DNA from: Histidinibacterium aquaticum
GTDB taxonomy: Bacteria > Pseudomonadota > Alphaproteobacteria > Rhodobacterales > Rhodobacteraceae
Direction of reading: 5' to 3'
Assembly: GCF_008710275.1 (NCBI RefSeq)
Contig: NZ_VYQE01000003.1
Span: 1 to 64,000, forward strand
Length of the DNA: 64,000 nucleotides
A program made the position numbers and the translations under genes. The notes under the pieces are model-generated. The model saw nothing but the letters and a program-made list of their open reading frames with translations. It searched no databases and was not told where the DNA came from. Within the stretch, counting starts at the first letter, position 1. Each line of letters opens with the position of its first letter. Shown here piece by piece: positions 1 through 64,000 of the stretch.

Positions 1-57
1 GAAGAAAGGGGCGAGCTTGGCCATCTGCTCGTCGCTCAGCCAGAAAAGATCGCTCAT
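1..57 (-). CDS. IS5-family transposase, N-terminal end only
   Basis: The minus strand reads ATG then MSDLFWLSDEQMAKLAPFF before running off the window edge. This is the characteristic beginning of IS5-family (IS427-like) transposases, which move the element by DDE chemistry. Only 19 residues are visible, so intactness cannot be judged. Upstream (58-122) there is no coding signal; the sequence GGGTCAGGATCC near 109-121 on the minus strand followed by CTAA (121-124) could be the outer end of the IS and a short target site, but the other end is outside the window. Confidence 0.75.
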   Translation of the reverse strand, partial: MSDLFWLSDEQMAKLAPFF

Positions 58-122
58 GTCACCGCTCCGTTTTCAGAGCCGTGAATCACGCCGTACAGCG
101 ACGATCAATGGATCCTGACCCT

Positions 123-410
123 AACAGTTAACCGAAATCTTTCGGTTTTCGGTTGGCCGAAGCCAGGCATGCGGCATCCTCACCTCCTTAACAGCTAACC
201 GAAATCTTTCGGTTTTCGGTTGGCCGGAGCCAGGCATGTGGCATCCCCACCTCCTTAACAGTTAACCGAAATCTTTCGGTTTTCGGTTGGCCGGAGCCAG
301 GCATGCGGCATCCTCACCTCCTTGACAGTTAACCGAAATCTTTCGGTTTTCGGTTGGCCGAAGCCAGGCATGCGGCATCCTCACCTTCTTAACCGTTGAC
401 CGAAATCTTT
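123..410. repeat. 67-bp tandem repeat array, left part
   Basis: Units start at 123, 190, 257, 324 and 391, an exact 67-bp period. Each unit contains the hairpin-forming CCGAAATCTTTCGG followed by TTTTCGGTTGGCC and a GCATGCGGCATCC stretch. Units differ by only a few substitutions. The fifth unit is cut after AAATCTTT at 410 by the 11.5-kb element. The array resumes in register at 11915. There are no variable spacers, so it is a tandem repeat and not a CRISPR array. Confidence 0.95.
403..410. repeat. 8-bp target-site duplication, left copy
   Basis: AAATCTTT here and again at 11915-11922 flank the 411-11914 unit exactly. Eight base pairs is the duplication length known for IS1595-family insertions. 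A caveat is that every unit of the surrounding tandem array also contains AAATCTTT, so the duplication is deduced from the register of the array on both sides. Confidence 0.85.
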
Positions 411-440
411 GGGGGTGTCCGCAAACCGTGTTGGTCCGCT
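411..440 (+). repeat. left terminal inverted repeat
   Basis: Begins GGGGGTGTCCGCAAACCGTG and matches the inverted right end over 30 bp with two differences (positions 12 and 26 of the repeat). The following 441-646 stretch up to the OLD gene stop holds no convincing gene; short open frames there lack any family resemblance. Confidence 0.88.
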
Positions 441-646
441 ATACCGACCTTCCGGCCGTTCGCTGCGCGTGTATCATCTCCCGCTTCGCTGACGCGGCAT
501 CCTGAAGAGAGGGCGGAGAGCAGACATTCGCTGCGACTGCGCAGAATCTGTTCCAGAAGTGCAAAATCTGCCATTGAAGTGGTAGCAGTCCGAAGCGCCA
601 TGCTACGCAGCGCGCCAATGTCGGCTGTGCGCAGTAAGCGCCCTTT

Positions 647-2539
647 CTAAGCAAGCACCCTATCGATTAGCGATCCAAGCGTCTCGAACCTCACACCATC
701 GTCCCACGCAGCTGACATACATGCGGCGACAAATAGAGGATGCTTCTTAGTACCTCCGAGGTTCCCCACGGCATCCCGTCCCGCCTGATAGTAGTTTTCC
801 TTTTTCGCGCCAAACTCTTCTTCGAGCATGCGCTCGATGTCGAAGTGCCATGCCGTCAGATTGTCCTTTATGATGTGGGAGTCCGGGAAAGATTCCATTT
901 TTTCATGACCTGTAAGGGCAAGAATGGCATCATTATCTCGAATGTGCTCATCATGCGCTCGTTTATATTTGGCAGCATCTTTCTCGAGAAGCGACTTATA
1001 GACGGCATCACAATCGAAAATGACATGATGCTGTATTCCAAAACTCTTTGCTACAAGCAGCATGAGCGCCAGCGAGCTCTTGCCCTCGCATACGACGATA
1101 AACGATCCTGACTTTTGAAAATCCCTCTTCTTATCGGACAGTCGAAGGTAAGCCTCAATACAGGCGAGGTCTGAAATACCCTCAACTAAAACAACTCGCT
1201 CAGCGAAAAAAATTTCGTTGAATTTCGGCTGTATTTGAATGGCGAGTTTCGTACGTGCCTGGTCTTCATTCTGAAGTTTCTTGTTGAACGCCTTATTGTA
1301 TTCCTTGAGGACGCATTCAAAACTGGACTTTGAGATCTCCACCGACCCTGAGTCATTCCGGAACATTTTTATTCCGTCGAAATAGTCGACATCGATGAAG
1401 TATGGGCTGTGTGTGGTAACGAAGACTTGGGCATCAGCTTCCGAGAGCTCCATCAAAATCTCAGCAAGATGGCGGGCTTGAGGGGGATGTTGATAGAGCT
1501 CCGGTTCTTCGCATCCCAAGATCAGCGTCGGGCTAACTGTACTATCGACAGCCATCAGTTCCTGCAAAATTACAAGGAGAAAGGACCTTTGGAGTCCGTG
1601 TCCGAATTTCTCCACTCGATCACTGTACCCACGCTCTGAGAGCATGACCTGGGCAGTCGGAGCGTCAACTGATATGGATTTCTCATCTTGTTTCCAAGCA
1701 AGCTCAAGACCAGCATCGGTCATGACCGCAGACTGAAGTCGGTCAGCGAGGCGAGACTCAAGTCCCTCTAGGTGCTTTCGCTGACTATCCAACAGGCCCG
1801 AATATGCCTTGAAAGCCTCTTTTCTGATCCGCTCGAGCTCAGCGTCATAGTCCATTTGTGAGCGGATTGTGTGTTGGATCAGCTTGCCGAGATGCGAAGA
1901 TTTGCCCTCTTCGGATTCTGTGGCGGCCTCTTTCACGGCTGGGATATAGACCCAACTGACGTGGCGCTGGAACTTGTGCGCCCCTTTACTCACACCAAAG
2001 AACTCGGCGCCACTTGGCGTAAGCTCTTTCTCCTCGTCAGGCAAGGCTTCCTCGTAAGTGAGAAGAGCGGCCTCGCGCGCTCCATCATTGGTGGCGCTCT
2101 CAATTCCAGGGTGGTCTTCGCGCAGCTTGTCGAAGACCTGCTTCCGTGGGCTGGCTCCACTCGTCTCAAAAAAGCTCTTAAAGGGAGGGAAGACTAGACG
2201 CTCACCGCGTACCGTCTTCTTGAATGTCCCGTCCGGTTCTTTGGCGACTTCCGCTTGGACCACGAGCAGACCTGATCTGACGTAGTGACTGAACTCTTCG
2301 ATCGCCTCATCGCTGAGTTCATGGAATGTAATCTTTACGACAATAGGAAGACTGTCATCGCGTTGATGGAAGTCCTCTTCAGAGAAGTTACTTATTTCGC
2401 CGAAGAAGAGATTGAGCGCATTCAAGACCGTGGATTTCCCCGCACCGTTTGGGCCTACAAATGAACTAAATCGTACACAATCGATAGTTGACTTTTTGAT
2501 GGATCGGAAGTTTTCAATATGGATCTGCTTAATTCTCAT
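647..2539 (-). CDS. OLD-family ATP-dependent nuclease (AAA ATPase + TOPRIM)
   Basis: A 630-residue overcoming-lysogenization-defect (OLD) protein. The N-terminal ABC-type ATPase shows Walker A GPNGAGKST (29-37), a GHGLQRS signature (313-319), Walker B with LILGCEEPE (339-347) and the switch histidine in TTHSPY (375-380). A C-terminal TOPRIM nuclease domain follows, with VVLVEG (449-454, E453) and the metal-binding FDCDA (508-512). OLD proteins cut DNA and act against phage or in repair. The start has MRIKQIHIENFRS, the standard OLD beginning. It is last in a minus-strand run after the Mre11-like and Rad50-like genes, 54 bp downstream of the latter. No UvrD-like helicase follows, so this is not a Gabija pair. 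Confidence 0.9.
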   Translation of the reverse strand: MRIKQIHIENFRSIKKSTIDCVRFSSFVGPNGAGKSTVLNALNLFFGEISNFSEEDFHQRDDSLPIVVKITFHELSDEAIEEFSHYVRSGLLVVQAEVAKEPDGTFKKTVRGERLVFPPFKSFFETSGASPRKQVFDKLREDHPGIESATNDGAREAALLTYEEALPDEEKELTPSGAEFFGVSKGAHKFQRHVSWVYIPAVKEAATESEEGKSSHLGKLIQHTIRSQMDYDAELERIRKEAFKAYSGLLDSQRKHLEGLESRLADRLQSAVMTDAGLELAWKQDEKSISVDAPTAQVMLSERGYSDRVEKFGHGLQRSFLLVILQELMAVDSTVSPTLILGCEEPELYQHPPQARHLAEILMELSEADAQVFVTTHSPYFIDVDYFDGIKMFRNDSGSVEISKSSFECVLKEYNKAFNKKLQNEDQARTKLAIQIQPKFNEIFFAERVVLVEGISDLACIEAYLRLSDKKRDFQKSGSFIVVCEGKSSLALMLLVAKSFGIQHHVIFDCDAVYKSLLEKDAAKYKRAHDEHIRDNDAILALTGHEKMESFPDSHIIKDNLTAWHFDIERMLEEEFGAKKENYYQAGRDAVGNLGGTKKHPLFVAACMSAAWDDGVRFETLGSLIDRVLA

Positions 2540-2593
2540 ACAATCATCACATATTACAGTCTTCTATTGATGAGGCTGACTTGCTTGGCAGCC

Positions 2594-5500
2594 CTAGGAT
2601 TTGGTGAATTCGTGGATTGTTAGTTCATCTCCGCAGACCTTTCGCGCCAGTTCCACCACATGTTCATGATGGGTGAAGTACAAAGCCTGACCTTGCGTTG
2701 CGATCTGCTTCAGCAAGGTGAGGGCCGCCTCCGTACGCGTGTTATCAAATGTCTCCATAATATCATCAGAAATGAAGGGCAGCGTTGTCCCACCAGACCG
2801 GTATTGCCGGTATCCGGCCAGCCGAAGCGCGAGATACAGCTGGAACCGTGTTCCTTTGGACATCTCAGAGACCGAGATGAACCTCCCGTCCCGTCCTCGG
2901 AGAGCGAGCAGCAGCTCTTTTTGTCCATCTGCTTGAGTTTGAAGCTCCGAATAGGCGCCATTGGTAAGGGCTTTGAAGGCCGCTTCGGTATCTGCAAGCA
3001 TCCCACTGCGATGCTCGTCGCGATATTCGGCAAGCGCTTGGTCAGCTGCTAGGATACCGAGCTGTAGCCGCAGTGTCGATTTTGCGCGATCTTCTAGCTC
3101 GAGTAGCAGAGTCTGCCGCCGCTCTTCGAGCTGTGCAGGGACCTCATCTCCTCCGACCTTCTCAAGGGCGTCTTTCGCCGACCGAAGATCTCCGATTTTT
3201 TCCGAATAATCGGCCTCGGCACTCTCGAGTTCAGAACTCAGTGCTTCGATCTGCCCTCGGAGATCTACAAGGTCTTGATCAACAAGGATCGCACGCGCCT
3301 CATCAACGTCTTTCACACCAAGGCACTCTTCGATTTGGTCTTCGAGAGCGCGTCTTTTCCCACGCAGGCCGTCGGCCTTTTCGGCCGTCTCAATTGCCAT
3401 TACCAGAGAATCGAGGGTATTAATCTCCACGACATCCTCAAACGGTGTCGCGAGAGACTGCATACGTTCTAAGACTGCTGCGAGCTCCGCCTCGGCAGAA
3501 CGCACACTGCTGTTCGCAGCTTCGATCTTCTTTGAAATGGACTCAAAATCACTTTGACTGCGCAACGCGCTGTGAAAACGCCGACGCAAACGCTCAGCGA
3601 GAACGAGAGGTGCGGCGCTTTCGGTATCGCCAATGCGATTGGCTACATCGCCCACTGAGGCCGAAAACGCCTCGAAATCTTTCATTAAAGCTTCGATGCG
3701 CCGCTCAAGCTGGTCAAGCTGAGACAATTTGGAGAGGAGTTGCAGAAGTGTGGTCTTCTTCCACGCAAACTCATCCAAGTCGCGCAGCGCTTCAGGAAGC
3801 GAGATGGCTTCGCGCTCCCATGCCTGCGCCGCGGCAGCCTTCTCCCTCTCCAGGCGCAAAACCTCTTTTGTTCGACTTTCCGCTTCGTCTTTCGCTTCCT
3901 TAAGAGCTTCGCGATGTGCAGTCGCTTCCGCTTGGGACTTGGCAGCGTTCGTTATTTCGGCGCGCGCGGTTCGAATGAGTGACCTCAGCGCTCGGCCATC
4001 AGCTTCGATACCGAGCGCGTCTTTGAGCGCATCGGCAGCGTTAGAAACGATGCGCTCAGCCGCAGTCCGAGACTTCCTCTTGGTATCGAGATCGGTATGC
4101 GCGTCTTTAGCTTCGAGAAGGGCGCTGCGCCATCGCGGCAGGTCCCTTGGATCAAAAACCGTTGGCAGCCGAAGGCGCGCCATGAGGGCCTCAGCGGTTG
4201 TCGCTGATTTAGCGAGCGCTGCCTCCAACTCAATCAATTCCTCGTGTTTGAGCTCCACCAAGCGCGCGGCAGAGGCAACCTCGATTTCAAGCTCGCGAAG
4301 TCGTGCCAACCGCTCGGCGAATCCCAAGCGGGCCTCTTGAAGCGCATCATCTCTCTGAAGGGCCGTGTGGAACTCAGACGCGGTCTTTTTGTTGAGTGTC
4401 GAGAAATGCGCCTCCCAAAGAGCGTCGCGCTCTTGGCGGGCACCCTTTGCCTCCTCATCAACAGAAGCTGCATTATCCTTTTCGAATTCCTTAAGGCGGG
4501 CGCTGAGACGGGCGTGCTCCTGGCGCGCGTCTTTAAGTTCGCGTTTCAGAGTCGAGATGCCTTCAAGTTGGTCACCCCAATGCGCTGAAAGGCGTTCGGC
4601 TTCGCTCTCGGAAAGCGCAGTCGATCCCAAGTCCTCCGCTGCGCCCTGCCAGGGTTCCAAGGCCAGAAGTGCTTTCTCGAAGCGGCGCTCCGTTGAGTCG
4701 ACTTCACCTAACGCTATTTCCAACCGGGCAAGCTGATCCTCTGGCTCGAGCTCAGACAGGAGCGCTTCCAGATCCACTTCATTCGTCTCAGAAGTGACAA
4801 CTGACCCGGTCTCCTGTATCTGCGCCAGGCGCGATAGGGACCTAGCTTCTTCCTCCCTAGCCGCCGTAAGTCGCTTTGCAAGATCCGTATAGTTCGTTGC
4901 CATGTTTTCGAGCTGACTCAGTTTGGCCTCGGGGATCCGACCGTCCTCCGGTTTCTCAAGGCCCAAGTCGCGGACGGCGTCGGCGAGCTCTTCCGAAAGC
5001 CCTTCACGCTCTGCTGTTCGCTTGGGGAGATCTTCTTCAGCGGTCTGCGCTCGAGATCTGGGGAGGTCGAGGAGGACTGTGAGCTCATCGGAGATCTCCA
5101 GCACCGCCGCATCCATGGCCAATCCGTCGCGTGCTTTTTGATGCTCCTCCAGCTGAATGCGCGCCAGCCGGAGCTCAGTCTCCACTTCGACCTCTTTGAG
5201 CTTGAGCGCCTTCGCTTCCTCCAGGGCGTCGTGCGGGACAACCGGGTAGGCCTCCAGACCTGAGATTGTTGCTATTGTCTCATCGAGCTGCACCAAGAGC
5301 GGTATTGCTTCGATCATTGCTCCGAGGCGTGTCCGCCTTTGGAACAGTGCGTCACGAGACGCTTTCGACGTAACTAGGATATGTTCTGCAGCGTCGCGGA
5401 CCTCCTTCAAGCGTCGATATGCGCTCGCCGGAACATCAATGTCTCTAATTTGATCATTAAGCGCTTTAAGCTTTCTCTTGGCCTCCGCGAGGATCGTCTT

Positions 5501-6043
5501 CTTCGCGCGAGGCTTATGAAATAGATCCACCTCATTGCGGGCTGCCTCAAGCACTGAGCCCAAATCCGAGAGCCCAGCCGCTGCCGAGAAAAGGAGTTCG
5601 CCAAGATTTCCCTCGCTCGCGAGGATGTCCTCCCCCCCCTCTTCAATTGTGACGTCATTCAGCGAGAACATTGCCCGGTACTGATCACGGTCTATGCCAT
5701 CCAGGGCATGCGCGAGGATCGTTGGGTTGATCGGATCTCCTTTAGGAGAAATCAGATCTCCTTTGTTACGCTTTATCCGGACAAGATCGACGACGCCTTG
5801 GTCGAGCTCCAGAGAGGCACCGATCCGCATAGTCTCATAGTCGTGAAGGAAGTTGTACTTGCTGCGGGCTGGGATCCCAAAAAGGAGGTCCAGGTAGGCA
5901 TCAAAGGCGGTCGATTTGCCGGCCTCGTTTGGCCCGAAAATGATGTGAAGATCTGGTTTGCTCTCCCCCTTCGGACCGAAGTCGAGGGAGAAGTCGGTGA
6001 AATGTCCATATCGGATGAGATCAAGGCGCCGAAGCCTCACCAA
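2594..6043 (-). CDS. Rad50/SbcC-like (YhaN-type) coiled-coil ATPase
   Basis: An 1149-residue SMC-like ATPase. The N-terminal lobe carries FGPNEAGKST (Walker A, about 36-45), then come roughly 800 residues of charged coiled coil rich in Glu, Arg, Ala and Leu, and a C-terminal lobe with SEMSKGTRFQLYLALRL (signature) and LPFISDDIMETFD (Walker B). The NEAGKS variant and the MVRLRRLDLIRYG beginning place it near YhaN rather than canonical SbcC. It should pair with the adjacent Mre11-like nuclease as an ATP-gated DNA end-processing complex; the nuclease stop overlaps its start by 7 bp, indicating translational coupling. The sequence is visibly less GC-rich than the chromosome beyond 16 kb. Confidence 0.9.
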   Translation of the reverse strand: MVRLRRLDLIRYGHFTDFSLDFGPKGESKPDLHIIFGPNEAGKSTAFDAYLDLLFGIPARSKYNFLHDYETMRIGASLELDQGVVDLVRIKRNKGDLISPKGDPINPTILAHALDGIDRDQYRAMFSLNDVTIEEGGEDILASEGNLGELLFSAAAGLSDLGSVLEAARNEVDLFHKPRAKKTILAEAKRKLKALNDQIRDIDVPASAYRRLKEVRDAAEHILVTSKASRDALFQRRTRLGAMIEAIPLLVQLDETIATISGLEAYPVVPHDALEEAKALKLKEVEVETELRLARIQLEEHQKARDGLAMDAAVLEISDELTVLLDLPRSRAQTAEEDLPKRTAEREGLSEELADAVRDLGLEKPEDGRIPEAKLSQLENMATNYTDLAKRLTAAREEEARSLSRLAQIQETGSVVTSETNEVDLEALLSELEPEDQLARLEIALGEVDSTERRFEKALLALEPWQGAAEDLGSTALSESEAERLSAHWGDQLEGISTLKRELKDARQEHARLSARLKEFEKDNAASVDEEAKGARQERDALWEAHFSTLNKKTASEFHTALQRDDALQEARLGFAERLARLRELEIEVASAARLVELKHEELIELEAALAKSATTAEALMARLRLPTVFDPRDLPRWRSALLEAKDAHTDLDTKRKSRTAAERIVSNAADALKDALGIEADGRALRSLIRTARAEITNAAKSQAEATAHREALKEAKDEAESRTKEVLRLEREKAAAAQAWEREAISLPEALRDLDEFAWKKTTLLQLLSKLSQLDQLERRIEALMKDFEAFSASVGDVANRIGDTESAAPLVLAERLRRRFHSALRSQSDFESISKKIEAANSSVRSAEAELAAVLERMQSLATPFEDVVEINTLDSLVMAIETAEKADGLRGKRRALEDQIEECLGVKDVDEARAILVDQDLVDLRGQIEALSSELESAEADYSEKIGDLRSAKDALEKVGGDEVPAQLEERRQTLLLELEDRAKSTLRLQLGILAADQALAEYRDEHRSGMLADTEAAFKALTNGAYSELQTQADGQKELLLALRGRDGRFISVSEMSKGTRFQLYLALRLAGYRQYRSGGTTLPFISDDIMETFDNTRTEAALTLLKQIATQGQALYFTHHEHVVELARKVCGDELTIHEFTKS

Positions 6044-7284
6044 GGTTGCTCCGCACCGCCGGCAAGCATACGCGCGACAATATCCTGGACGCCTTCGTCG
6101 AGAAGGTGTGCGACTTCACGAGCTTGATCATCTTCGGTTTGCCCAAACGCGCTTCGGAGCTCCGGTGGCAGATCCCCAATCAGATCCTCTGCCGCACTCC
6201 GCGCGCGCTTCAAAAAGCTTGGCTGCGCGGCAAGGTCTTTCATGAGAGCGCTTAATTCTTTCCGAGGATCTTCGCCCTCACCAACGATCGACGGCGGGAC
6301 AAATTGCTGAACGATCTTGTCGATCCATACGACCCCAGAGGCGCGAGCAAGGTTTGTCACGCTCTCCAGAAGGAGGTCAGCGTCGCGCCTCAGGCGCCAG
6401 GCGAGCGGGGTTTCCCCGCGGAGCTCCAAGCGCAATACGACATGCTCCGAGGATGACTGCGCTACCAGCTTGATGACCTCTTCGATGGCGCTCATGGCGT
6501 CGCGCCAGTCGCTGACAGCGTCGAGCAAAACGTCCGTGCGAACAAACTCGATGTTCGACGTGATGCGCTCCTCAAGCGAAGCAACCCCGTCCTCAACCGA
6601 AACGAGGGTCACGGACTTTGGGCCAGCCTCGCCGATATCGCGGCCTTGGGGCATGCCTGGCATGACAATATGAGGCGTTTCGCGATGGACGGTTCGAACA
6701 TGCACATGGCCCAAGGCCCAGTAATCGTACCCATGCGTTACAAGATCATTTGGGCTGCAGGGTGCATAGTTGTCGTGACCTGCCGCTCCGGCGAGGCTCG
6801 TGTGCAAAAGCCCGATATTGAACAAGCCAGGGACAGGGGCCTTGTATTTCGGCACTAGGCTCTCAGGTGCCTGCGGCTTGGCAAAGCTGACACCATGAAT
6901 CGCAACGCCCTTTTCGGGGAGCTCCACGGTCCCACCATGACCGGTGAACACTTCGACATTGGGTGGGAGCTCGAGTTCACGGGTCAAGACGCTCTCCGCG
7001 TCGTGGTTGCCGCGGATCATAAAGACACTGATCCCCGCCTCATTGAGCCGCTCCATCTGGCTCACAAGGAAGGCGGCTGTCTTCATGCTCCGCATATCGC
7101 CGTCGTAGAGGTCGCCGGAAATCAGGAGAGCGTCGACCCCTTCGTTCACGCAAATATCGACGATGCGCTCGAGCGCCCGACGTGTAGCATTGCCGACAAT
7201 CTCCGAGAGTTCCTCATCCTTGAGCGCTAAGCTCTTTAGAGGGGCATCAAGATGGAGATCAGCCGTATGAACAAACCGAAACAT
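6037..7284 (-). CDS. Mre11/SbcD-like (YhaO-type) DNA exonuclease
   Basis: A 415-residue calcineurin-like metallophosphoesterase of the DNA repair exonuclease group. All motifs are present: HTADLHLD (D9, H11), SGDLYDGD (D58), RGNHD (91-95), the HTSLAG histidine (H161) and GHVH (192-195). Such nucleases degrade DNA ends with Mn2+ and are gated by a Rad50/SbcC partner, here the next gene. It heads the three-gene minus-strand cluster that ends in the OLD nuclease. The gene starts at an ATG with MFRFVHTADLHLD, which aligns with the usual family start. Confidence 0.92.
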   Translation of the reverse strand: MFRFVHTADLHLDAPLKSLALKDEELSEIVGNATRRALERIVDICVNEGVDALLISGDLYDGDMRSMKTAAFLVSQMERLNEAGISVFMIRGNHDAESVLTRELELPPNVEVFTGHGGTVELPEKGVAIHGVSFAKPQAPESLVPKYKAPVPGLFNIGLLHTSLAGAAGHDNYAPCSPNDLVTHGYDYWALGHVHVRTVHRETPHIVMPGMPQGRDIGEAGPKSVTLVSVEDGVASLEERITSNIEFVRTDVLLDAVSDWRDAMSAIEEVIKLVAQSSSEHVVLRLELRGETPLAWRLRRDADLLLESVTNLARASGVVWIDKIVQQFVPPSIVGEGEDPRKELSALMKDLAAQPSFLKRARSAAEDLIGDLPPELRSAFGQTEDDQAREVAHLLDEGVQDIVARMLAGGAEQPW

Positions 7285-7692
7285 AATCCCCTAGCCCTCA
7301 TAATTCCTCTTAATATCTTTTCACTATGCGAGCGAAAGCGGCCTTCACACAAGCCGCGAATTGAGACGAAGGAGAGGCTGTTCAGATGGCCGTGAACTGG
7401 CCCCCGGTTCGACAGGCCGCGGCGCAGCGATAGGACGCTTCGGGCAACGGCAGCATTGGGCCGACCACGTCGAGCCGGATCATGCTGCAAGCACGAAGCA
7501 GGCTGCCATCAGCGCAGTCAGTATGGGCTCTCCGCTGTTTCATGCATCAAGGCCTGCTTTGCCGTCGTTCGCAACAGCGCCCTTCCATACGAAAAGGAAT
7601 GAAGCGACCCGCCTCGGGATTTGACCGAGCGCAAAGTCGGTCCTGATTTTGCGCGCTAACCTTCTTTCGATCATGGGCGGGGAGGTTTCGGC
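7285..7692. other. 408-bp divergent intergenic region
   Basis: Separates the minus-strand nuclease cluster from the plus-strand thioredoxin-chaperone cluster and must hold both promoters. Base composition changes near 7380, from AT-richer nuclease-side sequence to GC-rich chaperone-side sequence, suggesting the two cargo blocks have different origins. A possible -35-like TTGACC lies at 7622-7627. No gene with family resemblance is seen. Confidence 0.5.
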
Positions 7693-8121
7693 GTGAAACT
7701 GGCGTGTCTGGTTTGCGGTCAGGGCAACAGGGTTCCCCGCGAACGGCTGGGCGCAGGGCCCAAATGCGGCGGCTGTGGCGCGCCCTTGTTGAGCGGTGCG
7801 ACCCAGGACGTGTCCTTCGAGAACCTGCAAAAGGCGGCGCGCATGGATGAATTGCCGCTCATCGTCGATTTTTGGGCGTCTTGGTGCGGACCATGCCGGA
7901 TGATGGCGCCGGAATTTTCCAAGGCAGCAGGTCTGCTGAAAGGGCAGGCCCGCTGCGCCAAGCTGGACACGCAAGCCTATCCGCAAGCCGGGCAGGTCCA
8001 TGGCATTCGGGGCATTCCGTTGCTGATCGCGTTCCAGGGCGGGCGCGAGATTCAGCGGCAGGCCGGCGCGATGTCAGCGCGGGATATCGAGGCCTGGGTC
8101 CGCCGGGTCGCTGCGGCATGA
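7693..8121 (+). CDS. trxC: Thioredoxin with N-terminal zinc ribbon (TrxC/Trx2 type)
   Basis: A 142-residue thioredoxin 2-type protein. It has an N-terminal zinc ribbon (C5, C8, C25, C28) and the redox-active WCGPC (64-68) in a thioredoxin fold with the cis-proline in GIRGIP. It would reduce disulfides in cytoplasmic proteins. The start is GTG at 7693, supported by the GGGGAGGT ribosome-binding site seven bases upstream. It is the first gene of a plus-strand group with DnaJ and CbpM, an arrangement reminiscent of thioredoxin in mobile heat-resistance/protein-quality-control loci, though the larger chaperones of those loci (ClpK, FtsH, small Hsps) are absent. Confidence 0.93.
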   Translation: MKLACLVCGQGNRVPRERLGAGPKCGGCGAPLLSGATQDVSFENLQKAARMDELPLIVDFWASWCGPCRMMAPEFSKAAGLLKGQARCAKLDTQAYPQAGQVHGIRGIPLLIAFQGGREIQRQAGAMSARDIEAWVRRVAAA

Positions 8122-8229
8122 GATGGCAATGCGCAGCACAAGACCGCCGACGGCGGTTGCGCGCATCCTGCGTTTTCCGCGCTCGGAGGCGAAGCGGCAT
8201 CGCAGCATTGCATGGTGGGAGGTTATGCG

Positions 8230-9153
8230 ATGGCGGATGATCCATACAAGGTTCTGGGCGTGGACAAGGGCGCCACGCAGGACGAGATCAAGAAGGCCTA
8301 TCGAAAGCTTGCCAAGACGCTGCACCCGGACCTGCACCCCGACGATCCCGGGAGGAAGTCGGAGTTCCAGGCCGTGTCTGCGGCCTACGATCTGTTGCGC
8401 GATCCGGAGAGGCGCAGGCGTTTCGATGCCGGTGAAATCGACGCGCAAGGCCACGAACGAGCCGAGCGTCAATTTTACCGCGACTATGCGGGCCGGCCGG
8501 GCGCCGAACGCTATCAACCGGGCGCGTATGAGGACTTGTCGGACCTGTTCTCCGATTTCTTCGCAAGGCGTCGCCGCGGTGGCGGAGAAACCTACGAGCA
8601 AAGCGTTCACGCCCGTGGGCGCGATATGCGCTATCATCTCGAGGTGGATTTCATGGATGCCGCTCGCGGCGCGAAGCGAGCCATCACGATGCCCGACGGC
8701 AAGGCGATCGAGGTGTCGATTCCTGCCGGGCTCGACGATGGCCAGACGCTGCGCCTGCGCGGCAAGGGTGGGCCGGGGATCGGCCAAGGTCCGCCCGGCG
8801 ACGCGTTGATTACAGTTGGCGTACGCCCGCACCCGGTGTTCACCCGCAACGGCGACAATATCGAGATGGAGCTTCCCGTAACCTTCGACGAGGCCGTTCT
8901 GGGTGCGAAGGTCGATGTGCCGACGATTTCGGGCACCGTTGCCATGACGATCCCCAAGGGCGTCTCATCGGGGCGTCAACTACGTTTGAAGGGCAAGGGC
9001 TTTCCGGTGGGAAAGGCCACGCATGGCGATCAGATCGTGCGTATTCAGATCGTGCTGCCGGAGAAGGTGGATAAAGAGATGGAGGAGATCGCGAAACGCT
9101 GGCGCGCCTTTCAGAGCTTCGATCCGCGCGAGACTTTGCGGAGGACGATATGA
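8230..9153 (+). CDS. cbpA: CbpA-type DnaJ co-chaperone
   Basis: A 307-residue class B J-domain protein. It has an N-terminal J domain (about 1-70) with the Hsp70-activating HPD (32-34), a short Arg/Gly-rich linker, and two C-terminal substrate-binding beta domains with no zinc-finger, which distinguishes CbpA from DnaJ. It stimulates DnaK and delivers clients. The ATG at 8230 is preferred over an in-frame ATG at 8212 because a GGGAGG ribosome-binding site lies just upstream. Its end overlaps the CbpM start (ATGA at 9150-9153), so the two are translationally coupled, and CbpM is the known modulator of CbpA. Confidence 0.94.
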   Translation: MADDPYKVLGVDKGATQDEIKKAYRKLAKTLHPDLHPDDPGRKSEFQAVSAAYDLLRDPERRRRFDAGEIDAQGHERAERQFYRDYAGRPGAERYQPGAYEDLSDLFSDFFARRRRGGGETYEQSVHARGRDMRYHLEVDFMDAARGAKRAITMPDGKAIEVSIPAGLDDGQTLRLRGKGGPGIGQGPPGDALITVGVRPHPVFTRNGDNIEMELPVTFDEAVLGAKVDVPTISGTVAMTIPKGVSSGRQLRLKGKGFPVGKATHGDQIVRIQIVLPEKVDKEMEEIAKRWRAFQSFDPRETLRRTI

Positions 9154-9482
9154 GTTACGATGAACGCACCGTCGTGTCGCAGGTCGAGCGCCTGACCATC
9201 AGGGAATTGCGCAGCTGGGTGCGCGAAGGCTGGGTGCGGCCCGCGCATGGCGAGCGCGGTCCGTTCTTCGACGACCTCGATATCGCGCGCGTCCGCCTGT
9301 TGTGCGACCTGAGGAAGGACATGGCGATTTCGTGGGATACGATCCCGGTGATCCTGTCACTGATCGACCGCTTGCACAGATCGCGGCGCGAGTTCCAGAT
9401 GTTGCAGCAAGCGATCGACGAACAGCCCGAGGATCTGCGGCGGGAGGTGCTAAAGCGGTACGAAAAGATACGAAAACCGTGA
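9150..9482 (+). CDS. cbpM: Chaperone modulator CbpM
   Basis: A 110-residue MerR-like helix-turn-helix protein of the CbpM family. CbpM binds the J domain of CbpA and blocks its stimulation of DnaK. The sequence begins with a strand-helix region containing TIRELRSWVREGWVRPA, typical of CbpM, followed by helices and a charged C-terminus (REVLKRYEKIRKP). The 4-bp overlap with cbpA makes stoichiometric co-production likely. The family can look like a MerR DNA-binding regulator, but the cbpA neighbourhood supports the chaperone role. Confidence 0.92.
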   Translation: MSYDERTVVSQVERLTIRELRSWVREGWVRPAHGERGPFFDDLDIARVRLLCDLRKDMAISWDTIPVILSLIDRLHRSRREFQMLQQAIDEQPEDLRREVLKRYEKIRKP

Positions 9483-9564
9483 GGCCGGGCGCGCCCTTGC
9501 TGACCCGTGGCGCGGTTTCCCGGTATTGTCTTGGTGGCAGTGTGCATCTGTCGGGGAGGAGATG

Positions 9565-9861
9565 ATGTACAACGATCTGGATCGGCGTCGGCGCGTTCTG
9601 ATTATGACTTACCAGCGCTATACCGAGGCGGACCTGGCCTGGCGGCGCGCCTGCGCGACCGCGCGAGGCTGGTTCCCGGAAGGCGATAGACCGCCGCGCC
9701 GGATGATCGGGGGGCCGGAATCCCCCGTGCGGAAGATCTATGACCGAAGGCAACGCGCCTTGGAGCAGTTCATGGCCGCGGAGCGCAAGCTTTCGCAGGC
9801 AAGGGCAAGACCGGACCGCAAGACGCCAGGAATGCTCTTGCTGGAGTTTTCCAGCGCCTGA
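9565..9861 (+). CDS. Small conserved hypothetical protein
   Basis: About 98 residues starting MYNDLDRRRRVLIMTYQRY, rich in Arg and helical, with a conserved-looking WFPEGD and MIGGPESPVRKIYDRR segment. No catalytic motif, signal peptide or membrane segment is seen. The ATG at 9565 is favoured because a GGGGAGGA site ends five bases upstream. It follows cbpM on the same strand, so it is probably part of the same transcription unit; a proteostasis role is inferred from position only. Confidence 0.65.
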   Translation: MYNDLDRRRRVLIMTYQRYTEADLAWRRACATARGWFPEGDRPPRRMIGGPESPVRKIYDRRQRALEQFMAAERKLSQARARPDRKTPGMLLLEFSSA

Positions 9862-9949
9862 CGCGCCGGTCGCGCAATCGGTGCCTTCGCGTGGCTTGCC
9901 CCGTTATCCTTAACCAGTCTGGCATGGAATGAAATGACAGCACCGTGTC

Positions 9950-10192
9950 GTTGGTCAACACAAGGCCGCGGCCTCTCACATGGTCGCCAATATCCCGAGG
10001 GCCAAGTACAGCGTCCTCGGGGCACTGCGAGGGCGGCTATACCACTGCGCCGATACGGTTTTCGTGATCGACGAACATGGCAGGTTGATGGGGCTTGTCA
10101 GGATGAACGACCTCTTCGGCGAGGACGCCAAAACGACCGGCGACATCATGGAAGAGCGGCACGAGGCCGTTCTGCCGGAAGACGATCAGTAG
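9950..10192 (+). pseudogene. CBS-domain fragment (MgtE-like transporter remnant)
   Basis: The frame ending at 10192 reads AAASHMVANIPRAKYSVLGA and then ADTVFVIDEHGRLMGLVRMNDLFGED, which is a CBS domain as found at the N-terminus of MgtE-type magnesium transporters. Only one CBS unit remains, ending at VLPEDDQ just where a second CBS repeat would be expected; no transmembrane part follows. There is no good ribosome-binding site. It is best read as a truncated remnant. The stretch 10193-10415 beyond it shows no further recognisable coding sequence. Confidence 0.6.
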
Positions 10193-10415
10193 CATACTCG
10201 ACCTATCGCCAACGGCAGCTATGGGCCGTCCTTGACTGCGGCGAGACGACCGCACAGGGGTCAGGAATTGATATCTGCTGCGCGGGGGCGTCGGTGGCGG
10301 CGATGCGCAGAAGGACCGGAATGTGCGCGTCAGTTGCACGGCGCCGTCGGCACGACGACCCGTCGGCTACCAGCACCACCGGCGAACCAGTTCCGCTGCC
10401 GAGCGTTCCTTGAGT

Positions 10416-11195
10416 ATGGAACTGAATTGCGAACGTCACGGTGCAGGACCACCCTTGCTCCTGGTTCATGGGCTGGGTGGAAGCGTCCGGTCTTGGGACA
10501 GCATCCTGCCGATGCTTGCTCGCGGACGCGAGGTCGTGTTGGTCGATCTGCCTGGGCACGGGGGGTCTCCGGCGCTTACGGGGCGCCAGACGATCGCGGC
10601 CCATGCGGACGCGCTCGAGCACTTCATCGACCGTAAAGGGCTCGCCGGCGTCGATACCGTCGGCAGTTCTGTCGGCGCGCGGCTGGTGCTGGAACTGGCA
10701 CGGCGCGGCATCGGCGGCCACACGGTCGCTTATGATCCAGGAGGTTTCTGGCGCGGCTGGGAGACCGCGTGGTTCCGCTCCACGCTTGCCGCCTCGGTCC
10801 GGCTGGTGCGCCTCCTGCGGCGGCGCATTCCGGCGCTCTCGCACAGCCGCGCCGCGCGGGCCGTTCTGCTCGCGCAACTGTCGGCGAGGCCCAGCGCCCT
10901 CGATCCCCTGCTGGTCCGGAACGAGCTGACGGCCATAGCCGAGACAGACGTGTTCGACGCGATGCTGCGTGAACTGGCGCGTGGTCCGTTGCAAGAGGGG
11001 ACCGCCACACCTCCGGGCCGCGTGACGATTGGCTGGGGCCGTCAGGACCGTCTCCTGCTGCCACGTCAGGCGGAGCGCGCACAAGCGGCCTTCCCCACCG
11101 CGAAGTTGCACTGGTTCGAGCGGTGTGGCCACTTCCCGCAATGGGACCGCCCGAAGGAGGCCGCAGAGGTCATCTTGAAAACGATGGCGAGATGA
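10416..11195 (+). CDS. Alpha/beta hydrolase
   Basis: A 259-residue alpha/beta-hydrolase. It has the oxyanion region LLLVHGLGG, the nucleophile elbow GSSVGA, an acidic residue in WGRQDRLL and the catalytic histidine in RCGHFPQWDRP, so the Ser-Asp-His triad is complete. A lid-like, Arg-rich helical segment lies between strand 6 and the acid. The substrate cannot be assigned. The ATG at 10416 (MELNCERHGAGPP) is chosen because the fold begins directly after it; the ribosome-binding site is weak. It is the last intact cargo gene before the right end of the transposon. Confidence 0.85.
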   Translation: MELNCERHGAGPPLLLVHGLGGSVRSWDSILPMLARGREVVLVDLPGHGGSPALTGRQTIAAHADALEHFIDRKGLAGVDTVGSSVGARLVLELARRGIGGHTVAYDPGGFWRGWETAWFRSTLAASVRLVRLLRRRIPALSHSRAARAVLLAQLSARPSALDPLLVRNELTAIAETDVFDAMLRELARGPLQEGTATPPGRVTIGWGRQDRLLLPRQAERAQAAFPTAKLHWFERCGHFPQWDRPKEAAEVILKTMAR

Positions 11196-11836
11196 GGCGC
11201 GGATAACGGACGTGACCTCTCACGCGCGGTCCAGCTCCTCGAGAACCTGCATGATGAGACGGAGACAACTCGAGCGGATGCTTCCTTTGTCCGCTCCGCC
11301 GACCTTCACCTTCGAAAATGATGCGCGAGGGATGAATGGCTGATATTGTGAAGCTGCATCGCAGCGATCCACCATCAAGCCAATGGCAGGTCTGGGCCGA
11401 TCGCGGCAATGCGATTGTAGCTGCCCATGCAGAGCCGACATGACGCGCCGTGGTCAGTTTGGGCTCGGAGCCGACTTTGCGACACCTTGGATACGATGCG
11501 CGGACAATATCCGACGGGCGCACCCCTGCCATCCGCACCTCCAGCCACCGTATGTAGCCATCGAGTTTCCTCGTCGCCGGCCCGCAGAAGGGCTTGATGA
11601 ACCCTTTGTAGCCGGCGTGCCGCGCATCATCTTCAGCCTCTTGGTTGTGAAGTCTTCCCATCGTCGCCGCAGAAAGGACACTCGTGTTCTTGGCTTGTCC
11701 GCATTCCGATCTCCGAGATCGCCTCCGTCTTTCGCCGGAGATCACCGATTTTCGTCTGTGCGTCCTCGATCTGGGCCGGATTCAGGTCGTCGAGGGCATC
11801 GAGAAAACGGCGAAAGTCGTGATGTAACAAGGGCAT
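11196..11836 (-). pseudogene. Decayed IS1595-family transposase
   Basis: The frame starting at 11836 reads MPLLHHDFRRFLDALDDLNP and reaches CPFCGDD, matching the start and first zinc-ribbon half of IS1595-type transposases, then stops at 11633. In another frame 11610-11524 encodes KGFIKPFCGPATRKLDGYIRW, the conserved C-terminus of the same family. The catalytic core between them is gone, so the gene carries a large internal deletion plus frameshifts. The rest (to 11196) is unrecognisable. Its start faces the right inverted repeat, the usual position for an IS1595 transposase. A 35-codon open frame at 11336-11443 (+) was not considered real. Confidence 0.75.
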
Positions 11837-11884
11837 CCTCCGCGGGAAAAGCGGAGTAAGATAGGCCCTTTCGGGTTACGACGA

Positions 11885-11914
11885 AGCGAACCAACACGGT
11901 TTACGGACACCCCC
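11885..11914 (-). repeat. right terminal inverted repeat
   Basis: Inverted copy of 411-440 with two differences over 30 bp. On the minus strand it begins GGGGGTGTCCGTAAACCGTG at 11914. It is followed on the outside by AAATCTTT (11915-11922) and the continuation of the 67-bp tandem array. Confidence 0.88.
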
Positions 11915-12000
11915 AAATCTTTCGGTTTCCGGTTGGCCGGAGCCAGGCATGCGGCATCCTCACCTCCTTAACAGTTAACCGAGATCTTTCGGATTTCTGT
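11915..12000. repeat. 67-bp tandem repeat array, right part with target duplication
   Basis: Starts with the right copy of AAATCTTT (11915-11922) and continues the interrupted unit in exact 67-bp register; the next unit starts at 11970 and fades out after CGAGATCTTTCGG. Joining 410 to 11923 restores an uninterrupted array of about six units, which shows that the array existed before the transposon arrived. From 12001 to 12145 nothing recognisable is seen. Confidence 0.9.
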
Positions 12001-12145
12001 GAAGGTTGCGCCGGGATTGGGCGGAACATTCACATCTTTACTTTCGGTCATGGTCCATGCTTCGGACCTGCTGGTGATCGACCATCCGAGATGACGGAGA
12101 CAGGCTGAAACTCGATGTGCTGCCTCCGAATTTCTTGATCAGCGT

Positions 12146-12374
12146 CTAAGCGCTAACGATAGCATCAGCCCCGAGACCTTCGCCTTCTCTCCATGCAGTG
12201 CGTAGGCATCTTGCATCAGCCCGGTCAGGAGCCCGCTGTAGCCCTCCAAGCGGCCTCCGGAGAACTCCCGGATCCCGGCCCGCATCGCACTCGCACCGCG
12301 TGTGCTGTTTGCTTCGACGAAGCCGATGACGGAATGCTCCTGCCCTCGACGGTTTCGGTGGTGACGATTTTCAT
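12146..12374 (-). pseudogene. Frameshifted YbjQ (UPF0145) family gene
   Basis: Three frames together rebuild a UPF0145/YbjQ protein. It starts MKIVTTETVEG at 12374, shifts frame to give VIGFVEANSTRGASAMRAGI and REFSGGRLEGYSGLL, then shifts again near the end where GADAIVSA replaces the usual GADAVIxVR. Two single-base lesions are enough to explain this. The family forms homo-oligomers of unknown function. It lies just outside the transposon in a decayed stretch. Confidence 0.75.
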
Positions 12375-12438
12375 AGAGGTTTCCAGTTCAGTTCTGGAAG
12401 GAGTCTACCGAGCGCGGGCTTCGTCAGGGTTTAGCCGG

Positions 12439-12807
12439 TCATCCGTGGAGTGGGGGCTCGCTTGCTCGCTGGAACGCGGCGACGACCTCCTGATCGGCCT
12501 GGCCCAGCATCTCGGCAGGTGTCGCACCGAAGCTCCGATGCAACTGCATCAGCCCGATCAGCACCCGAAGGGAGGACCATTTCGGCGGCCGGTTCTTCAT
12601 GATTTCGCTGGTTGCCGGATGAACCCGTCGTCGTAATGGATCGAACTGGAGTGCAGGAAACTCGAGCTGGCCCCCGCGCTGCCATCGCAGGACGTCGTCT
12701 CGCTTTTTGAGCCGCTCAACCTCGCTGTCATCAAGTCCCTGCAGGTCGCGCACCTGGTCGAACGTTAGCCTTTCGGCATCGAGGTAGTAAGCCATTTGCC
12801 GGTTCAC
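12439..12807 (-). CDS. Hypothetical protein, possibly antitoxin-like
   Basis: A 122-residue protein starting at GTG 12807 (or ATG 12795, MAYYLDAERLTF). It contains a helix-rich N-terminal part (QVRDLQGLDDSEVERLKKRD), then LEFPALQFDPLRRRVHP and a C-terminal helical segment with FGATPAEMLGQADQEVVAAF. The FPALQFD...RVHP layout resembles the C-terminal half of Xre/MbcA/ParS-type antitoxin-like proteins, but the match is weak and no toxin is adjacent. It may also be a decayed regulator. Confidence 0.5.
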   Translation of the reverse strand: MNRQMAYYLDAERLTFDQVRDLQGLDDSEVERLKKRDDVLRWQRGGQLEFPALQFDPLRRRVHPATSEIMKNRPPKWSSLRVLIGLMQLHRSFGATPAEMLGQADQEVVAAFQRASEPPLHG

Positions 12808-12952
12808 AGCTTGAAATGGGAAGTTCGCCTGTCGAGCGGCACGAAGACACTCTCATCGCGGACGCCGATGCCTTTGGATTCGATTGCCCGTCAAGCCACC
12901 GCATCGCCGACTTCTGATTGACTTCGACGCCCGCCGGGTGCCGGATGTTGCT

Positions 12953-13171
12953 ATGATCGATGAAACCAAGATAGCTCGAGCGCTTGCCGGTAATCTGGGC
13001 ACCACGGAGCTGACGGCCGAAGAGTTCGCTGCATGGGAAGAGCGCTTCACGGAATTGATGGGTCAGCCGTCCCCAGAAGAGCTGGCATTCTTCGAAGAAC
13101 GACGGCGTAGCGGCCTCGGCGTCGGGCTAGATGCCGACGGCAAACTTGTTCACGGTACGAGCCGAACTTAA
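12953..13171 (+). CDS. Small acidic hypothetical protein
   Basis: About 72 residues, MIDETKIARALAG onward, with EEFAAWEERFTELMGQPSPEE and a Gly/Asp-rich end. It is acidic and helical, with no signal or membrane segment. No clear ribosome-binding site precedes the ATG, and an in-frame TTG start exists at 12884. Size and composition resemble antitoxin-type small proteins, but I do not recognise a family. It sits in a remnant-rich region. Confidence 0.4.
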   Translation: MIDETKIARALAGNLGTTELTAEEFAAWEERFTELMGQPSPEELAFFEERRRSGLGVGLDADGKLVHGTSRT

Positions 13172-13182
13172 TCCCGGCCGGC

Positions 13183-13698
13183 CTAGTCTGCTGAGTGACT
13201 GGCCAGCAATAAATTGAAACGGTCGTTCACGAAAAATCGTAAGCGTCCGGGTAGGACCGCAGCTCGGGCGACAGCCTTGGCCTCCTGGGCGAGCGGTGCC
13301 CAGTTCCGCGGCAACAGCTCGTCGAGGCGGTTGATCATGTGATCGCCGATCCGGGTCAGGATGTCAGCGAGGTAGGCTTCGGGATCATGGCCGCTGAGCT
13401 TTCCACTCTCAATGATCGTCATGGCCTCCGCGAGGGCCTCGCCTCCGGCATCACCCCCCGCGAAGAGCCAGTTCTTCCGGCCGATCACCACGGGCTTGAT
13501 CGCGCGCTCGGCCGGATTGTTGTCGATGGCCACGCGGCCATCCCCCAGGAAGAGCGCGAAGGAGGGCCAGCGGCGAAGCGCGCAGCGGAAGGCCTTGGCC
13601 AGTGCGCTCTTGCCGGAGACACGGCCGAGCTGGGTTTCCGCCCATGCCTTGGAGTTCTCTGTCAGCAGGCGCGTTCGGGCCTTGTCCGAGAGATTTCG
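13183..13698 (-). pseudogene. IS66-family transposase, C-terminal remnant
   Basis: From about 13698 to the stop at 13183 the frame encodes the end of an IS66 TnpC: SGKSALAKAFRCALRRWPSF, then DGRVAIDNNPAERAIKP (with the catalytic glutamate region), KNWLFAGGDAGGEALAEAM and YLADILTRIGDHMINRLDEL. The N-terminal two thirds are missing. Although the same frame stays open upstream to 14088, the residues there do not resemble IS66. The junction falls at the palindrome 13709-13750. The intact IS66 genes tnpA and tnpB are absent. Confidence 0.85.
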
Positions 13699-13708
13699 GT
13701 TAGCCGGA

Positions 13709-13750
13709 GATGGACAGTAATACCCCAAATATGGGGTACTACTGTCCATC
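13709..13750. repeat. 42-bp near-perfect palindrome at the IS66 break
   Basis: The arms GATGGACAGTA and TACTGTCCATC enclose TACCCCA/TGGGGTA; two of the 21 pairs mismatch. It sits exactly where IS66 homology ends. It could be a tiny inverted-repeat element or a relic of two abutting IS ends. Confidence 0.75.
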
Positions 13751-14123
13751 GCGTCCGGCAGCACCTTGGCGTCAAGGAGCAAGACTGACCGACTGACTTC
13801 ACGGATGCGTCCTGCCGGGACGCATGGCCAGGATCGTGCCGGCCCTCTGAAACGCGACGCCTCTGAAAGACGCAAGGACGATGACCGCCTGGACCACTCC
13901 CACCGATCCACCATACGACGCCAACATGCAGCGACCCAAGCGTTCGACTGCGGAGAGAACCCGGAACCCGGCGAAGACGCAGACCTGAAACTGATGCCTT
14001 GACCAGTGCGATGATAGAACTTCAGAGGGGGCATTCCACCGAAAGAATGTTCAATCCTACAACTGAGAAACAAGGAATAGCTCCACATCTTCTCTGGTCT
14101 TCACCTGGCCTCCAATCCGCAAT
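13751..14123. other. Unassigned 373-bp stretch
   Basis: No recognisable gene. On the minus strand the frame continuing from the IS66 remnant reads VLLLDAKVLPDAMD near the palindrome, but upstream residues have no family resemblance. It is probably a fragment of another decayed mobile element. Confidence 0.4.
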
Positions 14124-14303
14124 CTAGGACAGCCCGCGCGCCTCAAGCCACCTGCTGAGCTGTGACTCACGCCAGCCCACGGCCCGAAAGCCGATCCGGG
14201 CTTGCTTCGGGAAGGCGTCCTTCTTGATCATCCTGTAAATTGTCGTCCGGTGCAGGCCGATCAGGCGCTCGACTTCGTACATACGGAGAATTCGGTCGTT
14301 CAT
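14124..14303 (-). CDS. AlpA-family excisionase-like regulator
   Basis: A 59-residue winged-helix protein starting MNDRILRMYEVERLIGLHRT, with TIYRMIKKDAFPKQ and ending VGWRESQLSRWLEARGLS. This is the AlpA/phage transcriptional regulator signature (DNA-binding, often activates or directs excision of P4-type elements). It lies 60 bp downstream of the integrase gene on the same strand, a standard pairing in genomic islands. Confidence 0.88.
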   Translation of the reverse strand: MNDRILRMYEVERLIGLHRTTIYRMIKKDAFPKQARIGFRAVGWRESQLSRWLEARGLS

Positions 14304-14363
14304 CTATTTTTCCTCGGTAATGTTCCTGACCAAGAACTTAGCAGCGCGAGGTTTCGGCATGAT

Positions 14364-15587
14364 TTACCATCCTGCCAGTTTGACGACGTCCCTGCTTTCC
14401 CGGCCGAGGGCATAGTCCGCCCAAGCCTCCATCAGGTGATACCGCCGCAGCAGGAAGTCCGACCGGCCGTAGGCTCTCTCGGTCTCGTCACCGACGGCAT
14501 GGGACAGCGCGGCTTCTGAGACCTCCCACTGAGCGTGGGCGTACTCCGAGGCCCAGTCCTTGAAGGTCGAGCGGAAGCCATGGGTCGTGATGCCGGACAC
14601 GCCGATCCGCTCGTAGAGGCGCTTGAAGACCTCGCCAGACTGAGGGCGCGTGTCCCCGTTCTTATCCCGCGACGGGGAAGGAAAGACGAAGACGGGGTCT
14701 AGCCCTCTCATCTCCTCACGGACAGCCAGCGCCGCCGTCGACATTGGGACCCTGTGCTCAACACCGCGCTTCATGCGCTCAGGCGGGACCGTCCAAAGCG
14801 GCACGGTCGTGCTCTTCCTGTTCCTGCCGAACAGGTTCTCTTCCGAGAATTCGCCCCACTCAGCGCCGCGCGTCTCCCAGGATCGGGTGGCCGTCAGGAT
14901 GATGAACTCAAGCGTCCGTGCCGAGACGGCCTTGCGCTTCCGGAGCTCCGCCATGAAGTCGGGAAGCTCCTGCCAGGGCAGCGCGGCGAGGTTCTTCTTT
15001 CGCGGCTTGTATGACGGGAGCGCCTTCTTCAGGCCGTTGACCGGGTTCTCGTATGGATAGTGCCCTGCCCCCTTCGCCCAGTCGAAGATGGTCGACAACC
15101 GCTGTCTTAGACGCTTGGCCGTCTCGTGCTTCTGCGTCCAGATAGGGGACAGGACCGCCAGGACATCGGACGTAGAGATGGTATCGAGGACGCGGTCTCC
15201 CAGCATCGGCTTGGCGTACTTCTCGACCGTCGCCAGCCAGGTCTCCGTGTGCTTCTCATTCCGCCAGGTCGGCTTCAGGCTCTCGTGGACCCGCTGCGCT
15301 GCTTCCCAGAAGGTCAGGGTCTCCTTCCTGCGCAGGTCATCCGGGTTCCCGCCCTCTCGAGCGATCCTGCGATACTCCCGCGCGAGGTCACGCGCTTCAG
15401 CCAACCCGATGTGGGAGACAGAGCCGAGGCCGAACTTGCGGCGCTTCCGGTGGACCATGGTGCGGAGGATCCACGACTTCGAGCCTCCCTCGCCCACGAC
15501 CAGATAGAGACCGTCGCCATCCCCATACTCGCCGGGCTTCTTCGCCGTCTCCACCTTCCGCGCTGTCAGCTTCGCGATCTGAACCAT
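14364..15587 (-). CDS. P4-type tyrosine integrase
   Basis: A 407-residue site-specific recombinase with an N-terminal DUF4102-like arm-binding domain (LTARKVETAKKPGEYGDGDG), a SAM-like core-binding domain, and a C-terminal catalytic domain. The catalytic residues are visible: R235 (TATRSWE), H336 and R339 (HGFR), H363 (LSHAVG) and Y373 (RAYGRSD). The residue pair after the first Arg is SW where SG is commoner. It would integrate or excise a genomic island at a tRNA/tmRNA 3' end; a candidate target-like sequence lies about 150 bp upstream of its start. It looks intact, while much of the putative island has decayed. Confidence 0.92.
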   Translation of the reverse strand: MVQIAKLTARKVETAKKPGEYGDGDGLYLVVGEGGSKSWILRTMVHRKRRKFGLGSVSHIGLAEARDLAREYRRIAREGGNPDDLRRKETLTFWEAAQRVHESLKPTWRNEKHTETWLATVEKYAKPMLGDRVLDTISTSDVLAVLSPIWTQKHETAKRLRQRLSTIFDWAKGAGHYPYENPVNGLKKALPSYKPRKKNLAALPWQELPDFMAELRKRKAVSARTLEFIILTATRSWETRGAEWGEFSEENLFGRNRKSTTVPLWTVPPERMKRGVEHRVPMSTAALAVREEMRGLDPVFVFPSPSRDKNGDTRPQSGEVFKRLYERIGVSGITTHGFRSTFKDWASEYAHAQWEVSEAALSHAVGDETERAYGRSDFLLRRYHLMEAWADYALGRESRDVVKLAGW

Positions 15588-15927
15588 CCCTTAGGGCCAT
15601 CTTTAGGGCCACCTTGCTTGCGATTGAATGCCACGGATTGTAGCGGCATGCAATTTCGGAAACGTTAAAGGCATGTCTTACAGGCGTTTTTCGCGTCAGG
15701 AAGAGATGGGCTGCTACTATAGTTTGGTAGACCTCGGCTCCACCAAATCCCTCAGTCAGTTCCGATCGAGCCGACCGCCGTCAGTCGTGCCCGGGTCACG
15801 GAGCTATTTTTGGGCGTTTGTGCCGAAACGGACAGGCCCGTTAATCTGATGAGCAGATCCCTTCGTATCCCCGTGTGAACTACACGTGGGAACGATCATG
15901 GACATCAAGTCTGTCGAAATAAGTCGG
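15588..15927. other. Upstream region of the integrase with att-like sequence
   Basis: No gene is seen. CCTCGGCTCCACCA at 15732-15745 resembles the 3' end of a tRNA or tmRNA including CCA, which is where P4-type integrases recombine. No complete tRNA cloverleaf can be drawn around it, so it could be the duplicated att end left by integration. Repeated TAGGGCCA motifs lie directly upstream of the integrase start (15592-15611). Confidence 0.4.
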
Positions 15928-16218
15928 TCATTTCTTGAGCTTCTTGGTGAGCTCGGGGAGGATGTCGTTCAGGGCCTTCCTGATCGCATCTCGTTTGAAG
16001 TCGCCGAAGTTCCCGCAGCTGAGGCCGCAAGCCTTGCAGCGCACGATAGAAGCGTCGGTGTGATGATCCTCAACGACGAGGACGGTCCCACCACAGTTCT
16101 CACACTTAAACTCGACGCGACTTAGCTGTTCCAGTGCGGCCTCCCAAGGTGCTCGCTGTAACAACAGGATGACACCCGGATCGTCAAGGGACGGCCAATG
16201 GGCCGCCACGGCGAACAT
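15928..16218 (-). CDS. Zinc-ribbon protein
   Basis: Up to 96 residues. The core has two CxxC knuckles, FKCENCGG and VRCKACGLSCGNFGDF, followed by a Lys-rich helical tail (RDAIRKALNDILPELTKKLKK). This matches short uncharacterised zinc-finger proteins of the ECs_2282-like group. The N-terminal 30 residues may not be translated, since no strong start precedes them. The reverse strand is also open here, but the cysteine pattern supports this strand. Confidence 0.65.
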   Translation of the reverse strand: MFAVAAHWPSLDDPGVILLLQRAPWEAALEQLSRVEFKCENCGGTVLVVEDHHTDASIVRCKACGLSCGNFGDFKRDAIRKALNDILPELTKKLKK

Positions 16219-16302
16219 CTGGGCGGGGCCTGCCCAAGGGTTGCGTGACGGTCGCTCAACGAGTCAGGCTACCTCCCAGTTGCAGGAATGGGAGGGTTTT
16301 CG

Positions 16303-16737
16303 ATGCATATTCGGTTGGTCCTTGGCGGACTTGTCACCCTGGCGCTCGCGGCCTGTGAGACGACCGGCACGCCGCCGACCGTGACAGGCACCACGACGAC
16401 CTCCAGTCCGGAGACGTCCACAGCGAGCCTGGAGCAGCGCCTGTCAGGCACGGTGCTCCGTCTCCAGTCGACTGACGGTGACTCCGCGCCCATGGTGATG
16501 CAGCTGAACGAGGACGGTTCTAGCGCCACCTCGATGGGCGGGTTCACTCTGACCGGTCAGTGGCAGGTCGAGGGCACGACGCTCTGCCAGACGGACATCC
16601 GCCTCGCCGGTATGCCGTCGGACGACCAGACTCCGCAATGCGTGGAGGTGTCGGTGTCCGGGGACAGCGTCACCTTGGTCGGGCGCTCCGATGACGGCAA
16701 CCCGGAGACATTCCGGGGCACCATCGAAGAGCTCTAG
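16303..16737 (+). CDS. Hypothetical lipoprotein
   Basis: A 144-residue protein with a lipoprotein signal MHIRLVLGGLVTLALAAC, lipobox LAAC, so it should be exported and lipidated at Cys18. The mature part starts with a Thr/Pro/Ser-rich linker, then a beta-rich domain (MVMQLNEDGSSAT, GGFTLTGQWQVEG). The ATG at 16303 is preferred over 16288 because GGGAGGG lies seven bases upstream and the signal begins at this Met. Function unknown. Confidence 0.75.
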   Translation: MHIRLVLGGLVTLALAACETTGTPPTVTGTTTTSSPETSTASLEQRLSGTVLRLQSTDGDSAPMVMQLNEDGSSATSMGGFTLTGQWQVEGTTLCQTDIRLAGMPSDDQTPQCVEVSVSGDSVTLVGRSDDGNPETFRGTIEEL

Positions 16738-16831
16738 GACCGACGCGAAGGCGGGACTACGGCGGCCGTCTTTTCGAAGGGCCGAAGGCCGAGACGGCAT
16801 CCTTCGTTTGGCAGAAGACCTTTGGCGTTAT

Positions 16832-17536
16832 ATGCCGGGCTCAATGGACCGGGATCAGACGTCTTCCTCTCGCGATGACAGCCACCAGGACGGCGCTCCG
16901 GCGTTTCTGTGGGGGCTGGTCGGCATCATGGCCGTGATCGAGCTGACGCTCACCGCGGCTGACGCCGGGATGATCGGAACACCTCGATGGCGGTGGCTCG
17001 CCTACGGATACGGCGCCTTCTGGCAGCCGCTCCTGTCAGGCGAACTCTCGCCTTCCTTCCCGGGCCAGGTCTATTCGATGTTCGTTACCCATGCGTTTCT
17101 GCACGGCGGTCTCCTGCATCTCCTGATGAACAGCGTGGTGATCCTCGCGCTCGGCAAGATGATCGCGGGACGCATCGGGGCCGGACGAACCCTGCTCATC
17201 CTCCTGCTGGCGGCCATCGGAGGCGGCGTTGCATTCGGCATGATTGCCACGAGTACCACTCCGATGATCGGGGCGTCCGGCGCGGTCTTCGGCCTCCTCG
17301 GGGTCTGGCAGGCGTGGGACTATCGCATCCGGAGGCGACTGCAGATGCCGGTTCGACCTCTGCTCTCCGGCATCGCCGCGCTCATCCTCGTGAACGCCCT
17401 CCTCTACCTCTACCTGCAGGGCGGCCTGGCGTGGGAAGCGCACCTGGGCGGCTGGCTGGTCGGGGTCATCGCGGCCGCCACCTTCGCCAGGGCCGACATG
17501 ATCGCAACGCACCGGTCGGGCGAGCCGGGCGATTGA
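16832..17536 (+). CDS. Rhomboid-family intramembrane serine protease
   Basis: A 234-residue membrane protein with about six hydrophobic segments. Rhomboid landmarks are present: HAFLHGGLLHLLMNS (His and Asn of the oxyanion site), GASGAVFG (catalytic Ser) and AHLGGWLVG (catalytic His). It cleaves transmembrane helices in the inner membrane. An N-terminal hydrophilic tail (SMDRDQTSSSRDDSHQDG) precedes the first segment. Two starts (16832, 16844) are possible; the upstream one is given. Confidence 0.9.
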   Translation: MPGSMDRDQTSSSRDDSHQDGAPAFLWGLVGIMAVIELTLTAADAGMIGTPRWRWLAYGYGAFWQPLLSGELSPSFPGQVYSMFVTHAFLHGGLLHLLMNSVVILALGKMIAGRIGAGRTLLILLLAAIGGGVAFGMIATSTTPMIGASGAVFGLLGVWQAWDYRIRRRLQMPVRPLLSGIAALILVNALLYLYLQGGLAWEAHLGGWLVGVIAAATFARADMIATHRSGEPGD

Positions 17537-17545
17537 TCCGGCCAG

Positions 17546-17752
17546 TCAGGTGCGAACTCTCCAGCTCTGATCCAGAACTTCGCTATCGAGGAAGCCGTAG
17601 ACCTCTCCGGCGGCATCGTAGACCGCGCCGCACGTCATGCATCGGTGAGTTGCCTTCTCGGCGACCTCCGGCGGCAACTTCGCTCGCATGCCTTCGGTGA
17701 GCTCCATCTGCTTGGTCGGATGAGGACCGCTGCATCTCTCTGGGCAAACCAT
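17546..17752 (-). CDS. Small CxxC protein
   Basis: A 68-residue protein MVCPERCSGPHPTKQMELTE with a second CMTCGAVYDAAGEVYGFLDS motif. The two cysteine pairs suggest a single zinc site. It resembles small uncharacterised proteins common in Proteobacteria. The ATG at 17752 is chosen since the frame further upstream is low-complexity. It converges with the rhomboid gene. Confidence 0.6.
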   Translation of the reverse strand: MVCPERCSGPHPTKQMELTEGMRAKLPPEVAEKATHRCMTCGAVYDAAGEVYGFLDSEVLDQSWRVRT

Positions 17753-17852
17753 ACTGCCTCCGTGCAGACGAAACGGTCTGCCGAACGCACATGTTCCCCC
17801 TTGCCAGGGCCGCGAACCGGGTGCGCTCACCCCGTCAGAAAAGTCGACACGC

Positions 17853-20165
17853 CTACCGTCCGCGCCAGGCCCAATCCCTGATCTCGGGCAGATCTTCGCC
17901 CGTGCGATGGCTCCAGTCATGCTGACGCTGGCGGAGGTCGTCCACCCGCTGACGCAGCCTGTCGACACCGGGTCCGGACCGTCCGGAGCGTTCGATCGCA
18001 TCGAGTGCGACGGAGAAGCGATCGATCCCGTTCATCTCGGCCATGTTGAAGGGCGTGGTTGTCGTCCCCTTCTCCCGGTAGCCGTGGACATGGAGCTGCG
18101 CGTGCCCTGCCCTGCGGTAGGCAAGCTCGTGGATCAGGCCGGGATATCCGTGGAAATTGAAGATGACGGGCGTGCGCGTGCCAAAGGCCGCGTCGAAGGC
18201 TTCGTCGCTGGCGCCGTCGGCATTGAGGCCCGGCGGCTGCAGGGCCATGAGGTCGACGACGTTGACGAAGCGCAGCCGCAACTCTGGAACATCTTCTCGG
18301 ATCAGGTCGACGGCAGCGAGAGCTTCCAGCGTCGGCACGTCGCCTGCGCTGGCGATGATGATCTCCGGGTCGGCGTCGTCGGCAGCCCAGTCCCAGACAC
18401 CGAACCCTCGATCAAGGTGTTCCCGAGCTTCCTCGAGGCTCAGCCACTGCGGCTCGGGCTGCTTGCCTGCCACGATGCAGTTGGCCCGGTCCCTCGATGT
18501 CAGCGCCGTCTCGGCGACCGCCAGGAGGCTGTTCGCGTCGGGCGGGAGATAGAGGCGGACGAGGTCGGCCCCCTTTGTCGCCAGATGGTCCAGGAAACCC
18601 GGGTCCTGGTGCGTGAAGCCGTTGTGGTCCTGCCGCCAGACATGGCTCGACAGGAGCCAGTTGAGCGCCGGTATGGACGACCGCCACCCGGTGTCGCGGG
18701 CCTCCCGCATCCACTTGATGTGCTGGTTTGCCATGGAGTCGATGATGTGGATGAAGGCCTCGTAGGAGTTGAAGAGACCGTGGCGCCCGGTGAGCAGGTA
18801 GCCTTCGAGCCACCCTTCGCAGAGATGCTCAGATAGCACTTCGAGCACCCGCCCGTCCGGAGCGAGGTCCGTGTCGGTCTCGGCGACCGGGCCCGGCGCC
18901 TTGCGCTCGGTCACGTCGAAGACGGCATCGAGCTTGTTCGACTTCGTCTCGTCCGGGCCGAACAGGCGGAACGTCTCCGGATTGCGTCGCATCACCTCGG
19001 CGAGCCAGGCGCCCAACACGCCGGTTGCGCTGGCCGTTGCGCCCCCGCGGGTTTCGATGGGGACCGCGTGCCCCTCGGTCCCGGGGAGGTCGAGCGGACG
19101 CGACAACCGTCCCCCGTCGGCATGCGGCGTGGCGCCTAGGCGCAAGTCGCCATCCGGAACCGCCGACATGACCTGTTTCGAGGGGGACCCGTCGGGGAGG
19201 AGGTCCAGGGGATCATAGCTCTTGAGCCAGTCCTCAAGCTGGCGGCGACGCTCCGCATCATCCGGCGCGACCTTCAGAGGCACCTGGTGCGCGCGGGCCG
19301 TGCCCTCCACAGGCTCACCGTCGACCTCTTTGGGCCCCGTCCACCCCTTGGGCGTGCGCAGGACGATCATCGGCGGGCGTCCCTCGCCGGTCCGGGCGAT
19401 GCGGTCCTGAGCGTCGAGACAGGCGTCCATGGTCGCGGCCATCTCGCGGTGCATGGTCCGGGGATCGTCCCCCTCGACGAGATACGGCTCCCAGCCGTAG
19501 CCGCGGAAGAGCGCCTCTATCTCGTCGCGCTCCATCCGGCCCAGGATGGTCGGAGCGGCGATCCGATAGCCGTTGAGATGGAGGATCGGCAGGACCGCCC
19601 CGTCCCGACCGGGGCGGAGGAAGCGGTGCGAATGCCAGCTCGTCGCCAGGGCGCCGGTTTCGGCCTCGCCGTCGCCGACCGCGCAGACCACTGTCAGGTC
19701 CGGATTGTCGAAGGCGGCTCCGGTCGCATGGGCAAGGGAATAGCCGAGCTCGCCCCCCTCGTGGATCGACCCCGGAATCGGCGCTGCCGCATGGGACGGG
19801 ACGCCTCCCGGGAAGGAGAATTGCCGAAACAGCTCCCGCAGGCCGGCCCTCGACCGGTCCACGTCGGGATGCCGTTCGCTGTAGGAGCCATCCAGCCACG
19901 AGTTGGCGATAACCGCCGGCCCCCCGTGTCCGGGACCGGCGACGAAGAGCATTGGGCGGCGGCGTTCGGCAATGGCGCGGTTCGTGTGAGCCATCATGAA
20001 GGTCAGGCCGGGAGAGGTCCCCCAATGGCCGAGCTGGCGAGGCTTGATGTCCTCCGCCGCAAGCGGACGCTCGAGCAGCGGGTTGTCGAGCAGATAGAGC
20101 TGTGCCGCCGACAGGTAATTGGCGGCGCGCCACCAGGCGTCGACGGCGGCGAGGTCCACGGTCAT
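17853..20165 (-). CDS. xfp: Phosphoketolase (xylulose-5-P/fructose-6-P)
   Basis: A 770-residue thiamine-diphosphate enzyme that splits xylulose 5-phosphate (and often fructose 6-phosphate) with phosphate to acetyl phosphate plus glyceraldehyde 3-phosphate or erythrose 4-phosphate. Family landmarks: LGHWGTSPGLTF, VAGPGHGGPA, GELGYSLAHATGAAFDNPDL, VGDGEAETG (TPP/Mg site) and HGYREKGTTTTPFNM near the end. Length is slightly below the usual 790-820. The ATG at 20165 gives MTVDLAAVDAWWRAANYLS, the standard N-terminus. It appears to be transcribed alone; no acetate kinase is in view. It could provide acetyl-CoA or energy from sugars when glycolysis is limited. Confidence 0.95.
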   Translation of the reverse strand: MTVDLAAVDAWWRAANYLSAAQLYLLDNPLLERPLAAEDIKPRQLGHWGTSPGLTFMMAHTNRAIAERRRPMLFVAGPGHGGPAVIANSWLDGSYSERHPDVDRSRAGLRELFRQFSFPGGVPSHAAAPIPGSIHEGGELGYSLAHATGAAFDNPDLTVVCAVGDGEAETGALATSWHSHRFLRPGRDGAVLPILHLNGYRIAAPTILGRMERDEIEALFRGYGWEPYLVEGDDPRTMHREMAATMDACLDAQDRIARTGEGRPPMIVLRTPKGWTGPKEVDGEPVEGTARAHQVPLKVAPDDAERRRQLEDWLKSYDPLDLLPDGSPSKQVMSAVPDGDLRLGATPHADGGRLSRPLDLPGTEGHAVPIETRGGATASATGVLGAWLAEVMRRNPETFRLFGPDETKSNKLDAVFDVTERKAPGPVAETDTDLAPDGRVLEVLSEHLCEGWLEGYLLTGRHGLFNSYEAFIHIIDSMANQHIKWMREARDTGWRSSIPALNWLLSSHVWRQDHNGFTHQDPGFLDHLATKGADLVRLYLPPDANSLLAVAETALTSRDRANCIVAGKQPEPQWLSLEEAREHLDRGFGVWDWAADDADPEIIIASAGDVPTLEALAAVDLIREDVPELRLRFVNVVDLMALQPPGLNADGASDEAFDAAFGTRTPVIFNFHGYPGLIHELAYRRAGHAQLHVHGYREKGTTTTPFNMAEMNGIDRFSVALDAIERSGRSGPGVDRLRQRVDDLRQRQHDWSHRTGEDLPEIRDWAWRGR

Positions 20166-20363
20166 GGGAGCCTCCGGACAGAGTTCAGTCGGGATCCAAC
20201 GTGCCGACGCCTTTCGGGATCCGTCTTGAGACGCGCCACGGCTGGGAGAACCCAGTGGGGACCATCGGCCTGGCTTCAAATGCGTGGGTCGCCAGAAATT
20301 CTTGCGGCAAGCCACCGCTGCCTTCAGGGTATCCAGGTTCGGCGGACTCTGGAGCATCGTCCC

Positions 20364-21071
20364 TTGGCGCAATACGACAACTGCGTTGAAATGAAGGGAT
20401 GGCGCGCCGACGACTTTGGTTCATTCGACAAAGGAGAAGCTGCATTCTTCCAGGCCGAAGTCGGTCGACTGCTCGCCGGACGAAAGGCCGAAACGCCCGT
20501 ACGTGTTCTCGAACTCGGCTTCGGGAACGGTGCCTTCATGGGGTGGGCGAGGCAGGAGGAGTTCGAAATCCTCGGCACCGAGATTCAGCCCGAGCTACGG
20601 AGGCGCGCGGAGAGCCTTGGCTTCGAGGTGGCGGGCCAAGTCGAGGGTATCGAGACGGCCAGCCTCGATGCCTGTGTTGCCTTCGACGTCTTCGAGCACA
20701 TCCCGCACGACGAACTCATTATGCTTTGTAAAGAGATTCATCGCTGCCTGAAGCCGGGAGGTCACCTCGTCGCGCGCTTTCCCAATGGAGACAGCCCTTT
20801 CTCCATGCCCAATTGGAACGGCGATGCGACACACAAGAGCTGGCTCGGCCAGAATTCGATCGCTCACATCATGGAGCAGAGCGGGCTCGACCTCGTGGAG
20901 CTCCGGGCCCCGAGCGAGCCGTGCATCACCCCAAAGGACTATCTCACCAGACCACTGAAGCTCTCTCTTCGCTCCGGTTTCAGGCTGCTCGCCAAGGCTG
21001 CATTCCTGGGTGGAAGCGCTCCCGCGACCTTTCACATGAACTACATGCTGCATTCGACAAAGCGTGGCTAG
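20364..21071 (+). CDS. Class I SAM-dependent methyltransferase
   Basis: About 235 residues. The Rossmann SAM site is RVLELGFGNGAFMGWA, with the acidic strand-2 residue in EIQPELR, motif II ACVAFDVFEHIPHDEL and motif III LKPGGHLVARFPNGDSP. The substrate is unknown; the C-terminal GFRLLAKAAFLGG and MNYMLHSTK parts resemble methyltransferases near surface-polysaccharide genes. A TTG start at 20364 has GGAG nine bases upstream and gives LAQYDNCVEMKGW; the ATG at 20391 lacks a ribosome-binding site, so TTG is preferred. Confidence 0.85.
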   Translation: MAQYDNCVEMKGWRADDFGSFDKGEAAFFQAEVGRLLAGRKAETPVRVLELGFGNGAFMGWARQEEFEILGTEIQPELRRRAESLGFEVAGQVEGIETASLDACVAFDVFEHIPHDELIMLCKEIHRCLKPGGHLVARFPNGDSPFSMPNWNGDATHKSWLGQNSIAHIMEQSGLDLVELRAPSEPCITPKDYLTRPLKLSLRSGFRLLAKAAFLGGSAPATFHMNYMLHSTKRG

Positions 21072-21314
21072 TTGGCCGCTAGCGGTAGAAGCGCCCTCCT
21101 GCTCATAGACAATCTTCACAAAACCGGCGCATTGCCTCGGCAGCGAAAACAGCGCTCGGCCCTTTTTTGCCATTGAAATTAGGCCTCTGAGCCGAATTCC
21201 GCAGGTAACGTTGGATTTGGCCCCGCTGCCGGTGACAGAGCTTGTTGCCCCCGTCATGTGGGCGCAATCGCCGAAGGGCGACCGACATACAGGCATACGA
21301 CTGGAGGACATCTC

Positions 21315-21773
21315 ATGAAGACCCGTGCACTTGCGGCTGGCTTGGCAGCACTTCTCGGCACATCCGCCCTGGCCCAGGACGTGACATTCGCCGATATCGA
21401 CACCAACGATGACGGCTTCCTCGAGCCGACCGAGCTCCGGACCGCCTTCGGCAACCAGGCGCAGGGTGCGCTGAATTCCCTCGACCGCGACGGCGACGGG
21501 CTCGTGAGCCTGGAAGAAGTCGTCGCCCGCCAGGAAGACGATGATGACGACGACGACGACCTCGACGAGGACGACGAGGATGATGACGACGACGATGGCG
21601 ACGGTCCGAGCGCGCGCGGCCTCGAGGCCCGCGAACTGAAAGGCGACAATCGCAGCGAGCGCGGCGCCACGGCCAGCCAGGCCGGCGGCAACAACCGCAG
21701 CGACCGGGGCACGGAGCGCAGCAACAACGGTGGCGGCAACGGCAACCGTGGCAACGGCAACGGTCGCAACTAA
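21315..21773 (+). CDS. Secreted EF-hand protein with acidic and Asn/Gly-rich tail
   Basis: A 152-residue protein with a signal peptide (MKTRALAAGLAALLGTSALA, cleavage before QD). The mature part has two EF-hand loops, DTNDDGFLEPTE and DRDGDGLVSLEE, so it should bind Ca2+ in the periplasm or outside. A run of Asp/Glu (about 75-100) follows, then a tail of Asn, Gly, Arg and Ser repeats (NNRSDRG, GNGNRGNGNGRN). The ATG at 21315 follows GGAGGACATCTC. The order calcium hand, polyacid, NG-rich disorder is unusual. Function unknown; a calcium buffer or adhesion/matrix role is a guess. Confidence 0.8.
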   Translation: MKTRALAAGLAALLGTSALAQDVTFADIDTNDDGFLEPTELRTAFGNQAQGALNSLDRDGDGLVSLEEVVARQEDDDDDDDDLDEDDEDDDDDDGDGPSARGLEARELKGDNRSERGATASQAGGNNRSDRGTERSNNGGGNGNRGNGNGRN

Positions 21774-22001
21774 GGCGACCCTTTGAGCGGGAGAGGCCAC
21801 GTTGCCTCCCCCGCACCGGCCATTATCGCCGGTTCGCAGGGCCGGAAATCGCTCCCGCGCTCGGGACAAGACGAGCATCGGCCCCGATGGAAGCAGCAGA
21901 GCTGCCTCAGGCGAATGTTGCGTCTTGATGCCAGGGCACTATCCTCGATCTCGTGGAAGCAGGCCCGGGCGACCGTCCGTCCGATTGGGATGAGTGTGTG
22001 A

Positions 22002-23456
22002 ATGGCTGAACCGGTTTTCGAGAGTCGCGTGACGACTGGCGTCAATGGCCTGGATCGCGTCCTCGGCGGCGGATATCCCGAAGGCCGCATCATGCTGGTG
22101 GAGGGCGCGCCCGGAACCGGCAAGACGACCCTCGCGCTGCAGTTCCTCGTCGAGGGCGCGCGCCAGGGAAAGCGCGGGGTCTTCTTCAGCATCGCGCAGT
22201 CACGGCCAGAGCTGGAAATGATTGCCGCCTCACACGGCTTCGACCTCGACGACATCGAGGTCTACACCCCCGAGCTCGGCGAACGGGAGCGGACGGAAGT
22301 CTTCTCCGTCGACAGCAACCAATCCGACCTCGTCGAACTCATGGAAGACGTCGCCCAGTCGCTGGACAAGCACGAGCCGGCGCTCTTCGTCTTCGACTCG
22401 CTGCTGGAACTTCGGCTGCTCGCTGACGGACAGACCCACTACCGCCGCGAGTTGCTGAACCTGCGCCGGAAGCTCCGCGAGGTCGAATGCACTTCGCTGC
22501 TGGTAGACCACCTCGAACCAACGGGCGGGGAGCGAAACGCCGAAGGGGTCGTGCACGGGGTCATCAAGCTGGAAACGGTCACTCCGCCCATCGGCGTCCC
22601 GCAACAGCGTCTGACCGTCACCAAGCTTCGCGGCGCGCGCTACACGCAGGGGTACCATGACTTCAAGATCGAGGTCGGCGGGCTGCGGGTCTTTCCGCGG
22701 GTCATTCCCGAGGCCGCCGAACCGGTCCGGCTGGAGGACCGGCTGGAACCGCACCACGAGGCGCTCGCCCGGCTTTTGGGCGGCGGGCTCGAGTTCGGGT
22801 CGTCGTTGCTGATCGCGGGTCAATCCGGGACCGGCAAATCGACCATGTCGACGGTCCTCTGCGCCGATGCGGCGAACCGGGGCCTTACGGCGGCCATGTT
22901 CCTCTTCGAGGAACGCCCGGAAGTGCTGCGCGACCGGTCCGAGGGCGTCGGCATCTCCGTCGAGAAGCACGAAAAGACCGGAAAGCTCCTGATCCATCAC
23001 TTCGACCCGGCCGAACTCTCCCCCGGCGAATTCTCGAACGCGGTGATCGAGTCCGTGGACGCCGGCGCCCGGGTCGTGGTGATCGACAGCCTCACCGGTT
23101 ACCTCGAGGCGCTGCCGGACCGCACCCATGCGGCGACGCACCTGCATACGCTGATCCAGCACCTCACCCGCCGGCAGGTGCTGGTGATCGTGACGCTGTC
23201 CCAGCACGGGCTTCTCGGCGAGCCACCGAAGACCGAGTTCGATAGCAGCTTCATCGCGGATTCCGTGCTGCTGCTCCGCCACTACGAGAGCCAGTCCGAG
23301 ATCCGGCGGTCGATCGCGGTGGTCAAGAAACGCCACGGGGACCATCAGCGCAACATCGAGGAACTCGTGATCCGTCCCGGCGCCGTGGAGATCAGGGAGC
23401 TCTCCGAAGCCGTGGAAGAACGCGTCAAGACGGCATCCAGCCTTGGCGGATCCTGA
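22002..23456 (+). CDS. KaiC-like double RecA-domain ATPase
   Basis: A 484-residue RecA-superfamily protein with two KaiC modules. Module 1 has Walker A GAPGTGKTT (35-43) and Walker B LFVFDSLLE (about 128-136); module 2 has GQSGTGKST (273-281) and VVVIDSLTGYLEAL (about 358-371). KaiC-type catalytic carboxylates appear as SIAQSRPE and FLFEERPE. No kaiA or kaiB is nearby, so this is a KaiC-family signalling ATPase, not evidence of a clock. The following histidine kinase starts inside its last codons, so the two are made together and probably work together in signalling. Confidence 0.88.
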   Translation: MAEPVFESRVTTGVNGLDRVLGGGYPEGRIMLVEGAPGTGKTTLALQFLVEGARQGKRGVFFSIAQSRPELEMIAASHGFDLDDIEVYTPELGERERTEVFSVDSNQSDLVELMEDVAQSLDKHEPALFVFDSLLELRLLADGQTHYRRELLNLRRKLREVECTSLLVDHLEPTGGERNAEGVVHGVIKLETVTPPIGVPQQRLTVTKLRGARYTQGYHDFKIEVGGLRVFPRVIPEAAEPVRLEDRLEPHHEALARLLGGGLEFGSSLLIAGQSGTGKSTMSTVLCADAANRGLTAAMFLFEERPEVLRDRSEGVGISVEKHEKTGKLLIHHFDPAELSPGEFSNAVIESVDAGARVVVIDSLTGYLEALPDRTHAATHLHTLIQHLTRRQVLVIVTLSQHGLLGEPPKTEFDSSFIADSVLLLRHYESQSEIRRSIAVVKKRHGDHQRNIEELVIRPGAVEIRELSEAVEERVKTASSLGGS

Positions 23457-24549
23457 ACCGCCAGCCCTGATCCTCGCGCCGCTTGGCGGAGATGCCCGAG
23501 CGCTGGCCAAGGTGATCGAGTCCACGGGCACGCCGTCGCGAACCGTCGCCGACGCGGCGGAGTTCAAGGCGGCGGTGGAGGAGTTCGGCCTTGAGAACGT
23601 CCTATTCGTTCTCGTCAGCCAGGAGGGGGCGACCCAGGCCCTCGGCGAGGCGCTCCACCGGATAGCCGAGACCGAGCCCGACTGGTCCCGCCTGCCGACC
23701 CTGTTCCTCATCGACGACATCAAGCGGCCCCCGCCGGGCTATCGAATACTCGCCGCGGTGGAAGATACCTCCTCCCGCATCGTCCTGGAGCGGCCGGTCG
23801 CCCCGGCCATCCTGCGCCGCATCGCCAGGACCATGGCCGCGTCGCGCGCCCGGCAATTCCGGACCAAGAACCTCCTTGACCAGCTTCGGCGGGAAGAGGA
23901 GCGCAGCGCCTTCCTGCTCCGAGAGCTTCGGCACCGGGTTCGCAACAGCCTCGCCGTCATGCAGTCGCTCTTCAAGATGACCGCCAGGCGGGCCGAGAGC
24001 GTGGAGGAGCTGGCCGAGAGCTTCGGCACACGCCTGCGCAACCTTTCGGACGCGCACCTCCGGCTCGCGGGAAGCGGCGAAGGGGCCCCGACCCTGCAGG
24101 AGCTCGTGTCCGACCAGGTCCTGCCCTACGCCGGTGAGCGGGACCGGCTGGATATCTCCGGCCCTGAGGTCTGGCTCTCGGACAAGATCGCCTTCGACCT
24201 TGCCCTGGTGATCCACGAGCTCGCGACGAATGCCTCGAAGTACGGCGCCCTCAGCAACGAAACCGGGCGCATCGAGGTCGATTGGACGACGGACACGGAG
24301 ACCGGGGAACTCGTCCTGTCCTGGCGAGAACGGGGAGGACCGTCTGTATCCCCTCCGGAGCGGCGGGGATTGGGCAGTTCCCTGATCTCGTCCTTCCTGG
24401 CCGATGGCGAGAACAAGCCGGAGACCCGCTACGAGCCCGAGGGCCTCGTCTGGACAGCCCATATCCCCGAGAGCGACTACTGGACGAGTGAACCAACGGC
24501 TCCGGGTCGGTTGCAAGAGTCCGCTCATCAGGACCGGGAACCGTCCTGA
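23443..24549 (+). CDS. HWE/HisKA_2-type sensor histidine kinase
   Basis: A 368-residue soluble kinase. Residues 1-125 form a receiver-like fold (LILAPLGGDARALAKVIEST, FLIDDIKRP) without a complete phospho-acceptor set. The phospho-acceptor helix has ELRHRVRNSLAVMQSLFKM with H164, and the ATPase domain has HELATNASKYGALS (N263) and GGPSVSPPERRGLGSSLI. No membrane segment is present. Translation starts at TTG 23443, overlapping the KaiC-like gene by 14 bp. HWE and HisKA_2 kinases often act in general stress or light signalling in alphaproteobacteria; the partner response regulator is not adjacent. Confidence 0.88.
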   Translation: MADPEPPALILAPLGGDARALAKVIESTGTPSRTVADAAEFKAAVEEFGLENVLFVLVSQEGATQALGEALHRIAETEPDWSRLPTLFLIDDIKRPPPGYRILAAVEDTSSRIVLERPVAPAILRRIARTMAASRARQFRTKNLLDQLRREEERSAFLLRELRHRVRNSLAVMQSLFKMTARRAESVEELAESFGTRLRNLSDAHLRLAGSGEGAPTLQELVSDQVLPYAGERDRLDISGPEVWLSDKIAFDLALVIHELATNASKYGALSNETGRIEVDWTTDTETGELVLSWRERGGPSVSPPERRGLGSSLISSFLADGENKPETRYEPEGLVWTAHIPESDYWTSEPTAPGRLQESAHQDREPS

Positions 24550-24612
24550 GGATTGAACTTTCCTTACGCTTGGGAAGTTGCTCACCAGTATGCTACCAAG
24601 AGGAGTGTAGCG

Positions 24613-24864
24613 GTGAGCGATCCGGACAACGAGCTGACGGTGCCGGTAAAAGTTCCCAAGACGTTGCCCCGAAACATGGAATCCGGCCGCCTCGACCAGG
24701 CAGTCGCCTGGTGCGAGGATCATGTCGGGACCTCGCGGTTCTCGGTCGACCCGGCAGAGAGCCCCGGCACGACGGTCTTTCGATTTCGCCACGAGGACGA
24801 CCTTGGCGGCTTCGTGGCCGCCTTCCCCGATCTGGTGTCGGACAGCAGGCCTCAGACCCGGTGA
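24613..24864 (+). CDS. Small hypothetical protein
   Basis: About 83 residues starting at GTG 24613 (VSDPDNELTVPVKVPKTLPR), preceded by AGGAG at the right distance. It has a mixed alpha/beta look with FRFRHEDDLGGFVAAFPD near the end, no signal peptide and no membrane segment. No family is recognised. It follows the KaiC-like/kinase pair on the same strand but 63 bp away, so it may have its own promoter. Confidence 0.6.
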   Translation: MSDPDNELTVPVKVPKTLPRNMESGRLDQAVAWCEDHVGTSRFSVDPAESPGTTVFRFRHEDDLGGFVAAFPDLVSDSRPQTR

Positions 24865-24972
24865 CGCGGCCCCCTTCGGGGTCTCGATTCCGCCACGAGC
24901 GGCGGCGCGGCCCCGCTTGACCGAATGAAGCCCGCGCCTCAGTATGTCTTTGGACATAGCGGGGAGCAGGCC

Positions 24973-25341
24973 ATGAACTTCGAACAAGCGATCCGGACAG
25001 CCGTTCAGCAGAGGTATGCCGATTTCCAGGGGCGGTCCCGGCGCGCGGAATACTGGTATTTTGCGCTGATGATGTTCGTCCTCAACCTGATCAGCCAGGC
25101 CATCGGCGGCGTGATCGCCCTGCTCATCGGCCTGGTCAGCCTGTTGCTGCTCATCCCGGGCATCGCCGTCACCGTCCGCCGGCTGCACGACCTCGACAAG
25201 AGCGGCTGGTTCGCGCTGCTCCTTCTCATTCCGATCGTGAACATCGTGCTGATCCTGATCTGGTTCACCCAGCCCGGGACGAAGGGACCGAACCGGTACG
25301 GACCGGACCCGGTCGGCGCAGAGACTCCAGCCTCGACCTGA
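24973..25341 (+). CDS. DUF805 membrane protein
   Basis: A 122-residue inner-membrane protein of the DUF805 (YhaH-like) family. After MNFEQAIRTAVQQRYADFQG comes the family hallmark GRSRRAEYWYF, then three or four hydrophobic segments and VRRLHDLDKSGWFALL, followed by GTKGPNRYGPDP. Function unknown across the family. The ATG at 24973 is supported by GGGGAG upstream. Confidence 0.9.
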   Translation: MNFEQAIRTAVQQRYADFQGRSRRAEYWYFALMMFVLNLISQAIGGVIALLIGLVSLLLLIPGIAVTVRRLHDLDKSGWFALLLLIPIVNIVLILIWFTQPGTKGPNRYGPDPVGAETPAST

Positions 25342-25344
25342 GGC

Positions 25345-26229
25345 TCAGAGCTTCGCCAGGATCCGGTCGACGCGGTCGAGGAGATCGTCCTCGCCCGCCT
25401 CCGCGCCCAGGGTGCCGATCCGCGCCTGCCAGTCGGCGGTCGCCGCGCTCATCCCGCCGCCCAGTCCCAGCGCCGCGACGGTCTTCTCGACCTCCCGCAT
25501 CTCGGCCGCCCGCCGCACGCCGTGGACCATCATGCGTTCGAGGTTGTAGGCGCCGCGGCTGGGCCAGGTGAGCTCCGGGTCCGAGGCCTCGAGCGAGGCG
25601 AGCACCGCGGCATCGACGCCGGCCCGACGGGCCGCGAGGAAACATTCCGCGCTCAGCGCTTCCATGCCCTTGATCATCACCGAGCGGATCATCTTGATTG
25701 CGCTCGCCTCGCCGACGTTTTCGCCCGCGATCCGCGGTCGCATGTCCAGCCGGGCAAGCACCGCCTCGGCCTCCGCCGCACGGGGACCCGCAAGCAGAAG
25801 CGGCACATGGTGGCGCTTGGGATGCACCGGCGACATCACCGCCACGTCCACGTAGCGTCCGCCGGCGCCTTCGATCACGTCGGCCGCGGCGCGCTTGGTC
25901 TCCGGCGCGCAGGAGTTGCAGTCGAGCCATAGGGTCCCCGGCGAGAGAACGGGCGCGGCTGCTTCGGCCGCAGCGAGCGCCTGGTCGGCGGTCACGACGC
26001 TGAAGACGACCTCGACGCCGCCCAGCGCCGATCCGGGCTCGGCATGACCGTCGACCTCGCACCTGTCGAAGCGCGCGGTCATCTCCGGAGCGGTCGCCGG
26101 GTCGCCTGCCTTGATGTCGACCGCCGTCACCTGCCGCGGGCGCAGGTCTCCCCAGCCATCCAGGAAGGCCGTCGCGGCCTCGCCGAAGCCCACGAAGGCA
26201 AGATTCCCGATATCCTGGTCCGATCCCAT
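25345..26229 (-). CDS. NAD(P)-binding 6-phosphogluconate-dehydrogenase-like protein (DUF1932)
   Basis: A 294-residue beta-hydroxyacid-dehydrogenase-type protein. The N-terminal Rossmann fold has LAFVGFGEAATAFLDGW (a GxGxxA variant), and the substrate loop is WLDCNSCAPETKRAAAD. The helical C-terminal domain (from about 190) has the NVGEASAIKMIRSVMIKGME helix with the lysine expected at the active site, followed by a DUF1932-type region. It may oxidise a small hydroxyacid or serve as a phosphogluconate-dehydrogenase paralogue; the exact substrate is unknown. ATG 26229 has GGAGAG seven bases upstream. Confidence 0.85.
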   Translation of the reverse strand: MGSDQDIGNLAFVGFGEAATAFLDGWGDLRPRQVTAVDIKAGDPATAPEMTARFDRCEVDGHAEPGSALGGVEVVFSVVTADQALAAAEAAAPVLSPGTLWLDCNSCAPETKRAAADVIEGAGGRYVDVAVMSPVHPKRHHVPLLLAGPRAAEAEAVLARLDMRPRIAGENVGEASAIKMIRSVMIKGMEALSAECFLAARRAGVDAAVLASLEASDPELTWPSRGAYNLERMMVHGVRRAAEMREVEKTVAALGLGGGMSAATADWQARIGTLGAEAGEDDLLDRVDRILAKL

Positions 26230-26287
26230 CACACTCTCCCGACCGCTTGCGCCACGGATGCCGTGAACCGGCGCGGCGGGCAAGCGG

Positions 26288-27145
26288 TCAGTCGGCGGCG
26301 CCGTCGGAGGGCGCGGTTCCGCGTGAGGCGGGATCGTCGAAGAGCCACTCCATGAGCGACATCGCCTCGTCCAGCTCGGTCGCCACCGCGTCGGGCCCGA
26401 TCCAGCGCATGGCCTCGGGCTCCTTCGAGACGAGCGGCCCCGCCACCAGCACCCGGGTCGCCGGTGCGGCCAGCCGGATCGCGGCGACCAGGCGTGTAAG
26501 CGCCCCGAGGCTTTCGGGTCGCGTGGCGGAGATCGCCACGACGGGCGCCGGCCGCCGCTCGAGATCGTCGACCAGCTCCTCGTGCGTGCGGTCGGTGCGT
26601 AGCCGGATGTCCCACCCCTCGAGCCGGGACAGGTCAGCCGCCATCTGCGCGCCGAGCCGGTGCGTCTCACCCGGAAGCGTGCAGAAGAAGGCCGTCCGCT
26701 CTGTCGCGACCACCTGTCCGCTGCGGCTCCCGAAGATGCGGCGCATGATCGTGTAGATCCGCCCTACCCCGACGGTCACCGAGGTGAGGCCCACCTCGTC
26801 CTGCATCCAGCCGTCGCCGAGATAGCGCGCGGCCCCGGCCAGGTAGTCGAGGTAGATCGCCTCGATGCTGGCGCCGTCCGAGACAAGGCGGGTGATATAG
26901 TCGACGGCCGCCGTCGGGCTCTCGGACATGAGCGCGCTGGCGAGCGCCTCGATCTCCTCGGGCGTGGCATGTCCACGCCCCCAGGAGCGGCTCTGCCGCT
27001 TCTCGGCCAGACGCAGCACGACCTCCTGTGCAAAGGCCTGGAGATCCGCCGGCGGAAGTCGCCTGCGCAGCCGATCGAAATCGGCCTCCGATGCCGCGAG
27101 CACGCCGGGATCCAGCTGGTCGGTGGCTTTCCCTCTGAGAGACAT
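26288..27145 (-). CDS. B12-binding-domain regulator (PpaA/AerR-like)
   Basis: A 285-residue protein with an N-terminal helical cap (B12-binding_2-like, DYITRLVSDGASIEAIYLDY) and a C-terminal Rossmann-type cobalamin domain. The cobalt-ligand motif DxHxxG appears as ETHRLG, with Glu in place of Asp. Members of this group in Rhodobacter (PpaA, AerR) sense light or redox through B12 and control photosynthesis genes; no photosynthesis gene is in view. The ATG at 27145 is preferred to 27154 because of the spacing to the GGGGGG ribosome-binding stretch. Confidence 0.8.
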   Translation of the reverse strand: MSLRGKATDQLDPGVLAASEADFDRLRRRLPPADLQAFAQEVVLRLAEKRQSRSWGRGHATPEEIEALASALMSESPTAAVDYITRLVSDGASIEAIYLDYLAGAARYLGDGWMQDEVGLTSVTVGVGRIYTIMRRIFGSRSGQVVATERTAFFCTLPGETHRLGAQMAADLSRLEGWDIRLRTDRTHEELVDDLERRPAPVVAISATRPESLGALTRLVAAIRLAAPATRVLVAGPLVSKEPEAMRWIGPDAVATELDEAMSLMEWLFDDPASRGTAPSDGAAD

Positions 27146-27309
27146 GGCTCTCATCCCCCCTGCGCAGCAGTCTTGCGCGGATTCGGGAGTCTAGCAACAT
27201 GCGACATGCGGACCGCCCCCGATTTTCAGTATCTTGCGCATCGGCGCGCGTTTGACAGCGCCGCATGCTCGGGCCCAGATGCGCGCGCACGCAGAAGGAG
27301 ACGACGCGC

Positions 27310-28071
27310 ATGGACCTGCCCCGGAACACGCTGAAGGAGGCCCTCGCCGCGGGGCGCAAGCAGATCGGGCTCTGGGTCTCCGGGGCCAGTCCCGATTCGG
27401 CCGAGCTCTTGGCCGGATGCGGCTACGACTGGCTGGTCTTCGACCTCGAACACTCGACGACCTCTCCCTCGGAGGCCGTGGCCCTGCTGCGCGCCGCCGC
27501 GCCCTACCCCGTCTCGCCCGTCGTCCGGCCGGGCTGGAACGATCCGGTCGAGATCAAGCGCCTGCTCGACGGCGGCGCCCAGACCATCGTCGTGCCCTAC
27601 GTCCAGACCGCCGAGGAGGCGCGCGCGGCGGTCAGGGCCCTGCGCTATCCGCCCGAAGGCATCCGAGGTGTCTCCGGCATCACCCGCGCCTCCCGCTACG
27701 GACGGATCGCGGACTACGGCCGCCGCGCCGCCGAAGAGCTCTGCCTGATCGTGCAGGTCGAGACGGCCGAGGCGCTCGGACAGGTGGAGGAGATCGCGGC
27801 GGTCGACGGCGTGGACTGCGTCTTCATAGGGCCCGCCGACCTCGCGGCCTCCATGGGGCGCATCGGCGAAGGCTCTCACGCGGAGGTGCGTGCGGCCGTG
27901 CTCGAAGGGATTGCCAGGATCAGGTCAGCGGGCAAACCGGCGGGCCTGCTCTCGCTCGACCAGAGCTTCCTGCGCGAGGCGGAGGAGGCCGGCGCGCTCT
28001 TCCTCGGCGTCGATATCGACTACGCTCTCCTGCAGCGCGCGGCTTTGGCCCGGCGGGAGGAGTGGCGCTAG
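27310..28071 (+). CDS. HpcH/HpaI-family aldolase
   Basis: A 253-residue class II (metal-dependent) pyruvate aldolase-type protein. Motifs: FDLEHSTTSP (catalytic His/acid region), PVVRPGWND, GAQTIVVPYVQTAEEA, IVQVETAEAL (metal-binding Glu) and FIGPADLAASMG (metal-binding Asp). The family cleaves 4-hydroxy-2-oxoacids such as HKHD or 2-keto-3-deoxy acids to pyruvate and an aldehyde. The ATG at 27310 follows AGAAGGAGACG. Its stop overlaps the end of the GntR gene on the other strand by 4 bp. Confidence 0.9.
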   Translation: MDLPRNTLKEALAAGRKQIGLWVSGASPDSAELLAGCGYDWLVFDLEHSTTSPSEAVALLRAAAPYPVSPVVRPGWNDPVEIKRLLDGGAQTIVVPYVQTAEEARAAVRALRYPPEGIRGVSGITRASRYGRIADYGRRAAEELCLIVQVETAEALGQVEEIAAVDGVDCVFIGPADLAASMGRIGEGSHAEVRAAVLEGIARIRSAGKPAGLLSLDQSFLREAEEAGALFLGVDIDYALLQRAALARREEWR

Positions 28072-28844
28072 CTGCCGCGCCACTCGGTGATGAAGCGGCG
28101 CTCGACCTCGGCCTCCTGGCCCTGCATCAGCGACCAGGCGGTGCGCATGTGCGCCTTCATGATCGCCCGCGCCGCCGGGCCGTCGCCCTCTCGCAACGCC
28201 ATGAGCAGACGTGTCTGGTAGTCGCGTCCCTTCGACCAGAGCTCGGTATTGGGCGGCGAGTAGAGTTTCCGGTAGACCGTGAGATCCGACAGCAGGTTGA
28301 CCATGAAGTCGATGACGAAGCCCAGCAGCCGGTTCTCCGCCTGCTCGGCCAGGATCGCGTGGAAGCGCAGCGAGGCGATGTGCTGCTCGCGCTCCTCCTC
28401 CAGGTCGTGCGAGGGCTCGGCATATTCGGCGATGGTCGCCTCCAGCCGCTCCAGCGCCTCCTCCGGCAGCCGCCCCGCGAGCGAGGCGGCAAGACGCGGC
28501 TCCAGCGCGAGGCGCAGCTCGTAGATGTCGCCGATGGTCAGGTCCTGGAAATAGAAGTAGTTGCCGAGCAGCGCCTTGGCCCGCTGCCGGCTGACCTCGT
28601 GGACGAAGTTGCCGCCCCCCGGCCCGGTTCGCGTCTTGATGAGGCCCTGCGCCTCGAGAATGCGCATGGCCTCGCGGATCGTGCCCTTGGCCATGCCGAA
28701 CCGCTGGATCAGCTCGGTTTCTCCCGGCAGCCGGTCGCCGGCGGAGAGCCCCTCTTCGACCACCCAGTCCTTGATCGCTTCCGCCACCCGAACAGGGCGG
28801 CTCAGCTTCGGCTCATCCTTCGAGCGGGTGGTGACAGGCGGCAA
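28068..28844 (-). CDS. GntR-family (FadR/FCD type) transcriptional regulator
   Basis: A 258-residue regulator with an N-terminal winged helix (LPGETELIQRFGMAKGTIREAMRILEAQGLIKTRTGPGGG) and an all-helical FCD ligand domain containing LRLALEPRLAASLA and the metal-binding FHAILAEQAENRLL. Its first 32 bp overlap the end of the last ABC gene, so it is co-transcribed with the transporter operon and probably controls it. The palindrome at 34376-34397 upstream of the operon is a candidate operator. Confidence 0.9.
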   Translation of the reverse strand: MPPVTTRSKDEPKLSRPVRVAEAIKDWVVEEGLSAGDRLPGETELIQRFGMAKGTIREAMRILEAQGLIKTRTGPGGGNFVHEVSRQRAKALLGNYFYFQDLTIGDIYELRLALEPRLAASLAGRLPEEALERLEATIAEYAEPSHDLEEEREQHIASLRFHAILAEQAENRLLGFVIDFMVNLLSDLTVYRKLYSPPNTELWSKGRDYQTRLLMALREGDGPAARAIMKAHMRTAWSLMQGQEAEVERRFITEWRGS

Positions 28845-29769
28845 ACTGATCCTCTCCCATGCGTTCGAGCGGCGGGTCCTGCTCGCGGCAGATCTCGGTG
28901 GCCTTCGGACAGCGCCCCGCGAAGGGGCATCCCGGCGGCGGGTCGAGCGGATCGGGCAGCTCCGTTCCCTTCTGCTCGGGTTCCGTCAGCGGCCGGCCCA
29001 CCACCGGCGCACTCTCCGCCAGCAGCCGTGTATAGGGATGCTTCGGGCTGTTGAAGATCCGCTCCGCTCGCCCGATCTCCACGACCGAGCCGAAGTAGAG
29101 CACGACCACGCGGTCGCTCACCGCCTCCACGACGGCGAGGTCGTGGCTGATGAAGAGATAGGTCAGGTTGAACTCCGACCTCAGCCGGGCCAGCAGGTTC
29201 AGCACCTGCGCCTGCACCGACACGTCGAGCGCCGAGACGGGTTCGTCCAGCACGATGATCCGGGGCTCCGCCGCCAGCGCCCGCGCGATGCCGATGCGCT
29301 GCGCCTGCCCGCCCGAGAACTCGTGCGGATAGCGGTCGAGGAACTCCTCGCGCAGGTTCACGCTGTCGAAGATCTCGGCGATCCGCGTCTCGCGCTGCTT
29401 GCGATCCATGCCGTAGAGCAGCTTGAGCGGCGTCTCCATGATCGCCCGGATCGTCCGGCGTGGGTTCAGAGAGCTGATCGGGTCCTGGAAGACGTACTGG
29501 ATCAGCCGCCCGAAGGCCGCCGGGTCCGCGTTGTCGAGCGCCTTGCCCTCGATCTCGATATGGCCCGTCGTCGGCGAAAGCAGCCCCACCAGCATCCGCG
29601 CCAGCGTGGACTTCCCGCAGCCGGACTCGCCCACGATCCCCAGCGTCTCGCCCTCCTCGACGACGAAGCTCATGGGCCGGACCGCGCGCACGCCCGGGGG
29701 CGCCTTGCCAAAGAGCGGCCGCGCCCGGTCGAAGGTCTTGGAGAGCTCACTCACCTGCAAGGCGGGCAT
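28813..29769 (-). CDS. Oligopeptide/dipeptide ABC transporter ATPase (DppF type)
   Basis: A 318-residue ABC ATPase. Walker A is GESGCGKST, Q-loop YVFQDP, signature FSGGQAQRIGIARAL, Walker B IIVLDEPVSALDVSVQAQ and H-loop ISHDL. The C-terminal oligo_HPY extension carries the four cysteines of GCPFAGRCPKATEICREQ and AACHHP, which in this family can bind an iron-sulfur cluster. It would form the heterodimeric motor with the ATPase half of the fusion protein encoded upstream, whose end overlaps this start by 23 bp. Confidence 0.92.
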   Translation of the reverse strand: MPALQVSELSKTFDRARPLFGKAPPGVRAVRPMSFVVEEGETLGIVGESGCGKSTLARMLVGLLSPTTGHIEIEGKALDNADPAAFGRLIQYVFQDPISSLNPRRTIRAIMETPLKLLYGMDRKQRETRIAEIFDSVNLREEFLDRYPHEFSGGQAQRIGIARALAAEPRIIVLDEPVSALDVSVQAQVLNLLARLRSEFNLTYLFISHDLAVVEAVSDRVVVLYFGSVVEIGRAERIFNSPKHPYTRLLAESAPVVGRPLTEPEQKGTELPDPLDPPPGCPFAGRCPKATEICREQDPPLERMGEDQFAACHHPLEG

Positions 29770-31654
29770 CGGCCATCTCCTCTTCCAGAAAGGTTTCTTC
29801 GGGGTAGAGGCAGCGCACCGCGCGTTCCTCTTTCGTGAAGAGCGCGATCTCGCCCTTCTGGCACTCGGGCTGCGCCTTGGGGCAGCGCGGCGCGAAGGCG
29901 CAGCCGGGCGGCAGCTTGTCCACCGGCGGCGGCAACCCCGGGATCGCCTCCAGCTTGCGCCGGCCACCGCCCAGCTCGGGCACGCAGGCGATCAGGCGCG
30001 AGGTATAGGGATGCAGCGGATGCTCCAGCACCTCGCGCGTCATGCCCTCCTCGACGATCCGGCCCGCGTACATCACCGCCACCCGGTCGCAGAGCTGTGC
30101 AACCACGCCGAAGTCGTGGGTGATGAAGACGATGGCGAGCCCGCGCTCGCGCCGCAGGTCGTCGAGCATCGAGAGGATCTGCGCCTGCACCGTCACGTCG
30201 AGGGCCGTCGTCGGCTCGTCGGCGATGATGACGTCGGGGTCGTTGGCGAGCGCCATGGCGATGCCGACCCGCTGCCGCATGCCGCCCGACATCTCGTGCG
30301 GGTAGTTGCGCATCCGGCTCTCGGGATTGGGGATCCGCACCGAGCGGAGGAGCTCCAGCCCCCGCCGCTTGGCCTCCGCGTCGCTCACCCTGTGGTGCAC
30401 GCGGATCGCCTCTGCCAGCTGGTCGCCCACCCGGTAGAGCGGATGCAGCGTCGCCAGCGGATCCTGGAAGATGTAGGCGACGTTTTCGCCCCGCTTCCGC
30501 CGCAGGCTCTTGTAGTCGGCCGAGAGCAGGTCCTCGCCGTCGTATTTCACCGCGCCGCCGGTCACGACGCCGGGCGGCGAGGCCACAAGCCCCATGACCG
30601 AGAGCGCCGTGACCGACTTGCCGGAGCCGCTCTCGCCGATGATGCCGAGGCATTCTCCCGGCTTCACATGCAGCGAGACGCCGCCCACAGCCCGGTAGAT
30701 GCGCTCGCCCACGTGGAACTGCGTCTGAAGCTCCTGCAGGTCGAGCAGCCCCTGCTGCGGGGTCTCCGGCACCGGCCCTTTCCGGTCCACCGCCGTCGTC
30801 GCCCGCGGCCGCGAGAGCGCGCCGGACTTCAGACGCGGGTCCAGCGCGTCGCGGATGCCGTCGCCCAGGAGGTTCACGCTCATCACGATGAGGAAGATCA
30901 TCACGCCCGGCACGACCGAGGTGTGCGGCGCCGAAATGAGCGCCGCCCGTGCCTCGCCCAGCATGGAGCCGAGGTCGGCCTGCGGCGGTTGCGAGCCCAG
31001 CCCCAGAAAGCTCAGGCCGGCGGTCTCGAGGATCATCCAGCCCACCGTCGTCGACATGGCGATGACGATGGTCGGCAGCACGTTGGGCAGGATCTCCACC
31101 ATCACGATCCGCCCGCTTCCCATCCCCGCGAGCTTCGCCGCGTCGACGAACTCCCGCCCCGCGAGCCCCACGGTGACGCCCCGGATGTTCCGCGCGAAGA
31201 AGGGGATGTTGACCGCCGCCACCGCGATCAGCGCGTTGAGCAGTCCCGGTCCCAGCGCCGCCACGATCGCCAGGGCCAGCAGGATGTAGGGAAAGGCCAT
31301 GAGCATGTCGACGCCGCGCATCACCACGTTGTCGAGCCGCCCGCCGAAGTATCCGGCGAGGATGCCGATGGCCGAACCGATGGTCGCCGCGATGAGCGCC
31401 GCCGCGAGACCCACCGCCAGCGAGAGCCGCGTGCCGTAGAGGAGCCGCGCCAGCAGGTCGCGCCCCAGGTGGTCGGTGCCCAGCAGGTGCCCCGCCGAGA
31501 AGGGCCGCAGGAAGCGGTCGCCCGTTGCCGTCGCGTTCGGGTCCGGCAGCGGGAGCAGCGGCGTGACCAGCACCAGCAGCACGATGGCCCCCAGCACGAT
31601 CGCGCCCAGTCCGGCGAGGCGGTTGCGGAAGAGAAGCTTCAGGAACTGCCTCAT
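29747..31654 (-). CDS. Natural fusion: DppC-type permease + DppD-type ATPase
   Basis: A 635-residue single protein. Residues 1-280 form a DppC/OppC permease ([20 protein letters not shown], five or six membrane segments, EAA loop [20 protein letters not shown]). A linker of about 40 residues ([20 protein letters not shown]) follows, then a complete DppD ATPase with GESGSGKSV (Walker A), [15 protein letters not shown] (signature), [13 protein letters not shown] (Walker B) and an oligo_HPY tail with [15 protein letters not shown]. In most species these are two genes. There is no stop or frameshift between the parts. It should pair with DppB and the DppF-like ATPase. Confidence 0.93.
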
Positions 31655-32598
31655 GTCTTGATCCTCGGATCGAGCAGGCTCTGCGCCACGTCCACCGCGA
31701 TGTTGAAGAGCACGTAACAGGCGGCGACGAAGACCACGCCGCCCTGCACGAGCAGGATGTCGCGCTGAAGGATGGCGTTGACCAGCATCCGGCCCACGCC
31801 CGGCCACTGGAAGACGATCTCGATGTAGACCGCGCCCGAAAGGACGAAGCCCGCCTGGATTCCCAGCACCGGGATGATCGAGACCATGGCCGCCTTCAGC
31901 GCATGTCCGTAGATCACCCGCCGCTCCGGCACGCCCTTCGCCCGCGCGGTGCGGATGTAGTCCTGCCGAAGCACCTCCAGCATCGCCGAGCGCGAGAGCC
32001 TCGCGACCACGCCCGTCGCCACCGCGGCGAGCGCGAGCGCGGGCATGGTCAGGTGTTCGATCAACACCCAGAGCGTGCGGTCCCCGTAGATCGGCCACAT
32101 GCCGGAGACCGGCAGCCACTGCAGGTTCACCGCGAAGAGCAGGATCATCATCATGCCCAGGAAGAACGAGGGAATGGAGATCCCGATGAGCACGGTGAAG
32201 GTGATCGCCTTGTCGGCGAAGCCGTACTGCCGCGAGGCCGAGACGACGCCCGCGAGGATCCCCAGCACCGCGCAGAGCACGAAGCTGGTGCCCGCGAGGA
32301 TCAACGTCGCGTTGAACCGCTCCAGGATCTCGTCGAGGACGGGCCGGTTCAGCGAGTAGCTGCGCCCGAAGTCGCCCGTCAGCATGTTGCCGAGCCAGAT
32401 GAAGTACCGCTGCACCATGGGCTCGTCGAGCCCGAGCGAGCGGTTCACCCGCTCCACGTTCTCGGGCGTGGCATAGGCGCCGAGGATCGCGGTCGCCGGG
32501 TCGCCCGGGATCATCGCCATGATCAGGAAGACGATGATGGTGATCCCCAGCAGAACCGGGATCGCCGAGACCAGGCGCTTGAGGATGTAGCTGCCCAT
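31651..32598 (-). CDS. Oligopeptide/dipeptide ABC permease (DppB type)
   Basis: A 315-residue permease with the typical N-terminal membrane segment (YILKRLVSAIPVLLGITIIVF), the conserved IPGDPATAILG and DFGRSYSLNRPV motifs, an EAA loop YIRTARAKGVPERRVIYGHALKAA (about 215-240) and ending LLDPRIKT. It forms the membrane channel with the DppC part of the fusion. Its stop overlaps the fusion start (ATGA). Confidence 0.93.
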   Translation of the reverse strand: MGSYILKRLVSAIPVLLGITIIVFLIMAMIPGDPATAILGAYATPENVERVNRSLGLDEPMVQRYFIWLGNMLTGDFGRSYSLNRPVLDEILERFNATLILAGTSFVLCAVLGILAGVVSASRQYGFADKAITFTVLIGISIPSFFLGMMMILLFAVNLQWLPVSGMWPIYGDRTLWVLIEHLTMPALALAAVATGVVARLSRSAMLEVLRQDYIRTARAKGVPERRVIYGHALKAAMVSIIPVLGIQAGFVLSGAVYIEIVFQWPGVGRMLVNAILQRDILLVQGGVVFVAACYVLFNIAVDVAQSLLDPRIKT

Positions 32599-32638
32599 GG
32601 CGGGCTCCTTTCCCGGCCGGCGGGGACCCGCGCCCCCT

Positions 32639-32669
32639 CTTCATCTGGCCGAAAATACCTTCCGGGGGT
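32639..32669. repeat. Interspersed repeat, copy 1
   Basis: CTTCATCTGGCC followed by GAAAATACCTTCCGGGGGTCC; a very similar string occurs at 45423-45456, also next to GC-rich hairpins in an operon gap. It looks like a REP-type intergenic repeat. Confidence 0.6.
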
Positions 32670-32750
32670 CCGGGGGGCCGAGGCCCCCCGGCGATCGGGG
32701 GGGCCGGGGGGCAACGCCCCCCGGCGGGTCGGGCCGCGCAAGCGGCCCGA
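32670..32750 (-). terminator. Three consecutive GC-rich hairpins between binding protein and permease genes
   Basis: Perfect stems at 32670-32691 (10 bp, CCGGGGGGCC arms), 32704-32724 (9 bp, 3-nt loop) and 32729-32750 (9 bp, TCGGGCCGC arms around GCAA). They lie just after the binding-protein stop on the transcribed strand. Such intercistronic structures usually lower expression of the transporter genes relative to the binding protein. No U-run follows, so they probably attenuate or stabilise mRNA. Confidence 0.7.
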
Positions 32751-32755
32751 GACCC

Positions 32756-34333
32756 TCAGTTCTTCTCGACGTCGCCCAGCATCAGCAGGAAGGAGGGTTC
32801 GAGCGAGAAGTTCTCGACGCGGTCGTTGGTCACCGCGTTCTGCTTCCAGTTCGCGACGAAGACCCAGGGCGCGTCCTCGACGACGATCTCCTGCATCTCC
32901 TTGTAGAGCTCTGCGCGGCGCTCCTGGCTGGTGGCGGTGCGCGCCTCCTGCAGCAGCCGGTCGACCTCCTCGTTGGAGTAGTAGCCGGAGTTGAAGCCGC
33001 CCTGGTCGGGCATCGCCTCGCTGCGCAGCGTCAGGTAGGGCAGCGTGTCGGGGTCGTTGGTCATCCAGGCCATCTCGGCCATGTCCGCCTTGCCCTCGAG
33101 ACCGGGGTTCACTTCGCCAAGGAAGGTGTTCCACTCGTAGGTCTCGATGGTCACGTCGAAGCCCACCTCGGCGAGATCCGCCTGGATCGCGGTGCCCATG
33201 GCGACCGGATCGAGCATGCCGGAGCCGCCCTCGGTGACGTAGAAGGTCACTTCCGGGTTCTCCATGCCGGCCTCGGCCAGCAGCTCGCGCGCCCGCTCGG
33301 GATCGTGCGGATAGGGGTCGAGCTCCTCGTTGTAGGCCCAGTTGAAGGCCGGCGGCGTCGGACCGGTCGCAACCTCGGCCGTGCCCTCAAGCACGTCGTT
33401 GACGATGGCCTCCTTGTCGATCGCGTAGTTCGCGGCCTGCCGCACGAGCTGGTTCTCGAAGGGTCCCTCGCGCATGTTCAGGATCAGGAACCACAGGTGC
33501 GGACCGGCCTGTTCGTAGACCTGGAACTGTTCGCCCTCGAACTGGCCCAGCGAGGTCGGCGGCACCTCGACCATGAGGTCGATGCCCCCGGCGAGCATCT
33601 CGGCGACGCGGGTGTTCGCGTCGGTGATCGGACGGAAGACCACGGCCTCGAGCGGCGCCTCGTCGCCCCAGTAGTCGGCGTTGCGTTCCAGCACGACCGC
33701 CTCGTTCGAACGCCACTCGCCGAACTGGAAGGGCCCGGTGCCCACCGGGTTGCGGCCGTAGTCCTGGCCGTTTGCTTCCACCGCGGCGGGCGAGACGAGC
33801 AGGCCCGTGGGATAGGCGAGGTTGGACAGGAACGGCGCGAAAGGCTCGCTCAGCGTGAACTCGACGGTGTATTCGTCCACCGCCTCGGTGCTCTCCACCG
33901 CGGAGAAGTTGAAGGACAGCGGGAAGGGGCCGGTGTCGTGGTAGGGATGATCCTCGTTCAGCATCCGGTCGAAGTTGAACTTCACCGCCTCGGCGTTGAA
34001 CGGCGTGCCGTCGTGGAAGGTCACGTCCTCGCGCAGGGTGAAGGTGTAGACCGTGCCGTCCTCGCTGATTTCCCAGTCGGTGGCGAGATGCGGCTCGACC
34101 TCGAGCGTGCCCGGCGCGTAGCGCACGAGGCCCTCGTAGAGGTTCACGAGGATGCGGAAGTCGTTCACGGCGGTGACGGCCGCCGGGTCGAGCGACTTGG
34201 GCTCGGCGATCTGGCCGACGATCAGCACGCCGGGCGGCGTCTGCGCCTGCGCCGGCGCGCCGAGGCCCAGCGTCAGCACGGCCCCCGTCGCGGCGGCGGC
34301 CAGGCCGCGGCGCGTCCAGTTGAAGAGGGTCAT
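32756..34333 (-). CDS. Peptide-type ABC substrate-binding protein (SBP_bac_5)
   Basis: A 525-residue periplasmic binding protein. The signal peptide MTLFNWTRRGLAAAATGAVL ends at APAQA-Q and has a twin-arginine-like TRRGLA. The mature protein shows family landmarks EPKSLDPAAVTAVND, NLYEGLVRY, FHDGTPFNAEAVKFNFDRML and GTGPFQFGEW. The ligand is unknown; the divergent DUF1028 and M20 amidohydrolase genes suggest a peptide or ureido compound. First gene of the operon binding protein - DppB - DppCD fusion - DppF - GntR. Confidence 0.93.
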   Translation of the reverse strand: MTLFNWTRRGLAAAATGAVLTLGLGAPAQAQTPPGVLIVGQIAEPKSLDPAAVTAVNDFRILVNLYEGLVRYAPGTLEVEPHLATDWEISEDGTVYTFTLREDVTFHDGTPFNAEAVKFNFDRMLNEDHPYHDTGPFPLSFNFSAVESTEAVDEYTVEFTLSEPFAPFLSNLAYPTGLLVSPAAVEANGQDYGRNPVGTGPFQFGEWRSNEAVVLERNADYWGDEAPLEAVVFRPITDANTRVAEMLAGGIDLMVEVPPTSLGQFEGEQFQVYEQAGPHLWFLILNMREGPFENQLVRQAANYAIDKEAIVNDVLEGTAEVATGPTPPAFNWAYNEELDPYPHDPERARELLAEAGMENPEVTFYVTEGGSGMLDPVAMGTAIQADLAEVGFDVTIETYEWNTFLGEVNPGLEGKADMAEMAWMTNDPDTLPYLTLRSEAMPDQGGFNSGYYSNEEVDRLLQEARTATSQERRAELYKEMQEIVVEDAPWVFVANWKQNAVTNDRVENFSLEPSFLLMLGDVEKN

Positions 34334-34375
34334 CTTCTGTCTCCCAGGTTGGTTGGTGCACCCGAGTTTACGGAG

Positions 34376-34397
34376 AAAAATTGATCGGTCAATTTTT
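34376..34397. promoter_or_regulatory. Palindromic operator candidate in divergent promoter
   Basis: AAAAATTGA and TCAATTTTT form perfect 9-bp arms around TCGG. It lies between the divergent starts at 34333 and 34434. The TTGA-TCAA half-sites are like those of GntR/FadR-type regulators, and such a regulator is the last gene of the operon. It would let one protein control both transcripts. Inference from position and symmetry. Confidence 0.6.
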
Positions 34398-34433
34398 CAT
34401 GATAAATTAATCGAAACGACCGACAGGAGCGTC

Positions 34434-35099
34434 ATGACTTTCTCGATTCTTGTGCAGGATGCCGAAACCGGCGCCATCGGCGGCGCCGCCGCCACGGGCA
34501 GCCTCTGCGTCGGCGGCTGGGTGCTGCGCGGCCGGCTGGGCGCCGGCATGTCCGCCAGCCAGGGTGCCGCGCCCTCGACCTTCTGGGGCGAGGAGGTGCT
34601 GGACGAGATGGAAGGCGGCCTCGACGCGGGCGGGGCGGTGGCCAAGGTCACGCAGGCGGATCCGGGGCGCGACTGGCGCCAGCTCTCGGCGCTGGACACC
34701 ACCGGACGCGGCGCCGCCTTCACCGGCGCGCACAACACCGAGCGGATGGCCTCGCACGGCTTCGACAGCGGCATCGCGGCGGGCAACATGCTTGCCCGGG
34801 ACGAGGTCGTGACGGAACTGGCCGCGGGGTACTCCGGCGCCGACGGCGCGCTCTCCGACCGGCTCCTCACCGCCCTGCGCGCGGCCGAGGCGGCGGGGAG
34901 CGATTCGCGAGGGCTGCTCTCGGCGGCTCTCCTCGTACTTCATCCGGACCACCCGCCCCTCACCCTCCGCGTCGACTTTCACGAGAGCGACCCCATCGGC
35001 GCGCTGGCCGAGCTCCACCGGCGCGCGACGACCGGCGACTACGCCGACTGGGCCCGCCAGGTCCCCGTCGCCAACGACAGGAGACGCATCCTTGACTGA
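34434..35099 (+). CDS. DUF1028 Ntn-hydrolase-like protein
   Basis: A 221-residue protein of the DUF1028 family, which has an Ntn-hydrolase-like fold and unknown substrate. Seen: MTFSILVQDAETGAIGGAAA, GSLCVGGWVLRGRLGAGMSA, ASQGAAPSTFW and GAAFTGAHNTER. The ATG at 34434 follows CAGGAG. The gene overlaps the downstream M20 hydrolase by 8 bp. Together with the divergent transporter it suggests uptake and hydrolysis of a peptide-like substrate. Confidence 0.9.
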   Translation: MTFSILVQDAETGAIGGAAATGSLCVGGWVLRGRLGAGMSASQGAAPSTFWGEEVLDEMEGGLDAGGAVAKVTQADPGRDWRQLSALDTTGRGAAFTGAHNTERMASHGFDSGIAAGNMLARDEVVTELAAGYSGADGALSDRLLTALRAAEAAGSDSRGLLSAALLVLHPDHPPLTLRVDFHESDPIGALAELHRRATTGDYADWARQVPVANDRRRILD

Positions 35100-36315
35100 C
35101 GCGGGACTCGACGCGGCGGAGGCGCTGGCCTCGCTCTCGGAGCATTCCGAGCCGGGCCCCGGCGTCACCCGCCTGCCCTTCACGCCGGAACACCGCGCCG
35201 CGCTCGACCGGCTCACCGCGCTCATGGAAAGCGCCGGGCTCACCGTCTCGCTCGACGCCGCGGGGACGCTCGTCGGCCGGGCCGAGGGGCCGCCCGGCGC
35301 ACCGACCCTGCTCATGGGCTCGCACCAGGACTCGGTCCGCGAAGGCGGCGCCTTTGACGGGATCATGGGCGTGGTTCTGCCCCTCCTGGCCCTCGCCCGC
35401 CTGCGGCTCGAGGGGACGGCCCTCCCCCTCTCGGTCGAGGTCCTGGCCTTCGCCGATGAAGAGGGCGTGCGTTTCCCCACCGCGCTGCTGGGCTCCCGGG
35501 CGCTCGCGGGTACGGTCGACCCCGCCGTGCTGGAGATGGCCGACGCGGAGGGCACGACCCTGGGCGACGCCCTGCGGCGGTTCGGCCTCGACCCCGCCGC
35601 GATTCCCGGCCTGAGGCGAGACCCCGCCACGATCGCCGGCTTCGTCGAGACCCACATCGAGCAGGGCCCGGTCCTGGAAGCGGCGGAGGCCCCGCTCGGC
35701 GTGGTCACCGCCATCTGCGGGATCGAGCGTCATGCCGTCACGGTCACCGGAGAGACCGGTCATGCGGGCACCCTGCCCATGGAAGGCCGCCGCGACGCGC
35801 TGGTCGCCGCCGCCCGGATCGTCTCCGAGGTCGACCGCCTCGCCCGCGCCGAACCGCCCATGCGCGGCACGGTGGGCGCGCTCTCCGTCGCGCCCGGCGT
35901 GGTCAACGCCGTGCCCCGAGAGGTGCGCCTGACCGCCGAGCTCCGCAGCCCCGAGGACACTCAGCGCTTGCGCGCGGGCAAGGCGCTCCACGCCGCCTGC
36001 GCGCGCATCGCCACCGAACACGGCCTCACCGTCGACGCCGCGCGGACCTACGCCCAGCCGGCGCAGCCCTGCGATCCGACGCTTTCGGACCGGCTCGCGG
36101 CGGCGGTGACCGCGGTCACGGGATCCGAGCCGCCGCGCCTGCCCTCGGGCGCGACGCATGACGCCTCCGCGATGGCCGATCTCTGCCCGATGACCATGCT
36201 CTTCGTGCGCTGCCGCGGCGGGATCAGCCACGACCCGGCCGAATACGCCGCACCCGACGACATGGGCGCGGCCGTGGAGGCTCTCGCGAAGCTGATCGCG
36301 GACTGGCCCGCCTGA
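35092..36315 (+). CDS. M20-family Zn amidohydrolase (allantoate / N-carbamoyl amino acid type)
   Basis: A 407-residue metal-dependent amidohydrolase. Metal ligands and catalytic residues are visible: GSHQDSV, GGAFDGIMGV, FADEEGVRF (Glu-Glu), GFVETHIEQGPVLE and the C-terminal GISHDPAEY. This pattern is that of allantoate amidohydrolase, beta-ureidopropionase and L-N-carbamoylase. Start is TTG 35092, after GGAGACG, overlapping DUF1028. Exact substrate is unknown. Confidence 0.9.
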   Translation: MTDAGLDAAEALASLSEHSEPGPGVTRLPFTPEHRAALDRLTALMESAGLTVSLDAAGTLVGRAEGPPGAPTLLMGSHQDSVREGGAFDGIMGVVLPLLALARLRLEGTALPLSVEVLAFADEEGVRFPTALLGSRALAGTVDPAVLEMADAEGTTLGDALRRFGLDPAAIPGLRRDPATIAGFVETHIEQGPVLEAAEAPLGVVTAICGIERHAVTVTGETGHAGTLPMEGRRDALVAAARIVSEVDRLARAEPPMRGTVGALSVAPGVVNAVPREVRLTAELRSPEDTQRLRAGKALHAACARIATEHGLTVDAARTYAQPAQPCDPTLSDRLAAAVTAVTGSEPPRLPSGATHDASAMADLCPMTMLFVRCRGGISHDPAEYAAPDDMGAAVEALAKLIADWPA

Positions 36316-36364
36316 GCACGCGCCCCGTGGCGCTCTGCGCAGCGGCGGTCTAGACAGGTCCCTG

Positions 36365-37021
36365 ATGGACCGCGATCTTCCACCGCCCGCGCAGGACGCC
36401 GACCTGCCCCACTCGGACGAGCTCATGGCCTGCCCGACCTGCGACGCGCTCTACCGGGCGCGCGAGCCGGAGCATGGGGCCAAGGCCATCTGCGGGCGCT
36501 GTCACACCGTCCTCATCGCGCCCCGGCGCGGCGCGGGCCTCAATATCATCGCGCTGAGCCTCTCGGTGACCATCCTCGTCATCGCGGCGACGGTCTTTCC
36601 CTTTCTCGAGATCAACGCCGCGGGCCTCGGCAACCGCACCTCGATCCTCGACGTGGCGCTGAGCTTCCGGTCCGGGCTGCTCGTCGCGCTCTCGGTGGCC
36701 ACCGTGGCGATGATCGTGCTGCTGCCGCTCCTGCGCACGCTGCTGCTGCTCTATGTCCTGACGCCCGTCGTCTTCGACCGCCCGCCCGCGCCGCATGCCG
36801 CCGGCGCCTTCCGTCTCGCCCAGCGCATCCGCCCCTGGGCCATGTCGGAGATCTTCGCCATCGGCTGCGCCGTGGCGCTGGTGAAGGTCTCGGACCTCGC
36901 CACCATCGGCTTCGGCCCCGCCTTCTGGATGTTCGCCCTCCTGGTCGTCATCGTCATCCTCAACGACAGTTACCTCTGCTCCTGGTCGGTATGGAAATCG
37001 CTCGAGAAAAACCGGTCCTGA
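36365..37021 (+). CDS. pqiA: PqiA-like membrane protein, first half-type
   Basis: A 218-residue paraquat-inducible protein A. It has an N-terminal zinc-ribbon-like pair (CPTCDALY ... CGRCHTVL) and four membrane segments with the family motif FPFLEINAAGLGNRTS. E. coli PqiA is one protein of about 417 residues made of two such halves; here each half is its own gene. It is an inner-membrane component of the PqiABC lipid transport system. The end overlaps the second half gene by 31 bp. Confidence 0.92.
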   Translation: MDRDLPPPAQDADLPHSDELMACPTCDALYRAREPEHGAKAICGRCHTVLIAPRRGAGLNIIALSLSVTILVIAATVFPFLEINAAGLGNRTSILDVALSFRSGLLVALSVATVAMIVLLPLLRTLLLLYVLTPVVFDRPPAPHAAGAFRLAQRIRPWAMSEIFAIGCAVALVKVSDLATIGFGPAFWMFALLVVIVILNDSYLCSWSVWKSLEKNRS

Positions 37022-37623
37022 CCGCGCGCGAGGCCGGTCTCGTGGGCTGCACCCGCTGCGCGCGGGTCTGGCCCATGGGCCGCCGGACCTGCGGGCGCTG
37101 CGGCAGCCCGCTGCACTCGCGCGACACGACCAGCCTGCAGCGCGTCTGGGCCTGGTGGATCGCCGGCGTCATCGCCTACATCCCGGCCAACCTCTACCCG
37201 ATGCTCGTGACGCGCACGCTGCTGGAGCGGTCCGACGACACCATCGTCGGCGGCGCGGTGGAGCTGGCGAGCCACGGGGACTACGGGGTCGCCGCGATCA
37301 TCCTCATCGCGTCGGTGCTGATCCCCGTCGGCAAGTTCCTGGCGATCGCCTACCTCGCGATCTCCGTGCACCGCGGATCGGCCCGCTCGCTGCACGCCAA
37401 GTTCCGTCTCTACGAGGTCGTCGAGTTCATCGGACGCTGGTCCATGATCGACGTTTTCGTTGTGGCAATCCTGTCATCCCTGGTGCAATTGTCGGTGGTT
37501 GCGTCCATCCGGCCGGGGCCGGCGGCGCTGACATTCGCGTTGTCGGTGATCTTCACGATGCTCTCGGCCCAGTCCTTCGACACGCGTTTGATCTGGGACG
37601 GTGGCCGGAAGGAGGGCAAGTGA
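36991..37623 (+). CDS. pqiA: PqiA-like membrane protein, second half-type
   Basis: A 210-residue PqiA-domain protein with CTRCARVWPMGRRTCGRCGS, then four membrane segments including IPANLYPMLVTRTLLE and GKFLAIAYLAISV. It matches the C-terminal half of E. coli PqiA. It starts 31 bp before the first half gene stops and ends in a GTGA overlap with pqiB, so the whole operon is translationally coupled. Confidence 0.92.
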   Translation: MEIAREKPVLTAREAGLVGCTRCARVWPMGRRTCGRCGSPLHSRDTTSLQRVWAWWIAGVIAYIPANLYPMLVTRTLLERSDDTIVGGAVELASHGDYGVAAIILIASVLIPVGKFLAIAYLAISVHRGSARSLHAKFRLYEVVEFIGRWSMIDVFVVAILSSLVQLSVVASIRPGPAALTFALSVIFTMLSAQSFDTRLIWDGGRKEGK

Positions 37624-40600
37624 GCGACGCGCCGGACGTGCCGACCGAAGAGCGGGAGGGCCTGCTCGACAGGATCTCTATCGTCTGGGCGATCCCCGTC
37701 ATCGCACTCGCCGTCGCCCTCTTCGCCGCCTGGCGCAACTACGCCGAGCGCGGTCCGGTCATCGACATCCACTTCGCCAATGCCGCCGGGGTCACAGCCG
37801 ACGAGACGGAGCTGCGCTACCGCGACATCGGCGTGGGCCTCGTCGAGGAGGTCGGCTTCTCCGAGGACCTCACCGACGTGATCGTCTCCGTCCGCGTGGA
37901 GGGAGAACTCGCCCCCTACATCGACGACGGCGCGCGCTTCTGGGTCGTGCGGCCCGAGGTGACGGCGCGCGGGGTCACCGGCCTCGATACGGTGCTGTCG
38001 GGCGTCTACATCCAGGGCGCCTGGGACGGCGAGATCGGCGCCTCGCAGACAGAGTTCGAGGGCCTCGAGGCCCCGCCCCTTCTCGGCGCCGAGCAGAACG
38101 GCGTCGAGTTCGTCCTGCGGTCGGACAGCGGTCTGCCGACGGCGGATTCCCCGATCCTCTTCAAGGGCGTGGAGGTCGGACAGGTGGACGCGCCCAGCGT
38201 CTCCGAGGACGGCACGGCGGTCGAGGCGGAGGCGGTGATCTACGAGCCCTACGACCGGCTGGTGACCACCTCGACCCGCTTCTGGGACACTTCCGGGTTC
38301 AGCTTCTCACTCGGCGCCAGCGGCGCGCGGCTCAACTTCGACACGATCGCCTCGCTGATTTCCGGCGGAGTCACCTTCGAGACCCTGGGCTCGGGCGGCT
38401 CGGCACTCGAGGACGGGGCGGTCTACGAGCTCTTCGAGAGCGAGGAGGCGGCGCGCGAGGACTTCCTGGTCGAGGGCGAGGGCGAAGCGGTCAACCTCTC
38501 GCTGGTCTTCGACGAGAACCTCGCTGGCCTCTCGGCCGGCGCCCCGGTCGAGCTCGGCGGCCTGCGCGTGGGCGACGTGGCCTCGATCTCGGGCATCGTC
38601 GACGAGGAGCGGTTCGGCGACGCGGAGGTGCGCCTCGTGGCCGCGGTCCGCATCAACCCCGGCCGCATCGGCCTCTCTTCCGGTGCGGGAGAAGAGGAAC
38701 TGCTCGACTACCTCGAAGGCCGTGTCGAGGACGGCTTGCGCGCGCGGCTCACCAATGCCTCGCTCATTACCGGCGGTCTGAAGGTGGAACTCGTCGAACT
38801 GCCGGGCGCCGAACCCGCCGAGCTCGACCGCGACGCCGAGCCCTACCCGCGCCTGCCCACGGCCGACCCGGACGTGACCGACGTGCAGGCCACCGCCCAG
38901 GGCGTCCTGCAACGCGTCAACGAGCTGCCCATCGAGGAGCTTCTCGACAACGCGGTCGGCTTCCTCGAACAGGCGACGGCGCTGGTCGCCAGCGAAGACC
39001 TGCAGAACACTCCGACCGAGCTGCGCGGCACCCTCGCCGCCCTCCGCGGCGTGGCCGAAAGCGACGGCGTGCAGCAGCTGCCGGACCAGATCACGGAGGT
39101 GATGACCCAGGTGCAGGAGGCCACGGACCGCGTGAACACCCTGCTCGCCGAGTTGGAAGAACGCGAGGCGGCGGCCGCCCTGACCGAGGCCATCGAGAGC
39201 GTGGGAGAGGCCGCCGACAGCCTGCCCCCGGTGGTGGAGCGCGCGGAAAGCGTGCTCGCCCAGGCCGAGGACCTGCAACTGGAGGAGCTCGTCGCCCAGG
39301 CCTCGAGCCTGCTCGCCAGCGCCGAGGAGATCCTCGCGCAGGAGGCGACGCGCGCCCTGACCGCCCAGGTCAACGCCTCGCTGGCCGAGCTGCGCCGGAC
39401 CCTCGCCTCGGTCCGAGGCATCGCCACCAGCGAGAGCGTGCAGAGCATCCCCGGCGAGGTCTCGGGCCTGCTGACCGACCTGCGCGGCACCAACGCGCAG
39501 ATCTCCGGCCTTCTGACCGAGCTCGAAGAGCAGGAAGCCGTCGCCAACATCACCGCCGCGGTGGACAGCATCCGGACGGCCGCCGACAGCCTGCCCGGCC
39601 TCGTCGACGAGGCCGAGGCCCTGCTCGCGCAGGCCCGGGACCTGCCGCTCGACGACCTCGTGACCCGCGCGACGGCGCTGATCGACAGCGCCGAGGCCCT
39701 GCTCGCGCAGGAGGCCACCCGGGCGATCCCCGAGCAGGTGACCGCCTCCCTGTCGGAGCTGCGCGAGACCGTGGCATCGGTCCGCGGCATCGCCACCAGC
39801 GAGAGCGTCCAGCAGATCCCGGGCGAGGTCTCGGCCCTCGTCGCCGACCTGCGCACCGCCAGCGGCCAGCTCAACGCGATCCTCGCCGAGGTGGAGGAGC
39901 AGGGCACCGTCGCCACCTTCACTGGCGCGGTCGACAGCATCGGCGCCACCGCCGACACCCTTCCCGGACTCGTCGCCCAGGCCGAGAGCCTGCTGGCCCA
40001 GGCCGAGGAGCTGCCCCTTGACGAGCTCGTCACCCGCGCGACCGCCCTCATCGACAGCGCCGAGGCCCTGCTCGCGCAGGACGCCACCCGCGCGATCCCG
40101 GCGCAGGTGACCGCCTCCCTCGCCGAGCTGCGCGACACGGTGGCCTCGATCCGCGGCATCGCCACCAGCGAGGAGGTGCAGGCCCTGCCCGGCCAGGTCT
40201 CGACCCTCGCCACCGATCTGCAGGCCTCGGCCGCTCGGCTCGACGGCCTGCTCGCCCGGATCGAGGACGAGGACGCCGTGGGCGACCTGATCGCCGCGAT
40301 CGAGAACATCGGCGAGACCGCGGACAGCCTGCCCGGCCTCGTGGAGCAGGCCCGCTCGCTTCTGGGCGAGGCCGAGGAACTGCCGCTCGAGGCGCTGGTC
40401 GCGCGGACGACCGAGCTGCTCGACGCCGCAGAGGCCGTCCTCGACCAGGAGAGCGCGCGCCAGGTCCCGGCCGAGCTCAACGCCGCCCTGACGGAGCTGC
40501 GCACCACGCTCCAGGAGCTGCGCGAAGGCGGGCTGGTCGAGAATACCAACGCCACGCTCGCCGCCGCCCGTCAGGCTGCCGACGCCATCGCCGAGGCCTC

Positions 40601-40802
40601 GCAGAGTCTGCCCGCGCTTTCCGCCCAGCTGCAGCAGGCGGCGACGCAGGCGGACACGACTCTCGCCGGGTTCAGCCGCGACTCCGAGTTCTCCCGCGAT
40701 CTCCGCCAGGCGATCCGCCAGGTCGACGAGGCCGCGGCCTCCATCGAAAGCCTCGCGCGCCAGATCGAGCGCAATCCCAACTCCATCATTCTCGGACGGT
40801 GA
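37620..40802 (+). CDS. pqiB: PqiB-like MCE protein with expanded coiled-coil repeats
   Basis: A 1060-residue MCE-domain protein, roughly twice the E. coli PqiB (546). One N-terminal membrane segment (about 20-38) anchors it; three MCE domains follow (about 46-140, 160-256, 290-395). The C-terminal 620 residues are helical and made of tandem units starting at residues 436, 552, 675, 798 and 921, the last four spaced exactly 123 residues. In E. coli PqiB hexamers form stacked MCE rings and a coiled-coil needle across the periplasm; extra units would lengthen or widen that needle. Start is GTG 37620 overlapping the pqiA stop. Confidence 0.93.
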   Translation: MSDAPDVPTEEREGLLDRISIVWAIPVIALAVALFAAWRNYAERGPVIDIHFANAAGVTADETELRYRDIGVGLVEEVGFSEDLTDVIVSVRVEGELAPYIDDGARFWVVRPEVTARGVTGLDTVLSGVYIQGAWDGEIGASQTEFEGLEAPPLLGAEQNGVEFVLRSDSGLPTADSPILFKGVEVGQVDAPSVSEDGTAVEAEAVIYEPYDRLVTTSTRFWDTSGFSFSLGASGARLNFDTIASLISGGVTFETLGSGGSALEDGAVYELFESEEAAREDFLVEGEGEAVNLSLVFDENLAGLSAGAPVELGGLRVGDVASISGIVDEERFGDAEVRLVAAVRINPGRIGLSSGAGEEELLDYLEGRVEDGLRARLTNASLITGGLKVELVELPGAEPAELDRDAEPYPRLPTADPDVTDVQATAQGVLQRVNELPIEELLDNAVGFLEQATALVASEDLQNTPTELRGTLAALRGVAESDGVQQLPDQITEVMTQVQEATDRVNTLLAELEEREAAAALTEAIESVGEAADSLPPVVERAESVLAQAEDLQLEELVAQASSLLASAEEILAQEATRALTAQVNASLAELRRTLASVRGIATSESVQSIPGEVSGLLTDLRGTNAQISGLLTELEEQEAVANITAAVDSIRTAADSLPGLVDEAEALLAQARDLPLDDLVTRATALIDSAEALLAQEATRAIPEQVTASLSELRETVASVRGIATSESVQQIPGEVSALVADLRTASGQLNAILAEVEEQGTVATFTGAVDSIGATADTLPGLVAQAESLLAQAEELPLDELVTRATALIDSAEALLAQDATRAIPAQVTASLAELRDTVASIRGIATSEEVQALPGQVSTLATDLQASAARLDGLLARIEDEDAVGDLIAAIENIGETADSLPGLVEQARSLLGEAEELPLEALVARTTELLDAAEAVLDQESARQVPAELNAALTELRTTLQELREGGLVENTNATLAAARQAADAIAEASQSLPALSAQLQQAATQADTTLAGFSRDSEFSRDLRQAIRQVDEAAASIESLARQIERNPNSIILGR
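38925..40799 (+). repeat. 369-bp in-frame repeats within pqiB
   Basis: Units begin at 38925 (348 bp), 39273, 39642, 40011 (369 bp each) and 40380 (partial). Shared peptide landmarks are RGIATSE, PGEVSALVADL, DSLPGLV and SAEALLAQ. The units at 39642 and 40011 are the most alike at the DNA level (for example GACAGCGCCGAGGCCCTGCT in both), which points to recent duplication. Confidence 0.9.
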
Positions 40803-41377
40803 CCATGGCTGCCAAGTTTCCCTTCCGCCCCGCCGGGCTTCTCGCCGCGCTGCTGCTCGCCGCCGCCTGCGGCACGGACACGCGCTACGCGGTCCCCGCG
40901 GTCGACACGCCGACCGAGCGGGTGCCCTCGGCCTTCGCGAGCCTCGAAGTGGTGGAGGTCACGCTGCCCACCTATGCCGCCTCCGAGGACATCTACCTGC
41001 AGGACGCGGGCGGGGGGCTGGAGCCGCTCGGCCCCCTCTGGGCCGACGACCCGGCCCGCGCGGTGACGCTGCAGTTGTCCCGCGACCTTCAGCGCATCAC
41101 CGGCGCCCTGGTGGCGCCCGATCCCTGGCCCTTCCGCGACTTCCCCGCCGCGCGGCTCGACGTGCGTCTCGAGGAGTTCGTGGCCACCGCGAGCGGCGGC
41201 TTCCTGATCGCCGGGCAGTACTTCGTGGCCCCCGAGGAGGGCGGCGGCGACGCCGCGGGCCGCTTCGCCATCGAGGTGCCGCTCGCCGAGCGCGAGAGCG
41301 CCGCCGCGATCGCCACCGCCCGCAGTGCCGCGGTCACGCGGCTCGCCACCGAGATCGCGCGCGCCGGTCTGCGCTGA
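40799..41377 (+). CDS. pqiC: PqiC-like lipoprotein (ABC-type transport auxiliary, DUF330)
   Basis: A lipoprotein of about 190 residues. Signal MAAKFPFRPAGLLAALLLAAAC has lipobox LAAAC. The mature part, RYAVPAVDTPTERVPSAFAS onward with ARLDVRLEEF and GRFAIEVPL, matches the PqiC/YmbA family. PqiC is an outer-membrane lipoprotein that caps the PqiB needle. A GTG start at 40799 overlaps the pqiB stop (GTGA); ATG 40805 is an alternative two codons later. Confidence 0.88.
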   Translation: MTMAAKFPFRPAGLLAALLLAAACGTDTRYAVPAVDTPTERVPSAFASLEVVEVTLPTYAASEDIYLQDAGGGLEPLGPLWADDPARAVTLQLSRDLQRITGALVAPDPWPFRDFPAARLDVRLEEFVATASGGFLIAGQYFVAPEEGGGDAAGRFAIEVPLAERESAAAIATARSAAVTRLATEIARAGLR

Positions 41378-41401
41378 CAAGGCGCGTCGACGCGGCGTCC
41401 C

Positions 41402-41421
41402 ACGGGCCTTCGAAGGCCCGT
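41402..41421. terminator. Bidirectional hairpin between convergent genes
   Basis: ACGGGCCTTCGAAGGCCCGT is a perfect 20-bp palindrome with a TTCG-type loop, placed between the pqiC stop and the pabB stop. No T-run follows on either side. Probable shared transcription end. Confidence 0.65.
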
Positions 41422-41424
41422 ACC

Positions 41425-42549
41425 CTAGACCAGGTCCGTCAGGAACCGCGCCTTGAGCAGCGCCTCGCGGTACTCGTCCTCGGCGGTGCTGTCGTGAACG
41501 ATCCCGCCCCCGACTCCGAGCCGGACCGCGCCCCCCGCCATGTGCAGGGTGCGGATGCCGACGCTGAACTGCATCGCCCCGTCCGGCGCCACCCAGCCGA
41601 TCGCCCCGCAGTAGGCGTCGCGCGGCGCGGGCTCTAGTTCGGCAATGATCTCCATCGCGCGGATCTTCGGCGCGCCCGTGATCGAGCCGCAGGGATGCAG
41701 CGCCTCGAAGACCTCCGCCAGCGTGACCCGCCGCGCCAGTTGCCCTGTCACCAGTGAGGTCATCTGGTGCACGGTCCGGTAGCTCTCGACCGAGAAGAGC
41801 TCGGGCACCCGCACCGAGCCGATCCGGCAGATCCGCCCGATGTCGTTGCGCAGGAGATCGACGATCATCAGATTCTCGGCCCGGTTCTTCTCCGAGGCCG
41901 CGAGCCCCGCCTTAAGCGCCGCGTCCTCTTCCGGCGTCGCGCCGCGCCGGGCGGTGCCCTTCATCGGCCGGGTCTCGATCCGCCCGTCCGCGTCGGCGCG
42001 GAAGAAGAGCTCGGGCGAGCGCGAGAGCAGCCACTCCTCGCCGCCGAGATCGATCAGCGCCCCGTGTCGCACCGGTTGGCTCTCGCGCAGCAGGGCATAG
42101 AGGTCCGCCGCCTGCCCCGCGACCGCGAGCGTCATCGGGAATGTCAGGTTCGCCTGGTAGATGTCGCCCGCCGCGATGTAGTCGGCCACCCGCGCGAAGG
42201 CCGCCGCGTACGCCGCTTCGTCCCAGCCCGGCACGGGCGGCCCCAGCCGGACCGCGCCCGCCGCCGGCAGCGCCTCCGCCGGCTCCGGGCGGTCGAAGAC
42301 CCCGAGGCAGAGCAGCGGCAGCGCCCGACACTCCGGCATCAGCCGCCGCAGCTTCTCGACCAGCGCGTACCCGAGCTCGTAGCTCGCGAAACCTGCCAGC
42401 CAGGCACCGCCCTCGTGCGCTGCCTGTGCCGCCGCCAGGGCCTCGGGCACCTCCTCCGCCTCCCGCGCGACGATCACCTCGCGCGGCGCGGAGAAGAGCG
42501 TTCCCGTCCCCAGCGGCCCCTCGTCGAAGCGGATGCTCCCGAGCGACAC
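41425..42549 (-). CDS. pabB: Aminodeoxychorismate synthase component I
   Basis: A 374-residue chorismate-utilising enzyme. It makes 4-amino-4-deoxychorismate for folate synthesis with PabA as glutaminase partner. Visible motifs: IAAGDIYQANLTFPM, RSPELFF, TRPMKGTARRG, ENLMIVDLLRNDIGR, HPCGSITGAPKIRAMEII and FSVGIRT. It is shorter than E. coli PabB (453), lacking much of the N-terminal domain, as in many alphaproteobacteria. Start is GTG 42549 (VSLGSIRFDEGPLG). No pabA or pabC follows. It ends 47 bp from pqiC in the opposite orientation. Confidence 0.92.
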   Translation of the reverse strand: MSLGSIRFDEGPLGTGTLFSAPREVIVAREAEEVPEALAAAQAAHEGGAWLAGFASYELGYALVEKLRRLMPECRALPLLCLGVFDRPEPAEALPAAGAVRLGPPVPGWDEAAYAAAFARVADYIAAGDIYQANLTFPMTLAVAGQAADLYALLRESQPVRHGALIDLGGEEWLLSRSPELFFRADADGRIETRPMKGTARRGATPEEDAALKAGLAASEKNRAENLMIVDLLRNDIGRICRIGSVRVPELFSVESYRTVHQMTSLVTGQLARRVTLAEVFEALHPCGSITGAPKIRAMEIIAELEPAPRDAYCGAIGWVAPDGAMQFSVGIRTLHMAGGAVRLGVGGGIVHDSTAEDEYREALLKARFLTDLV

Positions 42550-42554
42550 CGTGG

Positions 42555-42845
42555 TCAGATCGCCACGTCGGCGGCGAAGCGCAGCTCCCGCAGGGGCCGC
42601 ACGACGTCGATGGAGGTCTGGTAGAGCGGATGGGCCTTGTAGGCCTCGAGCGCGGCCTCGTCGGCGAACTCGCCGTAGACGACGACGTCGATCTCGTTGC
42701 CCAGCGCGTCGCGCCGCAGGTTCGGCCGGATCTCCAGCACCTCGGCATGGGGAATCCGCGTCAGAACGCTCAGCCCCTCGACGATGCGGTCCACGTCGGC
42801 CTCGTCCTTGGCGCTGAAGAAAACCATATGCCTGATCCGCGCCAT
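42555..42845 (-). CDS. Dabb-domain (stress-responsive A/B barrel) protein
   Basis: A 96-residue ferredoxin-like barrel protein: MARIRHMVFFSAKDEADVDR, IVEGLSVLTRIPH, VDVVVYGEFADEAALEAY, YQTSIDVVRPLRELRFAADV. Dabb proteins form dimeric barrels and their role is mostly unknown. It lies five bases upstream of the pabB start, so the two genes are likely co-transcribed. Confidence 0.9.
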   Translation of the reverse strand: MARIRHMVFFSAKDEADVDRIVEGLSVLTRIPHAEVLEIRPNLRRDALGNEIDVVVYGEFADEAALEAYKAHPLYQTSIDVVRPLRELRFAADVAI

Positions 42846-42939
42846 GCCCGGCCTCCTCGCGTTGCATGCCCGGCAACCCGGCCGGACGCGCCGCTTGTTT
42901 CGCGAAGCCCCGGAGGGGTCAAGGGCCCGGGAGACCTGC

Positions 42940-43671
42940 TCAGAGCACCCGCGACAGGAAGGCGCGCGTGCGCTCTTCCCGGGGATCGGCGAAGAGCTCC
43001 GACGGCGGTCCCTGCTCGAGGATCCGCCCCCCGTCGAGAAAGCAGATCTTGTCCGCCAGCTCCCGCGCGAAGCCCATCTCGTGGGTCGCCAGGATCATCG
43101 TCATGCCCTCGGCATGGAGCTGCCGCAGCACGTCGAGCACCTCCCCCACCAGCTCGGGATCGAGCGCGGACGTGATCTCGTCGAAGAGCATGATCTCCGG
43201 CTCCATCGCCAGCGCCCGGATGATCGCCACCCGCTGCTGCTGCCCGCCCGAGAGCTGGTCGGGATAGTGCTGCATGCGGTCGGAAAGCCCGAACCGCGTG
43301 AAGAGCCGTTCGACCACCGGCGCGAGCGCGGCCTTGGTCTTCCCGCGGATGCGGCGCGGCGCCAGCATGACGTTCTCCTCCGCCGTCATGTGCGGGAAGA
43401 GGTTGTAGGATTGGAAGACGATCCCGATCCGCTCGCGCACCGGCCGGGGGTCGCGTCCCGGCTCGGCGATATCCTCGCCGTCGAGCCAGATCGCGCCGTC
43501 GTCCACCGGCTCCAGCAGGTTGATGCAACGCAGCAGGGTCGACTTGCCCGAGCCCGAGGCGCCGATCAGGCAGACCATCTCCCCCTTCCCGACGTCGAGA
43601 TCGACACCGCGGATCACCTCGGCCTCGCCGAAGCTCTTCCGCACCCCCCTGAGGCTCAGCTTCGCCGTCAC
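42940..43671 (-). CDS. Polar amino-acid ABC transporter ATPase (GlnQ type)
   Basis: A 243-residue ATPase with GASGSGKST, FQSYNLFPHMTAEENV, LSGGQQQRVAIIRAL, EIMLFDEITSALDPEL and ATHEMGFAREL, all typical of the GlnQ/HisP group. Start is GTG 43671, overlapping the permease stop (GTGA). Exact amino acid is unknown. Confidence 0.92.
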   Translation of the reverse strand: MTAKLSLRGVRKSFGEAEVIRGVDLDVGKGEMVCLIGASGSGKSTLLRCINLLEPVDDGAIWLDGEDIAEPGRDPRPVRERIGIVFQSYNLFPHMTAEENVMLAPRRIRGKTKAALAPVVERLFTRFGLSDRMQHYPDQLSGGQQQRVAIIRALAMEPEIMLFDEITSALDPELVGEVLDVLRQLHAEGMTMILATHEMGFARELADKICFLDGGRILEQGPPSELFADPREERTRAFLSRVL

Positions 43672-44522
43672 CGCCGCCGCCTCTGCTGGCGGGCCATCAG
43701 GTAATCGGCGTAGCGGGTCGCGGGAATGGTGATCGCGAGAAAGATCACCGCCGCGCCGACGTAGGGCGTGAAGTTCGCCATGAGCGACTTGTAGACCCCC
43801 GCCTGCCGGAAGATTTCCACCGGCCCGATGAAGGAGAGCAGCGCCACGTCCTTCTGCAGGGCGATGAGCAGGTTCATGTTGGCCGGGACCACGTTCCTCA
43901 GCGCCTGCGGCAGCACGACGTATCGCATCGTGTCCGCCTCCGAGAGCCCCAGCGAGGCCGCCGCCGACCGCTGGCTCTGGTGGATCGAGTCGATGCCCGA
44001 GCGGATCACCTCGGCCACGTAGGCGGAATAGACCAGGATCAGCGCCAGCGATCCCCAGAGGTAGGGCGAGTTCCAGGGGCGCGGCAGCCCCAGCCCCGGC
44101 ACGCCGAAGCCGATGAGGTAGATCACCAGGATCACCGGCAGCCCGCGGAAGATGTCGGTGAAGACCGCCCCGAAGGCGCGCAGCGGGAAGAGCGCCGGTG
44201 CCCGCACGTCGCGGCAGAGCGCGATCACCAGCCCCACCAGCGCGATCGAGGGCGCGCACCAGGCGAAGATCGCCACGTCCAGCAGGAAGGCCTCGAGCAG
44301 CCCCGGGAAGGTCTCGACGAAGACGCGCCCGTTGAAGAAGCTCCGCTGGACCGCCTCCCAGCCCGGCGCCAGAGGCACCAGGACGACGACCGCCAGCATC
44401 ACGGCCGCCGTGGAGGCCGCCGCGATCAGGTTGGACCGTCGCCGGATCCGCGCCTCGTAGGCCGCGCGGCGGGTCGGCGCGCCGGCCACGCGGCGCGCCT
44501 GTGTCAGACCGGTATCCGCCAT
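43668..44522 (-). CDS. Amino-acid ABC transporter permease (HisM/GlnP type)
   Basis: A 284-residue permease. A polar N-terminal stretch (QARRVAGAPTRRAAYEARIRR) precedes the first membrane segment. The EAA-type loop AAASLGLSEADTMRYVVLPQ and GIDSIHQSQRSAAASLG mark the family. As the only permease it probably works as a homodimer. It lies 1 bp downstream of the binding-protein gene. Confidence 0.92.
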   Translation of the reverse strand: MADTGLTQARRVAGAPTRRAAYEARIRRRSNLIAAASTAAVMLAVVVLVPLAPGWEAVQRSFFNGRVFVETFPGLLEAFLLDVAIFAWCAPSIALVGLVIALCRDVRAPALFPLRAFGAVFTDIFRGLPVILVIYLIGFGVPGLGLPRPWNSPYLWGSLALILVYSAYVAEVIRSGIDSIHQSQRSAAASLGLSEADTMRYVVLPQALRNVVPANMNLLIALQKDVALLSFIGPVEIFRQAGVYKSLMANFTPYVGAAVIFLAITIPATRYADYLMARQQRRRR

Positions 44523-44523
44523 C

Positions 44524-45351
44524 TCACTCGATGACGGGGACGCCGGTGGCCTCCTGCAGCCACTCGGATTCGATCTCGGCCAGGCGGCCGCTCTCGCGCA
44601 GCGCGGTGATCGCCGCGTCGACGCATTCCTTGAGCGGGTTGCCCTCTTCCATCAGCAGGCCGAACTCGTCGGGGCTCTGGCTGCGGTCGGCTGGGAACTG
44701 GCCCAGGATCGTGCCGTTCTCCAGCGTCACCGCCGAGAGGTAGAGCGCCGTCGGCAGGTCGAAGAGCGCCGCGTCGATCTGGCCCGCCTGCATCGCCGCG
44801 GTGACGTCGGCGTTGTCCCCGTAGAGCAGCGGGTCGGAGCTGGGCGCGATCAGGTCTATGAGGATCGGCATGGCGGTCGTGCCCGCCATGGCGCCCCAGC
44901 GCAGGTCCTTCATCGACTCCACGGTAGGCTCCAGCCCCTGCGCCTCGACGATGTCCCCGGTGGTCAGCACTGCCATGGCCGAACTGTAGTAGGGTTCGGA
45001 GAAATCGACCATTTCCTCGCGCTCGGGCGTGATCGAGAACTGCTGCATGTTCACGTCGAAGCTCTTGGCGCCCGGCTGGATCGCCTCGTCGAAGGAGGTC
45101 CGGACCCATTCGACCTGGTCCTCGCCGAAGCCCATCTCCTCGGCCACCGCATAGGCCACGGCGGCCTCGTAGCCCTCGCCGCTCTCGGGGGCGTCGTCGA
45201 TCACCCAGGGGTAGTAGGCGGGGTTGCCGGTGGCGATGGTCAGCACGCCCTCCTGCAGGGTCTTTCCCTCGGCGCAGGTGGCGTGTTCGGCGGCCCAGGC
45301 CCCGGTGGCGGGCAGCGCGGTCGCGCAGAGGGCAAGCATCGTCCGTCTCAT
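44524..45351 (-). CDS. Amino-acid ABC substrate-binding protein (SBP_bac_3)
   Basis: A 275-residue periplasmic protein with signal MRRTMLALCATALPATGAWA. Family landmarks: LTIATGNPAYYPWVID, GYEAAVAYAVAEEMGF, DVNMQQFSITPEREEMVDFS (ligand-binding) and EPYYSSAMAVL. Mature Cys residues at 26 and a late CVDAAIT may form a disulfide. First gene of the three-gene transporter. Confidence 0.92.
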   Translation of the reverse strand: MRRTMLALCATALPATGAWAAEHATCAEGKTLQEGVLTIATGNPAYYPWVIDDAPESGEGYEAAVAYAVAEEMGFGEDQVEWVRTSFDEAIQPGAKSFDVNMQQFSITPEREEMVDFSEPYYSSAMAVLTTGDIVEAQGLEPTVESMKDLRWGAMAGTTAMPILIDLIAPSSDPLLYGDNADVTAAMQAGQIDAALFDLPTALYLSAVTLENGTILGQFPADRSQSPDEFGLLMEEGNPLKECVDAAITALRESGRLAEIESEWLQEATGVPVIE

Positions 45352-45422
45352 GGGGGGTCTCCCGTCCTGATATCTCCCGCCCGCAGGTTCGGCCCCCGCC
45401 GCGGGATTGTCCAGACCGTCCC

Positions 45423-45500
45423 CTTCATCTGGCCCGCAAATACCTCGGGGGAGTCCGCGGCACAGCCGCGGACGGGGGCAGCGCCCCCTGCTCCGCTGAA
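45423..45500. repeat. Interspersed repeat copy 2 with hairpins
   Basis: CTTCATCTGGCCCGCAAATA followed by CCTCGGGGGAGTCCG matches copy 1 at 32639 closely. It continues into the stem GTCCGCGG/CCGCGGAC (45453-45473) and a GGGGGC/GCCCCC stem (45474-45488). The 45352-45607 gap contains no gene. Confidence 0.65.
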
Positions 45501-45607
45501 ACTGTTGAACTTTCCGTCGCTTGAAACTGTGGGCAACCGAAGGCCACGCCTGCGGCCCCGGCCTTTGTCCGCCATGCCGTGTGGGGACCTATGGCGCGGG
45601 CGCCTGG

Positions 45608-46681
<1,074 letters not shown>

Positions 46682-46684
46682 GCC

Positions 46685-47527
46685 TTACCCCTTGATCCCC
46701 GCACTGAGCGTGATGGCCTGCGTGACCCGCCGCTGGAACAGCAGGTAGGCGAGCGCGACAGGGAAACCTGCGAGCACGGCCGAGGCCAGTTGCCGCGCGT
46801 AATAGACACCGAAGGCGTCACTGACCTGGGTGATGCCGACCGTGATGGTCATCATCTCGGTTCGCGTGACCGCCAGGAACGGCCAAAGGAAGGCGTTCCA
46901 GGCCCAGATGAAGGTGACGATGGAGAGCGCCGTGGTCACGCCCCAGTTCATCGGGATGTAGACCTTGGTCAGGATCCGGAACTCCGACGCGTTGTCCATC
47001 ACGGCCGCCTCGCGGAACTCCCGCGGGACCTGGTCGAAGAACTGCTTGTAGACGATGATGACCACCGGGTGGATGAGCTGCGGCAGGATGATCCCGGCCC
47101 AGGTATTGAGCAGGCCCATGTTCGCGATCAGCACGAAATGGTTGATGATGAGCACCTGCGTGGGAACCATGAAGCTGGCCAGGATCAGCCACCACAGCGG
47201 CCGCCGTCCCGGAAACCGGAGCTGGCTGATGGCATAGCCCACGAGGAGCGAGGTGGAGACCGTCAGGACCGTCACGCCGAGCGCCGTGGCCACCGAGTTC
47301 AGGTACCAGCTGCCGATCTGCGTCTGCGTCAGGGCGAACCAGTAATGGCGCAGCGTCGGGGTTTCGGGCCAGAGCTCGATGTAGGGCCGCACGACCTCGT
47401 CCTCGAGCTTGAAGGACGAGACGATGCCCCAGTAGATCGGGAAGGCCCACAAGACGGCGGCGATCACCGTGATGATGGTGATGATCGCGCCACCGATGTT
47501 GAAGCGTCGGGCGTTGGCGGAGGTCAT
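46685..47527 (-). CDS. Sugar ABC permease (MalG type)
   Basis: A 280-residue permease with six hydrophobic segments. The loop EFREAAVMDNASEFRILTKV is the EAA motif, and the protein ends with VTQAITLSAGIKG, the standard MalG-type end. The start at 47527 overlaps the other permease stop (ATGA). Confidence 0.93.
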   Translation of the reverse strand: MTSANARRFNIGGAIITIITVIAAVLWAFPIYWGIVSSFKLEDEVVRPYIELWPETPTLRHYWFALTQTQIGSWYLNSVATALGVTVLTVSTSLLVGYAISQLRFPGRRPLWWLILASFMVPTQVLIINHFVLIANMGLLNTWAGIILPQLIHPVVIIVYKQFFDQVPREFREAAVMDNASEFRILTKVYIPMNWGVTTALSIVTFIWAWNAFLWPFLAVTRTEMMTITVGITQVSDAFGVYYARQLASAVLAGFPVALAYLLFQRRVTQAITLSAGIKG

Positions 47528-48432
47528 GTCTTGCGCTCCGCGAGGCGTAGGAGCTGGAAGTTCAGCACGGACACCACGATGACGATCAGGAAGAGGACCA
47601 CCGCGATCGCCGCCGCGCGCCCGCCGTCGTCGTTCTGAAAGGCGCGCTGGTAGATGTAGTAGACCATCACCAGGTTGTCGTTCGGTCGCCCGCCAATGGA
47701 GAAGAGGTAGACCTGGTCGAAGATCTTCAGCTGCAGGATCAGCTGGATCGTCAGGACCAGCGCCGTGATGGGCCATAGCAGCGGCCAAGTCAGCTTGCGG
47801 AAGACGGTCCAGCGACCGGCATTATCCAGTTCCGCGGCCTCGTAGATCTCGGTCGGGATCGCCCGGAGGCCCGCGAGGAACAGCAGGATCGAAAAACCGC
47901 AGGTCCACCAGATCGTTACGAAGGCGACGGCCGGCATGAACCAGGTCGAGGTCTTGAATATCGGAACGCGGTCGATGCCCAGGACATCGAAGAGGTGCAT
48001 GGCGATGCCGAACTGGAAGTTCAGCGTCCAGTCCCAGATCCGGTAGACCACGGAGACAGGCAGGATGTAGGGCAGGAAGAACAGCGCCAGCACGAGCGCC
48101 TGAAGCCGGCCCGAAAGCCGCGTGATGCCCATGGCGATGGCGAGCGCCACGAGCGTGCCCGGAACCACCGTCAGCAGAACGAAGTAGGCCGTGTTCCAGA
48201 AGGCCGTGCCGAAGCGCCGGTCGTCGGGCAGCCGGGTGTAGTTGTCGAGGCCGGTCCACTCCGGGGTCTGGGGCCCGAAGGTGATGAGCGGCGCATCCTG
48301 GAAAGACAGGATGAACATGTCGATCGTCGGGTAGACGAAGATCAGCCCGTAGATCGCCACGAACGGTGCGATCAGGACATAGGCGATCAGCGTGTCTTTT
48401 CTCGCGTTGCGGATCACGCCGGGTCCTCCCAT
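47524..48432 (-). CDS. Sugar ABC permease (MalF/UgpA type)
   Basis: A 302-residue permease: hydrophobic start LIAYVLIAPFVAIYGLIFVY, periplasmic PEWTGLDNYTRLPDD, EAA loop EIYEAAELDNAGRWTVFRKL. It pairs with the MalG-type permease. It is separated from the binding protein by a hairpin at 48455-48481. Confidence 0.93.
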   Translation of the reverse strand: MGGPGVIRNARKDTLIAYVLIAPFVAIYGLIFVYPTIDMFILSFQDAPLITFGPQTPEWTGLDNYTRLPDDRRFGTAFWNTAYFVLLTVVPGTLVALAIAMGITRLSGRLQALVLALFFLPYILPVSVVYRIWDWTLNFQFGIAMHLFDVLGIDRVPIFKTSTWFMPAVAFVTIWWTCGFSILLFLAGLRAIPTEIYEAAELDNAGRWTVFRKLTWPLLWPITALVLTIQLILQLKIFDQVYLFSIGGRPNDNLVMVYYIYQRAFQNDDGGRAAAIAVVLFLIVIVVSVLNFQLLRLAERKT

Positions 48433-48454
48433 TCGAACCGGTGGTCACAAGAAA

Positions 48455-48481
48455 GGGGGCGCGCGCCCGGCGCACGCCCCC
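48455..48481 (-). terminator. Intercistronic hairpin after binding-protein gene
   Basis: GGGGGCG and CGCCCCC arms with further partial pairing in the loop; on the transcribed strand TTTCTTG follows. It lies 12 bp after the binding-protein stop, where partial termination would give more binding protein than permease. Confidence 0.7.
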
Positions 48482-48492
48482 TCCCGGGAGAA

Positions 48493-49752
48493 TTACATGT
48501 CGTTGAGTTCGTACTGGATTTCCTCGACCGCCTCGGCCGGGTCCATCTCGCCGTTCAACGTCGGAACGAAGTAGGTGGACATCACGTCGAACATCGGACC
48601 GGCGACGCCCGAGAATTCGCTCTGGGGATCGAAGATCATGTTCTCGGTCAGCGAGGAGTAGGTCGCGTTGGGCTCCATCTGGGAATACTCCTCGGAGGCC
48701 GTGACGCCGGAGTTGGCCGGGATGTGACCCGCGGTGGCCCAGAAGAGCGAGTTCTCGGAGATCCAGGAGATGACCTCGAGCACCGCGTCGCGCTTCGCCG
48801 TGCCTTCATCCACGCCGTTGTTCGCGGGGATCGCGAAGGCGTGGCTGTCGGCGTAGGTCGAGGCGTGGTCGAAGATGATCGGAAGTTCCACAGCGCCCCA
48901 GTCGAAGAGACGGCCCTCGTCGGCGAGGTCCTTCATCGTCGGGACTTCCCAGACGCCATTGATCATCATGCCCGCCTCGCCAGAGGTGAAGAGCGCGACG
49001 GTCGCGGGGTAGTCGGTATAGGTCGACTGCCACTCGTTGTTGGTCCACTCCTGCAGCACGGAGAGCGCATTCTGCAGCTTCTCGGCATTGTCGCCGGCGA
49101 GGAACTCGCCGTCGGTCAGGAGCTCGCCGTCCTGCTGGCCCATGAGCGAGTAGATCGTGCGGTACATGAAGTTGCCGTCGGCCGTGACCGAGGCCAGCGG
49201 ATACTCGACGCCCGCATCCTTAAGCGCGGCCAGCGTCTCCTCGAAGCCTTCGCGGCTGTCGAGCCCCATGGGCGTTCCGTCCTCGTTAAGGCGGCCGGCT
49301 TCCTCGAGGAGGTCGCGGTTGTAGTAGAGCACGATCGGGTGCGTATCGAGCGGCACCGCGTATTGCTCACCGTCGACGGTGACCGCGTTCCAGGTGGCTT
49401 CGGCGAAGTCGTCCTGGCTCAGGCCCATCTGCTCCCAGTCGGCATCGGTGATCGGCTGGAGCACGCCCTGGCTCACGGCCAGCGGGATACGGCTGGCGTG
49501 GTAGGTCATGATGTCGGGGGCCTCGCCCACGGCGACCGAGGTCTGCACCTTGGTGTAGAAGGGCACGCCCCATTCGAGCGTGGTCGCGTCGATGGTGATC
49601 TCACCCTCGTGCGCGGCATTGAAGTCCTCGATCAGCGACTTCATCCGCACGCCGTCACCGCCGCTCAGGAAGTCCCACCAGACCACGGTTTCCTGCGCCT
49701 GCGCAGCCGTCGCCAGCGTGGCCCCGAGGGCCATACCCATCAGATGTTTCAT
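48493..49752 (-). CDS. Sugar ABC substrate-binding protein (SBP_bac_1)
   Basis: A 419-residue periplasmic protein with signal MKHLMGMALGATLATAAQAQ. Mature landmarks: VVWWDFLSGGDGVRMKSLIE, APDIMTYHASRIPLAVSQG, YAVPLDTHPIVLYYNRDLLE, GEAGMMINGVWEV. It binds an oligo- or monosaccharide; the arabinofuranosidase gene upstream suggests arabinose or arabino-oligosaccharides. An operator-like motif lies upstream at 49835-49856. Confidence 0.93.
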   Translation of the reverse strand: MKHLMGMALGATLATAAQAQETVVWWDFLSGGDGVRMKSLIEDFNAAHEGEITIDATTLEWGVPFYTKVQTSVAVGEAPDIMTYHASRIPLAVSQGVLQPITDADWEQMGLSQDDFAEATWNAVTVDGEQYAVPLDTHPIVLYYNRDLLEEAGRLNEDGTPMGLDSREGFEETLAALKDAGVEYPLASVTADGNFMYRTIYSLMGQQDGELLTDGEFLAGDNAEKLQNALSVLQEWTNNEWQSTYTDYPATVALFTSGEAGMMINGVWEVPTMKDLADEGRLFDWGAVELPIIFDHASTYADSHAFAIPANNGVDEGTAKRDAVLEVISWISENSLFWATAGHIPANSGVTASEEYSQMEPNATYSSLTENMIFDPQSEFSGVAGPMFDVMSTYFVPTLNGEMDPAEAVEEIQYELNDM

Positions 49753-49834
49753 CTTTCTCCTCCCAAAGAGCGACCGGTCCCCGGTCGCAGATCGATGTTA
49801 CACTACCGTCGGATCCGATCAACGATTTTGGCGG

Positions 49835-49856
49835 TACATACCCGATATCCTGATAC
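49835..49856 (-). promoter_or_regulatory. Shared operator-like motif, copy 1
   Basis: On the minus strand it reads GTATC-AGGATAT-CGGGTATG-TA. The same 22-bp layout, GTATC-CGGAAAG-CGGGTATG-AA, occurs upstream of the ArsR-type regulator at 52425-52446. The halves are an imperfect inverted repeat (RTAYCCG). It lies 83 bp upstream of the binding-protein start. A weaker relative is seen at about 51389-51410 upstream of the GH51 gene. Confidence 0.6.
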
Positions 49857-49861
49857 GGTCT

Positions 49862-51370
49862 TCACAGCCCCACCCGGATCATCGAATAGCTGTAGGGCGG
49901 CAGGGTCATGCTGAGCGTATTGCCCTCGATCGAGGCACCACTGCCCTCCTGCGGCACCACGGTGTCCGGCGCGTCCATCGTGTTCCGCGCTTCCAGGTCG
50001 TCATGCTTGATCAGGATATGGCTCGCACTCTTCGGGGTGCCGAACCGCTCGAGCGATAGCTCGACCTCCAGCGGCTCGCTCCCGTTCCGGTTGATCGCGA
50101 AGAAGGTCACGCTGCCCGCGTCGGCGTCGTGCACGCCCGCGATGTCGAGGTAGCTGACCCCTGCCGCCATGTCCGCGTCGTAGGTCGGGCAGTCGACGTC
50201 CAGCTGCAGCGCGGTGCCGCGCCCGTGGTGCGACGCGAGCTTGAAGGGGTAGTAGATCGTCTGCCGCCAGGCCGGACCGCCGGGGCTGGTCATGATCGGC
50301 GCGATGACGTTCACGAGCTGCGCGATGCAGGCGATGCGCACCCGGTCCGAACGGCGGATGAAGGTGTTGAGGATGCAGCCCACCTGCAGCACGTCTTCGA
50401 AGTTGTAGACGTCCTCGAGGATCGGCGGCCAGTACTGCCAGTCCTTGCCCTCCAGGTAGACCTGGTCCTGCTTCCGCGTGTGGTACCAGACGTTCCACTC
50501 GTCGAAGGAGATCTTCACGTCCTTCTTCGACCGCTTCTTGCCCTTCACGAAATCGATCACGCCGCTCACCGTGCCGATGTAGCGATCCAGCTTCTCCGGC
50601 AGGGCAAGGAAGTTCGCCGTGTTCTTCTCGTAGTTCTCGAAGTACATGTGCAGCGAAATGTGGTCGATGTTGTCGTAGGTCTCCTCGAGGACGGTGGCCT
50701 CCCACTGCGGGTAGGTCGGCATGTCCGAATGGGAGGAGCCGCAGACGACGAGCTCCAGGTCGCGGTCGAAAGCACGCAGGGCCTTGGCGGTCTCGTTGGC
50801 GAGGTGACCGTATTCGCGGGCCGTCTTGTGTCCGACCTGCCAGGGCCCGTCCATCTCGTTGCCGAGACACCAGGTCTTCACGTCCCAGGGCTCGGCGCGC
50901 CCGTTCTTGCGGCGCAGGTCCGACCAGTAGCTGCCGCCGGGATGGTTCACGTATTCGACGAAGCTCCGGGCCTCGTCGAGCCCGCGCGAGCCCAGGTTGA
51001 CGGCAAGCATCATCTCGATCCCCGCCTTGTCGGCCCAGTCGGCATATTCGTGGATGCCCACATGGTTGTTCTCGAGCGTCTTCCACGCGAGATCGAGCCG
51101 GGTCGGCCGATCCTCCTTCGGGCCGATCCCATCCTCCCAGTTGTAGGCGGAGACGAAGTTCCCGCCGGGATAGCGGCAGATCGGCGTGTCGAGCTCGCGC
51201 ACGAGGTCGATCACGTCCTGCCGCATGCCACTGGCGTCGGCGCTGGGATGGTCGGGTTCGTAGATGCCGGTATAGACCGCCCGGCCAAGATGCTCGAGGA
51301 ACGACCCGTAAAGCCGCTTGTCGATATCCGCGACCGCGTAGCGCGCATGCGCGGTGACACGTGCCCTCAT
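49862..51370 (-). CDS. abfA: Alpha-L-arabinofuranosidase, GH51
   Basis: A 502-residue GH51 enzyme that releases terminal L-arabinofuranosyl groups by a retaining mechanism. Acid/base Glu172 lies in WCLGNEMDGPWQ and the nucleophile Glu291 in ISFDEWNVWY. Also seen: RYPGGNFVSAYNWEDGIGP. There is no signal peptide, so it acts in the cytoplasm on imported oligosaccharides. It lies directly upstream of the sugar transporter operon in the same direction and downstream of the ArsR-type regulator. Confidence 0.95.
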   Translation of the reverse strand: MRARVTAHARYAVADIDKRLYGSFLEHLGRAVYTGIYEPDHPSADASGMRQDVIDLVRELDTPICRYPGGNFVSAYNWEDGIGPKEDRPTRLDLAWKTLENNHVGIHEYADWADKAGIEMMLAVNLGSRGLDEARSFVEYVNHPGGSYWSDLRRKNGRAEPWDVKTWCLGNEMDGPWQVGHKTAREYGHLANETAKALRAFDRDLELVVCGSSHSDMPTYPQWEATVLEETYDNIDHISLHMYFENYEKNTANFLALPEKLDRYIGTVSGVIDFVKGKKRSKKDVKISFDEWNVWYHTRKQDQVYLEGKDWQYWPPILEDVYNFEDVLQVGCILNTFIRRSDRVRIACIAQLVNVIAPIMTSPGGPAWRQTIYYPFKLASHHGRGTALQLDVDCPTYDADMAAGVSYLDIAGVHDADAGSVTFFAINRNGSEPLEVELSLERFGTPKSASHILIKHDDLEARNTMDAPDTVVPQEGSGASIEGNTLSMTLPPYSYSMIRVGL

Positions 51371-51467
51371 GGCATCCCCTCCCTAACGTACCTTATCTTC
51401 CGGTTTATACCGTCTTTTGCGATATGGTTGCGAGGGACTGCCGCCCAGTCAAGGTTTTTCTGCGCGG

Positions 51468-52388
51468 TCAGCGCAGGCGCATGGTGATGTCCTGGTCGTA
51501 GTTTCCGAAGCCACGCCCGAAAATGTTCATGCCCCCGGGGTGTTCGGCATCTTCGCGTACGCCGATCCTCACCCGGATCGACCGGTGCTCGTCGACCTCG
51601 AGGTCCGTCAGCGTCACGTCCGAAACGCGCAAGCCGTCGACGTAGGTGCCGTCGCCATTGATTCGCCAGGTCTTGAGCTTGCCGTACTGGGACCCGGCGA
51701 GCTTCCACCAGTCCGGCGTGAAGACGCCCCGCTTGTCGCCGAAATCCCCGGGCGAGGTCCAGGTGGCGACGTGGATCCCGTTCACGCTCAGCGAGATGTC
51801 GGACGGCCAGTCGGCGGAGGTTCCCGGCACCTCTGAACTCAGCTCCATCGAGAACTCGAGAGACTGCACCGGCTTGTTCAACAGCTTGGCATTATTGGGA
51901 AACTGGTACTCGACGAATCCACGGGTGAACCAGAGCAGCCCCGCCCGCATACGGTCCGGATCGAGAAAGGTATCGGGCACGTCGAGCAGGCCGATGACCC
52001 CTTCGGTAGAGCACAACCCGCAAGGAGCGGTCACCTCGAAATGCGAGTAGAGGCCCAGCGGCATGGAGACCTCGATCTCGTCATCGCGCACCTCCGGCCT
52101 CTGGTCGCCGAACGCCACGAGTATCTCGGTGAAGACCGACCGGCAGACCTTCTGGCTCCCCTTCCGCGCCTTCTGGATATCGGTGACGACGAGGCCCACG
52201 TTCTCGAGCACCTGCATGTTCGAGGAGATCGTGGACTGGGGAAGCGAGAGCTCGGCCGCGACCTGGTTCACGTTCATCGGACCCGACTGCGCCAGGAGCT
52301 TCAGGATCGAGATACGGACCTCGCTCGCCAGCCCCTTGAGCACATCGAACTGATCGTTCGGATCAACGACGAGCAGCTTGTTGGTCAT
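51468..52388 (-). CDS. ArsR-type regulator with large beta-rich C-terminal domain
   Basis: A 306-residue protein. Residues 1-85 are an ArsR/HTH_20-like winged helix (LASEVRISILKLLAQSGPMN, QVAAELSLPQSTISSNMQVL). After a linker, residues 100-306 are beta-rich and contain CGLCSTEGVIG and a Trp/Gly-rich jelly-roll-like part (SLSVNGIHVATWTSPGDFGD). ArsR proteins are normally about 100 residues, so the added domain is probably the sugar sensor. ATG 52388 is chosen because the helix-turn-helix begins right after MTNKLLVVDPND. It likely controls the arabinose genes downstream. Confidence 0.82.
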   Translation of the reverse strand: MTNKLLVVDPNDQFDVLKGLASEVRISILKLLAQSGPMNVNQVAAELSLPQSTISSNMQVLENVGLVVTDIQKARKGSQKVCRSVFTEILVAFGDQRPEVRDDEIEVSMPLGLYSHFEVTAPCGLCSTEGVIGLLDVPDTFLDPDRMRAGLLWFTRGFVEYQFPNNAKLLNKPVQSLEFSMELSSEVPGTSADWPSDISLSVNGIHVATWTSPGDFGDKRGVFTPDWWKLAGSQYGKLKTWRINGDGTYVDGLRVSDVTLTDLEVDEHRSIRVRIGVREDAEHPGGMNIFGRGFGNYDQDITMRLR

Positions 52389-52424
52389 GAAGATGGCCTT
52401 CTCCGGCAAACGGTCGGCCAATAT

Positions 52425-52446
52425 GTATCCGGAAAGCGGGTATGAA
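52425..52446 (+). promoter_or_regulatory. Shared operator-like motif, copy 2
   Basis: GTATC-CGGAAAG-CGGGTATG-AA, matching copy 1 (49835-49856) at 18 of 22 positions when both are read in the same sense. It lies 37 bp upstream of the regulator start, suggesting autoregulation. Confidence 0.6.
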
Positions 52447-52610
52447 GAAAGGGCCCTGCAGGCCGGATTATCAGCGAACGGCGCGCTTCCGGGTCTCGGG
52501 ACAAGTGCATCCATACAGAACCCGTAAGAACCCCGTACGCGACCCACACCACCTTCGACCGGGCATTCGCTAGCCTAGGGGCTTGTCAGATCACTCGGGA
52601 AGCACAGCCC

Positions 52611-52823
52611 ATGAAGCCGCAGGGACAAGATCGAAGCTCAGCTTTCTTGGTATGCCGGGAATGCGGGGAAAAGCTGCACCTGCTCTCCCGACATCTGAAG
52701 CTCCGGCACGGACTTACCTTGGACGACTATCGCCGCAAGCATTCCATCGCGCACGGGCTCCAGACACGCAGCCGAGCCTACGAAACGCTCAGGCAGACTG
52801 CCGCGATACCCCGTCGCGCCTGA
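52611..52823 (+). CDS. Short MucR/Ros-type zinc-finger protein
   Basis: A 70-residue protein with CRECGEKLHLLSRHLKLRHG, the Cys2His2 finger of MucR/Ros regulators, followed by LTLDDYRRKHSI as in that family. Normal MucR proteins are about 140 residues; the N-terminal oligomerisation part is missing. It may be a stand-alone DNA-binding finger. It converges with the response-regulator gene. Confidence 0.75.
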   Translation: MKPQGQDRSSAFLVCRECGEKLHLLSRHLKLRHGLTLDDYRRKHSIAHGLQTRSRAYETLRQTAAIPRRA

Positions 52824-52828
52824 AAGGT

Positions 52829-53521
52829 TCAGGCCCTTTCGACCAGGGTGTAGCCGACGCCTCGGACGGTCTTGATGGGGTTTTCGCCCGTGGATTTGGC
52901 GAGCTTGGCCCGTATCCGGCTGATGATCCCGTCGACGAGGCGCCCGTTCGCCACCCAACCCCGACCACGTAGGCTCTCGACGAGCTCGTGCCTCGACAAA
53001 GCCTGATCTCGCCGATGAACGAGCACCTTGAGAACGTCGAATTCGGATGGAGTGAGGGGAATTTCGGCCCCGCTCTCCGCGAAGACTTCCCGCCGCTCGA
53101 AATCGATCGTCCAGCCATCCACGCTGGCCGAACCCCTTGGTTCCCGGGTGCTGCTGGCCACCTCCCCGCGACGGCGGAGGATACTCTTCACCCGCGCGCT
53201 GAGCTCACGCGGACGAAACGGTTTGGCAATGTAGTCGTCGGCGCCGATCTCGAGGCCGAGGACGGTGTCTATCTCCGTCGCTCGCCCCGTCAGCATGACG
53301 ATACCTGCATCCGACGACAGACGGATCTCGCGCGCGATATCGAGCCCGGAGCCGTCGGGAAGCACCACGTCGAGGACGAAGAGATCGAAGTCTTCCAGGC
53401 CAAGCGCCTTCAGACGAGAGCAATTCTCGGCAATCGTCGGCTCGTGCCCCTCGGCTTCGAGTGCAGCTCTGACGAGCTCAGCAACATCCCGGTCGTCTTC
53501 GAGAATCAGAACCTTGGCCAA
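52829..53521 (-). CDS. OmpR/PhoB-type response regulator
   Basis: A 230-residue regulator with a receiver domain (LILEDDRDVAEL, phospho-acceptor Asp in FVLDVVLPDGSG, LTGRATEIDTV, Lys in IAKPFRPREL) and a winged-helix output domain (LTPSEFDVLKVLVHRRDQAL, IKTVRGVGYTLVE). It is transcribed away from a hybrid histidine kinase gene across a 109-bp gap, a likely pair. Confidence 0.93.
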   Translation of the reverse strand: MAKVLILEDDRDVAELVRAALEAEGHEPTIAENCSRLKALGLEDFDLFVLDVVLPDGSGLDIAREIRLSSDAGIVMLTGRATEIDTVLGLEIGADDYIAKPFRPRELSARVKSILRRRGEVASSTREPRGSASVDGWTIDFERREVFAESGAEIPLTPSEFDVLKVLVHRRDQALSRHELVESLRGRGWVANGRLVDGIISRIRAKLAKSTGENPIKTVRGVGYTLVERA

Positions 53522-53630
53522 TCACTCGCCTCTCTTCTCTTCACCGTGCCGCTCAAAGCTAAGGGAGCGAGTCCCGGCGATGCAATCGGCTATGATCGAT
53601 GACGCCTCTGGAATCAGCTAAAAGAACAGG

Positions 53631-56279
53631 ATGAGTAAACGTACCGACGAGTACCGCAGAATGGACCGAGCCTGGGCGATTGTCGCCGCGGCCATCTGGG
53701 CGGCCGTGTTCGCCACGGACTTCTTCACCCCGCTCGGGTTCGCCCACGGAAGCCTCTACGTCTTCGCGGTTCTCGCCGCCAGCCTGGCAAACGACACCCG
53801 GGTACTCTGGGGGATCGGCGGGGCGAGTGCAGCGGCCACCCTGTTCGGCATCTTCGTGTCGCCCCCCGGCTTCGCCATCCCCTGGGTTCTTCTGAACCGC
53901 GCCTTCTCGCTGGGTTTGATCGGCCTGGCCTGCGTCGCGCTCTACAGCGTTCAGCGACTGCGCCACGAGGCCGAGGTCGGCGAGGAAGAGGCTCTCGAAC
54001 GCGAGACCGACCTGGCCCGGGCGACATCGTCTCTCTACTTCGCCCAGTCTCTCGCAGGCGTCGGAACCTTCAAGGTTTCCGACATGGGCCGCGAGGCGGA
54101 ATGGTCTCCCGGCGTCTACGAGATCTTCGGGTTCGAACCGGATGAGACGCTGACCCCCGAGAAGATCTTCGGCGCGATCCACCCCGACGACGCGCCGCGC
54201 TTCTTCGAGAAACGTGACCGGACCTGGGAGCGCGGTGAGAGGATCGAGGATATTCATCGGATCGTTCGCCGGGACGGGTCGGTCCGGACGATAAGGCTTG
54301 CCGGCCAGCCTACGGTGGAAGACGGCGAAACCGTCTTCATCGGCCTGGTCCAGGACATCACCGACGAACGATCGCTGGAAGAGCGTCTTCATCTGCTCGA
54401 CACCGCCGTTTCCATGATGGGCGAGATGATCCTGATCACCGATGCCGGCAGCATCGACGCACCTGACGGCCCCAAGATCCTGTATGTGAACGACGCCTTC
54501 ACGAGGATCACCGGCTACAGCCGGGAGGAGGCGATCGGCAACACGCCGAGGATGGTCCAGGGCGAAGGGACACAGCGAGAGGAATTGGACCGGATACGTC
54601 GTGGCCTCGAGGCAGGCGAGCCGGTGTCGGCGGAGCTGATCAACTACACGAAGGGCGGCGAACCTTACTGGGTCGAAGTGAGCATCTCGCCGGTCTTCTC
54701 GGAAGCCGGCCAGCTCACGCACTTCGCGGCCGTCCAACGCGACATCACCGCCGTCAAGCGGAGCGAGGATGACAGACGTCTCCTCGAAGAGAGGCACGAG
54801 ATCGTCATGCGGGCGAGCAACGACATCATGTGGGACTGGGACCTCGAGACTGGTGCTCTCTGGTGCAGCACGAACGCAGAGGAGATATTCGGGACGCAGC
54901 CACGTTTCACCGAGGAGTGGCTTGAGTTAATTCATCCAGATGACCGACCCCGCATTGATCAGGGGGTCAAGGACGTCCTTTTGGGCGAAAGCGAGAACGT
55001 AGAAGACCAATTCCGGATACGTCGGGCCGACGGCAGCTACATGGATGTCTCGGACCGGGGTTTCGCGGTCCAGCAGCCGGACGGAGAGGTCCGCCGGATG
55101 GTCGGCGTCACGAAGGACATCACGGAATGGCATGTCTTGAACGAGCGGCTGCGGCAAAAGGAGAAGCTCGAGGCGATCGGCGAGCTTTCCGGGGGCGTCG
55201 CGCATGATTTCAACAACCTGCTCACCGTCATCCTGGGCAACGCCGACTTGCTCGCGGACCTCCCCGACCTCCCCGGGGAGGCAAGGCGCTTCGTCGAAAC
55301 CATCGTCTCCTCCGCTGAACGGGCGGAAACGCTGACAACCAGCATGCTGGCCTTCGCGAGATCGCAGCCGCTTTCACCCCGAGCCATCGATATCCCGACC
55401 CTCGTCGAAGGAATGCGCCCCTTGCTCGAGAGCGCGCTTCCGGACTCGATGCAGCTGGAAATCGAGGTGGAGGAAGGTGTGCCTTCAGTCCTGGCTGACA
55501 GGAATCAGCTCGAGGTCGCCCTGCTGAACCTCGTCCTGAATGCCCGGGATGCCTCGGGGCAAGGGGACAGGATCATCCTGCGCGCCACCGAGACCCTGAT
55601 GGACGATCCCTCGCTCGAGGAGGAGCTCCCGGGTGCGCGAACCTGCGTGACCTTCGAAGTCGAGGACTTCGGGTCCGGAATGCCCGACGAGGTCGCGCAG
55701 CGGGCGTTCGAGCCGTTCTTCACCACGAAACAGGGCGCGGCGGGCACGGGCCTTGGTCTTTCGACGGTCTACGGCTTCGCCCGCCAGTCGCTCGGGACGG
55801 TGAAGATCAAGACGGAACAGGGGCGAGGCACCTGCGTCACGCTCTATCTGCCGCCAGCCGGGGAAGTCGCGACGAACCAGGCCCCCGGCAAGCATTCCGC
55901 CCCGAGCGACGGAGGCAGGAAGCTCCTTCTCGTCGAGGATGAGGACGAGGTTCGGGCCATCGCGTCGACCTACCTCAGGAATCTCAACTACGTCGTGCGC
56001 GAAGCGGGCTCGGCCGAGGAGGCGCTGAAGCTGCTTCAGGGCGAAGAGTTCGAACTCCTCTTCACGGATGTCATCCTGCCGGGGATGAACGGCATCGAAC
56101 TGGCCGAGCACGCTCTCGAGGAGCGGCCCGGCCTGAAGGTGCTCTACACGTCGGGATATGTCGGCGACGCGGCCTTGCCGCTCGATCCGGTCAACCTGAA
56201 GGGCGCGTTCCTGCAGAAGCCCTATCGCAAGAACGAGCTCGCGGTCGCGATCCACGAGCTCCTGGACCCTGCCGGGTGA
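53631..56279 (+). CDS. PAS-domain hybrid sensor histidine kinase with receiver
   Basis: An 882-residue hybrid kinase. Two or three membrane segments lie at 14-105. Three PAS domains follow (about 140-250; 258-380 with GYSREEAIGNTPRMVQGEGT, LOV-like in layout; and 385-505). The HisKA part has SGGVAHDFNNLLTVILGNAD (phospho-His), the ATPase domain FGSGMPDEV and GTGLGLSTVYGF, and a C-terminal receiver LLLVEDEDEV ... LFTDVILPGMNG. In the second PAS the flavin-binding cysteine motif NCRFLQ is not present (it reads NTPRMVQ), so light sensing is doubtful. Confidence 0.92.
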   Translation: MSKRTDEYRRMDRAWAIVAAAIWAAVFATDFFTPLGFAHGSLYVFAVLAASLANDTRVLWGIGGASAAATLFGIFVSPPGFAIPWVLLNRAFSLGLIGLACVALYSVQRLRHEAEVGEEEALERETDLARATSSLYFAQSLAGVGTFKVSDMGREAEWSPGVYEIFGFEPDETLTPEKIFGAIHPDDAPRFFEKRDRTWERGERIEDIHRIVRRDGSVRTIRLAGQPTVEDGETVFIGLVQDITDERSLEERLHLLDTAVSMMGEMILITDAGSIDAPDGPKILYVNDAFTRITGYSREEAIGNTPRMVQGEGTQREELDRIRRGLEAGEPVSAELINYTKGGEPYWVEVSISPVFSEAGQLTHFAAVQRDITAVKRSEDDRRLLEERHEIVMRASNDIMWDWDLETGALWCSTNAEEIFGTQPRFTEEWLELIHPDDRPRIDQGVKDVLLGESENVEDQFRIRRADGSYMDVSDRGFAVQQPDGEVRRMVGVTKDITEWHVLNERLRQKEKLEAIGELSGGVAHDFNNLLTVILGNADLLADLPDLPGEARRFVETIVSSAERAETLTTSMLAFARSQPLSPRAIDIPTLVEGMRPLLESALPDSMQLEIEVEEGVPSVLADRNQLEVALLNLVLNARDASGQGDRIILRATETLMDDPSLEEELPGARTCVTFEVEDFGSGMPDEVAQRAFEPFFTTKQGAAGTGLGLSTVYGFARQSLGTVKIKTEQGRGTCVTLYLPPAGEVATNQAPGKHSAPSDGGRKLLLVEDEDEVRAIASTYLRNLNYVVREAGSAEEALKLLQGEEFELLFTDVILPGMNGIELAEHALEERPGLKVLYTSGYVGDAALPLDPVNLKGAFLQKPYRKNELAVAIHELLDPAG

Positions 56280-56283
56280 CCGC

Positions 56284-57012
56284 CTACCCCTCGTCCTCCG
56301 GTGGCTCTGTATTCAGATCGACGGTGGTCAGGTAGTAGCGGTAGCTCGTCAGCTTGTGGCCCGCCTCGGACAGCGCCTGCATGGAGCCCGGAAGCGCCAG
56401 GCACTGGCTCCCCTTCTGCCAGTCACCCCCGACACCGACCGAGAACTCGTCCTGCACCTGCAGGGCATCGATCACCCTCAGGATTTCGTCGGTGCCGCGC
56501 CCGACGAACAACGGATACTCCATGATCATCCGCACCTTCAGGGCGGGATCGATGATGAAGGTCTTGCGGATGGAATGCTGGTCGTTCTCGTGGGGATGGA
56601 TCATCCCGAAGGTCTTTGAGAAGTGGCCGGTCTCGTCCTCCAGCATCGGAAAGCCGACCTGGATGCCGAAAAGGCTCTCGATGTCCTTGAGCCAGTGCTT
56701 CTGCACATGGAGAGCGCTGCGCGACATCGAAATCAGCTTTGTATTGCGCTGCTGGAAGTCGGGCTCGGCGAGCGCGAAGCCGGCGATCTCGGTCGTGCAG
56801 ACCGGAGTGAACGCGGCCGGATGGGAGAACAGGACGACCCAGCTCCCCTCCGCCCACTCGTGGAAGTCGATCTTCCCCTTCGTGGACCTCGTCGTGAAGT
56901 CGGGAAAGATGTCACCGATCTGGGGCAGCCATTTCGCTGTCCTACGGTAGCTCATGGGCAGCTTGATCCGCCCACCATGGCGGCTGCTGCCGGAGAAAAA
57001 CTGTACTGACAT
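56284..57012 (-). CDS. 1-Cys peroxiredoxin (Prx6 type)
   Basis: A 242-residue thiol peroxidase. The peroxidatic Cys lies in HPAAFTPVCTTEI; family motifs are LPQIGDIFPDFTT and the long C-terminal domain of the Prx6 group with GRGTDEILRVIDALQ. It removes peroxides. ATG 57012 follows AGGGG. It converges with the hybrid kinase, 4 bp apart. Confidence 0.9.
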   Translation of the reverse strand: MSVQFFSGSSRHGGRIKLPMSYRRTAKWLPQIGDIFPDFTTRSTKGKIDFHEWAEGSWVVLFSHPAAFTPVCTTEIAGFALAEPDFQQRNTKLISMSRSALHVQKHWLKDIESLFGIQVGFPMLEDETGHFSKTFGMIHPHENDQHSIRKTFIIDPALKVRMIMEYPLFVGRGTDEILRVIDALQVQDEFSVGVGGDWQKGSQCLALPGSMQALSEAGHKLTSYRYYLTTVDLNTEPPEDEG

Positions 57013-57305
57013 TCTGTCATCCCCTGGGCGTGCAGGGCGACACAAGCACCAGATGTCGGCGCGTCTTGGATCAAGTCTTACGGAAAATGTACAAGAACCG
57101 CGGTTTCCGGTGGAGCCGACGTCCGGATGGAAGACAGCCGCGAAAGCGAGGTCGACCGGATCCTGCTGGCACCATCGCTCCGATTGGGCCGAGACGTGGT
57201 TTGGGCGCTGCAAATGGTAGCGCCCCCTCCTCCGTCTTCCGCCGGGCGCGCGGTCCCCATGGGACGGCGGGCGGGGCGTCTTCGCAGAAGAGCGCCGTCC
57301 CGCCG
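57013..57305. other. 293-bp gap between peroxiredoxin and iron transporter genes
   Basis: No gene recognised. It contains the peroxiredoxin promoter on the right side and the end of the siderophore operon at 57306. Confidence 0.4.
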
Positions 57306-58067
57306 TCAGACCGGGACGACCACGTCGCGCCCGCGCACGCGCTCCACCGCGAGCCCGGTGTCGAAGAGCCCGCTCAGGACCCCGGCCGTCATCACTTCGG
57401 CCCGCGGTCCCGCGCGCACCAGCCGCCCGTCCTTCAGCGCCACCACGTGATCTGCGAAACGAGCGGCCATGCCCAGATCATGCAGCACGATCACCACGCC
57501 GCGCTGGTCCGGTCCCGGCCGCGTCAGCGCGTGCAGCCGCTCCATGATGTCGCGGGCGTAGCGCGGGTCGAGCGCGGCCAGCGGCTCGTCGAGCAGCATC
57601 CAGGGCGTCGACTGCGCCTGCGCCATGGCCACATGCGCCCGCTGTCTCTGCCCGCCCGAGAGACTCTCCAGGGGACGGTCCGCCAGCCCGCCGAGGTCGA
57701 AATGCGCCAGCGCCTCGGCCACCGCCCGCCGGTCCTCCGCGCCGGGCCGCCCGCGGTGATGCGGCCAGCGGCCGAAGGCCACGAGATCGCCTACCGTGAG
57801 CCGCGTGGTCACCGCCTGGTCCTGCGTCAGCAGCGCCAGCCGCAATGCCCGCTCGCGGGCCGGGATCCGCGCGAGCGACGTCCCCTCCAGCCGGATCTCG
57901 CCAGCGCTCGGCGGCAGCAACCCGGCGAGGGCATGCAGCAGGCTCGACTTGCCCGCCCCGTTGGGCCCGATGAGCGCGGTGATCCCGCCCCCCGGCAGTT
58001 GCAGGCTCACATCCCGCAGCACCGGCGCGCCATCCCGCTCCAGACTAAGGCCGAGGGTCTCGATCAT
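57306..58067 (-). CDS. Iron-siderophore ABC transporter ATPase (FecE/FepC type)
   Basis: A 253-residue ATPase: GPNGAGKSSLLHALAGLLPP (Walker A), [15 protein letters not shown] (signature), WMLLDEPLAALD (Walker B), VLHDLGMAARFAD. Overlaps the upstream permease by 4 bp. Last of four genes. Confidence 0.92.
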   Translation of the reverse strand: MIETLGLSLERDGAPVLRDVSLQLPGGGITALIGPNGAGKSSLLHALAGLLPPSAGEIRLEGTSLARIPARERALRLALLTQDQAVTTRLTVGDLVAFGRWPHHRGRPGAEDRRAVAEALAHFDLGGLADRPLESLSGGQRQRAHVAMAQAQSTPWMLLDEPLAALDPRYARDIMERLHALTRPGPDQRGVVIVLHDLGMAARFADHVVALKDGRLVRAGPRAEVMTAGVLSGLFDTGLAVERVRGRDVVVPV

Positions 58068-59008
58068 GGCCGGGGCCTCCGCAGGACGAGGAAGAGAAAG
58101 AGCAGCCCGCCCGCGAACTCCACGATCACCGCGAGCGTGGACTGGTAGTCCAGCAGCCGCTCGAAGACGAATTGCCCGGCCACCAGGATCAGCGCGCCGA
58201 TCGCCGAAGCCGCCGGGATCAGCAGCGCATGGCGAGGCGTGCCGAGCCATCCGTAGGCAAGGCTCGCCGCCAGCAGCCCGAGAAAGGTCACCGGCCCCAC
58301 CAGCGCCGTGGAGACGGCGATCATGGCCGCCACCAGCGAAAGCGTCACGAGCACCAGCCGGTCGTAGTCGAGCCCCAGCGTCCGCGCCTTGGTCCGCCCC
58401 AGCGCCGCCACGTCGAGCGAGGGCGCGAGCCGCATGGCCCCCGCGAGCGCGGCCAGCAGCAGAACCCCGGCGACTGCCAGCTCCTGCCGGGCCACCGCGC
58501 CGAAGCTGGCGAAACTCGACTGCTGGACGATGGCGAACTCGGAGGGCTCCAGGATCCGCTGCGCGAAGCCCGCGAGCCCGCGCAGCAGCACCCCCAGCAC
58601 CACGCCCGTCAGGATCATCCGGATGACGTCGCCCGCCCCCTTGCGCAGCAGGACCCCGAAGAGGGCCACGGCCGAAATGACGAGGCAGGCTGCCTCCAGC
58701 AGGAACTTCTCCATCCCCGGAAGCGAAGCGTAGCCCAGCCCGCCCAGGGCCAGCACCAGCATGGTCTGCAGAAAGACGAAGAGCGCGTCGAACCCCACGA
58801 TCCCCGGCGTGATCAGCCGGTTGCCCGCGACCGTCTGGAAGAGCACCGTCGCCGCCCCGGTCGCCGCCCCAACCACCACGAGCGCCGCGAGCTTTGTGAC
58901 CCGCAACCCCAGGATGAACTCCACCGGCGCGCGCAGATTCCACGCGAGAAACAGCGCCGCCGCGCCGAGGAGCGCGGTCCCGAGGATCCAGAGCCTCCGC
59001 TCAGCCAT
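58064..59008 (-). CDS. Iron-siderophore ABC permease (FecCD family)
   Basis: A 314-residue permease with about nine membrane segments; GNRLITPGIVGFDALFVFLQ and VGPVTFLGLLAASLAYGW are the FecCD motifs. Overlaps the other permease by 8 bp. Together they form the heterodimeric channel. Confidence 0.92.
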   Translation of the reverse strand: MAERRLWILGTALLGAAALFLAWNLRAPVEFILGLRVTKLAALVVVGAATGAATVLFQTVAGNRLITPGIVGFDALFVFLQTMLVLALGGLGYASLPGMEKFLLEAACLVISAVALFGVLLRKGAGDVIRMILTGVVLGVLLRGLAGFAQRILEPSEFAIVQQSSFASFGAVARQELAVAGVLLLAALAGAMRLAPSLDVAALGRTKARTLGLDYDRLVLVTLSLVAAMIAVSTALVGPVTFLGLLAASLAYGWLGTPRHALLIPAASAIGALILVAGQFVFERLLDYQSTLAVIVEFAGGLLFLFLVLRRPRP

Positions 59009-59963
59009 GCCCCGCCTCCCCTCGTCGCGGCGCGCTGTTCAGCAGCCAGAGGAAGAGCCCCGCTCCGAATACGGCGAAGATCGTGCCCGCCGGGATCTCG
59101 TATGGCCAGCGCACCACGCGGCCCAGCACGTCGGCCGCCAGCACCAGCGTGCCGCCGAGCAGGGCGATCACCGGCAGGTTCCGCCGCAGGTTGTCGCCGC
59201 GCCAGCGCGAGACGATGTTGGGCACCACCAGGCCCACGAAGGGCAGCGACCCCACCGTCACCACCACGGCCGAGACCGTCACCGAGACGATCACCAGCCC
59301 CAGCGCCAGCGTCTGCCGGTAGTCGAGCCCGAGGCTCCGCGCGTAGTCCTCGCCGAGCCCCAGGATCGTGATCCGGTCTGCCGCGAGGTAGAGCGCCGCG
59401 CCCAGGGCCGCGATGATCCAGAGCAGTTCGTAGCGCCCGCGCAGCACGCCCGAGAATTCGCCCGACTGCCAGACGCCCAGGTACTGCACGAGGTCCGTGA
59501 CCCAGGCCGCCCAGAGCACCACCGCGCCCAGTATTCCGCCGTAGATGATGCCCACCAGCGGCAGCAGGATCGGGTCGCGCCGCGGGACGTGCCGCGAGAG
59601 CCAGAGGAAGCCCGCCGTCCCCATCAACGCCGTCACCGCCGCGACGGACATCTTGATCAGGATCGCTGCGCCGGGCGCGATCAGCGTGACTCCCAGAAGC
59701 CCGAGCATCGCCGCCTCCGGCGTCCCCGTGAGGCCGGGCTCCACCAGCCGGTTCTGCACCGTCAGCTGAACCACCACGCCCGCCAGCGCCAGACCCGCCC
59801 CGGCGAGGAGCGCGGCGGCGGTTCGCGGCAGGCGGCTCACGGCCACGAGGAAGCCGGTGCCGAGGTCGCCCGACCAGAGGTCGGCGGCACCGATAAGAAG
59901 GCTCGCCCCCACGAGGAGGACGAGCCCGGTCGCGATGAGACCTCTCAAGCCGTCAGCTGCCAC
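59001..59963 (-). CDS. Iron-siderophore ABC permease (FecCD family)
   Basis: A 320-residue permease: LPRTAAALLAGAGLALAGVV, VQNRLVEPGLTGTPEAAMLG and GSLPFVGLVVPNIVSRWRGD mark the family. It overlaps the binding-protein end by 11 bp. Confidence 0.92.
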   Translation of the reverse strand: MAADGLRGLIATGLVLLVGASLLIGAADLWSGDLGTGFLVAVSRLPRTAAALLAGAGLALAGVVVQLTVQNRLVEPGLTGTPEAAMLGLLGVTLIAPGAAILIKMSVAAVTALMGTAGFLWLSRHVPRRDPILLPLVGIIYGGILGAVVLWAAWVTDLVQYLGVWQSGEFSGVLRGRYELLWIIAALGAALYLAADRITILGLGEDYARSLGLDYRQTLALGLVIVSVTVSAVVVTVGSLPFVGLVVPNIVSRWRGDNLRRNLPVIALLGGTLVLAADVLGRVVRWPYEIPAGTIFAVFGAGLFLWLLNSAPRRGEAGHG

Positions 59964-60861
59964 TGGCCTCGCCGAAGGCCGCCGCGAGTTCGTCCAGCGT
60001 GTGACTCAGCGACTGGATGCCGCCGCCCGCGAGGTAGAGAGGCGCGGGATCGAGGTAGACGATCTGCCCCTCTTCGGCCGCCGTCGTCCCGGCGATGAGC
60101 GGGTTGTCGAGCGTGGCTTGAGCCGCCTCGCCCTCCTGGCCGATGGCCGCGCCGCGGTCGATGACGAGGATCCAGTCGGGGTTCACCTCCGCCACGAACT
60201 CGAAGGAGACCGCCTCGCCGTGGGTCTCGGCCTCGAGGTTCTCGTGCGCCTGCGGCAGGCCCACCACCTGGTGGAGCCAGCCGAACCGCGAGTCCGCGCC
60301 GTAGGCCGAGATCTTGCCGCCGTTGGCGAGCAGGATCAGCGCCTTGCCCTGCCCCTCGACGAGCCCCGAGACTTCGGCGATCTTCTCGTCGAGCGCGGTG
60401 TTCAGCGCCTCGGCCTCGCCGGACAGCCCGAAGATCTCGCCGTAGGCCGTGACGCGGGCCTGCGCCTGCTCCACGAGGTCGGCGCCCCAGATCGTCATGT
60501 CGATGGTGGGCGCCACCTGCGACAACGGCTCGACCTGGGTCTGCGAGCGCCCGCCCGCGACGATGAGGTCGGGCGCCATGACGGCCAGCGCCTCGAAATC
60601 GGGCTCGAAGAGAGTGCCCACGATCTCCGCGCCGGACATGGCCTCTTCCAGGTAGGCCGGCGGCGTGATGTCAGGCACCCCGTCCACCTCCACGCCCAGC
60701 GCGTCGAGCGCGTCGATCGCGGCGAGGTCGAAGACCGCCACGGTTTCGGGCGCCTGCGGAACGCTCGCGGGCCCGGCAGCGGTCTCGATCTCGACCTCCT
60801 GGGCCATCAGCCCGGTCGGTAGGGCGGCGCAAAGCGCCACTGCGGCAACGGCATGTCTCAT
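59953..60861 (-). CDS. Iron-siderophore ABC substrate-binding protein
   Basis: A 302-residue cluster A-III (FecB/CeuE-like) binding protein with signal MRHAVAAVALCAALPTGLMA. Landmarks: VAVFDLAAIDALDALGVEVD, GTLFEPDFEALAVMAPDLIV and DWILVIDRGAAIGQ. ATG 60861 is chosen since the signal starts there. The divergent iron-box at 60935 supports iron regulation. Confidence 0.9.
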   Translation of the reverse strand: MRHAVAAVALCAALPTGLMAQEVEIETAAGPASVPQAPETVAVFDLAAIDALDALGVEVDGVPDITPPAYLEEAMSGAEIVGTLFEPDFEALAVMAPDLIVAGGRSQTQVEPLSQVAPTIDMTIWGADLVEQAQARVTAYGEIFGLSGEAEALNTALDEKIAEVSGLVEGQGKALILLANGGKISAYGADSRFGWLHQVVGLPQAHENLEAETHGEAVSFEFVAEVNPDWILVIDRGAAIGQEGEAAQATLDNPLIAGTTAAEEGQIVYLDPAPLYLAGGGIQSLSHTLDELAAAFGEASGS

Positions 60862-60934
60862 CACTGTCTCCTTGCTTGGCCGGCCCGCTCCGGGACCGCT
60901 GGACAAACCCGACTCAATTCGTCAGATTCTTTCC

Positions 60935-60949
60935 TGACTTAGAAGCTCA
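60935..60949. promoter_or_regulatory. Iron-responsive box, TGA-N9-TCA type
   Basis: TGACTTAGAAGCTCA lies inside a longer inverted repeat TTCCTGA...TCAGGAA (60931-60953). TGA-N9-TCA is the consensus for RirA/Iron-Rhodo boxes in alphaproteobacteria. It sits between the siderophore transporter start (60861) and DUF2218 (60962) and could repress both under iron sufficiency. Confidence 0.65.
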
Positions 60950-60961
60950 GGAATAAGACCG

Positions 60962-61267
60962 ATGCAAGGCACTTTCTCCGACCGCGGCACATTCACCACC
61001 CAGAATGCCAGCAAGTACCTCCAGCAACTGTGCAAGCACTTCGCGCACAAGGTCGATGTCGATTACGACGCCGACCATGGCCGCGCCGCCTTCCCCACCG
61101 GCCCCGCCCGTCTCACGGCGACCGGCGACGCGCTGATCGCCGAGGTTGAGGCCGGAAGCGCCGAGGAGCTGCAGCGCGCGCGGGCCATCGTCGACAACCA
61201 CCTCGCCCGCTTCGCCTTCCGCGAGGAGTTCGAGCGCATGGACTGGGAAGCGGAGTCCGCCGCCTGA
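60962..61267 (+). CDS. DUF2218 protein
   Basis: A 101-residue protein, MQGTFSDRGTFTTQNASKYL, QQLCKHFAHKVDVDYD, with FAFREEFERMDW near the end; this is the DUF2218 family. Members often lie next to iron-siderophore genes and may take part in iron release, but the function is unproven. Only 8 bp separate it from the iron-box repeat; the start is the ATG at 60962. Confidence 0.9.
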   Translation: MQGTFSDRGTFTTQNASKYLQQLCKHFAHKVDVDYDADHGRAAFPTGPARLTATGDALIAEVEAGSAEELQRARAIVDNHLARFAFREEFERMDWEAESAA

Positions 61268-61270
61268 GCC

Positions 61271-63208
61271 TCAGGCCGAGTAGTACCGCGCCGCCTGCGA
61301 CCCGTAGGCCTCCGCGCCGTATCGCCGGGCGCCGCGCGGGTTCATCCGGCTGAGCACCAGCCCCGCGACCCGCACCTCGCTCCCGCGAAGCAGGCGCAGG
61401 GCATGGTCGAGCTGCGCCGCCTGCGTCCGCTCCCACCGGACCGAGACCAGAACCGCGTCCGCCTGCCGCGCCATGAGCCGCGCGTCGGGCACCGCGAGGA
61501 CCGGCGGCGTGTCGATCAGCACGAGGTCATATCGCGCCCGAAGTTCGCGGAGCAGCGCCCTGAACCGCTCCGAGTGGAAGGCGTCCCCGGGCGCCGGCAG
61601 CGTTCCGCCCGCCGACAACAGGTCCGCCCCAAAGCCGGGTGCGCCCTGGATGACGCCGTCGATCCCCGCCTCGTCCCTCAGGTACTGCGCGAGCCCAGCC
61701 TCCGGCAGCCCGTCGAAGTACGACCCGAAGGTCCGCAGCCGCAGGTCGCCCTCGACCACGACGACCCGCTTGCCGAGCCCCGCGAGCTGGTGGGCCAGCG
61801 CGAGCGTCATGGTCGTCTTGCCCTCGCCCGGGACCGCCGAAGTCGCCACCAGCACCTGCGCCGCGCCCTCCGGATCGGCCAGCGCGAGCGAGGTCCGCAG
61901 AGAGCGCACCGCCTCCCCTGCGGCGGAGGTCGGATGGTCCACGAGGTAGCGCAGCAGCGCCCGCCGCCCGCGCACCCGGACCTGCGGGATCTCGCCCAGC
62001 ACCGGCAGGCCCGCATGGTCCTCGAGCGCCGCACCGCTCGGGAAACCGTCCCGCCGCAGGTCGCGCCGCACCGCCAGCACGACGCCGAGCGCGAGCCCCA
62101 GTAGCCCGGCCAGCGCAAGAATCTTCGGCCGGTCCGGCGCCGACGGCCCCCGCGGCACCGCTGCCGTCGAGAGGATCCGGCTGTCGGGTTGCTGCATCCC
62201 CCTCTGCGCCGAGGTCTCGTTCAGCCGCGCCAGGAAGTACTCGTAGAGCGTGCGGATCGCCTCGGACTCCCGGTCCAGCTGGCGCAGCGCGATCAGGTCC
62301 TCGCTCTGCCGGTCGATCCGGTCCTTGAGCTCCGCCTCGGAGGCCCGCAGCGCGTCGAGCTGCTGCACCGTCCGGGCTCGCAGGGCCTCCGAACCGACGT
62401 CCCGCGCCGCCTCGGTCTCGTCGATCCGGTCCCGCAGCGATTTCAGGCGACGCTCCAGCCCGGCCAGCGCCTCTGCCGAGACGAGGTCCGTGGCCGTCCC
62501 CGACCGCGCCCGCTCCGCCTCGGCCTCCTCCAGGCGCGACCGCAGTTCCGCCACGCGCGCCCGAAGCCAGTCCTCCGCCTGGGTCAGCGCCGCCAGCTTC
62601 ACCTCGAGCTGTCCCTCGACGTAGCGCGCGACCACCGCGTCCGCGATCCGCGCGGACTTCACCGGGTCACGCGTCTCGGCCGACACGCGAAAGACATGCG
62701 TCTGCGGCAGGTTGCGGACCGAGAGCGCCCGGCCCAGCCGCTCCACCGCCTCGGCGCGGACCGCCTCCGGGCCCGCGGGAGCCGCACGGTCCCACCGCGC
62801 CAGAAGGCGCGGGACAGGGCCCGCTGGTTCGAGCGCCGGGTTGAACTCCGGGTCCTCCGTCAGGGCGAGCCGGTCCACCACCTCGCCCAGCAGACCCCGC
62901 GCGCGGAGCACTTCGACCTCGGAGTTGATCTCGGCGGACTCGCCCGTCAGCCCCTGCGCGATACCCGGCAGGTCCACGATCTGAGGCTGCGCGGTCTCCA
63001 GCATCACGACCGCCGTCGCCCTGTAGACCGGCACCGCGAGGACGAAGGCCTGCAGCGCGCCGAGGGCCAGCGCGGCCAGAGTGACCGAGACCACCAGCCA
63101 GGGCGCCCGCCGCACGGCGCCGAGCGCCTGCTCCACCGTGAGCGTGACCTCCGGCCGGGATGAGAGCACCGGCGTGATTCGGCGGGGGGAGAGCGGACGG
63201 TCGGTCAT
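61271..63208 (-). CDS. Exopolysaccharide tyrosine autokinase / chain-length regulator (Wzc/GumC type)
   Basis: A 645-residue inner-membrane protein. A Wzz domain lies between two membrane segments (about 35-60 and 385-405) with a coiled-coil GNVR part between. The cytoplasmic BY-kinase has Walker A VPGEGKTTMTLALA, Walker A' VVVVEGDLRLR (usually DADxR, here GD) and Walker B YDLVLIDTPPVL. A C-terminal tyrosine cluster RYGAEAYGSQAARYYSA would be autophosphorylated. It controls polymer length and export with neighbouring glycosyltransferases. Start ATG 63208 (MTDRPLSPRRITPVL). It faces away from the GT4 gene. Confidence 0.9.
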   Translation of the reverse strand: MTDRPLSPRRITPVLSSRPEVTLTVEQALGAVRRAPWLVVSVTLAALALGALQAFVLAVPVYRATAVVMLETAQPQIVDLPGIAQGLTGESAEINSEVEVLRARGLLGEVVDRLALTEDPEFNPALEPAGPVPRLLARWDRAAPAGPEAVRAEAVERLGRALSVRNLPQTHVFRVSAETRDPVKSARIADAVVARYVEGQLEVKLAALTQAEDWLRARVAELRSRLEEAEAERARSGTATDLVSAEALAGLERRLKSLRDRIDETEAARDVGSEALRARTVQQLDALRASEAELKDRIDRQSEDLIALRQLDRESEAIRTLYEYFLARLNETSAQRGMQQPDSRILSTAAVPRGPSAPDRPKILALAGLLGLALGVVLAVRRDLRRDGFPSGAALEDHAGLPVLGEIPQVRVRGRRALLRYLVDHPTSAAGEAVRSLRTSLALADPEGAAQVLVATSAVPGEGKTTMTLALAHQLAGLGKRVVVVEGDLRLRTFGSYFDGLPEAGLAQYLRDEAGIDGVIQGAPGFGADLLSAGGTLPAPGDAFHSERFRALLRELRARYDLVLIDTPPVLAVPDARLMARQADAVLVSVRWERTQAAQLDHALRLLRGSEVRVAGLVLSRMNPRGARRYGAEAYGSQAARYYSA

Positions 63209-63408
63209 GGCCGCAGGTCCAAAAACCGACGGCTGGACGAAGAGACGCCCCCATCCCGAGCATCTGCGGGCCGAAGGCGGGCCGTGACGGCGACGGGTCC
63301 GGATGCGGAGCCCTGTCCGATCCGGGAATCCTGTCCGGCCGGGCCCTCCCGGGTTTGCCCGACGACCGGCCGCCCCGCACTCCGCTGGCATCCCCAACGG
63401 AGGCTCCG

Positions 63409-64000
63409 ATGCCGCATACAGTCCTTCACGTCGCCGAAACCGTCCAGGGCGGTATCGCCGGTTACCTCCGCATGTGCCTGGACCTGCCCCGCGACGCTTT
63501 CGACCAGAAGGCCCTCGTCCCGTCCTGCCAGCGGGCGCACCTGCCTGAGGATCCCCGCATCCTGACCTACCCGGAAACCGCCCGCGGCCCCCGCGCGGTG
63601 CTCGCCCTCGCCCGGCATCTGCGACGCGCGGTCCGCGAGTGCGCGCCCGATCTTCTCTACCTGCATTCGACCCTCTCCCTCCTGGCCCTCGCCCTCGTCC
63701 GGCCCGATGTGCCGGTCCTCTACTGTCCGCACGGTTGGGCCGCGCACCGGTTCTCCGGGACGGGCCCGCGCGACCGGGCCATCCGGTCGCTGGAATCGCG
63801 CCTCGCCGGCCTCGCCGACCGCACCGTGAACGTCTCCCGGAACGACGCCGCGCTCGCCCGGCATCTCGGCTACGGCGGCCGGCAGGTGGTGGTGGAGAAC
63901 GCCGTTCCGCCCCCCGTGCCCGACGCGCGCAGCGATCTCTTCGGCGACGGGCTGAACCTGCTCTTCGTCGGCCGCTTCGACCGGCAGAAGGGGCTCGACC
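63409..64000 (+). CDS. GT4-family glycosyltransferase, partial
   Basis: 197 codons are visible, continuing past the window end. MPHTVLHVAETVQGGIAGYL is a GT4 N-terminus (donor-side GGI loop); later YCPHGWAAHRFSG, NVSRNDAALARHLGYGG, NAVPPPVPD and LLFVGRFDRQKGLD, the start of the nucleotide-sugar domain. Preceded by CGGAGG. Likely part of an exopolysaccharide cluster with the divergent Wzc-type gene. Confidence 0.9.
   Translation, partial: MPHTVLHVAETVQGGIAGYLRMCLDLPRDAFDQKALVPSCQRAHLPEDPRILTYPETARGPRAVLALARHLRRAVRECAPDLLYLHSTLSLLALALVRPDVPVLYCPHGWAAHRFSGTGPRDRAIRSLESRLAGLADRTVNVSRNDAALARHLGYGGRQVVVENAVPPPVPDARSDLFGDGLNLLFVGRFDRQKGLD

Follow-up and report, generated by a model that had tools for sequence, protein, structure and literature searches.

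The window, a stretch of 64,000 nt from Histidinibacterium aquaticum, carries genes for an Mre11-like and a Rad50-like protein, an OLD-family nuclease and several stress-related proteins inside an interrupted tandem array. Did these genes arrive there as one mobile unit, and do they work together? Positions 411–11914 represent an element of 11,504 bp between inverted ends. An earlier note on this DNA had described near-identical ends of 30 bp, a perfect 8-bp direct repeat outside them and a 67-bp array that continues in register behind the element, and our analysis confirmed all three. The left end and the reverse complement of the right end were identical at 28 of 30 positions, and the two copies of the target duplication at 8 of 8. 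When the flanks were joined in silico, the interrupted 67-bp unit resumed in register and was followed by a partial unit. TRF described the array with a period of 67, 4.3 copies and 94% matches. In a repeat search, the pair of ends ranked first of 33 inverted repeats in 300–12050; its length there was 50 nt because the flanks pair too. All features are listed in Table 1.

Table 1. Features of the element and its insertion site (positions in the window).
Feature	Position	Strand	Remarks
67-bp tandem array, insertion target	122–410	.	4.3 units, resumes after 11922; TRF and in-register continuation
Target duplication, left copy	403–410	+	AAATCTTT
Left terminal inverted repeat	411–440	+	likeness to passenger-side ends of relatives extends to about 470
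OLD-family ATPase/TOPRIM nuclease	647–2539	-	630 aa; Walker A, Walker B and TOPRIM-like motifs
AAA_27 (YhaN/Rad50-like) ATPase	2594–6043	-	1149 aa; Walker A and signature-like motif, no CxxC
Mre11/SbcD-like phosphoesterase (YhaO-like; Metallophos)	6037–7284	-	415 aa; five phosphoesterase motifs
Divergent intergenic region between modules	7285–7692	.	G+C step
Thioredoxin, TrxC-like	7693–8121	+	N-terminal zinc ribbon, WCGPC; below TrxC equivalog cut-off
DnaJ/CbpA-type J-domain protein	8212–9153	+	HPD present; no zinc-finger family match
MerR_2/CbpM-like protein	9150–9482	+	far under CbpM equivalog cut-off
OrfX	9526–9861	+	111 aa; no Pfam/NCBIfam match at E 0.001
CBS-domain-like fragment, probably gene remnant	9980–10192	+	E = 0.012, below cut-off
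Alpha/beta hydrolase	10323–11195	+	290-aa ORF (start uncertain); GxSxG
IS1595-type transposase remnant	11494–11836	-	three frames; residues ~60–185 and 203–290 missing
Right terminal inverted repeat	11885–11914	-	
Target duplication, right copy	11915–11922	+	AAATCTTT

As a check on the insertion, the earlier note had proposed an uninterrupted array in a close relative. A search for an orthologous empty site detected the 67-bp array in none of the other four genomes of the genus. Contig C11 of the host genome carries a diverged, unoccupied paralogue of the insertion site.

The decayed IS1595-type transposase that had been claimed for the right end was supported by intact relatives with the same ends, although its position had to be corrected to about 11494–11836. 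The remnant pieces match residues 1–59, 186–202 and 291–332 of a 332-aa intact relative, and since nothing else is covered, the middle of the protein is missing. Residues 1–59 were 92% identical to the transposase of L071, an element in genome G265, and the first 255 bp from the right end were 92.5% identical to the same element. The L071 transposase reached 121.5 bits on the NCBIfam IS1595 model NF033547 (cut-off 75), and four intact transposases of end-sharing relatives reached 118–130 bits. The locus has a transposase of the IS1595 family, broken in the window copy, an 8-bp duplication and ends in common with intact members. ISApl4, another member of the family, also generates 8-bp duplications, preferably at A/T-rich sites (PMC12561309). 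Because its transposase lost its middle, the element is probably non-autonomous now and stranded. Pfam model PF12762 found no transposase in the host genome. We rejected it as an insensitive test for a helper transposase, as it gave no match to L071 and only 19.6 bits for L052 (cut-off 27). Since the model misses known relatives, the case for the absence of a helper comes entirely from the search for ends: a 25-base end pattern, with up to three mismatches, occurred in the host genome (3.9 Mb, 11 contigs) just at the two window copies, and the reversed control gave 0 matches.

We also searched the family collection of 394 genomes, including the host's own. The end pattern was present in 24 of the 393 others. 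Both ends with 6–8 matching positions of an 8-bp duplication were seen at 13 of 29 fetched loci (8/8 in six), and they span 551–3620 bp. At the other 16 no second end with a duplication of at least 6/8 was found, and a looser repeat of the search at twelve of them also failed. Nine of the 13 paired-end loci have an intact or broken transposase beside one end; it is heavily decayed in L066, and three short relatives (L049, L054 and L063) have none. Their passengers are MFS, LysR plus GST, DUF4440, glyoxalase-like and AHSA1 genes and orphan ORFs, and none of the 13 holds the window cargo. Matches to cargo proteins among the 29 end-bearing loci were limited to four weak ones (one Trx-like, three hydrolase-like, 31–40% identity). 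Those in L048 and L060 lie outside the paired-end span; those in L056 and L057 lie 8–12 kb from a lone end. Because the same ends recur in relatives with duplications and often with passenger genes, the locus is, as judged from its sequence, a passenger-carrying IS1595 element, and every complete relative we found was less than a third of its length. The earlier note's view of an IS1595-ended element with inner cargo held for ends, duplication and transposase; in one sense ends and cargo do vary independently, which that note had named as evidence against its view, as the same ends bear other cargo elsewhere.

Members of the IS1595 family that bear passenger genes are called tIS and stand midway from insertion sequences to transposons; Siguier et al. 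reportedly dealt with such elements in 2009. The window element shares with these the type of ends, the 8-bp duplication, the transposase family and the passenger slot, but differs in its 11.5 kb, its eight genes and its lost transposase. It resembles mobile insertion cassettes (MIC; named in PMC3281130) in that its ends and cargo lack a functional transposase, as do the three short transposase-less relatives, but it is much larger and still holds part of a transposase gene.

The cargo list of the earlier note, Mre11/Rad50/OLD plus Trx/DnaJ/CbpM/hydrolase, was right in kind by family matches, with the CBS-like fragment between OrfX and the hydrolase to be added. On the nuclease side, the yhaO-like gene overlaps the start of the yhaN-like gene by 7 bp, and the two encode an adjacent phosphoesterase and AAA ATPase with the motifs of an SbcCD/YhaNO-type pair. 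The YhaO-like protein scored under every SbcD/Mre11 NCBIfam cut-off. YhaO relatives occur in 45 of the 393 other family genomes, and YhaN adjoins YhaO in 20 of 20 fetched loci, all of which lack an OLD of the window type. The module may serve DNA-end surveillance or defence. It shares with Lamassu an SMC/Rad50-like protein, with a weak match to LmuB (E = 1.6e-5), but has an Mre11-like protein and OLD instead of other Lamassu parts: LmuA and LmuC gave no match in the scanned cargo (for the OLD protein, among the best 25 of 118 matches).

The OLD protein comprises OLD-like_TOPRIM and AAA_15 domains, and PADLOC ranked the Old model first, followed by AriA and GajA. OLD Class 2 is Gabija with the UvrD-like GajB, and Class 3 comprises retrons; no helicase was found among the eight cargo proteins scanned. 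The window OLD is an ATPase-TOPRIM nuclease by family, and the closest solved structure is 6p74, a Class 1 OLD of Thermus scotoductus (PMC10568477). Class 1 enzymes are described as single genes in that review, the main text of which does not mention Mre11, Rad50 or SbcC, and 542 of 837 Class 1 OLDs are given as isolated (PMC6755086), but the window OLD adjoins an Mre11-like/Rad50-like pair. Among titles and passages from a literature search for OLD with Mre11, no title dealt with an Mre11-Rad50-OLD cassette. Relatives of the OLD protein at E ≤ 1e-60 were restricted to the own genome among 394 family genomes, and a contig scan for close relatives gave two archaeal loci with a match of 45 residues. 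An Mre11-Rad50 pair lies near OLD in 3 of 17 other OLD neighbourhoods, with two different Mre11-Rad50 types, a count that stands without a control rate. Of six plasmid loci that carry the second type of Mre11, one has an OLD-like gene nearby, one gene away. In a tree of 19 OLD proteins, the five labelled as Mre11-Rad50-linked, one of them (L233) a cut fragment on a long branch, were not grouped (4 changes; 198 of 500 shuffles were as low). We concluded that the linkage was not inherited as a single trait.

Like the nuclease module, the chaperone side recurs elsewhere, wholly or partly. OrfX relatives are present in 30 of the 394 family genomes (own included), and L163 keeps the order Trx-DnaJ-CbpM-OrfX, followed by a different alpha/beta hydrolase. 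On a plasmid of Paracoccus, a DnaJ-CbpM pair is accompanied by Hsp20/HtpX genes, and on one of Aestuarium by FtsH/Hsp20/DegQ/GrpE/HtpX genes. Pairs on two further plasmids are not part of such a stress island: the one in Roseivivax has no chaperone neighbours, and that in Sinorhizobium has GroEL/GroES about 2 kb off. In heat or oxidation, the products of this module may help proteins to fold and carry out redox repair. The tLST, with its core dna-hsp20-clpG (PMC8290217), has Trx in common with the window cargo, and the Paracoccus and Aestuarium pairs also sit with Hsp20, HtpX and others, but the window cargo lacks that core.

How did both modules come to lie between one pair of ends? We consider it probable that an IS1595-family passenger element with two independently acquired modules between left end and transposase inserted into the 67-bp array. 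The transposase at the right end, reading inward, would have acted on the 30-bp ends, and the element would have entered the array at an A+T-rich site through a cut staggered by 8 bp. One module in the slot would be the operon YhaO-YhaN-OLD, the other a divergent stress operon Trx-DnaJ-CbpM-OrfX(-hydrolase), like part of an alphaproteobacterial stress island; both are presumably expressed. The transposase has since lost its middle. The locus has the look of a single element with a single transposase, because its right end is of the transposase side and its left end matches passenger-side ends (L055, 61 bp, 85%; L068, 58 bp, 88%). Lone ends of unknown side also resembled the left end (L070, 59 bp, 90%; L061, 126 bp, 75%). 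A search of plasmids and five genomes of the genus gave short partial matches and no further copy of the complete unit, so that a move of all 11.5 kb in one event is inferred, not shown.

Growth in place, in which a passenger element of 1–4 kb entered the array and afterwards gained the modules through recombination or other elements, appears possible but rather unlikely. The small size of all 13 relatives with a duplication and the G+C step between the modules are in line with it, and so is a 22-bp intergenic repeat at three inner borders (7445; 10210, 86%; 11381, 77%), the 19-base core of which has one further exact copy on the own contig C4. The repeat is weak evidence, however, as with one mismatch the core matched once each in G002 and G003 and its reversed control once each in G002 and G004. 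Moreover, no second set of IS1595-type ends was seen inside 411–11914, and the left subterminal 60 bp and the right transposase side are both kept.

The earlier note had also suggested that the two clusters join in one function. We found no support for this, since their G+C differs (50–59% in the nuclease genes, 61–68% on the chaperone side) and no fetched locus bears both: this chaperone module was absent from 20 of 20 YhaO loci, and nuclease-module genes were absent from 19 of 19 OrfX loci. The modules are transcribed divergently from a shared intergenic region; part of it (7404–7530) is repeated on the own contigs C4 and C8, and the junction 7285–7700 had no match on plasmids. A single system, such as a defence nuclease that relies on the DnaJ/CbpM/Trx set for its folding or restraint, would fit the shared region, the reported importance of Salmonella old under temperature stress (PMC6755086) and the co-occurrence of YhaO and OrfX relatives in eight other genomes (45 and 29 of 393 give an expectation of about 3.3, uncorrected for genome size), but in these eight the genes lie at separate places. 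In G018, YhaO-YhaN directly follows dnaK-dnaJ (L149); this is an ordinary dnaK-dnaJ pair as read by eye, in one of 20 loci and noticed post hoc. We regard a single system as very improbable and take the two modules to act separately.

A composite transposon in which two IS1595 copies flank the cargo and the left copy has worn down to its terminus would likewise show near-identical inverted ends but was rejected as next to impossible, because the element is not bounded by two IS copies: its left end matches, beyond the repeat, the passenger side and not the transposase side of single-transposase relatives. Tn7560 (5765 bp), made of two copies of ISApl4 (PMC12561309), likewise ties an IS1595-family transposase to the moving of several genes, but with two whole IS copies there and one end pair with one remnant here.

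We propose an OLD nuclease that travels with its own DNA-end complex. Tentatively, and with more doubt than confidence, Mre11-Rad50-OLD may be a recurrent, mobile system of DNA-end surveillance. OLD would attack free DNA ends; by binding or processing ends, the Mre11-Rad50-like complex would keep self DNA from attack or pass non-self ends on. An analogy for the protector role is host RecBCD, which reportedly shields DNA from Gabija. With its protector on board, such a cassette could enter hosts with a differing end-processing complex. In the host genome, an IS1595 element would carry it alongside a stress operon. IS1595-type ends can bound an eleven-kilobase unit with two operons, and therefore the passengers of this little-watched family may not be limited to lone genes. 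With the end pattern, such elements are readily located in this bacterial family. The association of OLD and Mre11-Rad50 offers a direct way to test how OLD tells self from foreign DNA ends.

Of the 30 positions of the inverted ends, 28 agree between left and right. The octamer AAATCTTT stands directly outside both ends as a perfect duplication of 8 bp. The element splits a 67-bp array, which continued in register when the flanks were joined in a script. The near-identical 30-bp ends, the perfect direct repeat and the in-register resumption of the array claimed in the earlier note were thus all recovered. The end pattern had no further copy with ≤3 mismatches in the 3.9 Mb of the same genome. 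No match to the array turned up in the genus's other four genomes, so that none of them showed an orthologous empty site; the proposed comparison with an empty site yielded only a related but diverged copy of the right flank, a paralogue on contig C11 of the same genome. This copy has a single incomplete unit that is not interrupted, contains the target octamer and aligns over 38 bp. Contig C5 starts with the window, and its start in IS5-like sequence is likely an assembly break. Judged by the organisms that carry the plasmid hits, the host most likely belongs to the Rhodobacteraceae.

Coordinates of the element, its repeats and related loci (window positions unless a contig or locus is named)
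Feature	Position	Remark
Element	411-11914	11,504 bp
Left inverted end	411-440	
Right inverted end	11885-11914	
Contig start	1-123	matches IS5 (ISPso2-like) transposase genes
67-bp units	122-410 and after 11922	palindrome ACCGAAATCTTTCGGT inside units
22-bp intergenic repeat, first copy	7445-7466	internal border
22-bp intergenic repeat, second copy	10210-10231	internal border; 86% vs first copy
22-bp intergenic repeat, third copy	11381-11402	internal border; 77% vs first copy
19-base core of 22-bp repeat	contig C4, 87831-87849	another exact copy
OrfX	9526-9861	family (with L112-L140) of a short protein, sometimes adjoining DnaJ-CbpM
ORF	13183-14088	part with several matches in genome G003; end presumably resembles IS66 transposase
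Tandem repeat	39249-40352	period 369, three copies, 75% matches
Paralogue of right flank	contig C11, near 27415-27452	
Locus L149 (G018:C26)	2149-10199	dnaK-dnaJ, then directly YhaO-YhaN; 1 of 20 YhaO loci; dnaK judged by eye
Locus L236	6001-13027	Methylocystis plasmid

The right end harbors three out-of-frame transposase pieces, with residues of about 60-185 and 203-290 missing. The remnant is 92% identical over residues 1-59 to the intact 332-aa transposase of another genome (G265, locus L071), and four intact relatives scored 118-130 bits against NCBIfam NF033547 (IS1595 family transposase; cut-off 75), in agreement with the decayed IS1595-type transposase claimed before.

We searched genomes for inverted pairs of the ends and compared the cargo, as had been suggested. 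With ≤2 mismatches, the end pattern occurred in 25 of 394 genomes of the family, including the source genome, and its reversed control in none of the listed genomes. The 29 loci fetched (L043-L071) cover all 24 other end-bearing genomes. Thirteen of them, 551-3620 bp long, had both ends and a duplication (8/8 bases in six, 7/8 in five, 6/8 in two); six further loci had paired ends without a duplication of 6-8/8 bases, and ten had ends in a single direction, some of these close to a contig edge. The passengers of the duplication-flanked loci differed: MFS transporters (L052, L068), LysR with a GST protein and a cupin-like protein judged by eye (L055), DUF4440 (L062), glyoxalase-like proteins (L059, L060), AHSA1 (L066) and also orphan ORFs. 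Three loci (L049, L054 and L063; 616, 551 and 838 bp) combined the same ends and 7-8/8 duplications with one main ORF; a transposase was not seen in them, and they appear cassette-like.

Over about 60 bp, the left end of the window element resembled those ends of L055 and L068 that lie on the passenger side; it also matched lone ends of unassigned side, across 59 bp in L070 and 126 bp in L061. The right 255 bp resembled transposase-side ends with up to 92.5% identity. From these alignments, the structure is best read as a single element with one transposase rather than as two IS copies. The absence of a helper transposase was judged from the end search of the same genome, because PF12762 is insensitive to this transposase subgroup.

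Within the element, a predicted minus-strand operon encodes a YhaO-like phosphoesterase, a YhaN-like ATPase and an OLD nuclease, each with its characteristic motifs present. A predicted plus-strand operon encodes Trx, DnaJ, a CbpM-like protein and OrfX, followed by a CBS-like fragment and a hydrolase. The G+C content is 50-59% in the nuclease module, 61-68% in the chaperone module and 68% in the window after position 12000. The 22-bp repeat at the three internal borders could have been a substrate for recombination; the control for its 19-base core also gave chance one-mismatch matches.

YhaO relatives (E≤1e-70) were present in 46 of 394 family genomes, including the source genome. YhaN adjoined YhaO in all 20 other loci fetched, the alignment covering just part of YhaN in some, and the OLD of the window was absent from all 20. 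The closest pair, in G378 (73% identity for YhaO, 53% for YhaN), likewise had no OLD beside it.

OLD relatives (E≤1e-50) were found in 4 of 376 genomes of the class, including the source genome. We examined 17 other OLD neighborhoods: the class search supplied three, and the remaining 14 belong to plasmid hits chosen non-randomly. A Mre11-like/Rad50-like pair adjoined OLD in three of the 17, with no control rate to compare: Roseibium (YhaO-YhaN-OLD-nSTAND3), genome G672 (OLD preceded by a second Mre11-Rad50 type, other than YhaO-YhaN) and Paracoccus versutus pTAV4 (OLD followed by that second type). The pair was not seen in the other 14, ten of them assessed from the names of annotated genes up to 7 kb away in an incomplete gene table and four (L216, L217, L220, L226) by eye from ORFs. 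Among alphaproteobacterial neighborhoods alone it was present in 3 of 6. The OLDs of Roseibium and P. versutus (L075 and L218, on two plasmids) are sisters in the tree and have different Mre11-Rad50 types. Two results speak against the association: neighborhoods with Mre11-Rad50 were unclustered on the OLD tree, where 198 of 500 shuffles scored equally low, and, starting from the second type, an OLD-like gene was nearby in just one of six loci, one gene away. At L235 an AAA_13 protein adjoins the second-type pair; at L236 SIR2_2 (SIR2-like) and HerA-like genes follow it, another defence-like setting.

OrfX, without a Pfam or NCBIfam match, had relatives (E≤1e-5) in 30 of 394 family genomes, including the source genome. 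DnaJ-CbpM immediately preceded OrfX in 5 of 19 fetched loci. One of these five (L163) also has Trx in the order of the window, and an alpha/beta hydrolase 3' of OrfX that was not a tblastn match to the hydrolase of the window. Trx adjoins OrfX in two more loci (L165, L172), and in L179 Trx-DnaJ-CbpM lies about 4 kb from OrfX on the opposite strand. DnaJ-CbpM is surrounded by Hsp20 and HtpX genes on a Paracoccus plasmid and stands among Hsp20, HtpX, FtsH, DegQ and GrpE genes on an Aestuarium plasmid; a Roseivivax plasmid carries it without such stress-gene surroundings.

No fetched locus contained the nuclease and chaperone modules together. YhaO and OrfX relatives occurred in separate places in eight other genomes (G042, G186, G229, G242, G249, G348, G358, G387). 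Independent occurrence would predict about 3.3 such genomes, without a correction for genome size.

IS1595 elements bordering on transposons are reportedly already known, as the title of a 2009 article by Siguier et al. has it. Tn7-like elements are described as carrying OLD nucleases as cargo (PMC8649781), and defence cargo as such is therefore not new. The element is a known kind in oversized form, and its joining of Mre11/Rad50/OLD with Trx/DnaJ/CbpM/hydrolase, unfamiliar to the earlier note, was not found elsewhere in the searches done here. OLD proteins are described as cleaving DNA, and P2 OLD as killing recB and recC mutants (PMC6755086). According to a preprint, RecBCD bars the OLD relative Gabija from DNA, and Gabija becomes licensed when RecBCD is blocked (PMC12407980). 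By analogy, a Mre11-Rad50-like complex that travels with OLD could serve it as a portable end guard and would then act as RecBCD does toward Gabija.
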